In this document: positions 1 through 64,000 of the stretch, piece after piece
Layout of the letters: each line of letters starts with the position of its first letter
Position numbering within the stretch: the stretch's first letter is position 1
Origin: Yoonia sp. SS1-5
Lineage (GTDB): Bacteria > Pseudomonadota > Alphaproteobacteria > Rhodobacterales > Rhodobacteraceae
DNA: 64,000 bases
Assembly (NCBI RefSeq): GCF_038443705.2
Contig: NZ_CP151767.2
Location: 1,302,001-1,366,000 of the forward strand
Direction: 5' to 3'
Notes under the pieces: generated by a model
Database searches by the model: none
What the model was told of the DNA's origin: nothing
What the model saw: only the letters and a program-made list of their open reading frames with translations
Program-made: the position numbers and the translations under genes

Positions 1-1
1 G

Positions 2-976
2 ATCGCCGACGTCAAGATGAAGGCGGATTTTCCAACCGAACGATGGTTCTGGTTTGAACCCCCCTTCAAGGATAGTGGCCAATCCGCTTTGCTGCACAAA
101 CAGCCCGACGATATCTGGCGGATCGACTTTCAGCTTGGCTGGGATATTGATCGCGAAAAGGAAATGAACCCTGAACGCATCCGGGCCCGCGTCGACGCCA
201 TGTTGTCCAGCCAGACCGGAACCGTGCCTGACTACGAACTATTCTGGACCTCGATTTACACGTTCCAGTGCCGGCGCATGGAAAAATTCCGCCATAACCG
301 GATCTTCTTTGCGGGTGACAGCGCCCATCAGGTGTCGCCCTTTGGCGCGCGCGGCGCAAATTCCGGGGTGCAGGACGCCGAAAATCTGGCGTGGAAGCTG
401 GATCTTGTGCTGAAAGGCGCCGCCCCAGAAAGCCTGCTGGACACTTATTCTACCGAACGGGGGTTCGGGGCAGACGAAAATATCCTCAATTCGTCCCGGG
501 CCACCGATTTCATGACCCCAAAGTCAGAGATATCCAAGATCTTCCGCAACGCGGTGCTGGATCTTGCACGCGACCATGCCTTTGCCCGGCCAATGGTAAA
601 TTCGGGGCGTCTTTCGGTGCCTTGCGTGTATGATGGTTTCCCCAATTTTGCCAAGGATGGGTTGCAAGCGCCTGACGTTTCGCGCCCCGGCGCGCCCTGC
701 CCCGATGCACCGGTCGAAAATGGCTTCCTGCTGGATCATCTGAGCCGCGGTTTTGTCCTGCTTAGCCTGGGTGACGTCGCGGTCGGGGACCTCGACACGC
801 CGGTTCATCATTTGCATATCGCTGACCCGTCGCCGGAACTTCGTGCCCGCTATCTGGGCGATCAGGCGCAGGCCGTGTACCTGATCCGGCCGGATCAGCA
901 TGTTGTTGGCCGCTGGTCAGGTTTTGACGCGGCGGAAATTCAAGCGGCGATGCAGATCGCTTTGGGAAAGGCCTGA
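2..976 (+). CDS. FAD-dependent aromatic monooxygenase, C-terminal part
   Basis: The frame is open to the left edge, so the N-terminal Rossmann part lies outside the window. The visible part carries the second FAD-contacting motif of class A flavin hydroxylases (GDSAHQVSPFGARG, near residue 105 of the visible chain), followed by a helix NSGVQDAENLAWKL and a C-terminal thioredoxin-like region. This is the layout of the phenol / 3-(3-hydroxyphenyl)propionate hydroxylase group (PheA/TfdB/MhpA type), which add oxygen to a phenolic ring using NAD(P)H. A DUF2783 gene follows 3 nt after the stop, then a maleylacetoacetate isomerase, which suggests degradation of an aromatic acid by a gentisate or homogentisate-like route. 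The exact substrate cannot be read from the sequence. Confidence 0.85.
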   Translation: MADVKMKADFPTERWFWFEPPFKDSGQSALLHKQPDDIWRIDFQLGWDIDREKEMNPERIRARVDAMLSSQTGTVPDYELFWTSIYTFQCRRMEKFRHNRIFFAGDSAHQVSPFGARGANSGVQDAENLAWKLDLVLKGAAPESLLDTYSTERGFGADENILNSSRATDFMTPKSEISKIFRNAVLDLARDHAFARPMVNSGRLSVPCVYDGFPNFAKDGLQAPDVSRPGAPCPDAPVENGFLLDHLSRGFVLLSLGDVAVGDLDTPVHHLHIADPSPELRARYLGDQAQAVYLIRPDQHVVGRWSGFDAAEIQAAMQIALGKA

Positions 977-979
977 TCC

Positions 980-1162
980 ATGACACTGACGCTGACACCA
1001 AACCTGTCTGACCCTGACGGTTTCTATGACGAGTTGCTGGCCGCCCATGCGGGATTGGACAAGGATCAAAGCGATGCGTTGAATGCCCGTCTTATCCTGA
1101 CCCTGGCCAATCATATCGGTGACCGGGACGTTCTGCGTGCCGCGCTTCAGGCCGCGAAATGA
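980..1162 (+). CDS. DUF2783 small protein
   Basis: A 60-residue protein of the DUF2783 type, with a central motif LNARLILTLANHIGD. The family is small, of unknown biochemical role, and is typically found immediately after flavin aromatic hydroxylases, as here. Its start is 3 nt after the monooxygenase stop and its own stop overlaps the next start codon (ATGA at 1159-1162), so the three genes are almost certainly co-transcribed and translationally coupled. It has no signal peptide or membrane segment. A role as accessory factor of the hydroxylase is inference from the neighbourhood only. Confidence 0.75.
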   Translation: MTLTLTPNLSDPDGFYDELLAAHAGLDKDQSDALNARLILTLANHIGDRDVLRAALQAAK

Positions 1163-1773
1163 CCGAGGTTGTCTTGTGGGACTATCCCAAGTCCTCGGCC
1201 AGCTACAGGGTGCGGATTGCGTTGAACCTTGCCGATGTCGCCTTCCGGATCGAACATGTCAATCTGCTGGAAAAGGCACATCGGTCGCCAGAACACCTTG
1301 CGCGGAACCCGCAAGGGTTTGTGCCGGTTCTTGATATTGATGGGCACAGGCTGACCCAGTCGCTTGCGATCCTCGACTATCTCAATACGACCCGCGACCT
1401 TGGCCTGCTGCCTGCGGATCCGCGTGAACGGGCCAAGGTTCAAGCCGCGGCCTACGCCATTGCGGTTGACCTGCACCCGGTCTGCAATCTGTCCGTGGCT
1501 GGGCACGCCACACAGGGGCAAGAGCCCGCGCGGACAGCGTGGATGCAGCATTTCATCAGACCCGGGCTTGTCGCGTTTGAGGCGCTTTTGGCCGGGTTCC
1601 CTGCGGCTGCATTCTGCACCGGTGCTGCGCCATCTTTGGCCGATATCTGCCTGATACCACAGCTATATAATGCGCGGCGTTGGGGTGTGGATTATGAAGA
1701 TCTGGAACGGATCAATGCGGCAGAAGCATCCTGCAAAAACATCGCAGCCTTCCAGACGGCGGCACCGGACTAA
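1159..1773 (+). CDS. maiA: Maleylacetoacetate isomerase (zeta-class GST)
   Basis: A 204-residue glutathione S-transferase-fold protein. The N-terminal thioredoxin-like half has SSASYRVRIAL, the glutathione-binding and active-site segment of zeta-class enzymes (usually SSCSWRVRIAL; the cysteine is Ala here). It is followed by NPQGFVPVLDIDG and the helical C-terminal half with SLADICLIPQLYNARR. The family isomerises maleylacetoacetate or maleylpyruvate to the fumaryl form using glutathione as cofactor. It is the last gene of the operon with the flavin hydroxylase and fits a gentisate/homogentisate branch. Its start codon overlaps the DUF2783 stop. Confidence 0.85.
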   Translation: MTEVVLWDYPKSSASYRVRIALNLADVAFRIEHVNLLEKAHRSPEHLARNPQGFVPVLDIDGHRLTQSLAILDYLNTTRDLGLLPADPRERAKVQAAAYAIAVDLHPVCNLSVAGHATQGQEPARTAWMQHFIRPGLVAFEALLAGFPAAAFCTGAAPSLADICLIPQLYNARRWGVDYEDLERINAAEASCKNIAAFQTAAPD

Positions 1774-1816
1774 AGTAAGCCGATCAACTTACTATCGCTT
1801 TACAAACCGCGACCGG

Positions 1817-2713
1817 TCACTTGATCGGCACCAGCGCGCCACGCCCCTTGATCACCCTGCGGGCGACATTGCTGGCAGCACGGATAGCCTCGGGGATGGC
1901 GGCGCCCTCGACATAGGCGGCAAGCAGGCCAGCATTAAAGCTATCGCCTGCAGCCGTTGTATCAACCACATCTGACACGATGGCAGGTTGAACGACGCCT
2001 TGCCGCCCCTCATGCTGATAGTGGATCGTCCGGGGGCCGTTCTTGACCACCACGGTCGTTGCACCGGCGGCCACATAGCGATCACGTGTGGCTTCGGGGT
2101 CGGCATCCCCGAAATGGACGGCTTCATCGTCGTGGGATGGCAGGATCATATCACTGACCTCGGCCGCTTTGCTGACCCAATCGCACATCTGTTCATTGTC
2201 GTCCCACAATGCGGGGCGCAGATTTGTGTCAAATACGATCTGGCACCCGGCAGATCGGGCAGCGGCAATGGCCGCCAGCAGGTTTTCACGACCGTCCCCT
2301 TCTTGCACGGCAAGGGTAATGCCCGAAAAGTAGATCAAATCGGCCTGCGCAAATGCCTCATCCAGACGAGCACGATCAGCTGCCAGTTGGCGGGCAGCCG
2401 ATTGGCCACGCCAATAGGAGAAATGGCGCTCGCCCTTTTCCAGCGCAATCATGTAAAGCCCAATCGTGCGGTCATCGTGGCGCTGCACATGCGTGGTATC
2501 AATTCCGGCATCCGCAAGAAATGACACAAGCTGATCAGATGTCTTGTCCCGTCCGATGGCGGTCATGAATGACACGTTCCAGTTCGGCGACAGACGGATT
2601 GCGTACCATGCAGTATTCAGCGTGTCACCGGCAAACCCCATGTGGAAATGCCCCGGCAAAGATTGCGGGGACATCTCGACCATCGCCTCACCTACGGAAA
2701 TGAGATTTTTCAT
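1817..2713 (-). CDS. kdgK: 2-dehydro-3-deoxygluconokinase (PfkB family)
   Basis: A 298-residue sugar kinase. The start at 2713 (MKNLISVGEAMVEMSP) is preferred over an upstream ATG at 2749 because the chain then begins like other PfkB kinases and an AAGGGC ribosome site precedes it. The ERHFSYWRGQSAAR segment is characteristic of KDG kinases, and the C-terminal PfkB signature DTTAAGDSFNAGLL carries the catalytic aspartate of the GAGD-type loop (AAGD here). The enzyme phosphorylates KDG to KDPG for the Entner-Doudoroff pathway. It is convergent with maiA and transcribed alone, with no KDPG aldolase beside it. Confidence 0.9.
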   Translation of the reverse strand: MKNLISVGEAMVEMSPQSLPGHFHMGFAGDTLNTAWYAIRLSPNWNVSFMTAIGRDKTSDQLVSFLADAGIDTTHVQRHDDRTIGLYMIALEKGERHFSYWRGQSAARQLAADRARLDEAFAQADLIYFSGITLAVQEGDGRENLLAAIAAARSAGCQIVFDTNLRPALWDDNEQMCDWVSKAAEVSDMILPSHDDEAVHFGDADPEATRDRYVAAGATTVVVKNGPRTIHYQHEGRQGVVQPAIVSDVVDTTAAGDSFNAGLLAAYVEGAAIPEAIRAASNVARRVIKGRGALVPIK

Positions 2714-2867
2714 GAATACGCCCTTCGCTATTAACCTGTCGCTTAGCACGATTGTTGCAAGTGCCTCAATCAGTTACGCACCAGAGGGATCATTTGGCCG
2801 ATTGCCATTTGCCAATAGACGCGCAATCGCTAGGTTTTAGGCCAGCACGATGAAAAAGGATCGCATG

Positions 2868-3296
2868 ATGTCATTGAAATACCTCCACACAATGGTTCGG
2901 GTTAAAGACCTGGACCAATCCATGGCCTTCTACGCCCTGCTGGGCCTGAAAGAAACGCGCAGGTTCGAAAATGAGGGCGGGCGTTTTACGCTGGTTTTCA
3001 TGGCCCCTCCGGGACAGGAAGACTGCCCTGTAGAGCTGACTTATAACTGGGATGGCGATGATGCGCTGCCTTCCGACAGCCGCCATTTCGGCCATCTGGC
3101 CTATCGCGTGCCGAATATCTACGAGACCTGCCAGCACCTGATGGATAACGGCGTCACGATCAATCGCCCCCCGCGGGACGGCCATATGGCCTTTGTTCGG
3201 TCACCGGACAATATCTCGATCGAACTGCTTCAGGAGGGCGACAGTCTTGCCCCGGCAGAGCCCTGGGCAAGCATGGAGAATACTGGGCATTGGTAA
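2868..3296 (+). CDS. gloA: Lactoylglutathione lyase (glyoxalase I)
   Basis: A 142-residue vicinal-oxygen-chelate protein beginning MSLKYLHTMVRVKDLDQS. The metal-ligand and fold motifs of glyoxalase I are visible: the N-terminal H, VELTYNWD with its Glu, FGHLAYRVPNIY with its His, and SPDNISIELLQ with the final Glu. It converts the methylglyoxal-glutathione hemithioacetal to S-lactoylglutathione. ATG codons at 2850 and 2865 are also in frame. The AAGGA at 2854 favours 2865 or 2868, and family N-termini favour 2868. The stop overlaps the next gene's TTG start. Confidence 0.9.
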   Translation: MSLKYLHTMVRVKDLDQSMAFYALLGLKETRRFENEGGRFTLVFMAPPGQEDCPVELTYNWDGDDALPSDSRHFGHLAYRVPNIYETCQHLMDNGVTINRPPRDGHMAFVRSPDNISIELLQEGDSLAPAEPWASMENTGHW

Positions 3297-3994
3297 AATG
3301 GGGGGTCCTTGCCGGGGCGGCGCTGTTTTCCACCCCGGTCGAGGCCTGCCGGCTGGCGCTTGTTCTAGCGATGGATGTCTCATCCTCGGTAGACGCGCAA
3401 GAAGACAGGCTTCAGCGCGGCGGACTTGCTGCCGCACTGCTGGCCGATGACGTCCAGGACGCATTTTTTATCAGCTCCGACCCGGTCGCACTTTTGGTCT
3501 TTGAATGGAGCGGGCGCTACAATCAGGCCAATATTGTCGACTGGACCCTGATCGAGACCCCCGCCGACCTGCAAGCGGTGTCCGAACAGATCGGACGCAG
3601 CAGCCGCAGCCACAACGACTTTGCTACGGCCATGGGATTTGCGTTGGGCCATGCTGCAAACCGGTTGCGCGATGCGCCTGCATGCCTGTTTCAGACAATT
3701 GATGTGGCCGGGGACGGCGAAAACAATGATGGGTTCGGCCCGTCCGAGGCTTATGCCGCCTTCCCGTTCGACAATGTCACCGTCAATGGCCTTGTGATCA
3801 ACGGTGCAGAATTCGAAGGCGAAACGCAGTTGATCCCCTTCTATCGTGATCAGGTTATTCGTGGTCCGGGTGCCTTCATTGAAATTGCAAACGGATTTGC
3901 CGATTATGAGAACGCAATGCGGCGCAAATTGATCCGGGAACTGACTGCCATGGTGATTGGCCAAACCACAATCCGTCAGGACACACAGGGATGA
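3290..3994 (+). CDS. DUF1194 exported VWA-like protein (first of tandem pair)
   Basis: A 234-residue DUF1194 protein. No ATG exists at the start; the frame begins with TTG at 3290, overlapping the gloA stop. The first ~20 residues form a signal peptide ending in VEA before CRLALVLAMDVSSSVD. The DVSSSVD segment is the MIDAS-type DxSxS metal site of a von Willebrand A fold. VAGDGENN and GLVINGAE are the later conserved loops of the family. Such proteins are exported and predicted to bind divalent metal or partners; no enzymatic role is established. It overlaps the second copy by ATGA at 3991-3994. Confidence 0.8.
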   Translation: MVKWGVLAGAALFSTPVEACRLALVLAMDVSSSVDAQEDRLQRGGLAAALLADDVQDAFFISSDPVALLVFEWSGRYNQANIVDWTLIETPADLQAVSEQIGRSSRSHNDFATAMGFALGHAANRLRDAPACLFQTIDVAGDGENNDGFGPSEAYAAFPFDNVTVNGLVINGAEFEGETQLIPFYRDQVIRGPGAFIEIANGFADYENAMRRKLIRELTAMVIGQTTIRQDTQG

Positions 3995-4716
3995 TCCGGC
4001 TGGCATGCCTTTGCCTGCTTCTTCTGCCCACCCTAAGCAATGCAGCATGCAGGCAGGCTTTGGCCCTGGGGTTGGATGTGTCAGGTTCCGTTGATGAATT
4101 CGAGTACAGATTGCAGATGGATGGCGTGGCAACGGCCTTGAACAGCGCCGCTGTTCAGGAGGTCTTGTTTGCCCAACCCGACGCCCCCATCAGGATCACC
4201 GTTTTCGAATGGAGCAGCCCAAACGATCTGAAAATCGTTCAACCCTGGATCACGCTGAACAGCCCTGCTGATCTGGCCATTGCAACCGCCGCGATGAACA
4301 ATCATGGCCGGCGGATTAAGCAGGCAACCACGGCAATCGGATCGGCGCTAGAGGCCGGGTTTGCAATGCTGGCGACCCAGCAGGAGTGTTGGCGCCGCAC
4401 GCTCGACCTATCCGGTGACGGCAAAAGCAATACGGGGCCACGGCCACAGGATATTTCCGATGCGGACATGCCCGATGGGACGGTAGTGAACGGGCTTGTC
4501 ATCGGGTCCGGCGATGTGAATGCGGGCGACGACCGTTTTGTCGACGTCAAGGAACTGTCATCCTACTACGAAGCCTATGTGATCCGCGGCCCCGGCGCGT
4601 TTGTTGAGGTCGCCTTGGGTTTCGAGACATATGCGGCCGCGATGGAGCGCAAATTGCTGCGCGAATTGCAAAGCATCGCGATCGGGCAGAATATGCATGG
4701 GCCAGAGATGCCCTAA
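3991..4716 (+). CDS. DUF1194 exported VWA-like protein (second of tandem pair)
   Basis: A 241-residue paralogue of the preceding protein, clearly related over the whole length (DVSGSVD against DVSSSVD, YVIRGPGAFVEVALGF against QVIRGPGAFIEIANGF). It has a clear signal peptide (MIRLACLCLLLLPTLSNA, then ACRQ). The MIDAS residues are intact. Translational coupling through ATGA means both copies are made together, so they may act as a pair in the periplasm; this is inference. Confidence 0.8.
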   Translation: MIRLACLCLLLLPTLSNAACRQALALGLDVSGSVDEFEYRLQMDGVATALNSAAVQEVLFAQPDAPIRITVFEWSSPNDLKIVQPWITLNSPADLAIATAAMNNHGRRIKQATTAIGSALEAGFAMLATQQECWRRTLDLSGDGKSNTGPRPQDISDADMPDGTVVNGLVIGSGDVNAGDDRFVDVKELSSYYEAYVIRGPGAFVEVALGFETYAAAMERKLLRELQSIAIGQNMHGPEMP

Positions 4717-4839
4717 ATATTCTTGGTAGGCCCAACGAAATCTTGATCGAGCATCGCCCGCCAAACGCCCAAAATACAAGGCTTGATACCCGCTGCCGGC
4801 AGGTTGGGTTGTGTTAAGTTGTGACCTCATCGCCCGCGG

Positions 4840-5190
4840 TCAGAGCCGCGCGAGGCCCATCAAAAACAGCATCGCAACTATAGATAGCAAGGGCCAAAAC
4901 CCCACGCTTTCTTTGCCGTCTTCAGTGTCACCAACCGGTCGGTGATCATCTCGTTTCCATCGCTAAGCCTTGATTGATACCGGTCGCAGGTTTCACTGAT
5001 GGTGAACGTCAGACCCGCAAGGGGGATTTGCAACCCATGGTCAAGGGGCCGCTTTTTGAGATGGCCGCACCATTCACACCAACCCTAGGCACCGCAAGCA
5101 AACGGCCAACGCAGGCGATATCAGCGAATGACCTTACCCCGCGCAGAAAATTGCGCAGACCAGCACCAAGAATGATGCTGGTCCGCGATA
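4840..5190 (-). pseudogene. Possible decayed small membrane-protein gene
   Basis: No intact gene covers 4717-5305. On the minus strand, protein-like stretches occur in succession but in different frames: SFADIACVGRLLA and MGCKSPLRV in one frame, then TFTISETCDRYQSRLSDGN in a second, then GKESVGFWPLLSIVAMLF ending LMGLARL at a stop at 4840 in a third. The last piece looks like a C-terminal membrane helix. Removing one base near 4940 would join the last two pieces. I read this as a small gene broken by frameshifts, but no family is recognised and chance cannot be excluded. Confidence 0.3.
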
Positions 5191-5305
5191 ACAGGATCCT
5201 CGTTACCCAACCCCGAGCCCGCCAACATGGTCGTGGCTCGATCTCTTGTCGTTGTCCATTCCGGCCAACATGAACAGCCCGAAGGCTGCCCCCATTACCC
5301 GCTGC

Positions 5306-5827
5306 CTAGTAGATATATCGGATCTGCTGGGTCCAATAATGTTCGACCCGGCGCAGCGCACTTGTGATGTCTTCCAGACCTTCATGATCCAGAACCTGTC
5401 GTTCCACCAAACCGTCAGCATGGGTCTGGAACAGTTTGCGCACGACGGCACGGACACCCCGGCCCTTTTCCGTCAGCCGCACCCGGACTGAACGCCTGTC
5501 AACCTCGCTTCGCTCGTGGTGCATGTAGCCCATCTCGACCAGCTTCTTGAGGTTGTAGGACACGTTCGAGCCCTGGTAATAGCCGCGGCTTTTCAGCTCG
5601 CCCGCTGTCACCTCGTTGTCACCGACATTGAACAGCAACAACGCCTGCACCGCATTGATCTCAAGAACGCCGAGACGCTCGAATTCATCCTTAATGACAT
5701 CAAGCAAAAGACGGTGAAGCCGTTCGACGAGCGTCAGCGCATTCAAATATGAAGCCATGAACGTCGCGCTACGCGCCTCCGCAACCCCATCTTTGCCCGG
5801 GTCTTCCAGACCGGTATGAATACTCAT
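5306..5827 (-). CDS. MarR-family winged-helix regulator (LdtR type)
   Basis: A 173-residue MarR-like regulator. The winged-helix region spans about residues 50-125: LEINAVQALLLFNVGDNEVTA, then the recognition part YYQGSNVSYNLKKLVEMGY, then the wing with VDRRSVRVRLTEKGRG. The YYQGSNVSYNLKKL motif marks the LdtR-like subgroup found in alphaproteobacteria, which in Liberibacter and rhizobia controls cell-wall transpeptidase and stress genes (family knowledge). It stands alone, divergent from nothing close, with 93 nt to the next minus-strand gene. A short AT-rich leader lies upstream. Confidence 0.8.
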   Translation of the reverse strand: MSIHTGLEDPGKDGVAEARSATFMASYLNALTLVERLHRLLLDVIKDEFERLGVLEINAVQALLLFNVGDNEVTAGELKSRGYYQGSNVSYNLKKLVEMGYMHHERSEVDRRSVRVRLTEKGRGVRAVVRKLFQTHADGLVERQVLDHEGLEDITSALRRVEHYWTQQIRYIY

Positions 5828-5920
5828 GTCTATTACTCCGTTTACTACCCGAACTGAGCAATAGAGCGAATTTAAGAATAATGGGTTAAATGATAAAATT
5901 GATGCAAATTTTTGCTGAAT

Positions 5921-6189
5921 TTACTGCGGACGCGTGACGCCTTGGGCCATGTCTGCAATCCGGGCGATCAACGCCGTATACCGGGCGGGCGGCGGGAATT
6001 GCCCACCCACCCATCCATAGATGTCATGGTCATTTTCCGACAAGAGACGATCATACAAGGCAAGGTCCTCATCGGACATCAAAGACAATGACGCATCCGC
6101 AAAATTCGTCAGGATCAGGTCCATTTCCTTGATGCCGCGGCGCATGGATCGCATACGCAACCGCTTGATCGTGATGTCACGTGTTTCTG

Positions 6190-6193
<4 letters not shown>
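5921..6193 (-). CDS. sdhE: Succinate dehydrogenase flavin-assembly factor SdhE
   Basis: A 90-residue SdhE/SDHAF2 protein. The hallmark RGxxE motif is present (MRRGIKEMD), followed by the DEDLALYDRLLSENDHDIYGW helix region. SdhE helps attach FAD covalently to the SdhA subunit of succinate dehydrogenase in the cytoplasm. Its start overlaps the stop of the upstream XRE gene (ATGA at 6190-6193), so the two are coupled. Length and motif are typical, so the call is secure. Confidence 0.9.
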
Positions 6194-7862
<1,669 letters not shown>

Positions 7863-7878
7863 CGCAAGCGAGCCTGTC

Positions 7879-8280
7879 ATGAGCGCCACGCTTCCAGATT
7901 ACTACTTTCGGGTTCGCGAGAACGGTGCGGCAGTTTTTCGTTTGGACACGGAAAACCGCAATCGTCGGATCGAAATGGACCAGATTGCCATCATCAATAC
8001 AAATCGGGGCGACTACAAAGCCCATGGTGACCGGGCCTTAAGCGACGCTGACAGGGCGGCAATCGAAACCTGGCTGACCGACCGGATGGAGATCCTGCGG
8101 ATCCGGGCGCTGGACGACATTCATCGTGCGATTGATCATTTGAACCTGACAACGCAATGGGCGCAGTCCAGGGCAAGCGACGCGGATCTTGAGACGGTAA
8201 CGGACCCGCTCTTGCTGGCGATGCATGATCTGCGGACGGTCCTTGTGCGCAAGAAGGGTGAGCGTTTGCCGAAAGACTAA
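7879..8280 (+). CDS. Conserved-looking hypothetical protein
   Basis: A 133-residue soluble protein I cannot assign to a family. It begins MSATLPDYYFRVRENGAAVF and is rich in charged residues, with no signal peptide or membrane segment. The N-terminal ~45 residues read like a small beta domain (VFRLDTENRNRRIEMDQIAI), the rest like helices. It starts 16 nt after the aminotransferase stop, so it is probably in the same transcript, and it converges with the metallopeptidase gene 6 nt away. Consistent coding bias supports it being real. Confidence 0.6.
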   Translation: MSATLPDYYFRVRENGAAVFRLDTENRNRRIEMDQIAIINTNRGDYKAHGDRALSDADRAAIETWLTDRMEILRIRALDDIHRAIDHLNLTTQWAQSRASDADLETVTDPLLLAMHDLRTVLVRKKGERLPKD

Positions 8281-8286
8281 GGGCGT

Positions 8287-9027
8287 TCAGACTTCAACCA
8301 CAACGGATGCAGGGCGATCCACACGGCACAAGTCGCAGATGCGCACGGCCTCTGTGACACCCATCAGGGCAAGCTGGCGAAAACTGGGCAGGTTGAAAGG
8401 GTCCGCCGTGCTGTAATCCACCTCGTATCCAAGGTCCTCAAAAGCGGCAATCGACATGCGGCTTAGTGGCCGGTCCTGACCGGACAGAAAGCCGGTCAAT
8501 AACTCGTCTCCAAAAATGAGTTCACGCCAATGGGCTTCGCGGGTCCCGCCGCCGCCGGTATTTGCAATCGGGACAGCCGCGCCCCCCTCTGGATCAAGGC
8601 GGGCATATTCGCGGGCCGCAGCGGGGCCGGTAAAGCGCGGATCCGCACTGCCCGCCCCGGCAATCAATCCAAGGCCCGGCCACAAGGTGCCAAATCCAAG
8701 GACATGGGCCATTTCATGCAGGATGACATCCTCGAAGGTGCCCTCGCTTTCCAGACGGGCCACATCTGCAGTATCAAACTGCATGATGCCGGTGATCGGC
8801 AGCCCGGTATCGGCGCGAAGTGCGGTTGGCCCGGCCTGCCCCAGAATACCGGCATCGCCATCTATCGGGGCGATGCCCGCGTCAATCTGCAATCCGCGCA
8901 AGGTCTCGCCATCCAGTGATACAGGCGCAAATGACGTATCAATCACGCGATCCCAACGGGCAGCCGCGCGTTCGAAAACGGCGCGGCGCGGTGCAGACAT
9001 CTCACCAGAGAAAACGAGTGTGATCAT
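8287..9027 (-). CDS. Leishmanolysin-like (M8) zinc metallopeptidase, no signal peptide
   Basis: A 246-residue protein with the zinc-metallopeptidase motif HEMAHVLGFGTLW at about residues 103-115 (HExxHxxGxG) and a third ligand candidate His in the EAHWRELIF segment about 60 residues later, as in metzincins of the leishmanolysin family. SRMSIAAFEDLGYEVDY near the C-terminus supplies the Met-turn-like segment typical of bacterial M8-like proteins. A GGGAGATGAA site precedes the ATG at 9027. It is odd in having no signal peptide: the chain begins directly with MITLVFSGEMSAP. The substrate is unknown; it may be a domain released from larger secreted proteins. Confidence 0.75.
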   Translation of the reverse strand: MITLVFSGEMSAPRRAVFERAAARWDRVIDTSFAPVSLDGETLRGLQIDAGIAPIDGDAGILGQAGPTALRADTGLPITGIMQFDTADVARLESEGTFEDVILHEMAHVLGFGTLWPGLGLIAGAGSADPRFTGPAAAREYARLDPEGGAAVPIANTGGGGTREAHWRELIFGDELLTGFLSGQDRPLSRMSIAAFEDLGYEVDYSTADPFNLPSFRQLALMGVTEAVRICDLCRVDRPASVVVEV

Positions 9028-9112
9028 TTCATCTCCCTTTTTGTGGCTCCGCTACACAAAACGGCATTCGGCCCGGCTTGGCCAGAGCACTGCAGGCGGC
9101 ATCAGCAAGAAA

Positions 9113-9142
9113 CGGCGTAGGATGGGTCTTGACCCATCCCGG
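9113..9142. terminator. Hairpin between convergent/adjacent genes (GGATGGGTC..GACCCATCC)
   Basis: A perfect 9-bp inverted repeat GGATGGGTC / GACCCATCC at 9120-9128 and 9131-9139 lies just past the hydroxyacid dehydrogenase stop. There is no U-run. It belongs to a group of four similar hairpins in this window with a GGGTC-YT-GACCC type centre and probably ends or stabilises transcripts. Confidence 0.5.
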
Positions 9143-10090
9143 TCAAACGGCCTGCGGCAAGGCGTTGCCGGCATCCCACGCAATCAGATTGTCCAGCGCC
9201 ATCTGGCCCATGGCCTCGCGGACCTCAAGTGCGGCCGTCCCCAAATGTGGAAGAAGCACGACATTATCCAGCCCGCGCAATCCATCTGGCACAACAGGTT
9301 CATTGGCATAAACGTCAAGACCTGCGGCTGCAATTTTCTGTGCAGCCAGCGCAGCAATAAGCGCGTCTTCGTCGATGACATCGCCTCTGGCAATATTGAT
9401 TAGGACGGATGTAGGGCGCATCGCCGCAATGGCGGCTGCGTCGATCAATTGGACATTCGGCCCTCCACCGGGAACCGTCACAACGACAATATCAGACTGC
9501 GCCATCAGATCGGACAGGTCGGGGATCTGCCGCGCGGGAAAGTCAACGGCCTTGGCCGAACGGTTGAAATAGAGCACCGGCATCCCGAACCCAAAGTGAC
9601 AGCGACGTGCAACCGCCTGCCCAATGCGGCCCATGCCCACAATGCCCACCGTCTTACCTGTCACATGTTGGCCCAGCATCTGGGTCGGCGCCCAGCCGGT
9701 CCATTTGCCCGCACGGACCAGTCTTTCGCCCTCGCCCGCACGACGACAGGCAGACAGGATCAATGTCAGGCCAATATCCGCCGTGGCGTCCGTCACCACA
9801 TCGGGCGTATTGGACACAAGAACCCCCGCCGCCTGCGCAGCCGCCACGTCAATATGGTTGTAACCAACACCAAAATTCGCAAGGACACCGCAGCGGATCT
9901 CTCCAGCGAAGGCATCCGCCGTAAATTGGTCCCCCAGCGTCGGTAAGATGGCGTCATAGTTTGCCATTGCCTCAGCAGCTTCGCGCGAGGTCAAACCAAT
10001 GTCGGCATCCCGCGCGGTGACATCAAACCGGGCCTTGGCCGCGCGCAAAGTCGCCGCCGGCAGTGGTCGGGTGATCAGCAGACGTTTCAA
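9143..10090 (-). CDS. D-2-hydroxyacid dehydrogenase (glyoxylate/hydroxypyruvate reductase-like)
   Basis: A 315-residue D-isomer-specific 2-hydroxyacid dehydrogenase. The NAD-binding motif GIVGMGRIGQAVARR is at about residues 148-162. The substrate and catalytic residues are in NFGVGYNHID, NIARGDVIDE (Arg), VYANEPVVP (Glu) and LLPHLGTA (His). Such enzymes reduce glyoxylate, hydroxypyruvate or related 2-oxoacids. The start overlaps the stop of csaA by 4 nt, making a proC-csaA-dehydrogenase operon with tight coupling. The exact substrate is not readable. Confidence 0.85.
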   Translation of the reverse strand: MKRLLITRPLPAATLRAAKARFDVTARDADIGLTSREAAEAMANYDAILPTLGDQFTADAFAGEIRCGVLANFGVGYNHIDVAAAQAAGVLVSNTPDVVTDATADIGLTLILSACRRAGEGERLVRAGKWTGWAPTQMLGQHVTGKTVGIVGMGRIGQAVARRCHFGFGMPVLYFNRSAKAVDFPARQIPDLSDLMAQSDIVVVTVPGGGPNVQLIDAAAIAAMRPTSVLINIARGDVIDEDALIAALAAQKIAAAGLDVYANEPVVPDGLRGLDNVVLLPHLGTAALEVREAMGQMALDNLIAWDAGNALPQAV

Positions 10091-10425
10091 TGCAGTCGTC
10101 CTCCTGCTGGAATGGTTTGATCAGGGCCGACCAGCACCACGTCACCATTTTCATCCGGCAAACCCAGTACCAGGACCTCGGACATGAATTTGCCAATCTG
10201 GCGCGGTGGAAAATTCACCACGGCCAGTACCTGTCGGCCAATCAATGTACCCGGTGCATAATGCGCCGTGATTTGCGCGGATGTCTTGCGTTCGCCAATC
10301 TCAGGGCCAAAATCCAGCCAGAGCTTGATGGCGGGCTTACGGGCCTCTGGATATGGCTCGGCGCGCAGGATGGTGCCAACCCGAATATCAACGCGCAGGA
10401 AGTCATCAAAACTGATCTCAGCCAT
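10087..10425 (-). CDS. csaA: CsaA-type tRNA-binding protein
   Basis: A 112-residue OB-fold protein starting MAEISFDDFLRVDIRVGTIL. It matches the tRNA-binding domain shared by CsaA, Arc1p and the C-terminus of MetRS (IRVGTILRAEPYPEARKPA, then IGRQVLAVVNFPPRQIGKF and MSEVLVLGLP). CsaA has been described as a chaperone linked to protein export, with tRNA-binding ability. The ATG at 10425 lies inside the end of proC (8-nt overlap); an upstream in-frame ATG would add 20 unrelated residues. Confidence 0.88.
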   Translation of the reverse strand: MAEISFDDFLRVDIRVGTILRAEPYPEARKPAIKLWLDFGPEIGERKTSAQITAHYAPGTLIGRQVLAVVNFPPRQIGKFMSEVLVLGLPDENGDVVLVGPDQTIPAGGRLH

Positions 10426-11233
10426 TTGCCAACTCCCGCGCGCGCTGCGCCGCAGCTGTGACCGCACGTTGCAACAGCTGGCCAAGACCGGTGTCGGGAT
10501 GCATCAGAACGTCAAGCGCGGCCTGCGTGGTGCCGTTGGGAGAGGTCACATTGACCCGCAATTGTGACGGGTCTTCCACCGCCTCTTCGGCCAGAACGCC
10601 CGCACCACCAACTGTCGCCTTGGCCAATTGCATGGCCAGCGGCGCTGGCAGGCCTTCAGCCTCGCCTGCTGCGGCCAATGTCTCGATCAGATGAAAGACA
10701 TAAGCCGGACCCGAACCGGACACTGCCGTGACCGCATCCATCTGCGCCTCGCTATCCAACCGAACAGTCTGACCCACCGACTGCAAAAGTGTCTCCGCAA
10801 GCGCCATATGGGCTGAAGTGGCATGATCATTGCCGATCAGGGCGGTGATGCCCCGCCCGACAGCGGCAGGCGTATTCGGCATGGCACGAATAATCGGCGC
10901 CTCTGGCCCAAATTCGGCACTGAAACGGGCAATCGGTGTCCCTGCGGCAACGGAAATAAACAGGGTGCGGCCTTGCCCTAATGCCTGCATTTGCGGCAGG
11001 GCCGCGCCCATCATCTGCGGTTTGACAGCGATCAATGCAATGGCCGGATCATCGGGCAGTGCCGCGTTAAGATGCACGCCTGTCTGCCCCACCCAATCAG
11101 AGATATGCGGATCAACAACCCAGACCGATCCCGCAGGCAAGCCACTTGCCAGCCAGCCAGCCAACATGGCCGATCCCATCTTGCCACAGCCAAGCAAAAC
11201 CAGGCCGCGTTCGCCCACGTCATTCATATCCAT
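10418..11233 (-). CDS. proC: Pyrroline-5-carboxylate reductase
   Basis: A 271-residue ProC. The N-terminal Rossmann motif is LVLLGCGKMGSAML; RAMPNTPAAVGRGITAL and the C-terminal signature AVSGSGPAYVFHLIETL plus VTSPNGTTQAAL are family hallmarks. It makes proline from pyrroline-5-carboxylate with NAD(P)H. The start at 11233 is chosen because AAGGGG lies 5-10 nt upstream. It is the first gene of the proC-csaA-dehydrogenase operon; why these are linked is not obvious. Confidence 0.92.
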   Translation of the reverse strand: MDMNDVGERGLVLLGCGKMGSAMLAGWLASGLPAGSVWVVDPHISDWVGQTGVHLNAALPDDPAIALIAVKPQMMGAALPQMQALGQGRTLFISVAAGTPIARFSAEFGPEAPIIRAMPNTPAAVGRGITALIGNDHATSAHMALAETLLQSVGQTVRLDSEAQMDAVTAVSGSGPAYVFHLIETLAAAGEAEGLPAPLAMQLAKATVGGAGVLAEEAVEDPSQLRVNVTSPNGTTQAALDVLMHPDTGLGQLLQRAVTAAAQRARELANG

Positions 11234-11266
11234 ATGTTTCCCCTTACTTTGGCCCAAGGGTACGCC

Positions 11267-11298
11267 CTCGTAAGATGGGTTTAAACCCATCCTACGAG
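11267..11298. repeat. 16-bp inverted repeat hairpin
   Basis: CTCGTAAGATGGGTTT is followed at once by its complement with one mismatch, giving a 32-nt near-perfect palindrome between proC and the YbjN gene. Its core (GATGGGT..ACCCATC) matches the hairpin at 9120-9139. It is probably a transcript-end or small dispersed repeat element. Confidence 0.6.
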
Positions 11299-11305
11299 CT
11301 CAATT

Positions 11306-11809
11306 TCAGGCGCGACCGTAAGCGCCACCAATCGCGACCTCGACCGCTTCCTGTGGCGTCCGGTCAGCCCAGGTCACCAGCTGGATTGCGGGGTAATATT
11401 GTTCACACGCACTGACGGCTGCATTGATCATCGTGTCAACCTGATCCGGCCCCGCGATCTGATCCCCGGCCAGCATCAAACCATAGCGATACACCATCAA
11501 TTTTTGCTCTGCCCACCAGGTAAACGCACCTGCCCAGCACCGGTCATTGATTGTGTTCAACGTCTCGTAGAGCGCCGGCATCCGGTCGCTGGGCGGTTCC
11601 ATGTCGAACGTGCAGATCAGGCGCAATGTCTCGTCATACGCCGACCAGGCCAGCGTGATGGAATAGGTGCGCCATTGCCCCTCCACAGCCATTGCAATCT
11701 GGTCGTCATGGATCCGGTCAAATTCCCATGCACGGTGTTCGGCGATGTATTCCACCAGATCAATGGGATGAAGATCATCTGCCTCAATATAGTTTTCGGA
11801 CAATGCCAT
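11306..11809 (-). CDS. YbjN-domain protein
   Basis: A 167-residue YbjN-like protein starting MALSENYIEADDLHPID; an in-frame upstream ATG at 11836 is less likely. The fold resembles the T3SS chaperone-like YbjN family (WRTYSITLAWSAYDETLRLI, RCWAGAFTWWAEQKLMVYR). In enterobacteria YbjN affects motility and stress responses, with unknown mechanism. It stands 16 nt or so beyond the 11267-11298 hairpin, upstream of proC in the same direction, but the hairpin suggests separate transcripts. Confidence 0.8.
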   Translation of the reverse strand: MALSENYIEADDLHPIDLVEYIAEHRAWEFDRIHDDQIAMAVEGQWRTYSITLAWSAYDETLRLICTFDMEPPSDRMPALYETLNTINDRCWAGAFTWWAEQKLMVYRYGLMLAGDQIAGPDQVDTMINAAVSACEQYYPAIQLVTWADRTPQEAVEVAIGGAYGRA

Positions 11810-12016
11810 ATGCTCGGCCTCACTGCTTTGGCGCAAGGGTCATGGCAGTGCCCAAGCGCTAGGTGCCTGCTCTAGGGACGGTGTTGTTCACCATTAGCCC
11901 CTACAAGATATCGTGGCGGCGAGGGGGCGATCTGTAAAGCGATTTCTGACAAAAAAGCGGAACATGCCGCATTTTGATGGGGATAAGTCTGCACCCAGCC
12001 GGACCAAGCCGCAGGT

Positions 12017-12919
12017 TCAGCTTTTCGTGGCGGGCAGCGCAGGGGTGACGGACCGGCGGGCCAAAGCCTCGCGCCAGGTGATAAAACTGACCGAGGCCAT
12101 GATCAGCGCCCCGCCAAGGATGACCCAGCCGTCGACAGCCTCACCAAAGGCCAGCCAGCCCAGCAACACCGCCCAGACCAGCTGCAGAAAAGTCACCGGC
12201 TGCGTGACCGTCAAAGGGGCTGCGGCAAAGGCCAAGGTCATGGCGTAGTGACCCGCAGTCGCAAAGCAGGCCACCAGAAATAACCAGCCCAATTGCGCAA
12301 TCGTTGGTGGCACCCAGACGGCATAGGCAAATGGCGCCAATCCGATTGTGACCGTCACCGACAGCATGCCGACAATCACTGCTGCCGATACTTCGCCCGA
12401 CAATTGCTTGGCCAGCCGGTAACCGATGGCAAAAAACGCCGCCGTCCCCAACATCGCAATATGGCCCATATCAACCTCGCGAATGCCCGGGCGCAGAATA
12501 ATCATGGCACCGGCCAGCGCGATCAATACGGCAATCCAGCGGCGCAGGGGGAGCTTTTCGCCCATGAAGAGAGCCGCGCCAAGGGTCACGTAGATCGGGT
12601 TGAGGTAATTCATCGCGGTCACTTCGGCGATGGGGATGCGGGTCATTGCGTAGAACCACAGAATAACCGCCAGCGTATGGCTGAGGCCCCGCCATCCAAA
12701 CAGCTTCAATTGGCGCCTGGACAGGCGGGCCGCCAAAATTGGCCGGATCATCGGCAGCAGAAAGACCAGCCCCAGCACATAGCGTAAAAACGCAGCCTGC
12801 GCCGCGGGGACAGCATCCCCGACATGTTTTACAATCGCAGTCACCGCAACAAAATTAAGCCCGGTGACCGCCATCCAGAAGATGCCGCGCAGTGGCCTTG
12901 ATGATGGGGGTCCGCTCAT
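12017..12919 (-). CDS. EamA/DMT-superfamily transporter
   Basis: A 300-residue inner-membrane protein with ten predicted membrane helices arranged as two EamA repeats (roughly residues 12-140 and 150-285). Typical pieces are AFLRYVLGLVFLLPM, NYLNPIYVTLGAALFMGEKLP in the first half and QLVWAVLLGWLAFGEAVDGW in the second. Members export metabolites, amino acids or drugs; the substrate cannot be told. The 207 nt between it and the YbjN gene hold no gene that I can support. Confidence 0.85.
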   Translation of the reverse strand: MSGPPSSRPLRGIFWMAVTGLNFVAVTAIVKHVGDAVPAAQAAFLRYVLGLVFLLPMIRPILAARLSRRQLKLFGWRGLSHTLAVILWFYAMTRIPIAEVTAMNYLNPIYVTLGAALFMGEKLPLRRWIAVLIALAGAMIILRPGIREVDMGHIAMLGTAAFFAIGYRLAKQLSGEVSAAVIVGMLSVTVTIGLAPFAYAVWVPPTIAQLGWLFLVACFATAGHYAMTLAFAAAPLTVTQPVTFLQLVWAVLLGWLAFGEAVDGWVILGGALIMASVSFITWREALARRSVTPALPATKS

Positions 12920-12955
12920 CCGTTACCGGTGGCAGGAAGCTGCCCCGATGACAAG

Positions 12956-13705
12956 TCAGCTTTCGGCAAACGCGGCCATCACCTCGTCCGAGGCTTCGAA
13001 ATTGGCCGTGACGCGCTGGATATCATCGTCCTCTTCCAGCGTGTCGAGCAGCTTCATCAACTTGGTCAGGCCGTCAAGATCCAGTTCCGTTGTTATATTC
13101 GGCTGCCAGATCAGCTTGGTCGTTTCGCTTTCACCCAAATCGGCCTCCAGCGCGTTGGCCACTTCGTTCAGGTCGGTATCAGCGCAGATAATCACATGGT
13201 TTTCATCATCGCTTTGCACATCTTCGGCGCCAGCCTCGATAGCCGCCATCATGACCGTATCAGCGTCGCCGACCGCGGCCGGGTAGACCACCTGCCCCTT
13301 GCGGTCGAACATGAACCCGACAGAGCCGGTCTCGCCAAGATTGCCGCCATTCTTCGAAAATGTGGATCGGACGGTCGAGGCCGTCCGGTTCCGGTTATCC
13401 GTCATCGCCTCGACAATCACCGCAACACCATTGGGGCCATACCCCTCGTACCGGATCTCGTCGTAATTTTCGGCGTCCCCACCCTGAGACTTCTTGATCG
13501 CGCGCTCGATCACGTCTTTTGGAACGGATTGGGATTTGGCTTCCTTAACGGCCAGGCGCAGCCGCGGGTTCTTGTCCGGATCCGGGTCGCCCATTTTCGC
13601 GGCCACGGTGATTTCCTTCGCCAGCTTGGAAAACAGCTTTGACCGCAGCTTGTCCTGACGCCCCTTACGGTGCTGGATATTTGCCCATTTGGAATGGCCT
13701 GCCAT
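12956..13705 (-). CDS. YebC/PmpR-family protein
   Basis: A 249-residue YebC protein, beginning with the invariant [45 protein letters not shown] and the acidic C-terminal third are typical. Members are DNA-binding transcriptional regulators or, by more recent work on the family, ribosome-associated factors that relieve stalling at proline-rich stretches. It stands alone. Full length and all conserved motifs are present. Confidence 0.92.
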
Positions 13706-13844
13706 AGGAAAACCTCGTGTTGTAGCGGATCAATCCGGGCTTCTATAAGGCATCCCTGACCTTCGCTGCAACCCTGCAGGGCCCCTCATTTCTTGGGTCG
13801 CGACAACGCTCTGACAAACGCGTGCGGTTTCATCCCCGACGGGC

Positions 13845-15626
13845 CTATAAGGGCCAGATCAATGGAATGACAAAGGACGCAATCGGCGCCAGGGACAGGT
13901 TAAGCGGGATCCCGAATTTGAGGAAGTCGACAAACTTGTATCCGCCGGGGCCGTATACCAGCGTGTTGGTCTGATAGCCGATCGGGGTGGCGAAACTGGC
14001 GCTGGCCGCAACCATGACCGCCACTACAAGCGGGCGCGCATCAACACCAAGGGCGCTGGCCAGACCAATGGCGATAGGGGTCATCACCACGGCCACCGCA
14101 TTATTCGATACCAGCTCTGTCAGCACGCTGGACAGAAGGTACACCGCCAACACCACAAAAAAGCCCGGAAGCACCGCCATCAGCGGTGAAATTGCATCGG
14201 CGATCATACCCACTGCGCCCGAGGATTGCAGCGCGGACCCGACGACAAGCATGGCAAAGATCAGGGCCAGCAATCGCCCGTCGACGAAAGAAAACGCCTC
14301 TTCCGCGTCGATGCATCCGGTGATCATCACCAAGGTCACCCCGACGATGGCCAGCAGAAGGATCGGGGCAATCCCGATGGCCGCCAGCACGACCACGGAC
14401 AACAGCACAGCAATGGCAATCGGGGCCTTGTTGCGGCGATAGGCGCGTTGCGATGGCTCTGACACGTCACCAAGGTTCATATCTTCGGCGAGACGCTGGA
14501 TATCTTCCGGCGCCCCTTCCAACAGCAGCGTGTCACCGACGCGCACAACCACGTCTTCCATCTGCCGGGCGATATTGGTGTCCCGGCGATGCACGGCGAG
14601 CGTATAGACCGCATAGCGGCGGCGCAGGCGCAGGCTGCCCAGACGGCGCCCGACCATGCGGCAATTGGGCGTGATCAGCACCTCGACCGTTGTGGTTTCC
14701 ACCGCCGATACCTGATCCACGCGGCGTAGTTCCTTATTGGCCTGCAATGACAAAAGCTCGGCCATCTTGGTGCGCAACACCACCCGGTCGCCCACCTGCA
14801 AAGTGACCCCCGTCAGATTGCGCCGCAGCGATGTATCGCCGCGCAGAACGTCAACCAGCCGGACCCCATCACGTTTGAACAATTGAACATCCGTGGCTTC
14901 ACGCCCGATCAGGTTGCTTTCGGGTGGGATAATCGCCTCGGTAAAGAACTTCTTTTTGGATGGATCCGACAGCATCACTGACATGCTTTGACGATCCGGC
15001 AGCAGACGCGGCCCCATGAAATAGAGATAGGTGAACGTCCAGGCGACCACGACAAGGCCCACGGGCAGGATCTCCAGAATGCCGAACGGGGCCATGCCCG
15101 ACGCGCGGGCCACGCCATCGACCAGCAGGTTGGTCGAGGTTCCAAGCAAGGTCATCGTGCCGCCGACGATTGCCGCGTAGCTGAGCGGGATCAGCAATTT
15201 CGAGGCCGAGGTTCCCAACGTGCGGGCCAGTTGCACGAAGACCGGGATCATCACAACAACAAGGGGCGTGTTGTTCATGATTGCACTGGCAAAGGCGACA
15301 AAAAGCAAACCACCCCCAATCGCGCGGGCCGGGCTGATCTGCGCCTGACGCTGGGCCAGTTGGGTCATCGCATTCAGCGCGCCGGTGCGCACCAAGGCGC
15401 CGACGATGATGAACATCGCCGCAATCGTCCAGGGGGCGGGATTGGCCAGCACTGCAACCGCCGCATCATAAGGCAGAACGCCGGTCACCAGCAGAACCGA
15501 CATGCCCGTCATCGCAACAACCTCGGTCGGGAATACCTCGCGCAGGAACATCACGAACATGACGGCAACCACGCCCATGGTCAGCCAAGCGGCCTGCATT
15601 TCTGTAAGGGTGATCCAATCGGCCAT
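13845..15626 (-). CDS. SLC13/DASS-family permease with RCK_C domains
   Basis: A 593-residue membrane protein (start at 15626, MADWITLTEMQAAWL). About five N-terminal helices are followed by a soluble central insert, about residues 200-400, with two TrkA-C/RCK_C modules (LRGDTSLRRNLTGVTLQVGD and MEDVVVRVGDTLLLEGAPED), then the second membrane half ending VAASASFATPIGYQTNTLVYGPGGY. That last motif is the conserved substrate/sodium-binding region of divalent anion symporters. Proteins of this design transport sulfate or dicarboxylates; the RCK modules suggest regulation by a nucleotide or ligand. Confidence 0.85.
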   Translation of the reverse strand: MADWITLTEMQAAWLTMGVVAVMFVMFLREVFPTEVVAMTGMSVLLVTGVLPYDAAVAVLANPAPWTIAAMFIIVGALVRTGALNAMTQLAQRQAQISPARAIGGGLLFVAFASAIMNNTPLVVVMIPVFVQLARTLGTSASKLLIPLSYAAIVGGTMTLLGTSTNLLVDGVARASGMAPFGILEILPVGLVVVAWTFTYLYFMGPRLLPDRQSMSVMLSDPSKKKFFTEAIIPPESNLIGREATDVQLFKRDGVRLVDVLRGDTSLRRNLTGVTLQVGDRVVLRTKMAELLSLQANKELRRVDQVSAVETTTVEVLITPNCRMVGRRLGSLRLRRRYAVYTLAVHRRDTNIARQMEDVVVRVGDTLLLEGAPEDIQRLAEDMNLGDVSEPSQRAYRRNKAPIAIAVLLSVVVLAAIGIAPILLLAIVGVTLVMITGCIDAEEAFSFVDGRLLALIFAMLVVGSALQSSGAVGMIADAISPLMAVLPGFFVVLAVYLLSSVLTELVSNNAVAVVMTPIAIGLASALGVDARPLVVAVMVAASASFATPIGYQTNTLVYGPGGYKFVDFLKFGIPLNLSLAPIASFVIPLIWPL

Positions 15627-15670
15627 AGGTTCCACTCTTAAGGAGCGCGTGACAATGAGCAAGCCAAAGC

Positions 15671-15690
15671 CTTAGGGTCCTGACCCTAGG
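15671..15690. terminator. Short hairpin at gene end (CTTAGGGTC..GACCCTAGG)
   Basis: A 9-bp inverted repeat with one mismatch and a 2-nt centre overlaps the stop codon of the phosphodiesterase gene. It shares the GGGTC/GACCC core with hairpins at 9120, 11267 and 19880. Confidence 0.4.
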
Positions 15691-16498
15691 GCGCCGCCTG
15701 CCCCAGACAACCGCCCTGCCGGACCATGGCAACCCGGTTTGCCTTGCCTGTGCGATCATCGGTCTCGATATACAGACCGGACAATGTGGCCTCTTGCGTT
15801 GCGGGGGTGAACCGCGCCTTTGGCATGCCGGTAATAAACCGGCGCATCGGTTCGGCTTTTTCCATCCCGATGACTGAATTGTAGTCGCCACACATGCCCG
15901 CATCGGTCTGATAGGCCGTGCCGCCGGGAAGAACCATCGCGTCTGCGGTGGGCACATGCGTGTGGGTGCCCACAACAATACTGGCCCGCCCGTCACAAAA
16001 ATGCCCCACGGCCATCTTTTCGGATGTCGCCTCGCAATGGATGTCTACAAGGCTCGCCTGAATTTGCCCGCCCATAGGATATTGGCGCAAAACCGCATCG
16101 AGTGCCGAAAAAGGATCATCAAAGGGGCGTTTCATGAAAACCTGCCCCAAGGCCTGCGCGACCAGCACCTTGCGGCCATTTGTGGCATTGAACACACGTG
16201 CGCCAGCACCGGGGGCCGCTTTGGAGTAATTGAGAGGCCGGATAATACGCGGTTCCGCCTCGATATGGGTCAGCATGTCCTTTTGGTCAAAGGCATGATC
16301 GCCCAAGGTCACCACATCTGCCCCCGCCGCAAATAACAGCTTGGCGTGGTCACCCGACAAGCCCATGCCAGAGGTCGCGTTCTCGCCATTGACCACCACA
16401 AAATCCAGCCGCCAATCCTGCCGCAGTTGCGGCAATTGGGCCTGTACAGCCGCGCGGCCCGAACGGCCCATCACGTCACCAAGGAAAAGAATTCTCAT
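15686..16498 (-). CDS. YmdB/TIGR00282-family metallophosphoesterase
   Basis: A 270-residue protein beginning MRILFLGDVMGRSGR, the first metal-binding motif. The others are VVNGENATSGMGL (Asn, Glu), LGDHAFDQKDM (His), and VVGTHTHVPTADAM with the two metal-binding His. The family (YmdB in Bacillus) hydrolyses 2',3'-cyclic AMP and affects RNA turnover and development. It is often a neighbour of 5-FTHF cyclo-ligase genes in alphaproteobacteria, as here (65 nt). Length is typical. Confidence 0.88.
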   Translation of the reverse strand: MRILFLGDVMGRSGRAAVQAQLPQLRQDWRLDFVVVNGENATSGMGLSGDHAKLLFAAGADVVTLGDHAFDQKDMLTHIEAEPRIIRPLNYSKAAPGAGARVFNATNGRKVLVAQALGQVFMKRPFDDPFSALDAVLRQYPMGGQIQASLVDIHCEATSEKMAVGHFCDGRASIVVGTHTHVPTADAMVLPGGTAYQTDAGMCGDYNSVIGMEKAEPMRRFITGMPKARFTPATQEATLSGLYIETDDRTGKANRVAMVRQGGCLGQAAP

Positions 16499-16562
16499 CC
16501 GCTACCCTTACGAGGTCACCCCGGAAACCGCCACCCGATTATTGCCTGCAAGCACTGCTGTG

Positions 16563-17108
16563 TCAGCCGGGGGTGATCACCCCGGTTTCGGTCACGATCA
16601 TGTCCAAGGGCTGGTCGGTTGGCTCCAGCGGAAGCTTGTCCGCCTCTTGCGCGGCAAAGGCAAAACCGATGGCCAGTGTCGCGCGGGATTTGCGCAACCC
16701 TTCCAATGTGCGGTCGTAAAACCCGCCGCCATAGCCCAATCGCCCGCCTTGCCGGTCGAATGCCACCAGCGGCACGATCACGATTTCAGGTGTCATCCAG
16801 TCACCATCCTGCGGGATAGCGGCGCCAAATTCGCCAGGCTGCATCGGACATCCCGGCGTCCATGTCCGAAACCGCAGCGGTTGCGCCGCGCCAATGATCA
16901 CAGGGACACTGACGGGGCCATGGGCGGACGCCTCTTCCATCGCGGCCAGCGGATCAATTTCCGTGCGCATGGCCATATATCCGGCCAGCGGCACACCGCG
17001 ATAGCCTGCCAGAACCTCGCTCAGGTAGCCGGCCGCATTGCCTGCACTTGCCACATGGGCCGCCTTTCGGCGGGCAAAGGCGGCTTGGCGGGCGGCAGAT
17101 TTATCCAT
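16563..17108 (-). CDS. 5-formyltetrahydrofolate cyclo-ligase
   Basis: A 181-residue protein starting MDKSAARQAAFARRK, with the family pattern of an N-terminal Lys/Arg-rich ATP site and the conserved VPLVAFDRQGGRLGYGGGFYDRTL nucleotide/folate-binding loop. It converts 5-formyl-THF to 5,10-methenyl-THF with ATP. The ATG at 17108 overlaps the mgtE stop by one base (TGATG), so the pair is coupled. An upstream in-frame ATG at 17120 is possible but less economical. Confidence 0.88.
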   Translation of the reverse strand: MDKSAARQAAFARRKAAHVASAGNAAGYLSEVLAGYRGVPLAGYMAMRTEIDPLAAMEEASAHGPVSVPVIIGAAQPLRFRTWTPGCPMQPGEFGAAIPQDGDWMTPEIVIVPLVAFDRQGGRLGYGGGFYDRTLEGLRKSRATLAIGFAFAAQEADKLPLEPTDQPLDMIVTETGVITPG

Positions 17109-18481
17109 CACAACAGCCACAGCGCCGCCAGCCCCAGAAATGCAAAGAAACCCACAATGTCGGTGACCGTCGTTACAAAGGCGCCAGATGCCAGGGCCGG
17201 ATCAACGCCCATACGTTCCAGCACAACCGGCACAATCGTCCCGGCAAGGCCCGCCACCACCAGATTGATCACCATCGCAACACCAATCACCACACCCAGC
17301 ATCGGTGAGCCAAACCAGATCACGCCCACGATACCCATCACAATTGCAAAAATCACGCCGTTGATCAGGCCAACCAAGGCCTCGCGCCGAATGACCCGCC
17401 AGACATTTGCGCCGGTCAGGTCGCGCGTTGCAATGGCGCGCACGGCCACCGTCAAAGACTGCGTACCCGCATTGCCCCCCATGGATGCGACAATGGGCAT
17501 CAGCACGGCCAATGCGACAAGCCCGGCAATGGTCTCCTCGAACAGCGCAATCACCAATGAGGCCAGAATAGCCGTCACCAGATTGACGGCCAGCCAGGGA
17601 AATCGCTGGCGGGTGGTATCAAGAACGCGGTCTGACAAGCTGCCTTCGCCAACGCCGGCCAGTCGCAGGATGTCTTCCTCGGCCTCTTCTTCGAGAAAAA
17701 CCATCGCGTCATCAATGGTGATCACGCCGACGATGCGTTCGTCATCATCGACCACGGGGGCCGTGATCATGTGATAGTGGTTGATCGCCTGCGCGACCTC
17801 TTCCACGTCCTGGGCCACATGGAAGGTCCGGAAACTATCCTCGGCCAGATCCATCAGCGGCGTCGCGCGCGGATGGCTCAGGATCCGGCCCAGCGTCACA
17901 TAGCCGACGGCCTTGAGCCGGGGATCAACCAGAATGATGTGGTAGAATTGTTCGGGCAGCACCACGTCGGAGCGCAGAAAATCAATTGCCTCACCCACCG
18001 TCCAATGCGACGGGGCGCGGACAAGTTCCGATTGCATGTGGCGACCGGCTGATTCCTCGGGGTAGGACAGCGCCTGTTCGACCACGACGCGGTCGCCTGC
18101 ATCCAGCGCCTCGAGCACGGCCTCCTGCTGATCCTCGTCGAGGTATTCGACCAGATCGACAACATCGTCGCTTTCCAGATCGCGCACCGCATCGGCAAGC
18201 TCCGCTGGCGCAAGCTGTTCGATCACTTCTTCGCGCAGGTTTTCGGCCAGTTCCGACAGGATGTCGCCGTCCATGCCGGCATTCCAGATTGCAATCAGGT
18301 CCCGTCGCTGACGGCCATCAATCTGTTCCAGCAAATGCGCGATATCGGCGGGGTGCAGCGGGTCGAGCAGACCGTCGACCGCATCCGCATCGCCACGTTC
18401 CACAGCGTCGCGCACATCGCCGACCAGACGGTCAGTAATGCCAAAGGCTTCTTCGTCGATGTCTTGCTGTGGCTCTGCCAT
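17108..18481 (-). CDS. mgtE: Magnesium transporter MgtE
   Basis: A 457-residue MgtE channel. The N-terminal acidic superhelical domain (residues ~15-130, LHPADIAHLLEQIDGRQRRD) and a CBS pair (~135-260, with HYHMITAPVVDDDERIVGVI) form the cytosolic Mg2+ sensor, followed by five membrane helices containing PIVASMGGNAGTQSLTVAVR, the pore signature. It imports Mg2+ and closes when cytosolic Mg2+ is high (family knowledge). The start at 18481 (MAEPQQD) is favoured over 18508 because a GCAGG site precedes it. It is divergent from guaD. Confidence 0.92.
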   Translation of the reverse strand: MAEPQQDIDEEAFGITDRLVGDVRDAVERGDADAVDGLLDPLHPADIAHLLEQIDGRQRRDLIAIWNAGMDGDILSELAENLREEVIEQLAPAELADAVRDLESDDVVDLVEYLDEDQQEAVLEALDAGDRVVVEQALSYPEESAGRHMQSELVRAPSHWTVGEAIDFLRSDVVLPEQFYHIILVDPRLKAVGYVTLGRILSHPRATPLMDLAEDSFRTFHVAQDVEEVAQAINHYHMITAPVVDDDERIVGVITIDDAMVFLEEEAEEDILRLAGVGEGSLSDRVLDTTRQRFPWLAVNLVTAILASLVIALFEETIAGLVALAVLMPIVASMGGNAGTQSLTVAVRAIATRDLTGANVWRVIRREALVGLINGVIFAIVMGIVGVIWFGSPMLGVVIGVAMVINLVVAGLAGTIVPVVLERMGVDPALASGAFVTTVTDIVGFFAFLGLAALWLL

Positions 18482-18590
18482 GGCGACCTGCTTTCTGCCT
18501 TGCAACATAGTGAAGTGGCGCAGGCAGACAACGGCAAATACAAGCTTTTCAGCGATTTACGCCAAGCGCTGGCGGCCCTAGACTGGCGCG

Positions 18591-19883
18591 ATGACACAGC
18601 ACCTTCTTTTGGGGCAGACCCTTGGTTTTTCGGGCAACCCGCTGACCCATGATTGGGCGGACATGGTCGCGTTTGACAGCGCCGGTGGCGTTTTGATTGA
18701 AGACGACCGGATTGCGGCGGTGGGCAATGGTGCGACGCTGGCAAAGGCCCATCCGGACGCGCAGGTCACCAATTACGGCGACCACCTGATCAGCGCGGGC
18801 TTTGTGGACGCGCATATGCATTATCCGCAAACCGGCATGATCGCGAGTTGGGGCAAGCAACTGATCGACTGGCTGAACAGTTACACCTTTCCAGAAGAGA
18901 CCCGCTTTGCTGACGCCGCCTATGCAGATGACGTCGCCGCGCGCACCCTTGATCTGGCATTGTCCCACGGCACAACAACACTGACCAGCTTTTGCACAAG
19001 CCACCCGCAAAGCGTCGATGCCTTCTTCGCGGCGGCAGCAACGCGCAACATGGCTGTGGTTGCGGGCAAGACATGCATGGACCGCAACGCGCCCGCCAAC
19101 CTGTGCGATACTGCCCAGACGGCTTATGACGACAGCAAGCGTCTGCTGCAGGCGTGGCATGGTCAGGGCCGGGCCGAATACGCGATCACGCCGCGATTTT
19201 CGCCCACATCAACCCCCGCGCAGCTTGAAGCACTCGGCGCGCTATGGGCTGAATATCCCGATGTGCTGATGCAAACGCACCTTAGCGAACAACACCCAGA
19301 GATCGCGTGGGTCGCAGAACTTTATCCCGATGCCCGCGACTATCTTGATACGTACGAGATGTTCGGCCTGCTGGGGGAAAGAGGGCTTTATGGGCATGCC
19401 ATTCACCTGCAACAACGCGAGATTGACCGCCTGCGCGAGGTCGGCGGCGCCGTGGTGCATTGCCCGACGTCCAACACCTTTATCGGATCGGGCCTGTTCG
19501 ATCTGATGGGCCTTGCCGCCGCAGGGCTCCGCATCGGTCTGGCCACGGATACCGGGGGCGGATCATCTTTTTCGATGCTGCGCACAATGGCGGCGGCCTA
19601 TGAAATCGGGCAGTTGCGCGGAACGGTCCTGCATCCGGCACAGCTGATGTGGCTGGCGACAGAGGCTAGCGCCGCGGCCTTGCATCAATCCGGGCAAATC
19701 GGGTCCCTGCGCCCTGGTGCAATGGCCGATATTGCGGTGCTCGATCTTGCCTCGACACCTGTGATTGCGCAGCGCCATGCCCGTGCGACGGGTATTTGGG
19801 ATGCGCTGTTTCCCACGATTATGATGGGCGATGATCGGGCGATTGCAGATGTCTGGATCGCGGGCAGTCGGTGGACCCACTAG
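18591..19883 (+). CDS. guaD: Guanine deaminase
   Basis: A 430-residue amidohydrolase of the GuaD type. Zinc ligands lie in GFVDAHMHYPQTGMI (HxH), TQTHLSEQHPE (His, Glu) and GLATDTGGGSSFSML (Asp); CPTSNTFIGSG binds substrate. It converts guanine to xanthine and ammonia, feeding purine catabolism. A second purine-type deaminase gene lies 550 nt further on in the opposite direction, consistent with a local purine salvage/degradation group. The stop coincides with a small hairpin. Confidence 0.9.
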   Translation: MTQHLLLGQTLGFSGNPLTHDWADMVAFDSAGGVLIEDDRIAAVGNGATLAKAHPDAQVTNYGDHLISAGFVDAHMHYPQTGMIASWGKQLIDWLNSYTFPEETRFADAAYADDVAARTLDLALSHGTTTLTSFCTSHPQSVDAFFAAAATRNMAVVAGKTCMDRNAPANLCDTAQTAYDDSKRLLQAWHGQGRAEYAITPRFSPTSTPAQLEALGALWAEYPDVLMQTHLSEQHPEIAWVAELYPDARDYLDTYEMFGLLGERGLYGHAIHLQQREIDRLREVGGAVVHCPTSNTFIGSGLFDLMGLAAAGLRIGLATDTGGGSSFSMLRTMAAAYEIGQLRGTVLHPAQLMWLATEASAAALHQSGQIGSLRPGAMADIAVLDLASTPVIAQRHARATGIWDALFPTIMMGDDRAIADVWIAGSRWTH

Positions 19884-19897
19884 GGACTTGACCCTAG
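19880..19897. terminator. Hairpin between convergent genes (CTAGGG..CCCTAG)
   Basis: CTAGGG-ACTTGA-CCCTAG lies exactly between the stops of guaD and the CAP-domain lipoprotein gene, where a bidirectional terminator is expected. There is no U-run. Confidence 0.4.
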
Positions 19898-20340
19898 CAG
19901 GGCCGCGCCAGAACCATCACCCAGATATTGCCGGATCGGGCCAGCCCATATTCTGTATATGCGCGTTGCAACATGTTGCGCCGGTGGCCGCGCGACCGCC
20001 GCCAGCCCTCAAACACCCCCGCCCGTGTCGGAATACCGTTGGCGATATTCTCGGCCCAGCCGCAGGCGCGATAGCCGGCTCTGGCAATGCGTTTACCCGC
20101 CCCGTCGCCATTGGGTGCACGATGCGCAAAATATCCCCGGCGCGCCATGTCATCCGCATGGGCCTGCGCAGCCCTGCGCAGTTGCGGTTGTTCGACAAGG
20201 ACCTGCGCACCACTTGCCTGCCGCAAGCCATTGACCGCGGCATCAAAACTACCGGCGCGCGCGACCGACGACGCCCCGGGCATCGGGTCAGCGCAGCCAA
20301 TCAGCAGCATCACACTGCAAAGAGCAAATAGCGTTCGCAT
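19894..20340 (-). CDS. CAP/SCP-domain lipoprotein
   Basis: A 148-residue protein. The start at 20340 gives a lipoprotein signal peptide (MRTLFALCSVMLLIGC, lipobox LIGC with Cys16). The remaining chain is a CAP (SCP/PR1-like) domain: LRRAAQAHADDMARRGYFAH, then CGWAENIANG and GWRRSRGHRRNML, which carry the two His and Glu of the CAP cavity. Such proteins sit in the periplasm or outer membrane; biochemical roles range from lipid binding to none known. Confidence 0.85.
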   Translation of the reverse strand: MRTLFALCSVMLLIGCADPMPGASSVARAGSFDAAVNGLRQASGAQVLVEQPQLRRAAQAHADDMARRGYFAHRAPNGDGAGKRIARAGYRACGWAENIANGIPTRAGVFEGWRRSRGHRRNMLQRAYTEYGLARSGNIWVMVLARPC

Positions 20341-20429
20341 TCTGTCGTCACCGTTGTGGTCCCCACCACACGGCGCAAAACAGCACAATCCGGCCAAACG
20401 CGCCAGCCTGTCGGGCAATTCCTGCGGTT

Positions 20430-21767
20430 TTAGGCGGAAAGACGACCGACAAGCCGATTTTGCGCTGCAATCGCGCGGGGCAGATCAAAGCTGACCACAG
20501 CGCCATCCGCAACGATCAGCCGCCCTTCGACGAAGAGGTCGCGCACCTTGGTCGGCCCGGCCAACACCAATGCAGCCGGGTCCCACGATCCGGCGTTTTC
20601 AATGGCCGCCGCATCCCAAACTGCGATATCCGCACGCTTGCCGGGGGCGAGTTGCCCGCAATCATCACGACCAAGCACAGCAGCCCCGCCACGGGTCGCG
20701 ATTTCAAGGGCTTCGCGGGCGGCCATGGCGTCCGCCCCGTTTTGTACCCGCTGCAGCAACATCGTCTGACGCGCCTCTGCAACGAGGTTGCCGACATCAT
20801 TGCTGGCCGATCCGTCAACGCCCAGCCCGACGCGAACGCCTGCGTCGCGCATCTGGCGGACCGGCGCAATCCCGGACCCCAGCCTGCAGTTCGAACAGGG
20901 GCAATGGGCCACGCCAGTGCGTGAGCGGGCAAATAAATCAATCTCTTGCCCGTCAAGCTTGACGCAATGGGCATGCCAGACATCGTCACCCACCCAGCCG
21001 AGGTCTTCTGCATATTGCCCCGGGCGACAGCCAAAACGTTCCAGCGAATAGCTGATATCCTCATCATTTTCGGCCAGATGCGTATGCATCATCACGCCCT
21101 TGTCACGGGCAAGCACCGCCGCCTCACGCATCAGATCGCGCGAGACAGAGAACGGACTGCAAGGGGCAACACCAACCCGCACCATCGCGCCGGGCCTCGG
21201 GTCGTGGAACTGATCAATCACGCGGATGCAATCGTTCAGAATATCCTCTTCCGCCTCAACCAGATCATCAGGCGGCAGCCCCCCTTCACTTTCACCGATA
21301 CTCATCGCGCCGCGCGTGGCGTGGAACCGCAGACCCACCTCGGTCGCGGCCGCAATCGTGTCGTCAAGTCGAGAACCATTGGGAAAGATGTAGAGATGAT
21401 CCGAAGTCAGTGTGCAGCCCGACAAAGCCAGTTCCGCCAAACCGATTTGCGTTGAAACAAACATCTCTTCCGGCCCGAACCTGGCCCAGATCGGATATAA
21501 CTGCTGGAGCCAGCCAAACAGCAACGCATCCTGCGCCTTTGGCACTGCACGGGTCAGCGTCTGGTATAGGTGGTGGTGCGTGTTGATCAGCCCGGGGGTG
21601 ACAATGCACCTGCGCACATCATGAATGGCCATACCATCGCCAGCCAGCCCCTGACCGATTTCAGCAATTGTCCCGTTACTGACGCGGATATCCGCGCCGT
21701 CCAACTCGCGGCGCGCATCGTCCATCGTGACGACACAGCGCGCCCCACGCAAAAGCAGATCAGTCAC
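20430..21767 (-). CDS. 8-oxoguanine deaminase-type amidohydrolase
   Basis: A 445-residue TrzA/AtzA-related amidohydrolase. Metal ligands are in LINTHHHLYQTLTRA, MMHTHLAENDEDISY and GLGVDGSASNDVGNL; HCPCSNCRLGSGIAP is the 8-oxoguanine-deaminase form of the usual substrate loop, with its two Cys. The enzyme removes the amino group of 8-oxoguanine to give urate (family knowledge). It overlaps the following HisN-type gene by 8 nt. Guanine or isocytosine-like substrates cannot be excluded. Confidence 0.82.
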   Translation of the reverse strand: MTDLLLRGARCVVTMDDARRELDGADIRVSNGTIAEIGQGLAGDGMAIHDVRRCIVTPGLINTHHHLYQTLTRAVPKAQDALLFGWLQQLYPIWARFGPEEMFVSTQIGLAELALSGCTLTSDHLYIFPNGSRLDDTIAAATEVGLRFHATRGAMSIGESEGGLPPDDLVEAEEDILNDCIRVIDQFHDPRPGAMVRVGVAPCSPFSVSRDLMREAAVLARDKGVMMHTHLAENDEDISYSLERFGCRPGQYAEDLGWVGDDVWHAHCVKLDGQEIDLFARSRTGVAHCPCSNCRLGSGIAPVRQMRDAGVRVGLGVDGSASNDVGNLVAEARQTMLLQRVQNGADAMAAREALEIATRGGAAVLGRDDCGQLAPGKRADIAVWDAAAIENAGSWDPAALVLAGPTKVRDLFVEGRLIVADGAVVSFDLPRAIAAQNRLVGRLSA

Positions 21768-22569
21768 CTGCGGCCTCTTTCAGGATGGCCAATGCCTGCG
21801 CATGAATATCTGCATTGGCGGCGGCAAGCGCGCGACCGCCGTCATGCGCGGGGCCGCCCTGCCAATCGGTGACAATCCCGCCAGCTGCGGTAATCACGGC
21901 GATGGGGGCCTGAATGTCGTAAGCGTTCAGCCCGGCCTCGACGACAAGGTCAACCTGCCCTGCCGCCAATAGCGCATAGCCGTAACAATCCATCCCGTAA
22001 CGGGTCAGGCGGGTCTGGCTGGCGACAGATTGAAACGCTGCCCGTTCGGTCGGTGTGCCCACCTCAGGAAATGTGGTGAGGATAGTTGCCTGACCCAGAT
22101 CGCGTGCAGCGCGTGTCTGCAATATCTGGTGTCCCTGCGGGCCAGTCATTTCGGCCACGCCAAAACCACCGGCAAAACGTTCACCAATATAGGGTTGATC
22201 AATCAGACCAAAAAGCGGGCCGGTATCATCGGCGACCGAGATCAGAACACCCCAGGTGGGGGTGCCGCTGATATAACCGCGCGTGCCGTCAATCGGGTCC
22301 AGAACCCATGTCAGACCGGTCGTTCCGGCCTGATGGCCGAACTCTTCACCCAATATGGCGTCATCGGGGCGCTCGCGACGTAGGACAGCGCGCATCGCGT
22401 CCTCGGCTGCACGGTCCGCAATTGTGACCGGATCAAACCCATCTTCTGATTTATTGTCAGCTTCTAGACCCACAGACCGAAAAGCGCGCAGCGTTTCTGG
22501 CCGGGCCGCATCTGCGACAGCATGGGCGACCCTGATCAGGGCCGTCTGCGTCGCGATATCAATAGTCAT
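21760..22569 (-). CDS. Inositol-monophosphatase-family enzyme, HisN-like
   Basis: A 269-residue Li-sensitive phosphatase. The metal-binding motifs are all present: ILGEEFGHQ (Glu), WVLDPIDGTRGYISG (DPIDGT) and GLNAYDIQAPIAVITAAGG (the YDxxA motif). GTRGYISGTPTWGVLI is typical of the HisN (histidinol-phosphate phosphatase) branch found in alphaproteobacteria. It precedes the deaminase gene and overlaps it by 8 nt. A role in histidine biosynthesis is likely but inositol or other monophosphates are possible. Confidence 0.8.
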   Translation of the reverse strand: MTIDIATQTALIRVAHAVADAARPETLRAFRSVGLEADNKSEDGFDPVTIADRAAEDAMRAVLRRERPDDAILGEEFGHQAGTTGLTWVLDPIDGTRGYISGTPTWGVLISVADDTGPLFGLIDQPYIGERFAGGFGVAEMTGPQGHQILQTRAARDLGQATILTTFPEVGTPTERAAFQSVASQTRLTRYGMDCYGYALLAAGQVDLVVEAGLNAYDIQAPIAVITAAGGIVTDWQGGPAHDGGRALAAANADIHAQALAILKEAAGD

Positions 22570-22642
22570 AAAGATCGTCCTTGCCTGCGCCGCCTACGCG
22601 TTCTGCGGTAGCCCGGGGCAAGCAGGATGGTCAAGCCAAGGT

Positions 22643-23014
22643 TTACGCCGCTTCGCTTAGCACCCGGGCCAGATCAAAAAGACGGCGACGCTGATTTTCA
22701 GGGATCGCATAATAGGAACGCAATAGTTCCAATGCTTCTTTATCCGTCAGGATATCACCCGGCATATCGGTGTTTCCGTTATCAGCCGGAGGTTGAGTAT
22801 CTAACCCTTCAAAGAAAAACGAAACCGGGACATTCAACACCTTGGCGATATCCCAAAGGCGGGACGCGCTGACGCGGTTCATGCCTGTTTCATATTTCTG
22901 GATCTGCTGAAACTTGATGCCAACATTCTCTGCCAGCTGCTGCTGGGTCGTACCGCTCATCCAACGGCGATGCCGAATTCTCTTGCCTACATGTACATCT
23001 ACCGGATGCTTCAT
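22643..23014 (-). CDS. XRE-family helix-turn-helix regulator
   Basis: A 123-residue regulator with an HTH at residues 10-70 (RIRHRRWMSGTTQQQLAENV, KFQQIQKYETGMNRVSASRL) and an acidic, hydrophobic C-terminal half (ALELLRSYYAIPENQRRRLF). Short proteins of exactly this type are common in Rhodobacterales, where related ones affect cell-cycle and stress gene sets. It is separated from the HisN gene by 73 nt. The 275 nt upstream, to the quinone oxidoreductase, hold no gene that I can support. Confidence 0.8.
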   Translation of the reverse strand: MKHPVDVHVGKRIRHRRWMSGTTQQQLAENVGIKFQQIQKYETGMNRVSASRLWDIAKVLNVPVSFFFEGLDTQPPADNGNTDMPGDILTDKEALELLRSYYAIPENQRRRLFDLARVLSEAA

Positions 23015-23289
23015 CTCTTCACTTCCTCAATTTGAAAGACCACGGCAAAAATATCGCCAGTGACCGTTGCGCCGATTCGTAGGTGACAAGATCACCCACG
23101 CTCTCAGTCACGAGGTTTGATTGCACCCTTAACATATAACACGCAACGGTTGCAGCAGCAGACCTGACCTTAAAGACAGGTTCGAGGCACAACTTTTTAT
23201 ACGCCCGGTCCCAAACCGGCGTTCTTTCATCAAACCCAGTCTGCCATGATAGTGATTAACAAAATCATACCAGAGAGGATTCGGTCCAG

Positions 23290-24249
23290 ATGCGTGCAAT
23301 GCAGGTTTCATCGTTCAATAACGCGCCAAAGATCGGGATTGTTCCCGAGCCCGCGCCAAAAAAGGGCGAAGTTCTGTTGCAGATATCAGCCTGCGGTCTG
23401 AATTTTGCAGATTTGCTGATGGCGCAGGGCACCTATCAGGACACGCCGACCCCGCCATTCACCCTTGGAATGGAGGTCTGCGGCACTGTTCTGGCCCATG
23501 GAGCGGGCGTAGACTCTCCCGCCATCGGAACGCGGGTTGCTGTTTTTGGCGGCGCGGGCGGGATGGCGGAAAAAGGCGTTTTCCCCGCCGCACTCTGCCA
23601 GCCGGTGCCTGATGAGATGCCCGCCGAAGTGGCGGCAGGCTTCATGGTGGCTTATGGGACGTCTCATTTGGCGTTGACGCGCCGCGCAAATTTGCAGACC
23701 GGGGAAACCTTGCTGGTGCTTGGTGCCGCCGGTGGTGTCGGCCTTACAGCGGTCGAAATCGGCAAGGCGATGGGCGCCACCGTGATTGCGGTCGCCCGTG
23801 GTGCAGACAAACTGGCGATTGCAAAAGCGGCTGGTGCCGATCACCTGATCGACAGCACGACAGAGGACATCAAATCGGTGGTCAAATCGCTGGGTGGCGC
23901 GGATGTTGTTTATGACCCTGTGGGCGGTGATGCGTTTAAGGCAGCACTTGGCGCCTGCAATCGTGAGGCCCGGATACTTGTCATCGGCTTTGCCAGCGGC
24001 GACGTCCCGCCCGTTCCAGCCAATATCATTCTGGTCAAGAATATTTCCGTCATCGGGTTCTATTGGGGTGGCTATCTGCATTTCAACCCCGGTGCGTTGC
24101 GCGAAAGCCTTGCGGAATTGATGAACTGGCATGCAGATGGACGGCTGAAACCGCATATCAGTCATGTCCTGCCATTGGACCAGGCTGCCGACGCGCTTGA
24201 ACTGATGCGCAGCCGCAAATCAACCGGAAAGGTTGTGGTCAAACCATGA
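23290..24249 (+). CDS. Zinc-independent NADPH:quinone oxidoreductase (MDR family)
   Basis: A 319-residue medium-chain reductase without zinc ligands. GLNFADLLMAQGTYQ and FTLGMEVCGTV are the N-terminal catalytic-domain motifs; LLVLGAAGGVGLTAVEIGKA is the AAGGVG NADPH loop. The enzyme reduces quinones or enoyl-type substrates with NADPH. It overlaps the convergent LysR gene by 11 nt at its 3' end. The GAGAGGATTCGG leader supports the start at 23290. Confidence 0.85.
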   Translation: MRAMQVSSFNNAPKIGIVPEPAPKKGEVLLQISACGLNFADLLMAQGTYQDTPTPPFTLGMEVCGTVLAHGAGVDSPAIGTRVAVFGGAGGMAEKGVFPAALCQPVPDEMPAEVAAGFMVAYGTSHLALTRRANLQTGETLLVLGAAGGVGLTAVEIGKAMGATVIAVARGADKLAIAKAAGADHLIDSTTEDIKSVVKSLGGADVVYDPVGGDAFKAALGACNREARILVIGFASGDVPPVPANIILVKNISVIGFYWGGYLHFNPGALRESLAELMNWHADGRLKPHISHVLPLDQAADALELMRSRKSTGKVVVKP

Positions 24250-25108
24250 CGGGCGCCCGCATCGTCAAAAAACCGTCCGAGATGAATTTTGCCAGATCGC
24301 GCACATAAGGCCGGTCCTGCAGGTCGGCTTGATACATGTTGATATTCAGCGTGCAGAGGCTTGGCAGGCTACCACTGTGCTGAATCCGCTCCAGATGTGG
24401 CGGTTCTGTGCCCTCAAGCATGGCATGGATCGCCAGATCTGCACTGACCGTGGCTTCGATGGTGCGTGACGATGTGGTCTCGACCGCCATATCCCATGGG
24501 ATGCCGACCTGATCCAGGCGCCGCTGGACAAACTGGCGAAACAGGCAGCGCTGCTCGAACGCGAGCCGAAGCGGGCGTTGCTTCCAGATCTGCCCGCCAG
24601 GCGCACCGATCCAGACCAGCGGCACTTGCAGCAAGGTCCGCCCGCCCGGTCCAATCATGTCTTCTGTAGTCAGAATGACATCCAGCTCGCCACGATTAAA
24701 CTCTTCCTGCAGCTTGCTGGTGAACGAGGAAATCAAACTGACCCGCACACGCGGATATGCCGCCGCAAATCGCTGCAACACCTTCGGGATCACCGGATAG
24801 ACAATATCATGCGGCACACCCAGTCTGATCTCGCCCTCAAATTCGGTTGCGGTCAGTTTTGTGTAAATCTCGTCATTCAGCGCGAGCATCTTGCGGGCAT
24901 AACTTAGTAATTGTTCGCCCTGCGGGGATAGTGCGATGGTCCGCGCCGACCGATCCAAAAGCGCTGTGTCCAGTGCCTCCTCAAGCCGTTTCAGCTGCAT
25001 CGACACGGCGGACTGCGTCAGATTGAGCAAGCCTGCCGCCTTGGTCACGCCCCCGGTATCGGCAACAGCGACAAAAGACCGAAGCGCCGTTAGATCAATA
25101 TTCCTCAT
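24239..25108 (-). CDS. LysR-family transcriptional regulator
   Basis: A 289-residue LysR protein: HTH at residues 1-65 (LRSFVAVADTGGVTKAAGLL, LTQSAVSMQLKRLEEAL) and a periplasmic-binding-like effector domain from about 90. It is divergent from a DUF1127 gene 118 nt away, which is the usual arrangement in Roseobacter genomes and implies it controls that gene. The intergenic sequence is AT-rich, as expected for a LysR target. The inducer is unknown. Confidence 0.85.
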   Translation of the reverse strand: MRNIDLTALRSFVAVADTGGVTKAAGLLNLTQSAVSMQLKRLEEALDTALLDRSARTIALSPQGEQLLSYARKMLALNDEIYTKLTATEFEGEIRLGVPHDIVYPVIPKVLQRFAAAYPRVRVSLISSFTSKLQEEFNRGELDVILTTEDMIGPGGRTLLQVPLVWIGAPGGQIWKQRPLRLAFEQRCLFRQFVQRRLDQVGIPWDMAVETTSSRTIEATVSADLAIHAMLEGTEPPHLERIQHSGSLPSLCTLNINMYQADLQDRPYVRDLAKFISDGFLTMRAPVMV

Positions 25109-25226
25109 ACATCACACTTCCTGATACAAGGTATCTCAAACATTCGTTTTCATTATGTCTGATTGGCTTGCATATATCAAGCATCGTCATGCTTTACCGA
25201 AACACCATCACATTTGGAGACGTATA

Positions 25227-25445
25227 ATGACCCATACTGACTGCATATCCGCAGCGCCTGCACAAAACCGACGGTCAGTCGGCCTGCTCAAAAGGCTGGG
25301 CCACTACTTTGCGGTCCGCGGGCAGCGCAATGGCCTTCGCAAATTGCCGCCCCACTTGCTGCGCGACATCGGCCTGACCGACGCAGAGGCCCGTCGCGAA
25401 GTCGCAAAGCCATTCTGGGACGTCCGTGAAACATGGCGCGACTAA
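25227..25445 (+). CDS. DUF1127 (YjiS-like) small protein
   Basis: A 72-residue protein with the DUF1127 core at residues 24-60 (HYFAVRGQRNGLRKLPPHLL, DIGLTDAEARREVAKPFWD). Arginine-rich DUF1127 proteins in alphaproteobacteria bind RNA or affect small-RNA maturation, phosphate metabolism and growth-phase control (family knowledge). The ATG at 25227 is preceded by a GGAGA site; a longer in-frame start at 25155 has none. It is divergent from the LysR gene. Confidence 0.82.
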   Translation: MTHTDCISAAPAQNRRSVGLLKRLGHYFAVRGQRNGLRKLPPHLLRDIGLTDAEARREVAKPFWDVRETWRD

Positions 25446-25597
25446 GGCGAAAACTCCCCTGCCTGCGACATTCCTTCGCAAAATGATCGGATTTGATCTA
25501 TTTCGCGCGCTGCGGCCTTGAAAATACGGCGTTACATGCCAATATCTCGGACAATGATGCCGCATGTGCGGCACTGCCGTTTAATCTGGAGGTATAG

Positions 25598-26335
25598 ATG
25601 GCTCAATACGAGACAGTACGTACGGTCGGTGGCGTCCGCACCGCTGCCATTGACGAGGGTCTTCGCGCCCACATGAACAAGGTCTACGGCACGATGTCCG
25701 TGGGTATGTTGATCACTTTTGCTGTTGCATGGGCGGTTGGTACATCCGACGCATTGCTTGGTATATTCCGTGATCCGATCACATTGCAGCCGAATATTCT
25801 GGGCTGGATCGTCATGTTCGCGCCGCTTGCCATGGTTTTCGGCTTTGGCGCAATGATCAACCGCTTCTCGGCAGCTGCGGCGCAAACGTTCTTTTACGCG
25901 TTTGCTGCAGTCATGGGTCTGTCCATGGCCTGGATTTTTGTTGCCTTCACAGGTTTCTCGATCGCGCAGGTCTTTCTGATCACATCAATCGCCTTCGCGG
26001 GGCTTAGCCTGTACGGATACACGACTAAAAAAGACATTTCCGGTTGGGGTTCCTTCCTCATCATGGGTGTGATCGGCCTGGTAGTGGCGATGATCGTCAA
26101 CATCTTCCTGCAGTCGCCTGCGATTATGTTCGCGATATCGATCCTGGGTGTTCTGATCTTCGCGGGGCTGACAGCCTACGACACGCAGAAAATCAAGAAT
26201 GATTACATCGCCCATGCCGCACATGGCGATCAGGAATGGCTTGCGAAGTCTGCAATCATGGGTGCGCTGAACCTGTATCTGGATTTCATCAACATGTTCA
26301 TGTTCCTGCTGCAGCTTCTGGGGAACAGAGAGTAA
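25598..26335 (+). CDS. Bax inhibitor-1 / YccA-family membrane protein
   Basis: A 245-residue inner-membrane protein with seven helices. The family pattern is clear: LRAHMNKVYGTMSVGMLITF at the N-terminus and the C-terminal ALNLYLDFINMFMFLLQLLG, including GLTAYDTQKIKNDY, which holds the aspartate of the pH-sensing di-aspartyl pair. Members are Ca2+ leak channels or act as FtsH modulators. A strong terminator follows it, marking the end of the housekeeping block before the accessory island. Confidence 0.9.
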   Translation: MAQYETVRTVGGVRTAAIDEGLRAHMNKVYGTMSVGMLITFAVAWAVGTSDALLGIFRDPITLQPNILGWIVMFAPLAMVFGFGAMINRFSAAAAQTFFYAFAAVMGLSMAWIFVAFTGFSIAQVFLITSIAFAGLSLYGYTTKKDISGWGSFLIMGVIGLVVAMIVNIFLQSPAIMFAISILGVLIFAGLTAYDTQKIKNDYIAHAAHGDQEWLAKSAIMGALNLYLDFINMFMFLLQLLGNRE

Positions 26336-26360
26336 CACTCTCCCAACGTCAAATTTCTTT

Positions 26361-26397
26361 AAAGCCCCGCTTAACTGTTCGTTAGGCGGGGCTTTTT
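26361..26397 (+). terminator. Rho-independent terminator of the Bax-inhibitor gene
   Basis: A perfect 10-bp stem AAAGCCCCGC / GCGGGGCTTT with a 15-nt loop ends in a run of T, 25 nt after the stop. It is one of the strongest terminators in the window. Confidence 0.9.
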
Positions 26398-26399
26398 CA

Positions 26400-26740
26400 A
26401 TTTCCGCACCTGTCACGCGATTGGATGTGGTTGGTGGTGACCAAAGTCCATGCGCCAAACTGCCAACAGATCGCGGATATGACGTAGGCTGTCGCACAAG
26501 CGCACCTCGGGACATTCGTCCATCGCACGCAGGCGAGCGGTGTAGTTTGCGCAGAGCGCGTGTGCGTCGATTGTAGCACTCCACAAAGCCATCTTTCACG
26601 GGCTCGCGCGGCGCAATGCAATAACAGCAGACCTTGCGGTCTTCCAGGCATTTCTGGATGGCGTTTAGGGTCAGTTCGGTCGAAATGTCGCCGATGACCA
26701 TGCGGGAGTGTGCCACATCGGTAAACGCATTGTTCACGGG
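26400..26740 (-). pseudogene. Decayed IS3-family transposase fragment
   Basis: Pieces of the C-terminal half of an IS3-type (IS407/IS511-like) integrase-fold transposase are readable on the minus strand, split over two or three frames. DISTELTLNAIQKCLEDRKV and CIAPREPVKDGFVECYNRR match the family blocks (usually ...[20 protein letters not shown]); after a frame change, SLRHIRDLLAVWRMDFGHHQ and PHPIA match the usual DYN-RPHSALG end. The catalytic core upstream is missing, and no inverted repeats or target duplication were found. It marks old mobile-element activity at the left edge of the island. Confidence 0.7.
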
Positions 26741-27147
26741 TCAGCTATTGTTTCACTCCAAAAAATGGGAAATATTCCCATTGCATTGATTGGTGTAGAG
26801 GGCAGTAATTTAGCGATGGGAGTTCGCAAGAAAGGTCCAACACGACCGCCAGTTCCCAATACTGGATCGCCGGCGGGGTCACAGCGCACTGCCGCACTGA
26901 TCGCCAGCTGCCCCGAGGACATCGACACAATAGCCCGCAATTGCGTCTGTGAGGCCGCAGAAACCGGCCTCAATAACGGCCTCAGGCATGCACGACAGCG
27001 ACCGCGCGATTTATGGCAGCGACGCTCGGGCCGATGGCATGCACGCATTCATGCAAAAGCGAAACCCGGTGTTTCGGCCATAAGACAAGGGCACCAGCAT
27101 AGCATCGGATCGGGGCGCGGAGCCCGAATGCAAGTTTGGAGCGACCA
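26741..27147. other. Gene-free stretch upstream of the first response regulator
   Basis: About 400 nt without a credible gene. It holds a palindrome ATGGGAA-ATA-TTCCCAT at 26765-26781, perhaps an operator, and GC-rich sequence with open frames on both strands but no recognisable protein. The GGAG at 27138-27141 is the ribosome site for the gene that follows. Confidence 0.5.
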
Positions 27148-27831
27148 TTGAAAAATACTGTTATCGTTGCTGATCGCTATGCGTTGATGCGTGATGGCAT
27201 CACGCGCAAGATCGAGGAGTCTAAGCAACTCCAACTTGTCGGCGAGTGCGAGACGGCGTCAGAGGTTGTTGCCGCCTGCATGCGGGCGAAGCCGGACTTG
27301 CTCCTGTTGGACGCGGACCTCGACGGCGCGGATGGCGCCTGTCTTCTGGAGCGTGTTTGCCAGGCCAGCCCAACAACAAAAATTGTGATCATGACAATGG
27401 ACAACTCAATGGTGACCATAATCGGCATGTTGACCAGAGGCGCAGTAGGTTTCGTGCCCAAGCAAGCGGCTGCACGCGACTTCATCTATGCACTATGCGG
27501 TGCGGTCGGCGGATTTGGCACTTTACCGGTCGGCGCCTTGAATGAAATCGTTGCGGCACAGCCAGGGTTCAACAAGAACGGTAATATCTTTGGCCTTTCT
27601 GGGCGGGAGGTTGAAGTATTGCAATGTGTTGTCCAGAAGACCCCTAATCAGAATATCGCGCGGCGGCTTGATATCAGCATTCGAACGGTCGAAACGCATC
27701 GCGCAAACATATTCAAAAAAACGAAATGTCGCGATCTGAACACGCTCAAAGATATCTTGGCGATGATCCCTGATGATGAGAGTATCGAACCGGGTAACCA
27801 GACGCGGACACAAGCCGCAACGCAACGGTAA
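27148..27831 (+). CDS. LuxR-type response regulator (left island flank)
   Basis: A 227-residue NarL/FixJ-like regulator. The receiver spans residues ~2-120 with the phosphoacceptor Asp in DLLLLDADLDG and VPKQA as the usual Lys-containing loop; the LuxR HTH is at ~150-215 (LSGREVEVLQCVVQKTPNQN and ISIRTVETHRANIFKKTKCRD). The TTG at 27148 is the best start: GGAG lies 6 nt upstream, and the chain then begins like its paralogue at 39100-39771. It points into the island. No sensor kinase is nearby. It may bind the shared 19-bp motif upstream of the secretion genes; that is inference. Confidence 0.88.
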   Translation: MKNTVIVADRYALMRDGITRKIEESKQLQLVGECETASEVVAACMRAKPDLLLLDADLDGADGACLLERVCQASPTTKIVIMTMDNSMVTIIGMLTRGAVGFVPKQAAARDFIYALCGAVGGFGTLPVGALNEIVAAQPGFNKNGNIFGLSGREVEVLQCVVQKTPNQNIARRLDISIRTVETHRANIFKKTKCRDLNTLKDILAMIPDDESIEPGNQTRTQAATQR

Positions 27832-27839
27832 CTTGTGAC

Positions 27840-27877
27840 AAAAAAAGGCCGGTTCCAGCGGGAGAACTGGAACCGGC
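27840..27877 (-). terminator. Rho-independent terminator, minus-strand direction
   Basis: An 11-bp perfect stem GCCGGTTCCAG / CTGGAACCGGC with an 8-nt loop has seven A residues on its left side (27840-27846), which read as a U-run for minus-strand transcripts. It would terminate transcription coming from the acidic-repeat gene side (now separated from it by the IS element), and the same hairpin sits 16 nt past the response regulator stop. Confidence 0.75.
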
Positions 27878-27914
27878 AGCGACCAAAAATGGGACAGTCT
27901 TTGGTCGTAGGCGT

Positions 27915-27930
27915 CACGTAAACTTACGTG
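27915..27930. promoter_or_regulatory. Palindrome CACGTAA-AC-TTACGTG at the IS insertion point
   Basis: A perfect 7-bp inverted repeat, CACGTAA / TTACGTG, 2 nt apart. Its last two bases are already the first bases of the IS element; with the element removed, ACGTAA-AC-TTACGT remains intact because of the target duplication. Function unknown: an operator-like site or a preferred insertion target. Confidence 0.45.
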
Positions 27931-29108
27931 TAAAACTTCAGACTTGATCTGACGGACATCTCAGCTTGCGACGCTGAGAACGGGTTGCGCACTGTCCGAT
28001 TGGTCGTGCGTTTTGATCGTCTTCTCGACAGCGATGTGTAGCGTTTCGCGGAAGGTCTGCATAGGTGTTTTGCCATAGCAGTGACGTCCCGAATGTGGCC
28101 GCTGTTCGTTGTACTTTGCCAGCCACGCATCCAGATCGGCCTGCAACTCTTCGACTGACCGATACAGTTTCTTGCGGAATGCGATGTCGTAGAACTCATC
28201 CTTGATGGTGCGATGGAACCGCTCGCAGATGCCGTTTGTTTGCGGAGAATTGGCCTTGGTTCGGGTGTGGTCCACGTCCTCGACGGCCAGATAAAGCTGG
28301 TAGGCGTGGTTCTCGACCTTGCCACAGTATTCCGTGCCCCGGTCTGTCAGGACGCGCAGCAGGCTGATCTCATGCTCTGCAAAGAACGGGATCACGCGGT
28401 CGTTCAGCAAGTCGGCCGCGGTGATTGCCGTCTTTTCAGTGTAGAGCTTGCAGATCGCCACGCGGGCATAGGTATCGACAAAGGTCTGTTGATAAATGCG
28501 TCCGACGCCCTTCATTGTGCCCACATAATAGGTGTCCTGGCTGCCCAGATAGCCAGGGTGGTGGCTCTCGATCTCGCCATGGGCTTCTTTCTTGGCCTTG
28601 GCTTTTTCCAGCGCGGCCAACTGATCCTCGGTGAGCAAGATACCCTCTTGGGCGGCACGGGCCTCCAGGGCCTTGAGGCGCTTTTTCATGGTTTCCAGAT
28701 CATTACGCAGCCAGATCGACCGGACGCCCGACGATGACACCATGATGCCTTTCTGCTGCAGCTCCCACGACGCCCGTTTCTGACCCAGAGCCGGGTTGTC
28801 GATGGCCAGTTCGATGACCGCCTTCTCGACATGTTCTGGCACGCGGTTTTTCATCACCGGCTTGCGGCGGCTGAGATCCATCAGGGCTTCTTCGCCACCC
28901 TGATCGTAAAGTTCTCTGAACCGGTAAAAGCTGTCCCGCGAATAACCCATCACTTTGCAGGCCTGCGACACGCTTCCGAGCTGTTTGGCCAGTTCCAACA
29001 GCCCCAGCTTCGGCTTGATGATCTTCTCTTGAATACTTGTCATTGATCGACACTCCTTGATTGCGCTCCAGAAGAGCAGAAATGTCAGATCAAGTCGTGT
29101 GTTTTACA
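27929..29108 (-). mobile_element. Intact IS481-family insertion sequence
   Basis: A 1,180-bp element. Its ends are inverted repeats that start TGTAAAAC and share GACTTGATCTGAC after a 4-nt variable spacer (27929-27953 and 29084-29108). It is flanked by a 7-bp direct repeat ACTTACG (27922-27928 and 29109-29115), the target duplication. TGT ends and one DDE transposase gene fit IS481. The intact ends and duplication show recent insertion, in the gap just past the stop of the acidic-repeat gene. Confidence 0.9.
27961..29043 (-). CDS. IS481-family DDE transposase
   Basis: A 360-residue transposase. The N-terminal ~110 residues are an HTH region (LAKQLGSVSQACKVMGYSRD, FYRFRELYDQGGEEALMDLS). The integrase-core rve domain follows with the catalytic acids in TFVDTYARVAICKLY (D), LTDRGTEYCG (D) and NGICERFHRTIKDEFYD (E), ending with the usual YNEQRPHSGRHCYGKTPMQTF. 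An AAGGAG site lies upstream of the ATG at 29043. The frame is intact, so the element may be active. Confidence 0.93.
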   Translation of the reverse strand: MTSIQEKIIKPKLGLLELAKQLGSVSQACKVMGYSRDSFYRFRELYDQGGEEALMDLSRRKPVMKNRVPEHVEKAVIELAIDNPALGQKRASWELQQKGIMVSSSGVRSIWLRNDLETMKKRLKALEARAAQEGILLTEDQLAALEKAKAKKEAHGEIESHHPGYLGSQDTYYVGTMKGVGRIYQQTFVDTYARVAICKLYTEKTAITAADLLNDRVIPFFAEHEISLLRVLTDRGTEYCGKVENHAYQLYLAVEDVDHTRTKANSPQTNGICERFHRTIKDEFYDIAFRKKLYRSVEELQADLDAWLAKYNEQRPHSGRHCYGKTPMQTFRETLHIAVEKTIKTHDQSDSAQPVLSVAS

Positions 29109-29128
29109 ACTTACGTATTATTAATCGC

Positions 29129-30337
29129 TTATGCGTTCTCTTCCTCTTCTGGGGTGTCAACGTCATCTGCGGTCAGTTCAAGCTCTTGATACTCTTCATC
29201 AACTTCATCGGCTTGCTGCTGTACTTCGTCGGCGTCACCTTCAACAACCGCGTCAGTGAAATCAGAGACCTCATCAAGGAACTCTTCGGTCTGCAGATCT
29301 ACGCCATCCTCACGAATATCCTCGATTGCGGCTTGCACGTTGTCGGCAGCTTCAGAAATGGCGTCTGGATCACCCGATTCCAGCGCGAGCCGAAGTTCTT
29401 CAAGCGCTTGCTCAAGAAGGTCAAACCCTTGGGGTTCTTCGCTGGCTTCATATTGGTCAAGCTCTTCAAGAACCTCGTTACCCGCATTTTCAATCGCGTC
29501 TTGATCACCTGATGCATAGGCCTCAGCGAAGTCGCCGAATTCCTCGATCACCTCCTGGCCTTGCGCCGAGAGTTCGTTGCCCTCAAGCTGATCAATTTCT
29601 TCGTTCAGCTCGTCACTTGCAAACTCGATCCGGTCTTGGTCGCCACTCTCAACCGCTTCGCCAAAATCAGCGATCTCATCAAGAACTTCGCCAACCTGGC
29701 CATTGAATTTCATGCCCTGATCTTCAAGTTCGTCGATCCGCTCTTCAAGCGCTTCAAGCGCGTCTTTGACCTTCTCTGGATCGCCGGACATGATCGCTTC
29801 GATCAGGTCGCCAAGCTGGGGCGCGATGGCGGATAGCTGTGCCTGCTGCGTATTTCCGCCGCTTTCAGCGCCACCGGACTTACCGCTTCGTCCACCGCGC
29901 TGACCCTTGCCAGCGCCATTTGACCTGTCAGCGTTACCACTGGCGTTGTCCTCGCCCCGCGGGGGCTGGGCGCGGGTTTTCTTGGGCGAAGGGACCGCCT
30001 GCTCTTCGCTGCCGTCAGGCTTGCGACGCATCGCGCCGTCATCCTCTGGCGTTTCGCGTGTTGGTGGCCGCCGGGTTTCATTGCGGGGATCTTCTTCTGG
30101 CAGATCAGAAGGTTTGCCGCTGGTCTCGGTGTCATCCTTGCCATTGGGCGCTTTGTCGCCCTCGCCACCATTCGGCGACTTCGCGTTTGGCTTAGACGGT
30201 GCATCCTTGGGTGGCTTGATCGGCAGATCGCGCAGCAGGTTCAAGCCTTCGCCCTCCGGGCCATTGCCTTTCTTCGCAAACATGTCGGCGATATTCATGA
30301 TCGTATCACGTGCGCCCTCAAGTCCTTTGATGTCCAT
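29129..30337 (-). CDS. 402-residue acidic protein with five 45-residue repeats
   Basis: The N-terminal ~40 residues could be a helix (GLEGARDTIMNIADMFAKK). Residues ~41-165 are low-complexity, Pro/Gly/Lys-rich and probably disordered. Residues ~171-395 form five imperfect repeats of about 45 residues, each with a Ser/Glu-Gly-Asp step (GD at 185, 232, 277, 322 and 367) between acidic helices such as FAEAYASGDQDAIENAGNEV. The C-terminus is very acidic. There is no signal peptide. It lies in the secretion-gene island behind its own copy of the 19-bp motif, 100 nt upstream of the start. It could be a secreted substrate or a needle/tip-associated structural protein; I recognise no family. Confidence 0.8.
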   Translation of the reverse strand: MDIKGLEGARDTIMNIADMFAKKGNGPEGEGLNLLRDLPIKPPKDAPSKPNAKSPNGGEGDKAPNGKDDTETSGKPSDLPEEDPRNETRRPPTRETPEDDGAMRRKPDGSEEQAVPSPKKTRAQPPRGEDNASGNADRSNGAGKGQRGGRSGKSGGAESGGNTQQAQLSAIAPQLGDLIEAIMSGDPEKVKDALEALEERIDELEDQGMKFNGQVGEVLDEIADFGEAVESGDQDRIEFASDELNEEIDQLEGNELSAQGQEVIEEFGDFAEAYASGDQDAIENAGNEVLEELDQYEASEEPQGFDLLEQALEELRLALESGDPDAISEAADNVQAAIEDIREDGVDLQTEEFLDEVSDFTDAVVEGDADEVQQQADEVDEEYQELELTADDVDTPEEEENA

Positions 30338-30437
30338 CTTTATTCTCCTGATCTACCAAATTTGTTTCGTTGATCTTTTTCTAACATCTGGTCTTTGCAA
30401 AAGATCGGGTGGGCATGGCGCAGTTTTCAAAGGCCCA

Positions 30438-30459
30438 CCACGTAATTTGGTACGTACAC
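30438..30459 (-). promoter_or_regulatory. Shared island motif, copy 1 (upstream of acidic-repeat gene)
   Basis: In gene direction the core is TACGTACCAAATTACGTGG, 100 nt upstream of the 30337 start. Two other copies lie at 34709 and 35501; 12 of 19 positions are identical in all three. It contains the half-sites ACGTA and TACGT 6 nt apart, as for a dimeric regulator. Nothing else is supported in the 30338-30605 gap. Confidence 0.6.
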
Positions 30460-30605
30460 AGATGCGTCTCTGGGGTGCGAAAAATTGGGGGTTGTTCGGT
30501 TCGATGCCAAAGGAAAACTGGCCAAGCAAACACGGTTGTCATCGCGCAACGGTCGATACCGCCCGCCATTCAGGCCATGATTGCAGCGGACTGACAACGT
30601 CGCGT

Positions 30606-31373
30606 TTATCGCGCTGCTTCACTATCAATCAAATAGCGGCTGGGGCGGATCTGATAAAGCTCACCGCTGAGCATTGCAGTAATATCAGGCTGCAAAAATC
30701 GGTCGGCCGGGGGTGTTTTAAGAACAAGCGGATCGCCATCGTTGAACAGGGCCGATAGCCGTTGCCACGCACCGGATGTGGACGGACCCACCCCGCGATT
30801 GATCGCCTTTTCTTCTATCGACATGAACAGTCCAGCGCGCGTCTGCAACAGCATATCCTTGAAACCCAGGCGACCGGAAAGAAGCAGCACCGGATCCGCA
30901 TCGTTGACGTTCACAAATGCCATGCTGACGGGCAATGGCAGTGCACTCCCAGTTGTTTCCTGTACATCGTCAGAAGCGACTGCCGCACCCACACTGACGC
31001 TCGGCCAGTGTCTTGCCTGACTATCGCCAGTGTCGTTGCGATATTCCATCACCAAATCGTCAATGCGTTGCGTTTGCGGGTAAGCGCGCTCGCGCGCGGA
31101 CACGCCATCAATGGCTTCGCCAAAGGGCACAGCATTCTCCGGTTGCTGGAGGAAAAAGTTGATCTCGTTGATCGCTTGTCGCCGCGCATCGCGCGAGTCT
31201 GAGATCGCGGCACGCGTCACCTCGGGCCCACGCATACCAAGCCGATCCGGAGGGCTATATGACGCGTCAAATACCAGGCCGTTCGAAGACAGGCGTTGCC
31301 CACGACGTTCACTTAAGGAAATGACGTTCGAAGCCCTGATAAACCGACGAGTGTTGGTTGTTGTTGTTTTCAC
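30606..31373 (-). CDS. Unknown protein in the secretion island
   Basis: About 255 residues if GTG at 31373 is the start (an in-frame TTG at 31385 is also possible; there is no ATG for the first ~45 residues). It begins after the frameshifted response regulator with only a few nt spacing, so it is in the same minus-strand operon. I see no signal peptide, membrane helix or known motif; the middle holds SALPLPVSMAFVNVNDADPV and LLLSGRLGFKDMLLQ, the end ITAMLSGELYQIRPSRYLID. The N-terminal third is Thr/Asn/Arg-rich. Possibly a secreted substrate or assembly factor; unassigned. Confidence 0.65.
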   Translation of the reverse strand: MKTTTTNTRRFIRASNVISLSERRGQRLSSNGLVFDASYSPPDRLGMRGPEVTRAAISDSRDARRQAINEINFFLQQPENAVPFGEAIDGVSARERAYPQTQRIDDLVMEYRNDTGDSQARHWPSVSVGAAVASDDVQETTGSALPLPVSMAFVNVNDADPVLLLSGRLGFKDMLLQTRAGLFMSIEEKAINRGVGPSTSGAWQRLSALFNDGDPLVLKTPPADRFLQPDITAMLSGELYQIRPSRYLIDSEAAR

Positions 31374-31398
31374 TACCCGAACCAATCGGTTGGAAGCA

Positions 31399-32030
31399 TC
31401 AACCTACCCCAATGAGCTCCGCAAGCTCTTTGTGGTCTCGGCAGGATGTCTTCTTGTAAATACTGTTGCGATGGGTCTCAACCGTGCGAACACTGATATT
31501 CAGCGTCTCCGCGACATTCTTTGTCGACATCCCACTGATTGTCGCCTCCAATATCTCTACCTCTCGCGGAGACAGGCCGAAAATATTCCCCGTACGCGTC
31601 AGATGTTTGCGCGACTTTACAAATTCACGCATCAATTCCAATGGGAGATATGCATAACCATACTGCGCCGCCGTAACTGCATTTGCAAAATCATCACCCC
31701 TCGCCTGCTTGGGCATGAAAGCCGCCGCCCCTTTCGAAAGAACAAAAAAGCATTGGTGACCGACGAGTCAGATGATAGGATAATGACCTTTATTTCTGGG
31801 TGCATTGACTGAATTCGGACGAGCACTTCTTTTCCGGATGGGCGGGTAAGGTTGATGTCCATGATAACAATATCAGATGACTCCTTCCGACAGAGTTTCA
31901 GTAGTGTATAACCATCCTCTGCACTTCCGACTATTTCACCGTCGCAGACCTCGCGAATTCGATCTGCAATTCCATCACGTACAATCTCATGGCTGTCCGC
32001 CACAATAACCTTTACCTTAGCATCATCCAT
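31399..32030 (-). pseudogene. LuxR-type response regulator, split by a frameshift at a slippery heptamer
   Basis: The receiver half (start at 32030, MDDAKVKVIVADSHEIVRDG, phosphoacceptor Asp in DIVIMDINLTRP) and the DNA-binding half (GNIFGLSPREVEILEATISG, ISVRTVETHRNSIYKKTSC) are in different frames. The join lies in GCT TTT TTG at 31743-31751: one more T, or a -1 slip of the ribosome at T TTT TTG, restores VLSKGAAAFMPKQA and an intact ~210-residue protein that aligns end to end with the two flanking regulators. The rest of both halves is well conserved. It could be a true -1 frameshifting gene, a sequencing indel in a T6 run, or a recent pseudogene. AAGGA lies before the start. Confidence 0.85.
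31743..31749 (-). other. U UUU UUG slippery heptamer in response-regulator gene
   Basis: On the minus strand the zero-frame codons are GCT TTT TTG, so T TTT TTG fits the X XXY YYZ pattern of -1 programmed frameshifting exactly at the point where the receiver frame must change to the HTH frame. Confidence 0.5.
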
Positions 32031-32112
32031 TGTCTTTTCCTTTTCGTTCCACGCCAACGTTATTTTGCTGGCGATACAAGCATCCCAGGATTTTCCGTGT
32101 CATATGCGCGCA

Positions 32113-32514
32113 TTACATGAGCTTTTGCTGGTCCTCGGCCCAATCGCGTGCCTCCGGTGTTGTGGACATCAGCACTTTCCGTGCAGCATCAATGTCACCG
32201 GAAAGCGCCAATGATCGGCCCAGAAGAAGATATTCGTCACTTGTGAGCGAAAACTTCGGATCTAATGCAAAAAGCTGATTGATTGTTTCGATGACAAGCT
32301 CCGGTTTGTTATGTGCAAAATAGGGCGCAATAAGCATGCGCATCGGCTTTACGTCGTTTGGCTCCATCCAGCATGCGAATTCGAGAAGATGAATTGCGGT
32401 TTCGTACATACCAAATACGGTATGACCCTGGGCAAGTTCGCATAGCAGTTCGATATCTTGCGAACTGCTTGACGACAGGTATCTTGGGATCCTGACCGTT
32501 TCTTGTGAAGTCAT
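32113..32514 (-). CDS. TPR protein, T3SS chaperone-like (SctG/SycD class)
   Basis: A 133-residue all-helical protein with two to three tetratricopeptide repeats: QDIELLCELAQGHTVFGMYE, AIHLLEFACWMEPNDVKPMR and SDEYLLLGRSLALSGDIDAA. Small TPR proteins of this size in type III secretion clusters act as chaperones for needle or translocator subunits (YscG, SycD/LcrH). Here it is the gene before the response regulator and overlaps the upstream unknown gene by 4 nt (ATGA at 32511-32514). The family is inferred from context; the TPR fold itself is clear. Confidence 0.7.
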   Translation of the reverse strand: MTSQETVRIPRYLSSSSSQDIELLCELAQGHTVFGMYETAIHLLEFACWMEPNDVKPMRMLIAPYFAHNKPELVIETINQLFALDPKFSLTSDEYLLLGRSLALSGDIDAARKVLMSTTPEARDWAEDQQKLM

Positions 32515-32957
32515 TTTTCAGGCTCGGGTGGGATGACATAACGCCCCGATTGTGCGCCATATAGGTGTTCAAACATGCGTAGCATCCTTTCCAGTGATAC
32601 AATTCCAGCTTTTGCGCGCCTGTCGCCCGACTGTTCGGCATCCGGCATCATCCTGATGAGCATTTCGGCGATCTGATAAGCGATTTCGGTGGTTTCTCTG
32701 GACGCAAGCGGTGCAACAGCGTCCACCAAAACCGGTTCATCCAGCTCTTCGGTCGTCGACGCCTTTTTTTTGTTAGCCAGCCGAATATGCGGCGGCTGGC
32801 GTTTCACCCGACCGCCCGGTGTACTGCCCAGTAATTGTAGAAATTCCAGAGGTACGGAAACGGCTGTCTTGGGACTCAACCCGGTCGAAACCAATGGATC
32901 AGCCCGGTTTTGCGACGTCGGCTGCGTTACTCTTTTATTATCGACTCTACCCGCCAT
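32511..32957 (-). CDS. Unknown protein between sctD and the TPR gene
   Basis: A 148-residue soluble protein starting MAGRVDNKRVTQPTSQNRAD (GGAAGG ribosome site, 17 nt after the sctD stop). The first ~80 residues are basic and probably disordered (HIRLANKKKASTTEELDEPV); the second half looks helical (ETTEIAYQIAEMLIRMMPDA, GIVSLERMLRMFEHLY). Position and coupling to both neighbours suggest it belongs to the secretion machinery. I cannot match it to any Sct family. Confidence 0.6.
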   Translation of the reverse strand: MAGRVDNKRVTQPTSQNRADPLVSTGLSPKTAVSVPLEFLQLLGSTPGGRVKRQPPHIRLANKKKASTTEELDEPVLVDAVAPLASRETTEIAYQIAEMLIRMMPDAEQSGDRRAKAGIVSLERMLRMFEHLYGAQSGRYVIPPEPEK

Positions 32958-32974
32958 GTACCTTCCAACCCTTC

Positions 32975-33961
32975 CTAGTAGGAAATGACGGCGGTCTCGC
33001 CGTCCTTCTCGATGGTGATGCCCGCGACACTGACATCGGCAATGACCCACCCTCCCAAGACGACATCGCCGGTTGTGACCTTGTTGCCGTCCTCCATCGT
33101 AATTTGGGTCGGCGGTGTAAGTCGGATAGCAGCGATCGGAGGAAAGTTGTGGGGCTTGGGCTGCTTGGCAATGCTCACCTGTAGCAATTGCGGAAACTCG
33201 GCATCAAAGTCCTGGTGGATCCTTTGCCACCGCGACCAATTCGATTCTGGGACGGATCCCGAGATCGCTATCACCTCATCGGTGGCTATCGTTGCGGACA
33301 CCACTTCACTCAGGCCCGCATCTGCCAGACGTTGTTCCAGGAATCCTATTGCATCCGTGTCAGTCTGCACCGGGTCGGCTTCGACCGGGGGATTGGTCAA
33401 AACCGTCAATCGGCGCAGCTGGGTATCCGAACTCATCGTTTCCATCGAAAAGAAGAGACCCAGACCAAGAAGCAACGTTGCGCAAAGACCAAGCCCGATC
33501 CAAAGCTGCGGACCCGTTGGCGGCGCATCGGTGCCAACAGATACGCCGTCGTTGCCAATAAGCGCGGGCAATGCGCTATTGTAACGCGAAATCCTGATCC
33601 GCGTCCCCGCAACATCCAAATCAACAGGCAACAAGTAAGGCTTTCCGGGCACATTCTTCTGCCCGATGACCTCGGTTGGCCCGACAACTTCTTTCAAACT
33701 AATTGCTGCGCCTAGCAGGGTACGGGTAACTTCCAGGCAGACATGATTTTCAAGAACACCTTCGTCAACCAGAAGGACCTCACATTCAGACGCCGAGCCA
33801 ATCCAGATCTCTTGCGTCCGGATCGCACTTCCGGTGCCTTCCTGAATACCGGACATAAAATCGAAACTCAGTGCAACGGCCCCGTTTTCCGGACGCACCT
33901 TCGACTGCATTTCCTTGAAACGGTCGGCAAACACTTCTTTATTTGCTGCGATGACGTCCAT
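32975..33961 (-). CDS. sctD: T3SS inner-membrane ring protein SctD (YscD/PrgH family)
   Basis: 328 residues with the SctD layout: a cytoplasmic FHA-like domain (residues ~30-130, EIWIGSASECEVLLVDEGVL, ISRYNS), one membrane helix at 151-172 (PQLWIGLGLCATLLLGLGLF), then a periplasmic part with a BON-like segment (205-265, FLEQRLADAGLSEVVSATIA) and the conserved C-terminal block IRLTPPTQITMEDGNKVTTG, VVLGGWVIADVSVAGITIEK. The subunit forms the outer of the two inner-membrane rings. It is shorter than usual (~400), so a periplasmic repeat is missing. It lies 23 nt after the sctI-like gene with a GGGGG ribosome site. Confidence 0.8.
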   Translation of the reverse strand: MDVIAANKEVFADRFKEMQSKVRPENGAVALSFDFMSGIQEGTGSAIRTQEIWIGSASECEVLLVDEGVLENHVCLEVTRTLLGAAISLKEVVGPTEVIGQKNVPGKPYLLPVDLDVAGTRIRISRYNSALPALIGNDGVSVGTDAPPTGPQLWIGLGLCATLLLGLGLFFSMETMSSDTQLRRLTVLTNPPVEADPVQTDTDAIGFLEQRLADAGLSEVVSATIATDEVIAISGSVPESNWSRWQRIHQDFDAEFPQLLQVSIAKQPKPHNFPPIAAIRLTPPTQITMEDGNKVTTGDVVLGGWVIADVSVAGITIEKDGETAVISY

Positions 33962-33983
33962 CTGTGTAGTCCCCCTAACTTCC

Positions 33984-34409
33984 CTAACCCGCCTTCAACA
34001 GGTGAGAGATGTCCTTTTGCACCCGCATCGCGATCCCCCAAGCAACGTGATAAACTGTCATATCGCTGTAGAGTTGGCGCGCCCGATCAGTGAGCGCCTC
34101 GGCTTGGCGATCCACCTCGGCCTTTTTGCTGGCGCGCTCGGCACCGGGCCCAGTCGCATCCGAGATGAATTCCTTCTTCGCATCAGTGAGGGAGCCAGCC
34201 TCTTCGCTGCGAAAAACCCGAGATGGGCTCTCACTACCGTGCCCGTCTGGCCCGCCATGCGGCCCTGAAAACAGGGCGCTGGCGGATTCCTGAACCAAAC
34301 CATCAAAGCTCGCGGAAGGATTCGGCGTTTCTTCCATTTGAAGTTGTAGCGGCTGGTTAGCCCCCTGTTGATCAAGGGGTAACGCCCCGCCGGCTGCTTC
34401 CACCCCCAT
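33984..34409 (-). CDS. T3SS inner-rod protein, SctI-like (YscI/PrgJ family)
   Basis: 141 residues. The first ~70 are polar, as in secreted rod proteins (PNPSASFDGLVQESASALFS); the C-terminal helix LYSDMTVYHVAWGIAMRVQK with DISHLLKAG end closely follows the family pattern (…tv...a..vqkdi..Ll.g). SctI proteins polymerise into the inner rod or needle adaptor. The position directly before sctD and after a tiny gene is usual. No good ribosome site is visible at the ATG, so coupling to the upstream gene is likely. Similarity is in the C-terminal 40 residues only. Confidence 0.65.
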   Translation of the reverse strand: MGVEAAGGALPLDQQGANQPLQLQMEETPNPSASFDGLVQESASALFSGPHGGPDGHGSESPSRVFRSEEAGSLTDAKKEFISDATGPGAERASKKAEVDRQAEALTDRARQLYSDMTVYHVAWGIAMRVQKDISHLLKAG

Positions 34410-34443
34410 TTAGCGGGTGCCCAACTGTGGGGATCTCTCGGAA

Positions 34444-34617
34444 TTATTCGCCATCGTTAAATTCCTTCATCACCTCGCTCATTTCATCTTTGATGACGAC
34501 AAACGATATCGCCTGAAGGGCGCCTTCAGTATCAAACCCTTCCTTGTTTGGGTCTGCGTCGTTGTTAGCGCCTGCAGGCGATGCCTTCGGCTGATTTCCG
34601 TTACCACCAATTTCCAT
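34444..34617 (-). CDS. Tiny Gly/Asn-rich protein, possible secreted subunit
   Basis: 57 residues from ATG 34617 (GGAGG 7 nt upstream; an in-frame ATG at 34632 has no such site). The first half is Gly/Asn/Pro-rich (GGNGNQPKASPAGANNDAD); the second half forms a helix ending ISFVVIKDEMSEVMKEF. Small size, secretion-type N-terminus and a C-terminal amphipathic helix recall needle-type subunits, but this is weak. It is the first gene of the minus-strand operon and faces the SctC-like gene across a shared motif copy. Confidence 0.6.
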   Translation of the reverse strand: MEIGGNGNQPKASPAGANNDADPNKEGFDTEGALQAISFVVIKDEMSEVMKEFNDGE

Positions 34618-34708
34618 TGTGTCGACCTCCATGTCGGTTGCTATGGAGCGATTAAAGTCACTCCGGCGTCATTCCGCACTCAGAGTCAGCGACAATGAAC
34701 GTCAGCGC

Positions 34709-34730
34709 CGGTACCTAGATTATTACGTAG
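34709..34730. promoter_or_regulatory. Shared island motif, copy 2 (divergent promoter region)
   Basis: Core TACCTAGATTATTACGTAG, 110 nt before the SctC-like start (+) and 91 nt before the tiny gene (-). Same spacing of half-sites as copies 1 and 3. It could control both divergent units. Confidence 0.6.
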
Positions 34731-34840
34731 TTCGGATGAAAGCCCGTACCATCGCCTAGGATCTTGGAAGAGAATTTCATGGCTGAATGCGTGGCGCTAC
34801 GGCAGCATGTTGGCAACGCAGCAATGGTAAAGCGCCGAAA

Positions 34841-35467
34841 ATGAAAAGACCAAATTACAAATTATCAACTATATTGGGCGCAACTCTGCTGCACGCAATT
34901 ACAGTAATGGCAGGTCCCGCAACGGCCGAAAGTATTGATGATTGCCAAGCACAGGCAGAAACTGAAGAACACTTTGGAAATTATATGGTGTTCAATCAAC
35001 GCATGAGTCAATTCCTTGATGCGATGTCGCAGGATATGGGACTTCGCATTAAAAGATCGGACGCATTGAACCAGCGCCTGAGTGATCTTCATGTTTGCGG
35101 AACTATTGAAAAGATCCTTATGGATTTATCACGGCTTTATGACATAGATTGGTTTTCCTTTAATCAGGTCTATTTCGTATCAGGCCGCAGTGAGGCTGTA
35201 ACGCGCATGATAAGACTGGGCGATATCCGCGGGGCACGCGCGATAGAGGCGCTCGAAAGCAGCGGCGTTGATATGACAAGGTATCCCTTGGCTCTGGCAA
35301 ATAGAAGTACGGCAATTGTTGTAACAGCGCCGCCGCAATTCGTCGCAATCGTTGAGGGTATTGTCGATGATATGAAACCCGAGGTCGTCTCGGTAGGCCC
35401 TGAAGAGGAAAGCAAGATAATCAGAATTCGCAGGGGCACCGCCGTGTCCGAGCATCTTATTCCATAA
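34841..35467 (+). CDS. SctC homologue with only the N0-N1 domains (no secretin)
   Basis: 208 residues. A signal peptide (LSTILGATLLHAITVMAGPA, cleavage near ATA-ES) is followed by the N0 and N1 domains of type III outer-membrane secretins. LSRLYDIDWFSFNQVYFVSG, RMIRLGDIRGARAIEALESS and AIVVTAPPQFVAIVEGIVDD follow the order and spacing of YscC (LYNLVWYYDGNVLYIF..., LIRL..., VYVSGPPRYLELVE). The chain then stops after EEESKIIRIRRGTAVSEHLI; the N3 and pore-forming secretin domains are absent, and nothing downstream up to 35736 encodes them in any frame. The start at 34841 gives a proper signal peptide; an upstream in-frame ATG (34787) does not. It may be a periplasmic remnant or a soluble adaptor. 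Confidence 0.82.
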   Translation: MKRPNYKLSTILGATLLHAITVMAGPATAESIDDCQAQAETEEHFGNYMVFNQRMSQFLDAMSQDMGLRIKRSDALNQRLSDLHVCGTIEKILMDLSRLYDIDWFSFNQVYFVSGRSEAVTRMIRLGDIRGARAIEALESSGVDMTRYPLALANRSTAIVVTAPPQFVAIVEGIVDDMKPEVVSVGPEEESKIIRIRRGTAVSEHLIP

Positions 35468-35500
35468 AAACAAAGACCTATGCGTCGCAACGACGACGCG

Positions 35501-35522
35501 CACTACTTAGTAAATCACGTAG
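35501..35522 (+). promoter_or_regulatory. Shared island motif, copy 3 (upstream of 62-residue gene)
   Basis: Core TACTTAGTAAATCACGTAG, 214 nt before the start at 35737, in the same orientation relative to the gene as copies 1 and 2 (for the SctC-like gene). The rest of the 269-nt gap (35468-35736) holds no gene; AAGGAG lies just before 35737. Confidence 0.55.
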
Positions 35523-35736
35523 TAGCATCTACACACTTCGCAAAGAAAACGTATCGAACATCACAATCAAAGGATGCAGAGTGAAGTCATCGGATAGGCG
35601 GTTCAATAGAGCCGCAAATTCGCAAAGGCCTCGATATGGGGTTATAGTTTAGCCTGATCGTTTTTGATGGCTAAAGTCACGGGGCCTTGGGGCTCAAAAC
35701 TAAAATGCCCGGCTGGGCACATTAAGGAGTACGAAT

Positions 35737-35925
35737 ATGAAAGCTGAAGGTAACAACGGTGGTGGAAACGGTGGTGGCGGCGTCATTGATGAGAAAGGTC
35801 TCGATGATACTGCCGGTCAGGCCAACGAGCTGTTCAACGCCGTGCGGAAAGCGGCAATCAACTATGAGAAGAAGACAGCTGGCGCCAAGTTGGCCCGAGA
35901 CAAAGGTAAAGCAATCACTGGCTAA
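35737..35925 (+). CDS. 62-residue Gly-rich protein, likely abundant
   Basis: Starts MKAEGNNGGGNGGGGVIDEK, then a helical, basic end (AGQANELFNAVRKAAINYEK, KTAGAKLARDKGKAITG). An excellent AAGGAG site 8 nt upstream and a strong terminator 15 nt after the stop, in front of sctV, suggest separate high-level expression, as expected for a structural subunit such as a needle protein. It has no signal peptide and resembles the first tiny protein (34444-34617) in its Gly/Asn-rich N-terminus. It matches no family I know; the needle idea is inference. Confidence 0.65.
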   Translation: MKAEGNNGGGNGGGGVIDEKGLDDTAGQANELFNAVRKAAINYEKKTAGAKLARDKGKAITG

Positions 35926-35940
35926 TAGCTAATGTGATTT

Positions 35941-35972
35941 GGCCGGCCGAGATACCTCGGCCGGCCTTTTTT
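35941..35972 (+). terminator. Strong terminator between the 62-residue gene and sctV
   Basis: A perfect 11-bp stem GGCCGGCCGAG / CTCGGCCGGCC with a 4-nt loop and six T. It lies 15 nt after the small gene's stop and 20 nt before sctV, so sctV is expressed by read-through or a promoter inside this short gap. Confidence 0.92.
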
Positions 35973-35991
35973 CTATGTCGGGGGGCAGGAC

Positions 35992-38121
35992 ATGATACGC
36001 AAGGACGTCATACTCATTGGATTGATTGTCGCCATTCTGGCGCTGATGATCATCCCCCTTCCATCTGACCTGATAGATGTTCTGATCACGATGAATATAT
36101 CGCTGGCGATACTTTTGTTGATGGTCGCTATCTATATCAAACACCCGTCTGATTTTTCGACATTTCCATCCGTTATTCTTATTGGCACCGCGTTTCGATT
36201 GGCGCTTTCAGTTGGAACCACGCGATTAATTCTCGCCGATGCCGATGGTGGCAAGATTATCGAAACCTTCGGTGACTTTGTCGTTTCCGGCAGTGTTGTC
36301 ATTGGTCTTGTTATTTTTCTAATCATAACAGTGGTACAGTTCCTCGTTGTAACCAAAGGGGCCGAGCGCGTCGCTGAAGTTGGCGCGCGTTTTGCACTTG
36401 ATGCTTTGCCTGGAAAACAGATGAGCATCGACGCTGACGTTCGCGCAGGCAATCTTGACCCGGACGACGCGATCGTTAAGCGCAAGCAATTGGACCGCGA
36501 CAGCCAGTTTTTCGGTGCCATGGATGGCGCGATGAAATTTGTCAAAGGCGATGCAATTGCCGGTCTGATCATCACGGTCATCAACCTTGTCGGTGGCATT
36601 GCCATTGGCGTCGGGGTGCATGGGCTTGATTTCGGGGACGCCGCAGCCACCTATTCGCTGCTGACCATCGGGGACGGGCTGGTCGCGCAGATCCCGGCGC
36701 TTATCATGTCCCTTGTCGCAGGTATGATCGTGACCCGCGCGGTCAATGCAGAGAACGTTGACCTTGGGTCTGACATTTTCCGGGAACTTGTCGCTGATGT
36801 CAGGGTCCCTGCCATGGCCGCCGGGGTCATCTTTGCCGTTGGACTGATACCCGGGTTTCCCGTGGTGGCGTTCACAGGGTCCGCCATATTGATGATCGTT
36901 GCGGCACTGGGGCTCCGACGACATTTGCGGCAACAGGAAGAAGACGCCGCACGTGAAGAGGAACTTGCAGCGGAAGAAACCGATGGCCCGGCGGCCTTCA
37001 GCAAGCGTATGCAGTGCCGGATTGGTACCAGCGTCGCAGGTCAGGTGGATATCGACCTCGTGAACACCGAAATCGCCGGCATGTTCGATCAACTTAACAG
37101 CGTCCGCGGCATTTCCTTCCTGCCGCCGCAAATCATCAGCGACGATGATGCCGCCCCCGATTCATTTGTTATCGAACTGGATGAAGTCCCGGTGCGGCAA
37201 CTCACCGTTCCTGCCGATTCTCTTTTGGTTGTTGGTGAAGATGAAGTCATCGGGCTGATTAACGCCACGCCCCAAGATATCGTCAGCGTTGATATGCTGT
37301 CGGGCCCCAATCTGTGGATCCCGTCATTCTACGGGCCGCGCCTGAAAGCGCTCAACCTTGAAATCCGTCGTAAGGAATTGGCTTTGGCCGAGTTTGTCTT
37401 CCGGATTTATGAGCAGAATCTCGGCCTGCTCTTCGGCAAACCCGAGTTCGAGACAATACTTGCTGAATTAACCGAGGTTGATGAAACCACCAGTGGCGAA
37501 GTTGAGGAGTCTGTGACGCGACAAGGGTTGTTCCAGGTCTTCCGCTATCTGATCGAGGATGGCGTACCACTCCGCCCCGTCGCTCTCGTGGTTGATTCCC
37601 TATCTCACTGGTCGCAGGTCAATGAAGGGGCGGCGCCAGAGATGCTCGCCGAACTTATGCGCGGTTCGATGAAACGCCAGCTGTGCCGCATGATTGCAGG
37701 AAAGGGAAATCTGCTTGGACTTGCCATGATCGACCCAGACTTGGAGAAGCTTGCGCGCCAGGAGCTTTCAGACCTGAAACGTAGTGGCGCGATGGCCGGG
37801 GTTGATGGGTTGGTTTTTGATCCCGACATTACTGACGTCCTGATCGGCAAGTTCGAACGCTTGAACCAAGCGCAAAAGCACAGCGACGGCCAATTGGCGA
37901 TTGTCGTGTCGTCAGACCTGCGCCGCCGGCTACAACATTTCCTCGCAGCCAACCGGATACATATTCCGGTACTCGCCCCGCATGAGCTATCGCCTGATGT
38001 CACCACCTTTCCTATCGAGCTGTTGTCGCTCGATGAGGTTGAGTCGCAAATTGACCCGCGCGTTCTTGGACGTCGTGAAGAAGCGAAACTGTTTGATGAA
38101 ACGAACGCGCCGGTTCACTAG
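35992..38121 (+). CDS. sctV: T3SS export-gate protein SctV (FlhA/YscV family)
   Basis: 709 residues, full length. The N-terminal ~330 residues hold eight membrane helices; the FHIPEP signature is at ~126-148 (RVAEVGARFALDALPGKQM, SIDAD) followed by AIVKRKQLDRDSQFFGAMDG and the helix GLIITVINLVGGI. The C-terminal cytoplasmic part (~345-709) forms the nonameric ring that docks substrates. The FlhA (flagellar) and SctV (injectisome) families are homologous; no flagellar gene is present here but sctD, sctI-like and SctC-like genes are, so SctV is preferred. A GGGGGCAGG site precedes the ATG. Confidence 0.9.
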   Translation: MIRKDVILIGLIVAILALMIIPLPSDLIDVLITMNISLAILLLMVAIYIKHPSDFSTFPSVILIGTAFRLALSVGTTRLILADADGGKIIETFGDFVVSGSVVIGLVIFLIITVVQFLVVTKGAERVAEVGARFALDALPGKQMSIDADVRAGNLDPDDAIVKRKQLDRDSQFFGAMDGAMKFVKGDAIAGLIITVINLVGGIAIGVGVHGLDFGDAAATYSLLTIGDGLVAQIPALIMSLVAGMIVTRAVNAENVDLGSDIFRELVADVRVPAMAAGVIFAVGLIPGFPVVAFTGSAILMIVAALGLRRHLRQQEEDAAREEELAAEETDGPAAFSKRMQCRIGTSVAGQVDIDLVNTEIAGMFDQLNSVRGISFLPPQIISDDDAAPDSFVIELDEVPVRQLTVPADSLLVVGEDEVIGLINATPQDIVSVDMLSGPNLWIPSFYGPRLKALNLEIRRKELALAEFVFRIYEQNLGLLFGKPEFETILAELTEVDETTSGEVEESVTRQGLFQVFRYLIEDGVPLRPVALVVDSLSHWSQVNEGAAPEMLAELMRGSMKRQLCRMIAGKGNLLGLAMIDPDLEKLARQELSDLKRSGAMAGVDGLVFDPDITDVLIGKFERLNQAQKHSDGQLAIVVSSDLRRRLQHFLAANRIHIPVLAPHELSPDVTTFPIELLSLDEVESQIDPRVLGRREEAKLFDETNAPVH

Positions 38122-38197
38122 AGCTGCATCCATATTCGTTGATCGGGCGAACGGCAGCACGCGCCGCACAAGGGGCAGCAAACTAATACCAACTTAG

Positions 38198-38962
38198 ATG
38201 GGAATGAATAGAATGCCGCTGGATTCACGAAAGACCTATTCAGAACTGACCGACCTATATGATCTTATGTGCAATGATCGTGGGCACGAGGCCAAATTCT
38301 ATGCAAGCTACATCGACCACGGCCGCGATTTTCTAGAGGCTGGATGCGGTACAGGGCTGTTGACCGAGCAGCTGCAAATGCTCGGCTATCAGGTTTTTGG
38401 AATCGATAATTCGAAAGAAATGCTCTCTGTGTGCAAAACGCGGTGCCCGGATGTACCGACTGTGCAGGCCGATATGCGCGATTTCGATCTGGGGCGAAAA
38501 TTTGATCTGGTGACTATTCCTTACAACACGCTTTCCCATATCATGACACAAGCGGACTTGCTCAAAACGTTTCAATGTATGCAGCAACATTGTAGGCCGG
38601 GGGGCCGGTTTATTTTTTCGCTTCATCACCACGCGCCTGACGTTCACCAATGCACTTGGGCGGGCGTTGGCGTTCCACGGTTTTATGACAAAGTATCCGG
38701 CGAAATCAGTACGATCATCCGAACCTATGAGGTGGTCGCGAAGGAACGACGCCTGACGATGACGTGGAACGTGACGTGCCCGGACACGTTGGAGATCCGG
38801 CGGCGACACACAATCGACACTAGGCTGCATAGCCGGGGTGACCTGACTGCGGCCTTACAAGAAGCTGGTTTCGAAATCGAAGATTTATTTGAGGATGAGA
38901 ACAAGAAACCATTCTCTGACAGCAGTCGGAATCAAGTATTTGTCGCGAAATCGGTGCTTTGA
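38198..38962 (+). CDS. Class I SAM-dependent methyltransferase
   Basis: 254 residues. Motif I is FLEAGCGTGLLTEQLQMLGY with the acidic residue GIDNS after it; later VQADMRDFDLGRKFDLVTIP is motif II-like and FIFSLHHHAPDVHQCTWAGV follows. It starts 76 nt after sctV in the same direction (ATG at 38198, 38204 or 38213; no clear ribosome site), so it may share the transcript. Such enzymes methylate small molecules or proteins; modification of a secretion component is a possibility only. No link to a particular substrate is visible. Confidence 0.8.
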   Translation: MGMNRMPLDSRKTYSELTDLYDLMCNDRGHEAKFYASYIDHGRDFLEAGCGTGLLTEQLQMLGYQVFGIDNSKEMLSVCKTRCPDVPTVQADMRDFDLGRKFDLVTIPYNTLSHIMTQADLLKTFQCMQQHCRPGGRFIFSLHHHAPDVHQCTWAGVGVPRFYDKVSGEISTIIRTYEVVAKERRLTMTWNVTCPDTLEIRRRHTIDTRLHSRGDLTAALQEAGFEIEDLFEDENKKPFSDSSRNQVFVAKSVL

Positions 38963-38993
38963 TAGCTGAATAGCCTCAAGTGCTATGAACGCC

Positions 38994-39039
38994 ACATATC
39001 GCCAGTGTCGGCTTTCGCCGTCTTCAGCCGATATGTTTT
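38994..39039 (+). terminator. Possible terminator after the methyltransferase gene
   Basis: ACATATCG and CGATATGT, 27 nt apart with a second small stem between them, followed by TTTT. It lies between the convergent methyltransferase and response regulator genes. Weak. Confidence 0.35.
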
Positions 39040-39099
39040 ACGGTGATCTGATCAGTTGCCACCAATTTGGTCGCTCTGGACCAAAGTTGACCGAACCTA

Positions 39100-39771
39100 T
39101 TACGCAAACTTTCTGGTCGCAGCTGGCGTTTTTGGCGCTTTTGACGGGACGATGTTCCGCGCAATATCTTTGAGCGCTTCCATGTCACGGCATTTCGTTT
39201 TCTTGTAAATGTTGGCGCGATGTGTCTCAACCGTGCGAATGCTGATACGCAGTTCGTGTGCGACCAACTTATTTGATTTTCCGTCAACGCAATATTCTAG
39301 AACTTCCAACTCGCGAGAAGAAAGCCCAAAAATATTCCCTGTCTTGTTGAAGCACGGTTGCGCTGTCACAATCTCATTCAGCGCAACCACAGGGAGAAAT
39401 CCAAAACCGTTGGCGACGCTGTACAGTGCGTGAACGAAATCTTTCGCACTGGCCTGACGTGGTACGATGCCACTGACACCCACATTAAGCATACTGACGA
39501 CCGGAAGCATTGATGTATCCGACGCCATTGCCACCCCTCTTGTTTCGGGGCATTTGACTGCTAGCCTGTCAAGCAGACCTTGCCCATTCAATCCGTCAAG
39601 TTCGATGTCAACGAGCAGCAGATCTGGTTGCGGTTGACCACAAAGCTTAAGCGTTTCGTATCCCGTTCGGCATTCGCATATCAGATCGAGATGCGCGCTA
39701 CCTTCAATATGATGAACGATCCCTGATCTCATCAGTTCGAAACTATCCGCGACGACGACTGTGCTTTGCAT
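39100..39771 (-). CDS. LuxR-type response regulator (right island flank)
   Basis: 223 residues from ATG 39771, preceded by AGGGAGGGAAAAG. It is a close paralogue of the regulator at 27148-27831: receiver with DLLLVDIELDG (phosphoacceptor Asp) and VPRQASAKDF, HTH with LSSRELEVLEYCVDGKSNKL and ISIRTVETHRANIYKKTKC. It points into the island from the right, mirroring the left copy. An inverted repeat ACGCAATC-A-GATTGCGT lies 73 nt upstream of its start. No partner kinase is nearby. Confidence 0.88.
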   Translation of the reverse strand: MQSTVVVADSFELMRSGIVHHIEGSAHLDLICECRTGYETLKLCGQPQPDLLLVDIELDGLNGQGLLDRLAVKCPETRGVAMASDTSMLPVVSMLNVGVSGIVPRQASAKDFVHALYSVANGFGFLPVVALNEIVTAQPCFNKTGNIFGLSSRELEVLEYCVDGKSNKLVAHELRISIRTVETHRANIYKKTKCRDMEALKDIARNIVPSKAPKTPAATRKFA

Positions 39772-39843
39772 GTTTTCTTTTCCCTCCCTAGGTGGAGCCA
39801 TTTGGCGACTATCGGGATCACTAAACGGTCGCAGTAATACGCA

Positions 39844-39860
39844 ACGCAATCAGATTGCGT
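39844..39860. promoter_or_regulatory. Palindrome ACGCAATC-A-GATTGCGT upstream of the right response regulator
   Basis: A perfect 8-bp inverted repeat, 73 nt upstream of the regulator start and within its promoter region. It could be its own operator. It differs from the shared TAC..TACGTAG motif. Confidence 0.5.
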
Positions 39861-40364
39861 AATGTTTCGAACTATTTAGCGGAATCCCCACCCCACTACA
39901 GAAAGATTAACGCAAGATTAACGGATGCCTAGTATTTTTTTCTGTTTTTGGGAAAAAAAACCATTTTCTGCCCGGTTTGCTCATCTTTCGGGCGCAAACT
40001 TGCGCTCTCCGATGGATTGTTGCCGTTTGGGGTCCAATCAACCGCAGGATAGTGGGTTCGCGCAATCTCAATATACCAAAGAGAGCGAAAATTCCCCGGT
40101 TTGGGTTGTCTTTTGCGAATCATCTTGACGACATATGGACCCGTCGCAGGTTGGTGCCGCTGCTTTGCCCGCGTTTACGACGGCAAAGGCGACAGCAGGG
40201 CGGTGAGGTTTGCGCCTGATGCTGACGCAATTGGGCGTTGCATCATTCGGAACCTGCTTTGACGTGTGTGGTAAACACGCGCGGACCTGGCCATAAGCAC
40301 ATCTATCCAATACCTTGACCTTGTGTCATACTCCACTCGTATTATTATGACGAGGGAGGGCCGC
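39861..40364. other. Gene-free stretch at the right edge of the island
   Basis: About 500 nt without a supported gene. It begins AT-rich (T- and A-runs at 39935-39960) and becomes GC-rich toward 40200, where ordinary base composition returns. No tRNA, integrase or direct repeat marking an island end was seen. The GAGGGAGGG site at 40352-40360 belongs to the next gene. Confidence 0.5.
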
Positions 40365-42317
40365 ATGCCCGCGCAACACATCGTGTTTTCCACGCACCTT
40401 GATGACGATATCATTTTTATGAACAACGACATCTACGACGCGATCGCGCGCGGCGAAGCTGTCACATCTGTCTATCTGGTCACAGGCGACCGCGTGCGCG
40501 AGGCCGGGATCAAGGCCGCATATGCCGTTATGGCAGACGCCGATGATTGGGTGGATGAAACCGTCACAATAGACGGAAACCAAATTGCCAGTTCTTATCT
40601 GGCCAGTGCGCCCGATGTCCGGCTCTATTTTCTGCGGTTTCCTGATCAGGGTTCGGGCAATGCGATTTCCGCCCAGCTATGGGACGAGGTGATCAATACG
40701 GCCACCACAGAAGACGGCGTTACCTACAGCCGCGACAGCCTGGTCGATATGTTGACCGCAATCATGACGGTGCATCAGCCCGACAATATCCTGACCCATG
40801 CGCGCGAAAGCGCCGTATTGGGTGGTGATCACGGCGAACACGCGCATTATGCAGAATTCGTCTGGGCTGCCCGCGAAAACTACACCACCAGCCACGACGT
40901 TGACGAATATGTCGGATACGGCGTTGCAGGCCTTCCTGTAAACGTGACCGACGAAGACTTGGCCCGCAAGACCGAGGTTTTCGAGGCATATGGTGCCTTT
41001 GACACCAATGCGCTGAACATCCCCGTCTTTCGCGACTGGTTGCAGCGCCAGTATTACGTAGGCCCTGACGGGACCCCCGTCGCGGATGACTGGGACATCC
41101 GCGACACCTTGCCTATGCCGGATGCGTCCGTTTCCGGCCGTTACTTTATTGATGAGAACGCAAACGGGCTGGAAGACGTCGGTGAAGCAGGTGTCGCAGG
41201 GGCCAATGTCTATCTATATGATGATACGACCTATCGGGTTGTCGCGACGACCATCACCGATGCCGATGGCCTTTATCAATTTGCGGATGTGGACCCGGCG
41301 CCGAGATATGCCGTCTTCTTCGAAAGGCCGCAGGATATTGCCTCGCTCAGCGGGTCCTATGCGTTTACCAACGGCAATTCCGGCGATGACGACAGGATCG
41401 ACTCGGACGTGCGCAGTAGAATCGCCGATGGACGTGGCGAGGTTGATCGGTTCGCCCTTGCCGCCCATGAAGCGGTCACAGATGTTGACGCGGGTCTCGT
41501 GCAAACCGCGCCGCCCCCGCCGCCACCGCCACCCGTCGAGGATGGAACTTTCGCCGCCCAGTATTTTGACGTGGGTTCGGTCAGTAGCCTTGACCAGATC
41601 AATTTCGCCGCCACTCCCGTCCACAGCGAGCAGGTTGCCTATATTCAATACGCCAATAGCAGGGGCAGCTTTTGGGCCGGTGGCGAGGTCGACACCTTTG
41701 CCGCCCGCATCACCGGCACTGTCGACGTTCCGGAACAGGGTAGCTACACCTTTTATCTTCGTTCCGACGACGGCTCGCAGTTGTCAATCAATGGTCAGGT
41801 CGTGATTGGAAACGACGGTTTGCATGGGTTGCGCGAGCAATCGGCGACGCTCGACCTTGATGCAGGTCAGGCGACAATCGAGGTGCTCTATTTCGAGAAT
41901 CGCGGCCATGCAGGGCTGGAACTGGATTGGGCAGGTCCGGGGCTTTCAGGGCGCACGGCGGTCACGGCCAGCGATGGCGACGCGCCCCCACCCCCACCGC
42001 CGCCGGTCAACCCGGACGCGATGAATGACACGTTCATCATTACCGACGACACTTGGAACGTGGCCGGCAACGTTCTGGACAACGATACCGGCGACGGCCT
42101 GGAATTGGTTGATGCGTTCCACGGTTTCATCAACGGGTCCTATGTCGCGCTCTTCGCCAATGGCGATATTCGGCTGTCGCAACGGGGTCAGTTCGATGAT
42201 CTGGCACCGGGCGAAAGCCGGACCATATCGCTTGACTACACCATCCAGGATGCCAACGGGTCGCGCGATACCGCCACAATTGACCTCGTCATCACTGACG
42301 ATTTCGGCTTCGTCTAA
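40365..42317 (+). CDS. Multidomain PIG-L deacetylase / SdrD-B / PA14 / cadherin-like protein
   Basis: 650 residues. A PIG-L (LmbE-like) domain at 1-235 has the zinc motif in THLDDDII (usual AHPDDE) and GGDHGEHAHY; members deacetylate N-acetyl sugars. It is followed by an SdrD B-like beta module at ~255-325 (GRYFIDENANGLEDVGEAGV), a PA14 carbohydrate-binding domain at ~392-525 (FYLRSDDGSQLSINGQVVIG) between two polyproline linkers (383-390, 541-547), and a cadherin/Ig-like end at ~550-650. There is no signal peptide. The start at 40365 follows AGGGAGGG; longer starts (40323, 40347) lack one. It may act on a surface glycan. Confidence 0.8.
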   Translation: MPAQHIVFSTHLDDDIIFMNNDIYDAIARGEAVTSVYLVTGDRVREAGIKAAYAVMADADDWVDETVTIDGNQIASSYLASAPDVRLYFLRFPDQGSGNAISAQLWDEVINTATTEDGVTYSRDSLVDMLTAIMTVHQPDNILTHARESAVLGGDHGEHAHYAEFVWAARENYTTSHDVDEYVGYGVAGLPVNVTDEDLARKTEVFEAYGAFDTNALNIPVFRDWLQRQYYVGPDGTPVADDWDIRDTLPMPDASVSGRYFIDENANGLEDVGEAGVAGANVYLYDDTTYRVVATTITDADGLYQFADVDPAPRYAVFFERPQDIASLSGSYAFTNGNSGDDDRIDSDVRSRIADGRGEVDRFALAAHEAVTDVDAGLVQTAPPPPPPPPVEDGTFAAQYFDVGSVSSLDQINFAATPVHSEQVAYIQYANSRGSFWAGGEVDTFAARITGTVDVPEQGSYTFYLRSDDGSQLSINGQVVIGNDGLHGLREQSATLDLDAGQATIEVLYFENRGHAGLELDWAGPGLSGRTAVTASDGDAPPPPPPPVNPDAMNDTFIITDDTWNVAGNVLDNDTGDGLELVDAFHGFINGSYVALFANGDIRLSQRGQFDDLAPGESRTISLDYTIQDANGSRDTATIDLVITDDFGFV

Positions 42318-42413
42318 ACCGGCCAGGGCGTTCGGCGGCCAACCTGTATTTTCGGGCTGGCACGGCCATGTCCGTGGAACGTAGGCCGATCTACCCAGTC
42401 TGTTGCTGGCTGC

Positions 42414-42449
42414 ATAGGCGTTACATCACACGGATGTGACGCCTATTTT
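42414..42449 (+). terminator. Terminator after the PIG-L gene
   Basis: A 14-bp stem (ATAGGCGTTACATC with GATGTGACGCCTAT, one G-U pair) with a 5-nt loop and TTTT. Confidence 0.75.
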
Positions 42450-42566
42450 CGGCATATGCCGTTTCCTCTCGCTCGGAATTGGACGCCGGCACACTATGTT
42501 TTTATATAGAAGCGCATGTCACTGTCTGCAGCATGCCGGAAGACGATATATGATAGGAGTGTTGAA

Positions 42567-43046
42567 ATGACGACCTTGATGTTCAATCGCCGCACCCTCC
42601 TCTCGGCCGGGGGTGCGATTGTCGGCGCAGGCCTTTTTGCGCCAGCGGTCGCGCAAGGTCTGGCACCCACCCCTTCGATGCGCGGTGGCTCTAACAACTA
42701 TCGCCCGGGCGCGCCAATCGTTGACCGTATTGGCGGCGGCGGGTTCTGGATGACCGGCACCGTCCGCAGGGCCGGCGACGGCGCCCCGCTGGAAGGGCAA
42801 CGGATCCAGATTTGGGCGCATACCACCGAAGGGCATGAGCGGGACCCCCAAAGCCATGGCGCGACATTGACCGACGCCAATGGCGCATTTCGTCTTGAAA
42901 TGCCTCAGATCGTGCCGGCCTTCGGCCAACCCCATGGTCACCTCGCCTATGATGATCCGGAGTTCGAGACTGTATTCCTCCGCCCCGTGATGCAAAGTGC
43001 AGCTGATACCACCCTGAACGCCGATTTTGTGCTGAAGCCGGTCTGA
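42567..43046 (+). CDS. Tat-exported intradiol-dioxygenase-like protein
   Basis: 159 residues from ATG 42567 (AGGAG 7 nt upstream). The N-terminus is a Tat signal (FNRRTLLSAGGAIVGAGLFA). The rest is like the C-terminal beta-sandwich of intradiol dioxygenases: GFWMTGTVRRAGDGAPLEGQ, RIQIWAHTTEGHERDPQSHG, FRLEMPQIVPAFGQPHGHLA. Several His and Tyr residues could bind metal, but the full Tyr/His iron set of true dioxygenases is not evident, so a structural or metal-binding role is equally likely. It precedes the ferric-reductase-like gene by 5 nt. Confidence 0.72.
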   Translation: MTTLMFNRRTLLSAGGAIVGAGLFAPAVAQGLAPTPSMRGGSNNYRPGAPIVDRIGGGGFWMTGTVRRAGDGAPLEGQRIQIWAHTTEGHERDPQSHGATLTDANGAFRLEMPQIVPAFGQPHGHLAYDDPEFETVFLRPVMQSAADTTLNADFVLKPV

Positions 43047-43051
43047 CGGAA

Positions 43052-43675
43052 ATGCACATGCGCGGCAGTCATTGGGTCCGTACGATCCTGATCTGGGCCG
43101 CATTGACCGGTGTGGTTGCTGTGCCACTTGGGGCAGCGCTCAACAGCCCACTTCTGGCCTGGCGTGATCCGATCTATATCGCTGCCGGTTTTGCCGGGGT
43201 TCTGGCCATGGCACTGCTTTTGCTGCAACCGTTGTTGGTGGGTGGATACCTGCCCGGGCTTATCGGCCCGCGCGTCCGACAAATCCATCGCTGGATCGGT
43301 GCCGCCCTTGTTGTGTCTGTGATCGTCCACGTCGCGGGCTTATGGATCACCAGCCCGCCCGATGTGATCGACGCGCTGCTTTTTGTCTCGCCCACCCCTT
43401 TCTCCGCATGGGGTGTCATCGCCATGTGGGCCGTCTTTGCCGCGGCGCTCTTCGCTGCCCTGCGTCGTCGGCTCAAGGTGCGACCAATGATCTGGCGGCG
43501 CGCACATAGTTTTCTTGCCATCATCATCGTCGCGGGCAGTGTGATCCACGCGCTCTTGATCGAAGGCACGATGGAGATCATGTCAAAAACGCTCTTATGT
43601 GCGCTGGTCGGCATTGCCACCGCCAAAACCATCGCCGATCTGCGCATATGGCGGCGCAAGCCATCGTCGGACTAA
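43052..43675 (+). CDS. Ferric-reductase-like membrane protein
   Basis: 207 residues with about six membrane helices. RQIHRWIGAALVVSVIVHVA and RAHSFLAIIIVAGSVIHALL carry the spaced His residues of the heme-binding ferric-reductase/NOX domain; the NAD- and FAD-binding part is absent, as in MsrQ-like or cytochrome b561-like stand-alone domains. Placed directly after the Tat-exported protein, it may deliver electrons to it in the periplasm; inference. Confidence 0.75.
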   Translation: MHMRGSHWVRTILIWAALTGVVAVPLGAALNSPLLAWRDPIYIAAGFAGVLAMALLLLQPLLVGGYLPGLIGPRVRQIHRWIGAALVVSVIVHVAGLWITSPPDVIDALLFVSPTPFSAWGVIAMWAVFAAALFAALRRRLKVRPMIWRRAHSFLAIIIVAGSVIHALLIEGTMEIMSKTLLCALVGIATAKTIADLRIWRRKPSSD

Positions 43676-43701
43676 CACGCAAAAACGGGCACATGACCCT
43701 A

Positions 43702-44562
43702 TCACTGATGGTCTGGGGTCAGGGACGCAGCGAACGCTTTTGCCGCGCGTCCGGGTAACCGATCCCGAAAATGGACATGCAGGTCAACGGCCCCGAACAT
43801 GTGTTGGGGCAACAATTCGACCAACTGCCCTGTCGCGAGCTCTGCCGCGACAGACCCGCGCATCACCATAACGGCACCCAGCCCGGCCCGGGCCATGGCA
43901 AGTGCTGCACTGCGGTTTGTCACACGCATGGTATTGTCGAACTGCAGGGGGATGGGATCACCACTAACTTTCGGGGTCGCCACCAATGCCCGGTCCGCCC
44001 TGCTGTCAATCAAGGGGCACCGCACCGCCCCATCTGGCCCCACTGCGATGTCCTGACGGGTCACGACAACCAGTTGCAGGTCAGCAGGCATGCGGGCCTG
44101 CGCATCGGCTGCGATGTAATCCGTCCGTATCGCCAGCTCAATCGGGCCTGCATGCAGATCAAGCACCGTATCGGTCACGTCGATGTCGAACTGAATATCC
44201 GGATGCAGTTTGCCAAAAGTTCGGATCTTTGCTGGCAGCCAGAACCCTGCCAGCTCAACCGGCAACGTGATCCCCAAGGTCCCCGATAGGGGCTGATTAT
44301 CGGACAGCGTATCCGTCAGGTCATACGCGGTTTGCAGGATTTTCTGCGCGGCTGCCTGTGTCCGCAAGCCCGCAGCGGTCAGTTCAAAACGCGGGGTCGT
44401 TCGTGTCGCAAGCGAAACATCCAGCTCCGCCTCAAGCTGCGAAAGCGCTTCGGAAACCACGGGAACGGACAATCCCAACTGGGCAGCCGCACCACGGATC
44501 GACCCGACATCGGCAATGGTCGCGAAATAGACGAGGCGGCGCAGAGTCTGATGTGACATCAT
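43702..44562 (-). CDS. LysR-family transcriptional regulator
   Basis: 286 residues (start 44562 or 44559). HTH at residues 5-65 (LVYFATIADVGSIRGAAAQL, SVPVVSEALSQLEAELDVSL) and a LysR substrate-binding domain. It is divergent from the SnoaL-like gene 101 nt away and converges on the ferric-reductase-like gene, so either could be its target. Confidence 0.85.
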   Translation of the reverse strand: MMSHQTLRRLVYFATIADVGSIRGAAAQLGLSVPVVSEALSQLEAELDVSLATRTTPRFELTAAGLRTQAAAQKILQTAYDLTDTLSDNQPLSGTLGITLPVELAGFWLPAKIRTFGKLHPDIQFDIDVTDTVLDLHAGPIELAIRTDYIAADAQARMPADLQLVVVTRQDIAVGPDGAVRCPLIDSRADRALVATPKVSGDPIPLQFDNTMRVTNRSAALAMARAGLGAVMVMRGSVAAELATGQLVELLPQHMFGAVDLHVHFRDRLPGRAAKAFAASLTPDHQ

Positions 44563-44663
44563 TGTTCGATTAGACCGAGTAGATAATTTTTCTCTTTATA
44601 TCTACCGAATATTAAGCCGGACGTCCACGTTGTGCAAAGTTCACAACAGGAAAGGAACCCATC

Positions 44664-45137
44664 ATGAAATGGTCAAAAATGCTTGTCAGCGCTGTCGCGG
44701 CGATTGCGATCGCTGGCACGGCCCATGCCGACGATCTGCAAACCGTCAAAAGCTTCTATGAGAATCTGCTGACCACCCCTGCTGATGCAGATCTGGCTGC
44801 TGTGACGTCAGTTGTCGCGGATGACTGGAAATCAACACCAACCCCGCTGGGCGGTCCAGGGGCCGAAGGGTTTCTGACAACGCTCAACGCCTTTGGCGGT
44901 TTGATCCCGGACCTGAAATGGGAGGTTCAAGAGATATGGCAGGACGGTGACACCTATATTGTCAGGGGCCGTGCAACCGGCACACCGCAAGGCCCATTCC
45001 TTGGCATTGATCCTGCGACCGGCAAAAGCTTTGACATCATGTCGATTGATATCCACCGGGTCGAAGACGGCAAGTTGAAGGAATCGTATCATATTGAAGA
45101 CTGGATGAGCGCGCTGGCGCAGTTGACCGCAGAATAG
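44664..45137 (+). CDS. Exported SnoaL-like (ester cyclase fold) protein
   Basis: 157 residues. A signal peptide (MLVSAVAAIAIAGTAHA, cleavage before DDLQ) precedes a SnoaL/NTF2-like cone: VKSFYENLLTTPADADLAAV, LKWEVQEIWQDGDTYIVRGR and GTPQGPFLGIDPATGKSFDI with the conserved end. Such folds hold small hydrophobic ligands; no enzymatic role is established for exported ones. AGGAAAGGAA precedes the start. It is divergent from the LysR gene. Confidence 0.8.
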   Translation: MKWSKMLVSAVAAIAIAGTAHADDLQTVKSFYENLLTTPADADLAAVTSVVADDWKSTPTPLGGPGAEGFLTTLNAFGGLIPDLKWEVQEIWQDGDTYIVRGRATGTPQGPFLGIDPATGKSFDIMSIDIHRVEDGKLKESYHIEDWMSALAQLTAE

Positions 45138-45145
45138 CCAATAAA

Positions 45146-45177
45146 GGCATCCAGGGGTGGCGCGACCCCTGGATGCC
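45146..45177 (+). terminator. Terminator after the SnoaL-like gene
   Basis: A perfect 13-bp stem GGCATCCAGGGGT / ACCCCTGGATGCC with a 6-nt loop; only ATTT follows, so termination may be weak. Confidence 0.65.
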
Positions 45178-45348
45178 ATTTCGTGCGACTTGCAAGTTTC
45201 AATCCCGCATTAACGGGTTCGTAGAACTTCGATGCAACAAGATAGCGGTGTAAGAGGTTCAGCATTGCGTCACTCTTGCCGCGGTCCGCGCATCGCCATG
45301 TCAAACTCGGTCGCGGCCCCAACATGGGAACCAGTAAGTGATTGCAGC

Positions 45349-46323
45349 ATGCAGATATTGATAGCCCACGAATCCGCAGCAGAACGTGGGCGGATCAGCA
45401 ACCGGTTAAGCCGGCATCCTGGCGTATCAATCCCCCGCGCCGTCCCGGACCTGACGCAGACCTATGACTTTGCAGAACATCAGCAGCCAGATTGTGTAAT
45501 CCTGTCCGGCGGTCTTGCGGCCCATCCGGAGTTCGAGTTGCTGGCCTCACTCCTCAGCCTGCTTGGCATCGGTTGCATCGTGTTGGCGCCTGGCCCGGCG
45601 GCCCGCAATCTGCCAGCAACGGTTCTTCTGCTACGGCCCGACGGATTGGACAATGACCTCATCAACACCATCGCTGATGCCCGTTCCCGCTGCAAACAGC
45701 GTGCCCCGTCGGAACAACCTGCGCCACGCGCGCGGCAGTTTGGACCCGAACGCCTGATACTGATCGGCGCCTCTACGGGCGGTGTCGATGCCCTGCTGCA
45801 GATCATCGGACATTTTGGCGAGGATTGTCCGCCCACCCTGGTTGTCCAGCATACGGGTGGCAGTTTTGCGCAAAGCCTGATCCGATTGCTCAACGGTGCC
45901 ACCGGCGCAACAGTCCTCAGTGCCACGCATGGTGCGCGTTTGGCGCCCGGACACATCTATATGGCACCGGATGATCGCAGGCATCTGCAACTGGCCCCCG
46001 GCAGAACACCACAGATCGTGCTATCAAATGACCCGCCGATCACCGGGCATCGTCCATCCGTGGATGCCTTGTTCTTTTCCGCCCTGCCCCATGCGCCCAA
46101 CGTGGCCGCCGCCATCCTGACCGGGATGGGCCGCGACGGGGCAGAGGGCATCAAGGCCTTGCGATCCGCTGGTGCAAGAACAGCCGGCCAGGACGAGGCG
46201 ACGAGTGTTGTTTACGGCATGCCGCGCGTGGCCAAACAATTGGGCGGGGTCGAAAAGCAATTTCCCATTCAAAAGATCGGACCGGCCCTTCTGCGTGCCT
46301 CTGAAGTAAGGACACATGTATGA
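45349..46323 (+). CDS. cheB: CheB-type methylesterase with inactive receiver
   Basis: 324 residues from ATG 45349; longer starts (45298, 45232) are possible and no ribosome site decides. The first ~110 residues have a receiver fold, but the acidic pair is IAHESAAERG and the phosphoacceptor position reads CVILSGG (Ser instead of Asp). The methylesterase domain (~125-320) is complete: ILIGASTGGVDALLQII with the nucleophile Ser, VVQHTGGSFAQSLI with His, and ILTGMGRDGAEGIKALR with Asp. CheB removes methyl esters from chemoreceptors. It precedes cheD by an ATGA overlap; no other chemotaxis gene is in the window. Confidence 0.85.
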   Translation: MQILIAHESAAERGRISNRLSRHPGVSIPRAVPDLTQTYDFAEHQQPDCVILSGGLAAHPEFELLASLLSLLGIGCIVLAPGPAARNLPATVLLLRPDGLDNDLINTIADARSRCKQRAPSEQPAPRARQFGPERLILIGASTGGVDALLQIIGHFGEDCPPTLVVQHTGGSFAQSLIRLLNGATGATVLSATHGARLAPGHIYMAPDDRRHLQLAPGRTPQIVLSNDPPITGHRPSVDALFFSALPHAPNVAAAILTGMGRDGAEGIKALRSAGARTAGQDEATSVVYGMPRVAKQLGGVEKQFPIQKIGPALLRASEVRTHV

Positions 46324-46862
46324 AACCGCTGTCGCGCCCAGGTAATCATCAGAAAATCATCACTGTTGTTCAAGGTGACTATGCGGTTTCGGCTGATCCA
46401 TCGGTTGTGATGTCCACGGTTCTGGGATCCTGCATTGCTGTGTGTCTTTACGATCAAACGGCCGGCGTGGGGGGGATGAACCATTTTCTGCTGGCCACGC
46501 AAGGCGGTCATTCCAGCCGCGATCTGAAATACGGCGTCAACGCTATGGAATTGCTGATCAACAAGGTTCTGCAAGCAGGTGGTGACCGCAGGCGTTTGGT
46601 GGCCAAGATGTTTGGGGGCGCGCGCATGACCGATCATGCGCGCGATATCGGACGGTCAAATGCGGAATTTGCAGCTGACTTTCTTGAACGCGAAGGTATT
46701 CCCTGTTTGTCGCAAAGTGTCGGCGGCGAACGCGCCCGCCGTGTCCAATTCACGCCGACGACCGGCGCCGCGCGCCAGATGCAAATCTCCGGCCCCGCAC
46801 CCGAACCAATTGTTGTTGCCCCACCTGCAGCCGCCAAAGTCGATGACATCACGTTGTTTTAG
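46320..46862 (+). CDS. cheD: Chemoreceptor glutamine deamidase CheD
   Basis: 180 residues. The catalytic Cys is in TVLGSCIAVCLYD and the His in GVGGMNHFLLATQGG, followed by LKYGVNAMELLINKVLQAGG and KMFGGARM. CheD deamidates receptor Gln residues to Glu so they can be methylated, and in some species interacts with CheC. It is translationally coupled to cheB (ATGA at 46320-46323). The last ~25 residues are Pro/Ala-rich and not conserved. Confidence 0.9.
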   Translation: MKPLSRPGNHQKIITVVQGDYAVSADPSVVMSTVLGSCIAVCLYDQTAGVGGMNHFLLATQGGHSSRDLKYGVNAMELLINKVLQAGGDRRRLVAKMFGGARMTDHARDIGRSNAEFAADFLEREGIPCLSQSVGGERARRVQFTPTTGAARQMQISGPAPEPIVVAPPAAAKVDDITLF

Positions 46863-47008
46863 AGCAATTGCGGGCGGGCTTCGCATCGACATATTGCGCG
46901 TAGCACCGTGCAATAGTTTTTATCCGCTGCCCTGCGCTCAAAGCCTCTCAGAAGAGACCGAAAGACATGCGCCCAGCCCGTTTATGCGGCATGCCGCGCA
47001 AACCGCGG

Positions 47009-47881
47009 CTAGCCCAGCGCTTGCAGACGCTTCAGCAGTGATGACGTATCCCAACGACCGCCGCCAAGCTTTTGCACATCCTTGTAAAACTGATCAACCA
47101 GCGCCGTCACCGGCAAGCTGGCACCGTTCTCATCGGCCGTGCTGAGGCAAATATCCAAATCCTTGCGCATCCAGTCCACCGCAAACCCGTGATCGAAATG
47201 ATCATCAAGCATCGTCTTGTAGCGATTGGACATTTGCCAGCTGCCAGCAGCCCCCTGGCTGATCACCTCGACCACCGCTTCACCGTCAAGACCGGCTTTC
47301 TGCGCGAAATGAAGCGCCTCGGACAGGCCCTGCACAAGACCTGCTATCGCAATCTGGTTGCACATCTTGGTCATCTGGCCAGCGCCGCTATCGCCAATCC
47401 GACGGCAAATCCGCGCATAGGCCGCAATCACCTTTTCTGCCGCCGCATAGCTGTCGGGCGCCCCGCCACACATCACCGACAAGACACCGTTCTCGGCACC
47501 GGCCTGCCCGCCCGATACAGGCGCATCGACAAAGGCAACGCCAGCCTCGGCGGCGCGGTCATGCAACTCGCGGGTGACGGCGGCTGACACTGTGGTGTGA
47601 TCAACAAAGATGCTGCCTGCCGTCATCGCAGGCAGGGCGCCGTCAGGTCCGGTGCAAACGGCGCGCAAATCGTCGTCATTCCCAACGCAGGCCATGACCA
47701 TATCGGCCCCGTTGGCAGCTTGCGCAGGTGTGGGTGCCATCTGGCCGCCATGGGCTGCAACCCATGCTTCCGCCTTGGCAGAGGTCCGATTATAGACCGT
47801 GACGTCGTGCCCTGCCGCTTTCAGATGCCCGGCCATGGGGTAGCCCATCACACCAAGGCCCAGGAATGCTAGTTTTGCCAT
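47009..47881 (-). CDS. 3-hydroxyisobutyrate dehydrogenase-family oxidoreductase
   Basis: 290 residues. The NAD motif FLGLGVMGYPMAGHLKAAGH, the substrate loop VDAPVSGGQAGAENGVLSVM and the catalytic Lys in GQMTKMCNQIAIAGLVQGL are those of GarR/MmsB beta-hydroxyacid dehydrogenases. Substrates may be 3-hydroxyisobutyrate or 2-hydroxy-3-oxopropionate. It is 29 nt before the acyl-CoA synthetase gene's end, in the same direction, so possibly one transcript. The 146 nt to cheD hold nothing recognised. Confidence 0.85.
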   Translation of the reverse strand: MAKLAFLGLGVMGYPMAGHLKAAGHDVTVYNRTSAKAEAWVAAHGGQMAPTPAQAANGADMVMACVGNDDDLRAVCTGPDGALPAMTAGSIFVDHTTVSAAVTRELHDRAAEAGVAFVDAPVSGGQAGAENGVLSVMCGGAPDSYAAAEKVIAAYARICRRIGDSGAGQMTKMCNQIAIAGLVQGLSEALHFAQKAGLDGEAVVEVISQGAAGSWQMSNRYKTMLDDHFDHGFAVDWMRKDLDICLSTADENGASLPVTALVDQFYKDVQKLGGGRWDTSSLLKRLQALG

Positions 47882-47910
47882 TGGCTGTTCCTTCGCACTG
47901 TATCAGCTGA

Positions 47911-49797
47911 TTACGCGGCTTTTTCCCACGGGATCGTAAAGACACCAAGCGCCTTTTTCAGATCATCATCAGACACCTCGCCAGTGGTCGTCACATGCGC
48001 GACCAACCCCCGTTTCTTGTCTTCGGTGACGGCGCTGACCTCGGCGTCCATTCCGGACAGGGCGCTGTTCAGGACCCGTGTAATCGCGCTCTTGCGCAGG
48101 TCGGGCTTGAATATCTTGCCGACGGCAGTCTTTGGCAATTCACCCATGATCTCAAGATGTTTGGGATGGGCCGCGCGTTCGTGGATATGCGCCTTGGCAT
48201 ATTCCATCAACTCGTCCGAGGTCACCGTCGCGCCGTCAACCAGCTCAACAAAGGCGCAAGGCACCTCGCCCGCATGGGCGTCGGGTTGGCCAATCGCGCC
48301 GGCAAATGCCACGGCTTCATGCCCGGCAAGTGCTTCTTCGATCTCGGCGGGGTCGATGTTATGACCCCCGCGAATGATCAGATCCTTCGCGCGTCCGGTA
48401 ATCCACAAATACCCATCAGGATCCTTCCGGCCCAGATCACCGGTGCGCAGATATTGCGCGTTCCCCAAGGGCCCCGCGTAAAACAGCCCTTCATTCTTGT
48501 CGTCTTCTGTATAGGTGTGCCCTTGATACACGCCGGGGTTCGAGATGCAGATTTCACCGATTTCGTCGGTGCCCACTTCTTCACCCGTCGCAACAGACAT
48601 GATCTTGATGTCGGTATAAGGGAACGGCAGACCGATGGAACCGACCCGCTTTTCCCCTTCGGGCGGGTTGATTGTAACAAGGCATGTTGCCTCGGTCAGC
48701 CCGTACCCCTCGCAGATGGTCACACCTGCAGCAGCCTCGAACCGTTTATAGAGCTCCAGAGGCAAGGGGGCAGATCCGCAAAAGGCCAGTCGCAGGGTCG
48801 AGATATCCGCATCAACCTTGCGCTGCATCAGCGCAGACATGGCCGTTGGGACGGTGATCATGAAGGTGACTTTGTGCTTTTCGACGAGTTTCCAGAAATT
48901 GTCGAAGACCCCCTCGCCGCGATATCCTTGCGGTGTCGGAAAGACGATCTCTGCCCCCGAAGACAGCGACGCCCCCATACAGACCACCGTTGCGAACACA
49001 TGGAACAGGGGTAGCGGGCAGATTTGCACATCTGTCGGCTCAAACAGCAGCTTGTCGCCCAACCATGCATTGTAGACGATGCCGGAATACCGGTGCTGCA
49101 CCACTTTCGGCATGCCCGTCGTTCCGCCCGTGTGGAAATAGGCGGCAACCCGGTCGGCTGCACTGTCATCAAAGGCCAGCGACTTGGGCTGCTTGTTCAA
49201 TTCTGCATTGAAATCCAGCACCTGCGCCTTGTGCCCCACAGGGTTCTTGGGCCGGATCAGCGGCACGATCAGTTTTTTCAGACCGGTCAAGTAGCGATGC
49301 AAATCCACCTCGAGTACGGTGCTGACATTGGGGGCAAGGCGCACGGCCTCTGCTGTTTTTTGTGCAACATCGGTTTTGGGAAAGGCCCGCAAGGTGACCA
49401 CCACCTTGGCATTGGTCTCGCGCAGGATCGCACCGATCTGTTCTGCATCCAAAAGCGGATTGATTGGATTGACGATGCCCGCCACCTGCCCGCCCAGATA
49501 GGTCAGCACTGTCTCGGTCGCGTTGGGCAGCACGAAGGCCACAACATCCGTCTCGCCCACACCAAGCTGGCGGAACATATTCGCCGCTTGCGCGGTCTTT
49601 TCGCGCAATTGGGTCCAGCTGAGCGTTTCGCTGGCGCTGCCGGGGTCGGATAATAGCCGATATGTCATCGCATTGCGCGACCCGTGCGCGGCAGCGGTCC
49701 GACTTAACATCTCGAAAGTGGTTGTCGGCAGGTCACGTTCTTCCCACGGCTTTTCCGCCTCAATGGCGTTGCGATCCTCGACGTTCGCGTAACCCAT
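47911..49797 (-). CDS. Acyl-CoA synthetase (AMP-forming)
   Basis: 628 residues from ATG 49797 (GGGAGAG site upstream; MGYANVEDRNAIEAEKPWEE). It has the AMP-binding core YFHTGGTTGMPKVVQHRYSG, the EGYGLTEATCLVTIN motif, YLRTGDLGRKDPDGYLWITG and the C-terminal PKTAVGKIFKPDLRK with the catalytic Lys. It activates a carboxylic acid to its CoA thioester. The long N-terminal part is typical of FadD3-like/long-chain-type ligases of Rhodobacteraceae, so the chain length of the substrate is uncertain. Confidence 0.88.
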   Translation of the reverse strand: MGYANVEDRNAIEAEKPWEERDLPTTTFEMLSRTAAAHGSRNAMTYRLLSDPGSASETLSWTQLREKTAQAANMFRQLGVGETDVVAFVLPNATETVLTYLGGQVAGIVNPINPLLDAEQIGAILRETNAKVVVTLRAFPKTDVAQKTAEAVRLAPNVSTVLEVDLHRYLTGLKKLIVPLIRPKNPVGHKAQVLDFNAELNKQPKSLAFDDSAADRVAAYFHTGGTTGMPKVVQHRYSGIVYNAWLGDKLLFEPTDVQICPLPLFHVFATVVCMGASLSSGAEIVFPTPQGYRGEGVFDNFWKLVEKHKVTFMITVPTAMSALMQRKVDADISTLRLAFCGSAPLPLELYKRFEAAAGVTICEGYGLTEATCLVTINPPEGEKRVGSIGLPFPYTDIKIMSVATGEEVGTDEIGEICISNPGVYQGHTYTEDDKNEGLFYAGPLGNAQYLRTGDLGRKDPDGYLWITGRAKDLIIRGGHNIDPAEIEEALAGHEAVAFAGAIGQPDAHAGEVPCAFVELVDGATVTSDELMEYAKAHIHERAAHPKHLEIMGELPKTAVGKIFKPDLRKSAITRVLNSALSGMDAEVSAVTEDKKRGLVAHVTTTGEVSDDDLKKALGVFTIPWEKAA

Positions 49798-49928
49798 GAC
49801 GCTCTCTCCCTGTTGTGCTGTGTCGGCTGGGTATACCATGCCGATCTCCCCCAAGGGATAGCGTGGGCAATACGCGCGGAAATCGCAACCCTAACGCTAC
49901 GAAATTTGGCGCAATCCCGGCGTTTGGA

Positions 49929-51719
49929 TCACTCGGCGGCGACGCCAGCGGTGAACTGCAGGCGGGCCAGCCGGGCGTAAAGCCCCCCTTGCGCAACCAA
50001 TGCGTCATGCGTGCCCTGCGCGACGATCTTGCCCGCATCAAAGACGACAATCCGGTCGGCCTGCTTCACCGTTGCCAGCCGGTGCGCCACAATCAGGGTT
50101 GTGCGATTGCGGGCCAGGTTTTCGACCGCCTGTTGCACGGCCTGCTCACTTTCGGCGTCCAATGCGCTTGTGGCCTCGTCCAGCAACAGGATCGGCGCAT
50201 CGCGCAGGATCGCACGGGCAATGGCGATCCGTTGCTTTTGGCCGCCCGACAACATGACCCCACGCTCGCCTACATAGCTGTCATAGCCATCCGGCAGCGC
50301 CATCAGGAAATCATGCGCGGCGGCGGCCTTGGCTGCGGCCTCGACCTCGGCATCTGTGGCGGTTGGCCGACCAAACCGAATATTCTCGCGCGCGGTATCT
50401 GCAAAGATCACCGGGTCCTGCGGGACAAGTGCGATCTGCTCGCGAAATGCCGACCGGTTCAAGTCACGCAGATCAATACCGTCAAGCCGGACCGCCCCCT
50501 TTTGCGGATCGTAGAAACGCAACATCAATTGAATGATGGTTGTCTTGCCCGCCCCCGATGGACCAACAAGGGCAACCGTCTCGCCCGGTGCAATAGTCAG
50601 GTCAATATGGTCAAGCGCCGAAATGCCCGGACGCGACGGGTAGCTGAATTGAACATTGTCAAAGCTGATGGCCCCTTCGATTGTGGGCATGGCCCGCGCG
50701 GTTTCGGGATCCAGCACGGTGTCGCTGGCGGTCAGCAATTCGACCAATCGCTCTGTCGCGCCGGCGGCGCGCTGCAACTCGCCCCATATTTCCGTCAGTG
50801 CGGCCAGCGCCCCTGCCACCATGATCGTGTAGATCATGAACTGAACCAGTTCACCTTCGGTGATTTCGCCACCGCGCACGTCTGTCGCACCCATCCACAA
50901 GAACCCCACAACGCCCGAAAACGCCATGAAGATCACAATCGCCGTCAGCAGTGCCCGGGTGATGATCCGGCGATGCGCGGCAACAAAGCTCTGCTCGGTG
51001 ACGTCGCCGAATTTCGCCCGGCTCAGTGTTTCGTGCGAAAAGGCCTGCACTGTCTGGGCGGCCAAAAGCTGTTCGGACGCGTCACCACTGGATTCCGCAA
51101 TCAGATCCTGATTCTTCTTCGACAGGTTCCGCACCCGCCGCCCCAGCAGAATGATCGGCAAAACAACGACCGGGATCGGCCACAGGACCATCGCTGACAT
51201 TTTCAACGAGGTGATCAGCATCAGGGCGATGCCCCCAAAAAAGATCAGGACATTGCGCAGCGCCACCGAAACCGAGCTGCCGATCACCGAAAGGATCAGG
51301 GTCGTGTCGGTTGTGATCCGGCTAAGCACCTCACCGGTCATGATCTTTTCATAAAAGGCCGGGCTCATCCCGATCATCCGGTCAAAAACCGCCTTGCGGA
51401 TATCTGCGACAACCCGTTCGCCCAACCGCGTCACCAGATAATAGCGCATCGCCGTTCCAACGGCCAAGAGACCTGCAATCCCGATGGCCGCCAGAAAGTA
51501 GTTTTGCAGAATACTGCCATCGGCCGCATCAAAATTGTCGATCACCCGGCGCGCGGCCAGCGGCAGCACAAGCGACACCGCAGCCGTCAGCACAAGCGCG
51601 CTGAGCGCCGCGATCATGATGCCCCGATAGGGTCTGACAAAAGGCCAAAGCGCCTTCAGCGCGCCGATCTGCTTTGAGGCGGCCCGATCTTCGGGGGATT
51701 GTCGTTGTGGGTCAGCCAT
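49929..51719 (-). CDS. ABC-type exporter, fused membrane and ATPase domains (MsbA/ABCB type)
   Basis: 596 residues. Six membrane helices (residues ~25-310) precede the ATPase, with Walker A VALVGPSGAGKTTIIQLMLR, signature LSGGQKQRIAIARAIL and Walker B ILLLDEATSALD with the H-loop IVAHRLAT. It works as a homodimer exporting lipids or drugs across the inner membrane. It is transcribed alone, and its C-terminus is close to the acyl-CoA synthetase start region (131 nt). Confidence 0.92.
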   Translation of the reverse strand: MADPQRQSPEDRAASKQIGALKALWPFVRPYRGIMIAALSALVLTAAVSLVLPLAARRVIDNFDAADGSILQNYFLAAIGIAGLLAVGTAMRYYLVTRLGERVVADIRKAVFDRMIGMSPAFYEKIMTGEVLSRITTDTTLILSVIGSSVSVALRNVLIFFGGIALMLITSLKMSAMVLWPIPVVVLPIILLGRRVRNLSKKNQDLIAESSGDASEQLLAAQTVQAFSHETLSRAKFGDVTEQSFVAAHRRIITRALLTAIVIFMAFSGVVGFLWMGATDVRGGEITEGELVQFMIYTIMVAGALAALTEIWGELQRAAGATERLVELLTASDTVLDPETARAMPTIEGAISFDNVQFSYPSRPGISALDHIDLTIAPGETVALVGPSGAGKTTIIQLMLRFYDPQKGAVRLDGIDLRDLNRSAFREQIALVPQDPVIFADTARENIRFGRPTATDAEVEAAAKAAAAHDFLMALPDGYDSYVGERGVMLSGGQKQRIAIARAILRDAPILLLDEATSALDAESEQAVQQAVENLARNRTTLIVAHRLATVKQADRIVVFDAGKIVAQGTHDALVAQGGLYARLARLQFTAGVAAE

Positions 51720-51820
51720 TGCCGTCTCGTCTGTTGTCTGTCGGTGACATAAAACCGGGGCGGCAGATTAACAAGGCGACCAATCGCCTATCACATATGC
51801 AAAAATGTATGGAAATCGGA

Positions 51821-51894
51821 TGGAGCGGGCGACGGGAATCGAACCCGTATCATCAGCTTGGAAGGCTGAGGTCTTACCATTACACAACGCCCGC
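51821..51894 (-). tRNA. tRNA-Gly (anticodon TCC)
   Basis: A 74-nt cloverleaf with encoded CCA: acceptor GCGGGCG/CGCCCGC, anticodon arm TCAGC-CTTCCAA-GCTGA (anticodon TCC), T arm ACGGG-TTCGATT-CCCGT. It reads GGA and other glycine codons. Confidence 0.95.
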
Positions 51895-52000
51895 GCGCTG
51901 CCTTGGATTATGTCACACGCTTCTGGGCGTCAACAAGAGATAGACAAAAAGAAACGCGCCACAGTTGAACTGCGGCGCGCCTGCGATCTGTAGATCATGC

Positions 52001-53557
52001 TTACTTCATAGTGATCCGGCCATCCTTATAGGGTGTGAACGGGCTGTTTGCCGCGATGAATTCCGCCGTCACATCTGCAAGGTCCGGACCGAAATCATAG
52101 GCATTGGCCGCATCCTTGAACATGTCATAGCCGTCACCGCCGTTACGCACGTAGTTGTTTGACACAACGCCATATGTCGCGGCCAGATCAAGTGGCGCAT
52201 CGCCGATCTTGATGTCCGAGACACGCGATCCGGCCTCGGCGGCGGGATCAACCGTAAAGGTCATGCCCGCAACTTGGGGGAAACGACCGGCGCCCTCTTC
52301 GATCTGGCTGACACCGTTTTCCAGCGCGGCAAGGATCTTGTCGCCGGTCACTTCGAATGTGGACAGGGTGTTCTGGAACGGAAGCACGGTCAGCACCTCG
52401 CCCATCGTCACCTCACCGGCATCAATGGATGCGCGAATACCGCCGCCATTCTGAATGGCGATCTGGATCCCCTGATCCTTGACCCGTTCAAGCATCGCAT
52501 CCGCGATCAGGCTTCCCATCGCACATTCCTGACTGCGGCATTCTTCGCGCACGCCAACAATTTCCGTGGCTGTTTCGGCAACCACCTTGTTGCGGATTTC
52601 TTCCAGCGGTTGGGCCAGTTCGGCGATCCGCGATACCACGGCTTCGTCCTCGGTCACGCCGCCATCAATCAGGATCGGGGCGCCCGAGGCTTCGGTGATC
52701 ACACCCTCATCGTCAAAGGTGATATTCAGCTCGCCCAGATATTTGCCATATGCATAGGCCTGAACGACAGCCGTATCACCAACCATGGTGGGATAGGGCC
52801 CTTCGGAGCCATCCATGTCGCCAAGCAGCGAGTTCGAGTGCCCGCCCACAATCACATCAACACCAGTGGTGTTTTCGGCAACCATCTTGTCGACCGCATA
52901 GCTGGAATGGGACAACACGACGATCTTGTTGACCCCTTCGGCCGTCAGCTTGTCAACTTCACCCTGCACGGCGGTTGACGGATCACTGAAGGTGATGTTG
53001 TCACCCGGCGCGGCCAGCTCATCCGTATCTTCCGGGGTTAGCCCGATCAGGCCGATTTTTTCGCCGCCCCGCTCGATGATTGTCGATTTCATCAGCACAT
53101 CGGCCAGCAACGGTTCGGCGGACACATCCGCATTGGACATCAGAACCGGAAAATCGACCGCATCCATGAACCCGCGCAGAACCTCTGGCCCGTCATCGAA
53201 TTCATGGTTCCCGACCGTCATGCCATCATAACCCAGCTGGTTCATGAATTCGGCCGCCATCGCACCTTTGTAATAGGTATAGAACAACGTGCCCTGAAAC
53301 TGGTCGCCGCCATCAACAAGGATCGCGTTATTGGACCGGGCGCGCGCCTCATTCACGGCCGTGATCAGGCGGGCGGTACCGCCAAAACACTCACCCGCGT
53401 CATTGTCTTCAGCCGAGCAAGGGCCGTCAAAGCGGCTGATCGGCTCGAACCGCGCGTGAAAGTCATTCGTATGCAGAATCGTCAGCGTATAGTCCGCCGC
53501 CGCTGCACCAGCCGTCAGTGCCAATGCGCAAGTTGATGTAAGAATACGTGAAAGCAT
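52001..53557 (-). CDS. Periplasmic 5'-nucleotidase/metallophosphatase (UshA family)
   Basis: 518 residues. A signal peptide (ILTSTCALALTAGAAAADY) precedes the metallophosphatase domain: LTILHTNDFHARFEPI (Asp, His), VDGGDQFQGTLFY, TVGNHEFDDGPEV, VIVGGHSNSLL. The C-terminal nucleotide-binding domain starts near 330, with GVREECRSQECAMGSLIADA and FPQVAGMTFTVDPAAEAGSR plus the substrate-stacking NNYVRNGGDGYDMF. It dephosphorylates extracellular nucleotides for uptake. It is divergent from the DUF952 gene 164 nt away. Confidence 0.9.
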   Translation of the reverse strand: MLSRILTSTCALALTAGAAAADYTLTILHTNDFHARFEPISRFDGPCSAEDNDAGECFGGTARLITAVNEARARSNNAILVDGGDQFQGTLFYTYYKGAMAAEFMNQLGYDGMTVGNHEFDDGPEVLRGFMDAVDFPVLMSNADVSAEPLLADVLMKSTIIERGGEKIGLIGLTPEDTDELAAPGDNITFSDPSTAVQGEVDKLTAEGVNKIVVLSHSSYAVDKMVAENTTGVDVIVGGHSNSLLGDMDGSEGPYPTMVGDTAVVQAYAYGKYLGELNITFDDEGVITEASGAPILIDGGVTEDEAVVSRIAELAQPLEEIRNKVVAETATEIVGVREECRSQECAMGSLIADAMLERVKDQGIQIAIQNGGGIRASIDAGEVTMGEVLTVLPFQNTLSTFEVTGDKILAALENGVSQIEEGAGRFPQVAGMTFTVDPAAEAGSRVSDIKIGDAPLDLAATYGVVSNNYVRNGGDGYDMFKDAANAYDFGPDLADVTAEFIAANSPFTPYKDGRITMK

Positions 53558-53721
53558 GGTTGATCCCCAAGGTTGTTATGGACCCAGCTTGGCGCTGCTT
53601 CAGGGCAGAGTCAAACCGCTTGCCAAGACCTGAATCGGTGCCAAAACCCCCGCCGCTGCCCGACTTCATTATTGCCGTCAAATACTTGACCCCACCCGCC
53701 CTTCGGGCCATGACCGCGGAC

Positions 53722-54054
53722 ATGTTGATTTACAAAATTTTCCGGTCCGCCGAATGGGCTGACATGCAGGCAAATGGTGAAACAAAAGGCGCCCCGATTG
53801 ATGTCGCGGACGGCTATGTCCACTTTTCAACGGCGCAGACGGTCAGGGAAACCGCCGCCCTGCATTTCGCGGGCGAAGGCGATTTGATCTTGCTGGCGGT
53901 CGAGGCCGATGGCCTTGATGCGCTCAAATGGGAAGCATCGCGGGGTGGCACCCTCTTTCCGCATCTATATCGCAATCTGCGGATGGCCGATGTCGCATGG
54001 GACGCGCCCTTGCCCTTGGTTGATGGCACCCACCAGTTTCCGGACCTTGCATGA
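53722..54054 (+). CDS. DUF952 protein
   Basis: 110 residues from ATG 53722 (an in-frame ATG at 53710 is possible). It matches DUF952: [39 protein letters not shown], and [20 protein letters not shown] with the conserved His-Leu-Tyr. The family resembles glutathione-S-transferase-related or RES-type small folds; function unknown. It overlaps the pyrD start (ATGA at 54051-54054), the common arrangement in Rhodobacterales. Confidence 0.82.
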
Positions 54055-55103
54055 GACTGGTTGAGCAACTGGGGCTTCGCGCATTGCGGCAGCTTGACCC
54101 CGAACGCGCCCACGGCATCGCGCTATCGCTGCTGAATGCCGGGCTTGGTCCACGTGGCGGGCCAAAGACCAGTTCACGGCTATCAACGACAATTGCAGGC
54201 ATTGCCATTCCCAATCCGGTCGGTCTTGCGGCAGGTTTTGACAAAAACGCAACTGCGCTGAATGCGCTTGCCAAAACAGGGTTCGGCTTTCTGGAAGTCG
54301 GCGCAGCGACCCCCTGGCCCCAACCGGGCAACCCCAAGCCGCGCTTGTTTCGACTGACGCAGGACCAGGCCGCAATCAACCGCTTTGGGTTCAACAATGA
54401 TGGGATGGATGCAATTGCAGCCCGGCTGGCCGCGCGACCAAAAGGGCCGGTGATCGGGCTGAACCTTGGGGCCAACAAGGACAGTGCGGACAAGGCAGAC
54501 GATTTTGCCCGCGTGCTGACCAGATGCGGCCCGCATGTTGATTTTGCGACGGTGAACGTCTCGTCCCCCAATACCGAAAAGCTGCGCGATCTGCAGGGCA
54601 AGGCGGCGCTTGGCGCGTTGCTGGACGGGGTGATGGATGCGCGCGCTGCCCTTGCACACCCTATCCCAGTCTTCCTGAAGATCGCGCCGGATCTTGAGGG
54701 GGATGCCCTAGCGGAAATCGCCGATGTCGCCAACAGTACCGGCGTTGCAGCGATTGTCGCAACCAATACGACACTGGATCGCACCGGCCTGCAGGCACCA
54801 CAGGCCGCAGAGGTGGGCGGGCTGTCCGGGCAGCCGCTTTTTGAAAAATCAACGCGGGTGGTAGCCCAGCTTTCCACCCTAACAGAGCTGCCGATTATCG
54901 GGGTCGGCGGGGTCGGCAGTGCCGAACAGGCCTATGCCAAGATCCGGGCCGGCGCATCCGCTATCCAGCTTTATACAGCGCTGGTGTATGGTGGCATGTC
55001 CCTTGTCGATGACATCACACACGGTCTTGAGGAACGGCTGGCCGAGGATGGATTTGCCAATATTGCCGATGCTGTCGGATCAGGACGGGCTGACTGGCTT
55101 TGA
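54051..55103 (+). CDS. pyrD: Dihydroorotate dehydrogenase (class 2, quinone-dependent)
   Basis: 350 residues. The N-terminal membrane-associating helix ([20 protein letters not shown]) is typical of class 2. [16 protein letters not shown] and [20 protein letters not shown] bind [20 protein letters not shown] holds the catalytic Ser; [20 protein letters not shown] is the phosphate site. It oxidises dihydroorotate to orotate, passing electrons to ubiquinone. Its 3' end overlaps the convergent MATE gene by 24 nt. Confidence 0.93.
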
Positions 55104-56405
55104 GGCCGCCGCCTCCAGCCCCGGATACTGCCACGCCAATGTGGCCCCCCGCACCACAAAACTGACCAGCAATCCCAACCAAAGTCCGTGATTGCCAAAG
55201 ACCGCCATCAGCGGCAGCACGGCGACAAAATAGATGATCGTCGAGACGATCATCATGTTGCGCATATCCCTGGTCCGGGTTGCCCCGATGAATATCCCGT
55301 CAAACATCCATGCGGCAACGCCCACGATTGGTGCCGCAACCATGTAAGGCAGATAGACCCCTGCGGCCTGCTGCACATCCGGGTTTTTTGCCATCAGCGC
55401 GACGATAGTCGGACCAAACAACGCAAAGCACAGCGCCAGCACCACACCGATGACCGCACCCCAGAAACTGGTCAACACCGATGCGCGGCGCAACGCCCGG
55501 ACCGATTTTGCGCCCATGGCATTGCCGACCAGCGCCTCTGCCGCCACGGCAAAACCATCCATCGCGTAGGCCGTCACACTTAGAAACTGCAAAAGAATAT
55601 GATTGGCAGCCAGTTGCACATCGCCAAATCTGGCCCCGAAGAACAAAAAGCTGACGAAGATGGCCTGCAGCAGGACCGAGCGGATCAGGATATCCGTGTT
55701 GACCAGCGCCATGTTGATCAGTCTTTCGCGATCAAAAACGCGCGCCCAGTCGCGCCAGGCCGAAACGCCAAACGCATCCCGACACAGCCAAAGCCCCAGG
55801 ATCAGCCCCGACCACTCGGCGATGAATGTGGCCCAGGCCACACCGGGGACGCCCCAGCCAAGATGCAGGACAAAGACGATGTCCAGAACGATATTGGTCC
55901 CGTTCATCAATAGCTGTATCGCGAAAACCCCGCGGGTCCGCCCCTGCCCGATCAGCCAGCCGGTAATGCCGTAAAGCGCAATCATTGCAGGCGCAGACCA
56001 CACCCGGATCGCCATATATTGTCGCGCAAGGCCCTCAACCTCCGGGCTGGCGGGCGACACCACAAAAGCCCCGGCAAACAGCAGGCCTTGCAAACCGATG
56101 ATACAGATGCCCGCAACACTGCCGATCATCAGGGAACGGGTCAGTAATGCGGCAACTTCGGCCTCGCGCCCTGCCCCGCTTGCCTGCGCCGTCAGCCCCG
56201 ACGTCCCCATCCGCAGAAAACCGAATATCCAGTAGATTGCCGTCAGGATGATCGCCCCGATCCCGACCGCACCAATTGGGGCGGCCTCGCCGATCTGTCC
56301 AACAACAGCTGTGTCCACGACCCCCAGGATCGGAACGGTTGCATTGGAAAGGACGATCGGCAGCGCGATGGCAAGGACCCGGCTGTGGGTCAGCGCGTCA
56401 GCCAT
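55080..56405 (-). CDS. MATE-family multidrug/metabolite exporter
   Basis: 441 residues with twelve membrane helices in two halves. Conserved MATE pieces include [20 protein letters not shown] at the N-terminus and [20 protein letters not shown] in the second half, of the DinF/NorM subgroup. It exports cationic compounds using an H+ or Na+ gradient. It overlaps the downstream thioesterase start by 8 nt at its 5' side, so it may be co-transcribed with the two thioesterases. Confidence 0.88.
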
Positions 56406-56892
56406 CCCGTTGCGGCATCAGGAAATGTCCGGTGGCCTGCGCAAACAGCCGGTCGCGATTATCCTGCCAGGCTTCGACATGCACCGACCCATAGCGCCGG
56501 CCCGAGCGGTTGATCCGCGCCCGCGCATAGGCGTCACGCGGCAAACCGGACCTCAGATAGTCAACCGTGAAATCAATCGTCTTGGGAAAAACGACGCGCG
56601 GCAGATCATCCACAACCTTGCCGCTTTCCATATCTTCCCAGACCATGGCCCAGCTCAATTCGATGATCGCCGTGACTTCCAGAAAGGCCGCAGTGACGCC
56701 GCCATGCAGCGCGGGCAATAGCGGATTGCCGATAAGGTCGTCCTTGAATGGCAGGATCGCGGTCAATTCATCCCCGCGCCGGTCGATATGTATCCCCAGA
56801 AACTGAATATAGGGCACACCCGCGACAAGTTTGCCCAACATCGCGTCACGACGCTGTTTGACCACCTGCACGGGTTCGGGTTTGCGGCTCAT
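56398..56892 (-). CDS. PaaI-type hotdog thioesterase (first)
   Basis: 164 residues with a hotdog fold: [20 protein letters not shown] supplies the HGG catalytic region, and [20 protein letters not shown] the pantetheine-site strand. Members hydrolyse acyl- or phenylacetyl-CoA thioesters. It overlaps the second thioesterase (ATGA) and the MATE gene by 8 nt. The active-site Asn/Asp of PaaI is not obvious, so the substrate is open. Confidence 0.8.
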
Positions 56893-57329
56893 GTGCGCGG
56901 CCTTTCAAGTGTGAACGCGCCAGTGGCCGCAGCCACGGGGCGATCAGTCTCGCTATCGGTTGCAACCGCCCGGACAAAAGCGACCGAACGGGTGACATGA
57001 TAACATTCCGCCCGCGCGGTAATGGCATCACCGGGTTTGGCCGGTCGCATGTAGTCAATCCGCAGATCAAGGGTCGCCGTCCCCATCGGCGCAGAAGGAT
57101 GCGACATCACAGCCGCCCCACCGCAAGTGTCCATCAGGGCCGAAACCGCGCCGCCATGAATGACACCGGTTTCAGGATCGCCAATCAATCGCGAATCGTA
57201 GGGCATGCCGATACAGGCCATGCCGTCGCCAATCTCGCTCAGTTTCATGCCCAGCGCACGCGCATGGGGGATGGCCTCTATGAACTGGCGCGCAATCTTT
57301 TCGCGCCTGGCTTTGTTATCGTCGGACAT
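56889..57329 (-). CDS. PaaI-type hotdog thioesterase (second)
   Basis: 146 residues: [20 protein letters not shown] holds the HGG segment and the downstream Asp of the PaaI active site; [20 protein letters not shown] is the family strand. It is the first gene of the thioesterase-thioesterase-MATE operon (ATGA overlap at 56889-56892). The two copies share fold but differ widely in sequence, suggesting different or paired functions. Confidence 0.83.
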
Positions 57330-57484
57330 GTGGTCATCCTATCGGCCATTTCCGTTGCGCAATGTGTCATGTGGGGATGTAAGCGCAAGGTCTTTGTCGG
57401 GTTTTTGCGACCAACAAAAGCTTGAACCAGGCGCCGTTGCCCCGCCCAAAACTTGCCGCTAGGCTGTCGTCGAGGGAGAACGCA

Positions 57485-57853
57485 ATGCCGGAAAAACGCC
57501 TGTCATTCAAAGAAATGTGCGCCGCCTATGACGTGACGCCACGCACATTGCGCTATTATGAATATATCGAGTTGCTGACGCCCGAAAAGGAAGGCCGTTC
57601 GCGGTTCTACGGCCCCAAGGAACTTGCACGCATGACCCTGATCTTGCGCGGGCGCCGTTTTGGTTTTGCGCTGGAAGATATTCGGCAATGGCTTTTGATC
57701 TACGAAAAGGAAGGGACCGAGGCGCAGATGCGCGAATGGGTGACCCTTGCGGACAAGCAAATGGCAGAGCTGGCCGAACAGAAAGTGCAGCTGGAAAACA
57801 CCATGGAAGAATTGCAGCGGCTGCGCGATGAAACCGCAGCCACCCTTGGCTAG
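57485..57853 (+). CDS. MerR-family regulator (first of two)
   Basis: 122 residues from ATG 57485 (GAGGGAG upstream). The MerR HTH is at residues 6-70 (MCAAYDVTPRTLRYYEYIEL, SRFYGPKELARMTLILRGRR) and a coiled-coil end follows (EQKVQLENTMEELQRLRDET). No Cys metal ligands are visible. Pairs of this type in front of acyl-CoA dehydrogenase genes regulate fatty or branched-chain acid degradation (LiuR/PsrA-like inference). Confidence 0.83.
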   Translation: MPEKRLSFKEMCAAYDVTPRTLRYYEYIELLTPEKEGRSRFYGPKELARMTLILRGRRFGFALEDIRQWLLIYEKEGTEAQMREWVTLADKQMAELAEQKVQLENTMEELQRLRDETAATLG

Positions 57854-58174
57854 GGGTCACGCCGCATTCACCACCCGTCACAAGCCTGTGCGTCTGGCGC
57901 GAGATGTCGCCATATGTTGGGTGCCTCTCGGATGCGAGGTCCCGCCAGAAATGCCTTCCAATGATGCCCCATCATCCTATAAATAAGGGTTACGGGGAAA
58001 AATCCGGATTTCTTCCCTCTTAGAAAATTGCGTGTAACGCCCCCCGATCTTTGCTGACCTTTCGTCAACCTGCTTGTGACGCCACGTTACGTTTACGTTA
58101 ACGTCAGCATTGCTTGTAAGGTGGGTCCTGACTTCGCAAGTGGGCGTCATTCGACACTCACAAGGATTAATGAA
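57854..58174. other. 320-nt gap between the two MerR genes
   Basis: No gene is supported. It contains a palindromic cluster at 58084-58106 (separate entry). The part before it (57960-58040) is AT-rich and could hold the promoter of the second MerR gene and the operon behind it. The ribosome site AAGGATTAATGAA lies just before 58175. Confidence 0.5.
58084..58106. promoter_or_regulatory. Candidate MerR-type operator (ACGTTAACGT palindrome cluster)
   Basis: ACGTT-ACGTTT-ACGTTAACGT: three ACGTT-type steps with a perfect 10-bp palindrome ACGTTAACGT at 58095-58104. Such ACGT-rich dyads are used by LiuR-like MerR regulators. It is 69 nt upstream of the second MerR start. Confidence 0.55.
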
Positions 58175-58576
58175 ATGACAACGGACTTGATGAACATACG
58201 AGAGATGTGTGACGCCTTTAATGTCACGCCACGCACCCTGCGCTTTTACGAAGCCAAGGAGCTGATATTCCCGATCCGCGAAGGTCAAAAACGCCTGTTC
58301 ACGAAACGGGATCGCGCCCGGTTAAAGCTGATCCTGCGCGGCAAGCGCTTTGGTTTCAGCCTCGAGGAAATTCGCCAGCTGCTTGATCTTTATCACATGG
58401 ATGATGGTCAGGAAGCACAACTGTCGAAATCATACGAACTGGCGCAGAACCATCTGGCCGATATGGAAGCACAAAAAGCCGAGCTTGAGCAGGCCATCGC
58501 CGAGCTGAAAGAGCAAATGGCTTGGGGTGCAACCAAACTCGCCAATATGAGCAAACACAAATCTGTCGCGGCATAA
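58175..58576 (+). CDS. MerR-family regulator (second of two)
   Basis: 133 residues from ATG 58175. HTH at residues 5-70 (MCDAFNVTPRTLRFYEAKEL, KRLFTKRDRARLKLILRGKR) and a coiled coil (NHLADMEAQKAELEQAIAEL, KEQMAWGATKL). It is clearly a paralogue of the first (for example LILRGKRFGFSLEEIRQLL against LILRGRRFGFALEDIRQWL). It lies 39 nt before the acyl-CoA dehydrogenase gene and probably regulates it and its own promoter. Confidence 0.85.
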   Translation: MTTDLMNIREMCDAFNVTPRTLRFYEAKELIFPIREGQKRLFTKRDRARLKLILRGKRFGFSLEEIRQLLDLYHMDDGQEAQLSKSYELAQNHLADMEAQKAELEQAIAELKEQMAWGATKLANMSKHKSVAA

Positions 58577-58615
58577 TCTGCCGCGACCCCCACTCACGCC
58601 CCGAGGAGACCGCCC

Positions 58616-60394
58616 ATGCCGATCTACACCGCACCAACAAAAGACATCCAGTTCGTCCTGCATGACCTGCTGCGCGTCAGCGAGCAGGATATCGAGGGCT
58701 TTGAAGATCTGGATCGGGACTTCACAGGTGCGGTTATCGAAGAGGCCGGGCGGATCGCATCAGAGGTTCTGCATCCGCTGAACGTCGTTGGCGATACCGA
58801 AGGCTGCGTGATGGAAAACGGCGTCGTCCGGACCCCGACCGGTTTCAAGGACGCCTTTGCACAGATGAAAGACGGCGGCTGGACCGCGATGGATTGCGAC
58901 CCGGAATATGGTGGTCAGGGTCTGCCCTACATCATGCACACGGCGGCGCAGGAACCGTTTGTGTCGTCGAACATGGCGTTCAACATGTATCAGGGCCTGA
59001 CCCACGGCGCCTATTCGGCGATCTATGCGCACGGATCCGACGAACAAAAGCAGAAATACCTGCCCAAGATGGTCTCATGCGAATGGACCGGCACCATGAA
59101 CCTGACCGAACCGCATTGCGGCACTGATCTGGGCCTGATGCGTACCAAGGCGGTGCCAAATGGCGACGGGTCTTACAAGATCTCGGGTCAGAAAATCTTT
59201 ATCTCGGCCGGTGAACATGACATGGCCGACAACATCATCCACCTCGTTCTTGCCAAAATTCAGGGCGGCCCCGAGGGGATTAAAGGCGTGTCCTTGTTCA
59301 TTGTCCCGAAATTCATGGTCAATGATGACGGCTCGCTTGGCGCCCGCAACGGTGTCGCCTGCGGCAAGATCGAAGAGAAAATGGGCATTCACGGCAACTC
59401 GACCTGCGTGATGAACTATGACGATGCCACCGGCTATCTGATTGGTGAAGAACACAAAGGCATGCGCGCCATGTTCACCATGATGAACGAGGCCCGTCTG
59501 GGCGTGGGTCTTCAGGGCTATGCGCAGGCGGAAAGCGCGTATCAGAACGCGGTGGCCTACGCCAATGACCGGCTGCAGGGCCGCGACGTGACCGGTGCAA
59601 AAAACCCCGATGGTCCCGCCGACCCGCTGATCGTGCATCCCGATATCCGCCGCAACCTGATGGATCAGAAATCCTTTGTCGAAGGTGCGCGCGCCTTTAC
59701 CTATTGGGGCGCCTACCTGATCGACCGGGCGCACAAGAACAGCGATGAAGATGCGGACGGGCTGATTTCGCTGATGACCCCTGTCATCAAGGGCTTCCTC
59801 ACCGACAAAGGCTTTGAATATGCCACGGCGGCCCAGCAGGTCTATGGCGGGCACGGCTATATCGAAGAATGGGGCATGTCCCAATATGCCCGCGACGCCC
59901 GGATCGCCATGATCTACGAAGGCGCCAACGGCATTCAGGCGCTTGATCTGGTAGGCCGCAAGCTTGCCCAGGATGGCGGCAAGCATGTCATGGCGTTCTT
60001 CGAGATGATCAAGACCTTCATCAAGGAAAACGAAGGCAACGAAGCCCTCAGGACCGATTTCCTCGACCCGCTGAAAGCGGCCTCAAAGGATCTGCAGGCC
60101 GCGGGCATGTATTTCATGCAGAACGGCATGAAGAACCCCAACAATGCTTTGTCCGGATCCTATGACTTCATGCATATGATGGGGCATGTCTGCCTTGGGC
60201 TGATGTGGGCACGCATGGCCAAGGCCGCGATGGAAGCGCTGGAAAGCGGTGCATCTGACACCGCATTCTACGAGACCAAGATTGCGACCGGCCGCTACTA
60301 TATGGCCCGCCAATTGCCTGCCACATCCATGCATCTGTCCCGGATCAACACGGGTGCCGATACTGTGATGGCGCTGGACGCAGCAAACTTCTAA
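58616..60394 (+). CDS. Acyl-CoA dehydrogenase, DmdC-like
   Basis: 592 residues, the long form with an extra C-terminal domain (residues ~460-592), as in DmdC (3-methylmercaptopropionyl-CoA dehydrogenase) and other long FadE-type enzymes. [20 protein letters not shown] binds [23 protein letters not shown] follows; [20 protein letters not shown] and [16 protein letters not shown] are near the catalytic base Glu. It introduces the trans double bond into acyl-CoA. Substrate may be fatty acyl, branched or dimethylsulfoniopropionate-derived; position before GST/thiolase/FadJ genes points to beta-oxidation. Confidence 0.88.
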
Positions 60395-60403
60395 GCTGAC
60401 CCC

Positions 60404-60426
60404 GGGGCGCGAGACTCGCGCCCCTT
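60404..60426 (+). terminator. Hairpin after the acyl-CoA dehydrogenase gene
   Basis: A perfect 10-bp stem GGGGCGCGAG / CTCGCGCCCC around a single A, followed by only TT. It may attenuate read-through into the GST/thiolase genes or stabilise the upstream mRNA end. Confidence 0.5.
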
Positions 60427-60473
60427 ACCGACGCCGTACTGCGTCTCTGACCCGGGTTGGGAGGCCTGCACTC

Positions 60474-61109
60474 ATGTCCATGAAATTACACTGTTTTGGC
60501 GAAAGCGGCCACTCTTACAAGGCGGCGCTCAGCCTGACCCTGGCCGATCAGGAATGGGAGCCGGTCTTCGTTGATTTTTTCAACGGCGGCACGCGGACGC
60601 CCGCCTATCTGGAACTGAATGTCATGGGCGAAGCCCCCGTTCTGGAAGACGGTGATACGGTACTGACCCAATCAGGTGTCATTCAGGACTATATCAGCTC
60701 GAAATCGGGTAAGCTGGGCGGCAAATCCGCAGCGGAACGGCGCGAGGTTCTGCGCTGGCTGTTCTATGACAACCACAAAGTGTCCAGTATCGCAGGGCCG
60801 CTGCGGTTCATCATGAACTTTCTGCCCGAAGAAAAGCGCAATGCGGATGTCATTGCCTTTCTGTCGGGGCGGCTGGCCGGTGCGTTGAAAGTCATGGATG
60901 CCCATCTGGACGGGCGCAACTGGCTTGCCGGTGAAGAGCTGACAATCGCTGACATCGCCTGCTGCAGCTATCTCTACTACCCCGAAGATTTCAATTTCGA
61001 CCGCAAGGCCTATCCCAATATCGACCGTTGGCTGGATGCCATTGCCGCCCAACCCGGTTGGAAACACCCCTATGATTTGATGCCCGGCTCCCCAGCGGAC
61101 CGGGCTTAA
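60474..61109 (+). CDS. Glutathione S-transferase-family protein
   Basis: 211 residues (ATG 60474, or 60480). The N-terminal thioredoxin-like half has KLHCFGESGHSYKAALSLTL and VMGEAPVLEDGDTVLTQSGV with the cis-Pro and the glutathione-binding Gln-Ser; the C-terminal helical half has WLAGEELTIADIACCSYLYY (N-capping motif). A GST in a beta-oxidation operon may detoxify reactive acyl intermediates. Substrate unknown. Confidence 0.82.
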   Translation: MSMKLHCFGESGHSYKAALSLTLADQEWEPVFVDFFNGGTRTPAYLELNVMGEAPVLEDGDTVLTQSGVIQDYISSKSGKLGGKSAAERREVLRWLFYDNHKVSSIAGPLRFIMNFLPEEKRNADVIAFLSGRLAGALKVMDAHLDGRNWLAGEELTIADIACCSYLYYPEDFNFDRKAYPNIDRWLDAIAAQPGWKHPYDLMPGSPADRA

Positions 61110-61120
61110 CGGAGGACCCC

Positions 61121-62332
61121 ATGACCGAAGCCTATATCTATGACACCGTGCGTACCCCGCGCGGCAAGGGCCGCAAGGACGGCAGCCTGCACGAGGTGAC
61201 CTCTGCCCGCCTGTCCGCCGGCGTTCTGAACGCCTTGAAAGAGCGGAATAATCTGGAAGGGCATGCTGTCGAGGATGTGATCTGGGGCAACGTCACCCAG
61301 GTCGGCGAACAGGGTGGGTGCCTTGCGCGCACTGCGGTGCTCGCCTCTGACCTTGACGAAAGCATCCCCGGACTGGCAATCAACCGCTTTTGCGCCTCTG
61401 GGATGGAGGCGGTGAACCTTGCCGCAAATCAGGTCAAGGGCGGCGCCGGTTCGGCCTATATCGCCGGTGGGGTCGAAATGATGGGCCGGGTGCCGATGGG
61501 GTCAGACGGGGCTGCAATTGCGGTCGATCCGTCCATCGCGATGGATACTTATTTTGTGCCGCAAGGGATCTCGGCCGATATCATCGCCACCGAATACGGT
61601 TTCAGCCGCGATGCGGCCGACCAATTGGCGGTCAAAAGTCAGCAACGTGCGGCCACCGCATGGGAAGAAGGCAGATTTGCCAATTCCATCGTCGCTGTAA
61701 AGGATATCAACGGCCTGCCGATCCTTGCGCACGACGAATACATGCGCCCCCAGACCGATATGCAGTCGCTTGGCGCGCTGAACCCCGCGTTTCAGGCGAT
61801 GGGCGAGGTCATGCCCGGCTTCGACAAGGTCGCATTAATGAAATACCCGCATCTGGAACGGATCAACCATATTCACCACGCCGGGAATTCATCCGGCATC
61901 GTGGATGGGGCCGCCGGGGTCCTGATTGCCAACAAGGCATGGGGCGAAGCGCACGGGATCAAACCGCGCGCGCGGATCAAGGCAACGGCCAAGATCGGCA
62001 CCGACCCAACGATCATGCTGACCGGCCCAGTCCCCGTGACCGAAAAGATCATGGCCGACAGCGGCATGCAAATCAGCGATATCGACCTGTTCGAGGTGAA
62101 TGAGGCCTTTGCATCCGTTGTGATGCGTTTCATGCAGGCCTTTGACGTTGACGACAGCGTGGTCAACGTCAATGGCGGTTCCATCGCGATGGGTCACCCG
62201 CTGGGTGCGACCGGCGCAATCATCATCGGAACCCTGCTGGACGAGTTGGAGCGCACCGGCAAGGGCACAGGTCTTGCCACGCTTTGTATCGCCTCGGGCA
62301 TGGGTGCCGCGACGATCATCGAAAGGCTGTGA
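61121..62332 (+). CDS. Acetyl-CoA C-acetyltransferase (thiolase)
   Basis: 403 residues. The acyl-enzyme Cys is in GLAINRFCASGMEAVNLAAN; the second active-site region INHIHHAGNSSGIVDGAAGV carries His; GGSIAMGHPLGATGAIIIG and TLCIASGMGAATIIERL carry the last His and Cys. It splits 3-ketoacyl-CoA or condenses two acetyl-CoA. It is 11 nt after the GST gene, and the FadJ-type gene follows, so it is the FadA/FadI partner. Confidence 0.92.
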   Translation: MTEAYIYDTVRTPRGKGRKDGSLHEVTSARLSAGVLNALKERNNLEGHAVEDVIWGNVTQVGEQGGCLARTAVLASDLDESIPGLAINRFCASGMEAVNLAANQVKGGAGSAYIAGGVEMMGRVPMGSDGAAIAVDPSIAMDTYFVPQGISADIIATEYGFSRDAADQLAVKSQQRAATAWEEGRFANSIVAVKDINGLPILAHDEYMRPQTDMQSLGALNPAFQAMGEVMPGFDKVALMKYPHLERINHIHHAGNSSGIVDGAAGVLIANKAWGEAHGIKPRARIKATAKIGTDPTIMLTGPVPVTEKIMADSGMQISDIDLFEVNEAFASVVMRFMQAFDVDDSVVNVNGGSIAMGHPLGATGAIIIGTLLDELERTGKGTGLATLCIASGMGAATIIERL

Positions 62333-62338
62333 CACGGC

Positions 62339-62848
62339 GTGACGGGACCCGACGATGCGGAAGCCAAGCGGATATATCAGGAACTGCTCGACAAGATCGG
62401 GCAATCCTATTTTGATGCAGATTTCGCATATTTCCGCGATGTCATCCACGTCCCGCACACGCTGCATTCGCAAGGCCAGACCGTGCATGTCGACACAGAT
62501 GAAGACCTGCGCGCCGGGTTCAACAAGTTCCGCTCTTATCTGGCGGGCATCGGCGTGACCGAGTTCATCCGCACATGCGAGGATGCGATGTTTCTCAATG
62601 AGCAGCAGATCATTGGCGAACATACCTCGCACCTGCTGCGCAACGGCGTCTGGAGCCGCGAACCCTACAACGTCCGGTCAATGCTTCGCCGCACCGACGG
62701 GCGCTGGCAAGTCTGCTCGTCGGAAAACGCCCTGCCCGACAGCGCCTGGCAAATCATGGCCATGGCCCCGCGCAGTGCCAAAACAAAAATCGCCCGTGCT
62801 GCGGGCATACGCAAACAGAACTCCAAAACAGGAGAGTCAAATGACTGA
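62339..62848 (+). CDS. NTF2-like small protein in the beta-oxidation operon
   Basis: 169 residues from GTG 62339. It has an NTF2/SnoaL-type cone (IGQSYFDADFAYFRDVIHVP, LNEQQIIGEHTSHLLRNGVW, TDGRWQVCSSENALPDSAWQ) and a basic tail. It lies 6 nt after the thiolase and overlaps the FadJ-type start by 8 nt, a linkage seen in Rhodobacteraceae. Enzymatic role unknown. Confidence 0.72.
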   Translation: MTGPDDAEAKRIYQELLDKIGQSYFDADFAYFRDVIHVPHTLHSQGQTVHVDTDEDLRAGFNKFRSYLAGIGVTEFIRTCEDAMFLNEQQIIGEHTSHLLRNGVWSREPYNVRSMLRRTDGRWQVCSSENALPDSAWQIMAMAPRSAKTKIARAAGIRKQNSKTGESND

Positions 62849-64000
62849 TTTCACCATGACCACGGACGCCGATGGCGTCGCAACCATCGTCTGGGACACC
62901 GTCGGAAAATCCATGAACGTGATGAGCCGCGATTCCATGGGGCTGCTCAGTGATCTGCTGGACAGCGCCCTGGCCGACGAGGCCGTCAAAGGCATTATCA
63001 TCACCTCGGGCAAGGACAGCTTTGCAGGTGGGATGGACCTGAACGTTCTGGCCAGCATCCGTGACGAAAGCGGCGACAACCCGGCGCAGGGCCTGTTTGA
63101 TTTCACCATGAACGGCCATCACATGCTGCGCAAACTGGAGCGCGCGGGCATGGACCCAAAGACCAACAAGGGTGGCAAGCCGATTGCCGCAGCCCTTCCC
63201 GGCACGGCCCTTGGTATCGGATTGGAGGTCCCGCTTGCCTGCCACCGCATCTTTGCCGCCGACAACCCCAAAGCCAAGATCGGCCTGCCAGAGATCATGG
63301 TCGGCATCTTCCCCGGTGCAGGCGGCACAACCCGTCTGGTCCGCAAACTGGGTGCCATGGCCGCCTCGCCCTTGCTGCTGGAAGGCAAGCTGAACAACCC
63401 GCAAAAAGCCAAGGCCGCGGGCGTGATTGACGAGGTCGTCCCCGCAGACGAATTGCTTGCAAAAGCCAAGGAATGGGTTCTGTCAGAGCCGAAAATCGTC
63501 AAGCCATGGGACGAAAAGGGCTACAAGATGCCCGGCGGCGCGCCCTACCATCCTGCGGGTTTCATGACCTATGTTGGGGCCTCGGCCATGGTGAATGGCA
63601 AGACCCAGGGCGTCTATCCGGCCGCCAAGGCCCTGCTTTCGGCGGTATATGAAGGTGCGCTTGTCCCGTTTGACCAGGCGCTCAAGATCGAGGCACGCTG
63701 GTTTACCCATATCCTGATGAACCCGTCCTCATCCGCGATGATCCGCAGTCTGTTCATCAACAAAGAAGCGCTTGAAAAAGGCGCGAACCGGCCAGAGGCG
63801 CCGGATCAGAAGGTCAAACAGGTCGGCGTGATCGGTGCAGGCATGATGGGGGCCGGTATCGCGCTGGTCTCTGCGCTTGCAGGGATCAAGGTTGTCTTGA
63901 TCGACAGCACGCAAGAGGCGGCCGACAAGGGCAAATCCTACACCACCGCCTATATGGACAAGGGTATTTCCCGCAAGAAAGCGACCGAGGAAAAGAAAGC
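62841..64000 (+). CDS. FadJ-type bifunctional enoyl-CoA hydratase / 3-hydroxyacyl-CoA dehydrogenase, N-terminal part
   Basis: The chain runs off the right edge. The ATG at 62841 has a GGAGAG site 6 nt upstream. The hydratase domain (residues ~5-190) has the oxyanion-hole glycine ITSGKDSFAGGMDLNVL and the catalytic Glu pair in GLEVPLACHRIFAADNPKAK and GLPEIMVGIFPGAGGTTRLV. The NAD-binding domain starts near 328 with VGVIGAGMMGAGIALVSALA. It performs the middle two steps of beta-oxidation together with the thiolase upstream. Confidence 0.9.
   Translation, partial: MTDFTMTTDADGVATIVWDTVGKSMNVMSRDSMGLLSDLLDSALADEAVKGIIITSGKDSFAGGMDLNVLASIRDESGDNPAQGLFDFTMNGHHMLRKLERAGMDPKTNKGGKPIAAALPGTALGIGLEVPLACHRIFAADNPKAKIGLPEIMVGIFPGAGGTTRLVRKLGAMAASPLLLEGKLNNPQKAKAAGVIDEVVPADELLAKAKEWVLSEPKIVKPWDEKGYKMPGGAPYHPAGFMTYVGASAMVNGKTQGVYPAAKALLSAVYEGALVPFDQALKIEARWFTHILMNPSSSAMIRSLFINKEALEKGANRPEAPDQKVKQVGVIGAGMMGAGIALVSALAGIKVVLIDSTQEAADKGKSYTTAYMDKGISRKKATEEKK

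Follow-up and report, generated by a model that had tools for sequence, protein, structure and literature searches.

A near-complete Rhc-type secretion machine in Yoonia sp. SS1-5, probably divided by a large inversion, with an SctC protein that has no pore domain

The 64,000-nucleotide stretch of the Yoonia sp. SS1-5 genome analysed here (hereafter the window) contains an island of type III secretion system (T3SS) genes with a LuxR-type response regulator at each edge (Table 1). The original prediction had placed sctV, sctD, an sctI-like gene, a TPR chaperone-like gene and an SctC homologue without its pore between two response regulators, and our searches uphold most of these assignments, the left regulator (27136-27831) being recognised by HMM and the right (39100-39849) through the regulators of relatives. 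SctV scores best with the T3SS model TIGR01399 (595.6 bits versus 498.4 bits for the FlhA model TIGR01398, both below the curated cut-offs), and in a tree it falls among the non-flagellar systems, in a ten-member clade (support 100/100; SctV of the other members 46-54% identical to it) beside the rhizobial (Rhc) systems. A firm position inside a flagellar FlhA clade, which would have spoken against the prediction, was not found: SctV is placed apart from the FlhA of the same genome (a partial sequence in this tree), which belongs to a separate flagellar set near another FliP at C2:2.76 Mb. SctD matches TIGR02500 (1.2e-18; 67.2 bits, below the cut-off of 86), the Pfam YscD Bon-like domain 3 (PF21934, 4.4e-8, above cut-off) and Y4YQ_C (PF23893, 8.4e-5, below cut-off), and for the SctY-like TPR protein, itself matched below cut-off, each of the nine clade relatives has an HMM-detected counterpart at its cluster. 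Only part of the sctI claim stands: position and a C-terminal pattern common to the ten clade members in an alignment favour it, whereas profile searches returned no NCBIfam, Pfam or PDB match. Family scans identified no translocators by homology.

Table 1. Features of the T3SS island (coordinates are those of the window)
Feature	Position	Strand	Basis
LuxR-type response regulator, left island edge	27136-27831	+	Best NCBIfam response-regulator match 3.2e-28 (below cut-off)
IS481-family insertion sequence	27928-29108	-	NF033577, 8.9e-88
402-aa acidic repeat protein	29129-30337	-	ORF
259-aa protein	30606-31385	-	Weak similarity to proteins flanking the L021, L048 and L051 clusters
Third LuxR-type response regulator, frameshifted at ~31.7 kb	31399-32057	-	Two overlapping ORFs and sequence
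TPR protein, SctY-like assembly chaperone	32113-32514	-	NF052415, 1.9e-6, below cut-off
Conserved protein between sctD and sctY	32511-33050	-	HMM matches at the loci of 7 of 9 relatives
SctD, inner-membrane ring, rhizobial Y4yQ-like C-terminus	32975-33961	-	TIGR02500, PF21934, PF23893
Putative SctI (inner rod)	33984-34409	-	Position and conserved C-terminus
Small acidic 62-aa ORF upstream of sctI	34444-34632	-	Small ORF at the same place in relatives
SctC N-domain protein (SctC-N), RhcC1-like: N0-N1, no secretin pore	34787-35467	+	TIGR02516; profile matches
Small 62-aa ORF immediately preceding sctV, N-terminus rich in Gly	35737-35925	+	Ten-member alignment
SctV, export gate	35992-38121	+	TIGR01399, 1.2e-178, and trees
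SAM-dependent methyltransferase	38198-38962	+	NCBIfam
LuxR-type response regulator, right island edge	39100-39849	-	Similarity to regulators beside relatives' clusters

Small open frames stand at the same two places in all nine relatives. Those upstream of sctI share 12-33% similarity (in a comparison for which some relatives' ORFs were trimmed to a later start), and those directly before sctV share 13-21% (the L048 row being the end of a 196-aa ORF and that of L019 being trimmed). A profile search with the latter gave no PDB needle match; we regard this ORF as a needle candidate. The conserved protein between sctD and sctY, whose true start probably lies further downstream, has HMM matches in L019, L020, L021, L023, L048, L049 and L050 but not in L051 or L056. 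For the methyltransferase, no counterpart was found in the relatives' loci. For the 402-aa acidic protein, which may possibly be a secreted substrate, the only curated cut-off reached is a marginal one, that of NTF2_YvbJ (25.5 versus 25 bits). The island's IS481 copy, on which the original prediction was silent, sits within a 7-bp target duplication of its own (ACTTACG); the genome contains at least 25 nearly identical copies, five of them on C1.

The SctC homologue does consist of N0-N1 only, as foreseen. Its HMM match, below the curated cut-off, covers positions 7-137 of the 463-position TIGR02516 (2.3e-12), its profile matches N0-N1 of InvG, MxiD and EscC, and an HMM scan found no Secretin pore domain in the gene. 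The N-terminus reads as a signal peptide, with the true start likely at 34841. Among 394 family genomes, 11 contain SctC-like open frames of 194-338 aa, at 13 sites in total, and SctC-N is kept in all ten clade genomes; in the L050 genome it lies ~5 kb past the end of the T3SS locus, with a second copy on another contig, and the 3.1-Mb metagenome-assembled genome (MAG) G395, of unstated completeness, has two SctC-N genes and no detected secretin.

A pore half (RhcC2) attached to the clade's T3SS was found in none of these ten genomes. The Yoonia genome itself (99.97% complete) yielded a single secretin match (PF00263), located in a confirmed Tad pilus operon, and the genome search recovered no T3SS-dedicated secretin elsewhere. 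The same model picks up RhcC2-type secretins at the T3SS clusters of G150, G400, G401, G402 and G403 and at a second T3SS of G342; the G342 protein belongs to that second system and was set aside as a pore for the clade system. In a secretin tree, the secretin L156 of G394 groups with weak support (96/68) beside the long secretins of the T3SS loci L062 and L064, and since it and the clade's three other non-Tad secretins score above the GspD cut-off, all four were counted as type II and discarded as T3SS pores. Co-occurrence with Tad genes was likewise dropped as evidence for a shared pore, because the Tad-type N-domain, which RhcC2-type secretins also carry, is widespread in the family in any case (105 of 120 genomes). 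Finally, an all-against-all comparison of 799 unassigned ORFs from 11 loci (two of them from the Yoonia genome) gave no common outer-membrane candidate, although a channel that has diverged too far could escape such matching. The families present in at least four loci were SctK-like (6), SctO-like (4), two small-frame sets (4 each) and a mixed set (4) that Pfam resolves into histidine kinases and a GST.

The description of the island as lacking the ATPase and export-gate genes is accurate for the window, where none of them occurs, but not for the organism. The genome search that the original prediction had suggested locates SctJ, L, N, Q, R, S, T and U at C2:3,756,980-3,764,643, on the same contig and 2.43 Mb from the island, and this second locus likely also carries SctK and SctO. 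Here SctJ, and SctR with a YscR subfamily model, score above cut-off; T3SS models give the top scores for SctN, L, Q, T and U, by a narrow margin over FlhB in the case of SctU (165.6 versus 154.4 bits), and SctS is equal with the FliQ models (1.4e-14 versus 2.4e-14). The genome thus holds the entire non-flagellar core (SctV, N, J, Q, R, S, T and U), with open genes of roughly the length seen in relatives; an acidic-protein gene beside sctU is interrupted by an IS. The earlier idea of a reduced machine with different partners consequently fails for the core and survives for the secretin, in that no pore half was found in this genome outside the Tad operon, a state shared by the clade.

A system spread over several loci, as in chlamydiae, had been one of the two alternatives offered, and two loci there are. 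Both halves, however, lie in a single cluster in eight of the nine relatives, and in a congener whose genome yielded no SctC, the genes that flank the halves on their outer left sides stand next to each other (~2.6 kb apart), collinear on both sides. These gene orders therefore suggest that one cluster was probably split in two by a large inversion. One breakpoint of such an event would fall between the end of sctV and the end of sctU, dividing the cluster, and on the window's side it would lie at 39850-40322, beyond the right-edge regulator; for the second breakpoint no match was recovered in the congener. L048 and L020 display the convergent order (sctC-sctV / sctU..sctJ or sctN) predicted for the state before inversion, the L020 contig ending in sctN; in G126, SctV lies 1.2 kb from a contig end. 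Two tRNA genes stand between the flanks in the congener and are absent from the junctions fetched from the Yoonia genome. The distance between the loci, and the scattered systems described for chlamydiae and some others (PMC3459982), could instead point to an original separation, through two acquisitions or chlamydia-like scattering, but the relatives' single clusters, the congener's flanks and the convergent order of L048 and L020 make this very unlikely, and chlamydia-like scattering was rejected on the first two of these grounds. Recombination between IS481 elements, of which identical copies reside in both halves, is a still weaker contender as the cause of the split: each of the two copies has its own 7-bp target duplication, with flanks that match within its locus and not across, and both have the same orientation, which argues against exchange or inversion between these two copies, to which the comparison was confined.

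As regards the anatomy, the split and the missing pore, it is probable that these loci encode a near-complete Rhc-type machine, in two halves separated by an inversion and with a pore-less SctC. In such a machine, the SctV/R/S/T/U and SctN-L-O-Q platform would export through a double ring of SctD and SctJ, and SctC-N could cap this ring in the periplasm as an adaptor to an outer-membrane channel encoded elsewhere, a role proposed for RhcC1 (PMC3459982). Since only SctC-N is present and no dedicated pore was found, the route by which proteins would cross the outer membrane becomes a matter for experiment. Our tentatively favoured option is that the resident Tad-type secretin is borrowed, and the absence of a detected secretin from G395 counts against it; an unrecognised channel seems rather unlikely.

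There may also be no channel at all, the apparatus working at the inner membrane and periplasm with export ending there, or in an arrangement like that of the Myxococcus T3SS*, which acts with a Tad-like pilus. This is a serious possibility, if short of an even one, given that no cognate pore was found in ten clade genomes and no secretin in G395, and that a secretin-less, needleless T3SS* has a precedent in Myxococcus (PMC12075869, PMC3459982). Set against it are the retention across the clade, G395 included, of SctC-N, a protein expected to cap the ring under a secretin, and of small ORFs at the rod and needle positions (kept without homology support), whereas the Myxococcus systems are described as having no secretin, needle or translocon. 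That the pore was lost from a machine on its way out is improbable. The frameshifted regulator, the IS in an accessory gene, the divided cluster, the at least 25 IS481 copies and an SctV in two overlapping frames in one relative (G022, a MAG that is 85% complete) would fit decay, but what damage was seen in the Yoonia strain affects accessory genes, and its core frames are open and near their relatives' length. Moreover, the pore-less state is common to ten members whose SctV proteins have diverged to 46-54% identity with that of the window, and is therefore an old state in which the core was kept.

The favoured reading, a near-complete Rhc-type machine with a pore-less SctC, would extend the RhcC1-only state known from Rhizobium etli to a marine clade in which it is conserved. 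With ten genomes that carry type III cores, including that of the cultured Zongyanglinia marina DSW4-44 (L056), outer-membrane crossing can be put to the test in organisms other than plant symbionts. Sharing of a pilus secretin would mean that secretins are interchangeable modules; a machine that uses none would mean that a T3SS can function without one outside the Myxococcales. The clade is also relevant to the order of pore loss and RhcC2 recruitment, and the split would be a case of a rearrangement that halves a cluster yet leaves the core frames open on either side.

Compared with known systems, the Yoonia machine departs from the canonical injectisome in its secretin, no SctC with a secretin domain having been found. 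It shares homologous components with the flagellar export apparatus (SctV/FlhA, SctR/FliP and others), but the genome has a separate flagellar set, and the best-scoring models for SctV and SctR are those of T3SS. With the needleless Myxococcus T3SS* it has in common the lack of a cognate secretin and a genome that also encodes a Tad-type pilus, and differs in keeping an SctC N-domain protein and ORFs at the rod and needle positions (a comparison of features). A split secretin with RhcC1 among the core genes places it with the Rhc-T3SS. Like Rhc subgroups I/II (NGR234, Bradyrhizobium, Mesorhizobium and Pseudomonas T3SS-2), it combines a short SctC in the core with a Y4yQ-like SctD; unlike them, it belongs to a separate clade in the trees, and no attached counterpart was found of the Tad-like pore RhcC2, with which those subgroups are described (PMC3574062, PMC3459982) and which neighbours sctV at many of the fetched loci.

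RhcC1 without RhcC2, the mark of subgroup III, is thus found here as in R. etli, where it has been termed a mystery (PMC4500985). Both systems have a non-flagellar core, with SctD and SctC-N recognised in p42d, and the R. etli system possesses RhcC1 with RhcC2 reported absent (PMC3574062, PMC4500985). The R. etli system differs in its SctV, whose branch is separate and very long, in having no reported SctO-like or SctY-like protein (PMC3574062) and in other accessory genes (pectate lyase). In an SctV test, R. etli as sister of the marine clade was neither shown nor rejected (AU p 0.213). An eight-gene tree rooted on non-Rhc systems puts R. etli next to the marine clade plus L053 (96.2/96), and its position is unsettled with a two-gene flagellar outgroup, a rooting that we do not trust because the outgroup joins the longest branch, which is R. 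etli. It is conceivable, though we consider it doubtful, that the marine clade, its sister L053, R. etli and the second Neomegalonema system of G395 form one pore-less Rhc lineage, whose SctC was shortened to N0-N1 before a Tad-like RhcC2 was recruited, or with no such recruitment, and whose machine would use the housekeeping Tad secretin in trans, as a pore common to pilus and T3SS.

A search of the Yoonia sp. SS1-5 genome for the FliP/SctR family revealed two copies on the contig that carries the window, a flagellar one at 2.76 Mb and another at 3.76 Mb that belongs to an operon of the order SctJ-(K)-L-N-(O)-Q-R-S-T-U (L003, a fetched locus, 4981-12644). The SctN/J/Q/L/R/S/T/U genes that the original prediction had reported as missing do lie outside the window, but all of them are found in this operon (locus 2), 2.43 Mb from the window island (locus 1) along the 4.13-Mb contig. 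In a T3SS the export gate consists of SctV/R/S/T/U, the sorting platform of SctN/L/O/Q/K and the inner rings of SctJ/D. Locus 2 SctJ scores above its NCBIfam cut-off (5e-51) and SctR above that of the YscR subfamily model; T3SS models score best for SctN, L, Q, T and U, below their cut-offs and for SctU by a small margin (165.6 bits versus 154.4 bits for FlhB). For SctS, FliQ models fit just as well; the SctO-like protein has a weak FliJ match (3.6e-4), and nothing informative was matched by SctK, but an ORF family occupies the SctK place in the loci of six relatives. A second IS481 copy interrupts the acidic-protein gene that follows sctU (gene at L003 12766-13365), and longer homologues of this gene's product occur at two relatives' loci (L048 and L051, 259 and 267 aa). 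The G+C content of locus 2 is 0.49-0.58, and that of locus 1 forms an island-like dip (about 0.50-0.55 versus 0.56-0.63 in the remainder of the window). At locus 1, HMM matches bear out SctV, SctD, the SctC homologue and the TPR gene as predicted, whereas the SctI-like gene keeps its position and pattern but gains no HMM support.

Gene content of the T3SS island in the window (27136-39849), in island order
Feature	Position	Strand	Support
LuxR-type regulator	from 27136	+
IS481 copy	27928-29108	-
402-aa acidic repeat protein		-
259-aa unknown protein		-
LuxR-type regulator, frameshifted		-
SctY-like TPR protein		-	moderate HMM support, below curated cut-off
Unknown gene		-
SctD		-	moderate HMM support, below curated cut-off
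Putative SctI		-	position and pattern only
62-aa ORF		-
SctC N-domain protein		+	moderate HMM support, below curated cut-off
62-aa ORF (another)		+
SctV		+	good HMM support, below curated cut-off
Methyltransferase		+
LuxR-type regulator, third	to 39849

The same gene set, sought in related genomes, turned up in nine close relatives when we combined a first survey for the SctC N-domain protein (SctC-N; 11/394 family genomes, Yoonia sp. SS1-5 included) with an SctV scan of the genome collection (five-sequence alignment as query; best 80 of 525 relatives). These are L019 (genome G342), L020 (G022), L021 (G286), L023 (G126), L048 (G394), L049 (treated as one genome with G385:C12), L050 (G395), L051 (G396) and L056 (G397). 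Both T3SS halves stand in one locus in eight of the nine; in the ninth, G126, SctV lies 1.2 kb from a contig end. Between sctC and sctV the G126 locus also encodes a 468-aa protein in which acidic motifs recur (L023 3825-5231), a candidate secreted or surface protein, and in the G022 MAG SctV is read in two overlapping frames of 546 and 468 aa (L020 5799-7933), either a frameshift or a sequencing error.

How the Yoonia cluster came to be split is illuminated by a congener, G294, in which SctC was not found. Nine ORFs from the left of locus 1 and a Bax1-like gene are collinear in G294, and about 2.6 kb past the latter stand TPR, Lrp-like and PutA-like genes, the left neighbours of locus 2 in Yoonia sp. 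SS1-5; the locus-2 left flank is collinear with G294 over 16 ORFs, in the opposite sense to the locus-1 flank. Because the left flanks of both halves thus neighbour each other in G294, the simplest reading is that one cluster lay between these genes and was later broken by an inversion with one end inside it. The order before inversion would have been sctC and sctV, with the sctU-to-sctJ half following in convergent orientation, and this order is present in L048 and, up to the contig end, in L020. G294 yielded no match for the other breakpoint, and its 2.6-kb gap contains tRNA-Tyr and tRNA-Leu(taa) (L198 13476-14723), both absent from the two fetched junctions of Yoonia sp. SS1-5. The two local IS481 copies are ruled out as the cause of the split, since each retains its own 7-bp duplication. 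IS481 has recently expanded in this genome: with 40 of 65 candidates scored, at least 25 near-identical copies were counted, the window copy and those at 24 other places (5 on contig C1 among the copies listed).

SctC is a 226-aa protein whose N-terminus reads as a signal peptide and which ends after N1. A profile built from 13 homologues aligns over N0-N1 with the PDB entries for InvG, MxiD and EscC (E 1.4e-17 to 3.5e-10), covering residues 8-171 of 566 in MxiD; as the original prediction had it, the secretin pore is lacking. Split secretins are known from rhizobial (Rhc) systems, where RhcC1 retains the part that meets SctD and RhcC2 is a Tad-derived pore (PMC3459982, PMC4500985); the window SctC is of this RhcC1 type. 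A Pfam Secretin search of the ten clade genomes (Yoonia sp. SS1-5 and the nine relatives) returned 14 secretins, and in a tree of 73 rows nine group with Tad secretins and one (G342) with RhcC2; the other four (G126, G394 twice, G396) score above the GspD cut-off, one of them (L156 of G394) standing, with weak support (96/68), next to the long secretins that two T3SS loci from another branch encode. In G342 a single contig (C15; L173, L019) carries two different T3SS about 124 kb apart, one with an RhcC2-type secretin and one without: the RhcC2-type secretin comes after the SctV of the second system, which is separate from the clade's. As a detection control, the T3SS clusters of G150, G400, G401, G402 and G403 were searched with the same model, which recovers an RhcC2-type secretin at each. 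The Yoonia genome (99.97% complete) has one secretin, in an operon with RcpC, OmpA-domain, AAA, T2SSE, TadB/C and T2SSF genes. G286 has two T3SS of different branches (L021, L022), both with SctC-N, and genome searches found no RhcC2-type secretin for its second system or for the SctC-N-bearing system of G221, both from Rhodobacteraceae on the subgroup I side; the RhcC1-only state has therefore arisen more than once or is easily lost. On contig C270 of G147, the gene for a strongly diverged Tad-like secretin (76.9 bits) immediately adjoins those for SctC-N and for an SctV on a long branch (L027, L047), possibly another secretin recruitment.

In SctV trees the ten systems form one clade (100/100) that adjoins the alphaproteobacterial MAG systems L053 and L061 (99/98) and is separate from NGR234 (subgroup I) and from the Pseudomonas/Mesorhizobium/Cereibacter systems. 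The first tree left out duplicates (L024, L074) and ORFs below 540 aa, with G022 entered as its 546-aa piece; the second added R. etli and NGR234 to 53 of the rows of the first. The L053 genome (G398) has SctC-N and one detected secretin, of Tad architecture and placed apart from the RhcC2 group in the secretin tree. R. etli, the published RhcC1-only case (PMC3574062), has its SctV on a long branch, and its grouping with the clade is not rejected (AU p 0.213). With L023 dropped for too few data, eight genes from 32 taxa give a tree that puts R. etli next to the clade plus L053 if rooted on non-Rhc systems (96.2/96); seven genes from 37 taxa, with a flagellar outgroup represented by two genes, do not resolve its position. 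These results suggest, but do not demonstrate, that all RhcC1-only systems share a common ancestor.

A T3SS in the Roseobacter group is in print: Epibacterium ulvae is said to hold a full T3SS gene set, the portion seen making no statement on its secretin (PMC7989816). A survey of marine genomes noted T3SS in 6 of 119 (PMC2702493). Among the titles and abstract openings listed, from a literature collection that lacks most subscription papers, none described an RhcC1-only T3SS in Rhodobacteraceae; novelty in print is not proved. Across the clade the linker SctC-N is kept and no dedicated pore was found. Judging from RhcC1 and the Y4yQ-like SctD, SctC-N would pair with SctD. The putative outer-membrane step may combine this retained linker with a Tad secretin as partner, much as RhcC1 has been proposed to link SctD and a Tad-type secretin (PMC3459982). 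A Tad secretin is present in 9/10 clade genomes, but this co-occurrence lends no statistical support to such a partner, because 105/120 family genomes have the Tad-type N-domain. G395, a 3.1-Mb Neomegalonema MAG of unstated completeness, is a counterexample to a Tad partner unless it is incomplete, as no secretin of any kind was found in it; it has two T3SS clusters and two SctC-N genes (L050, L063, L187, L190). The main rival to a Tad partner is that, by analogy, these systems may work in a pore-less mode like that of the Myxococcus T3SS* (PMC12075869).
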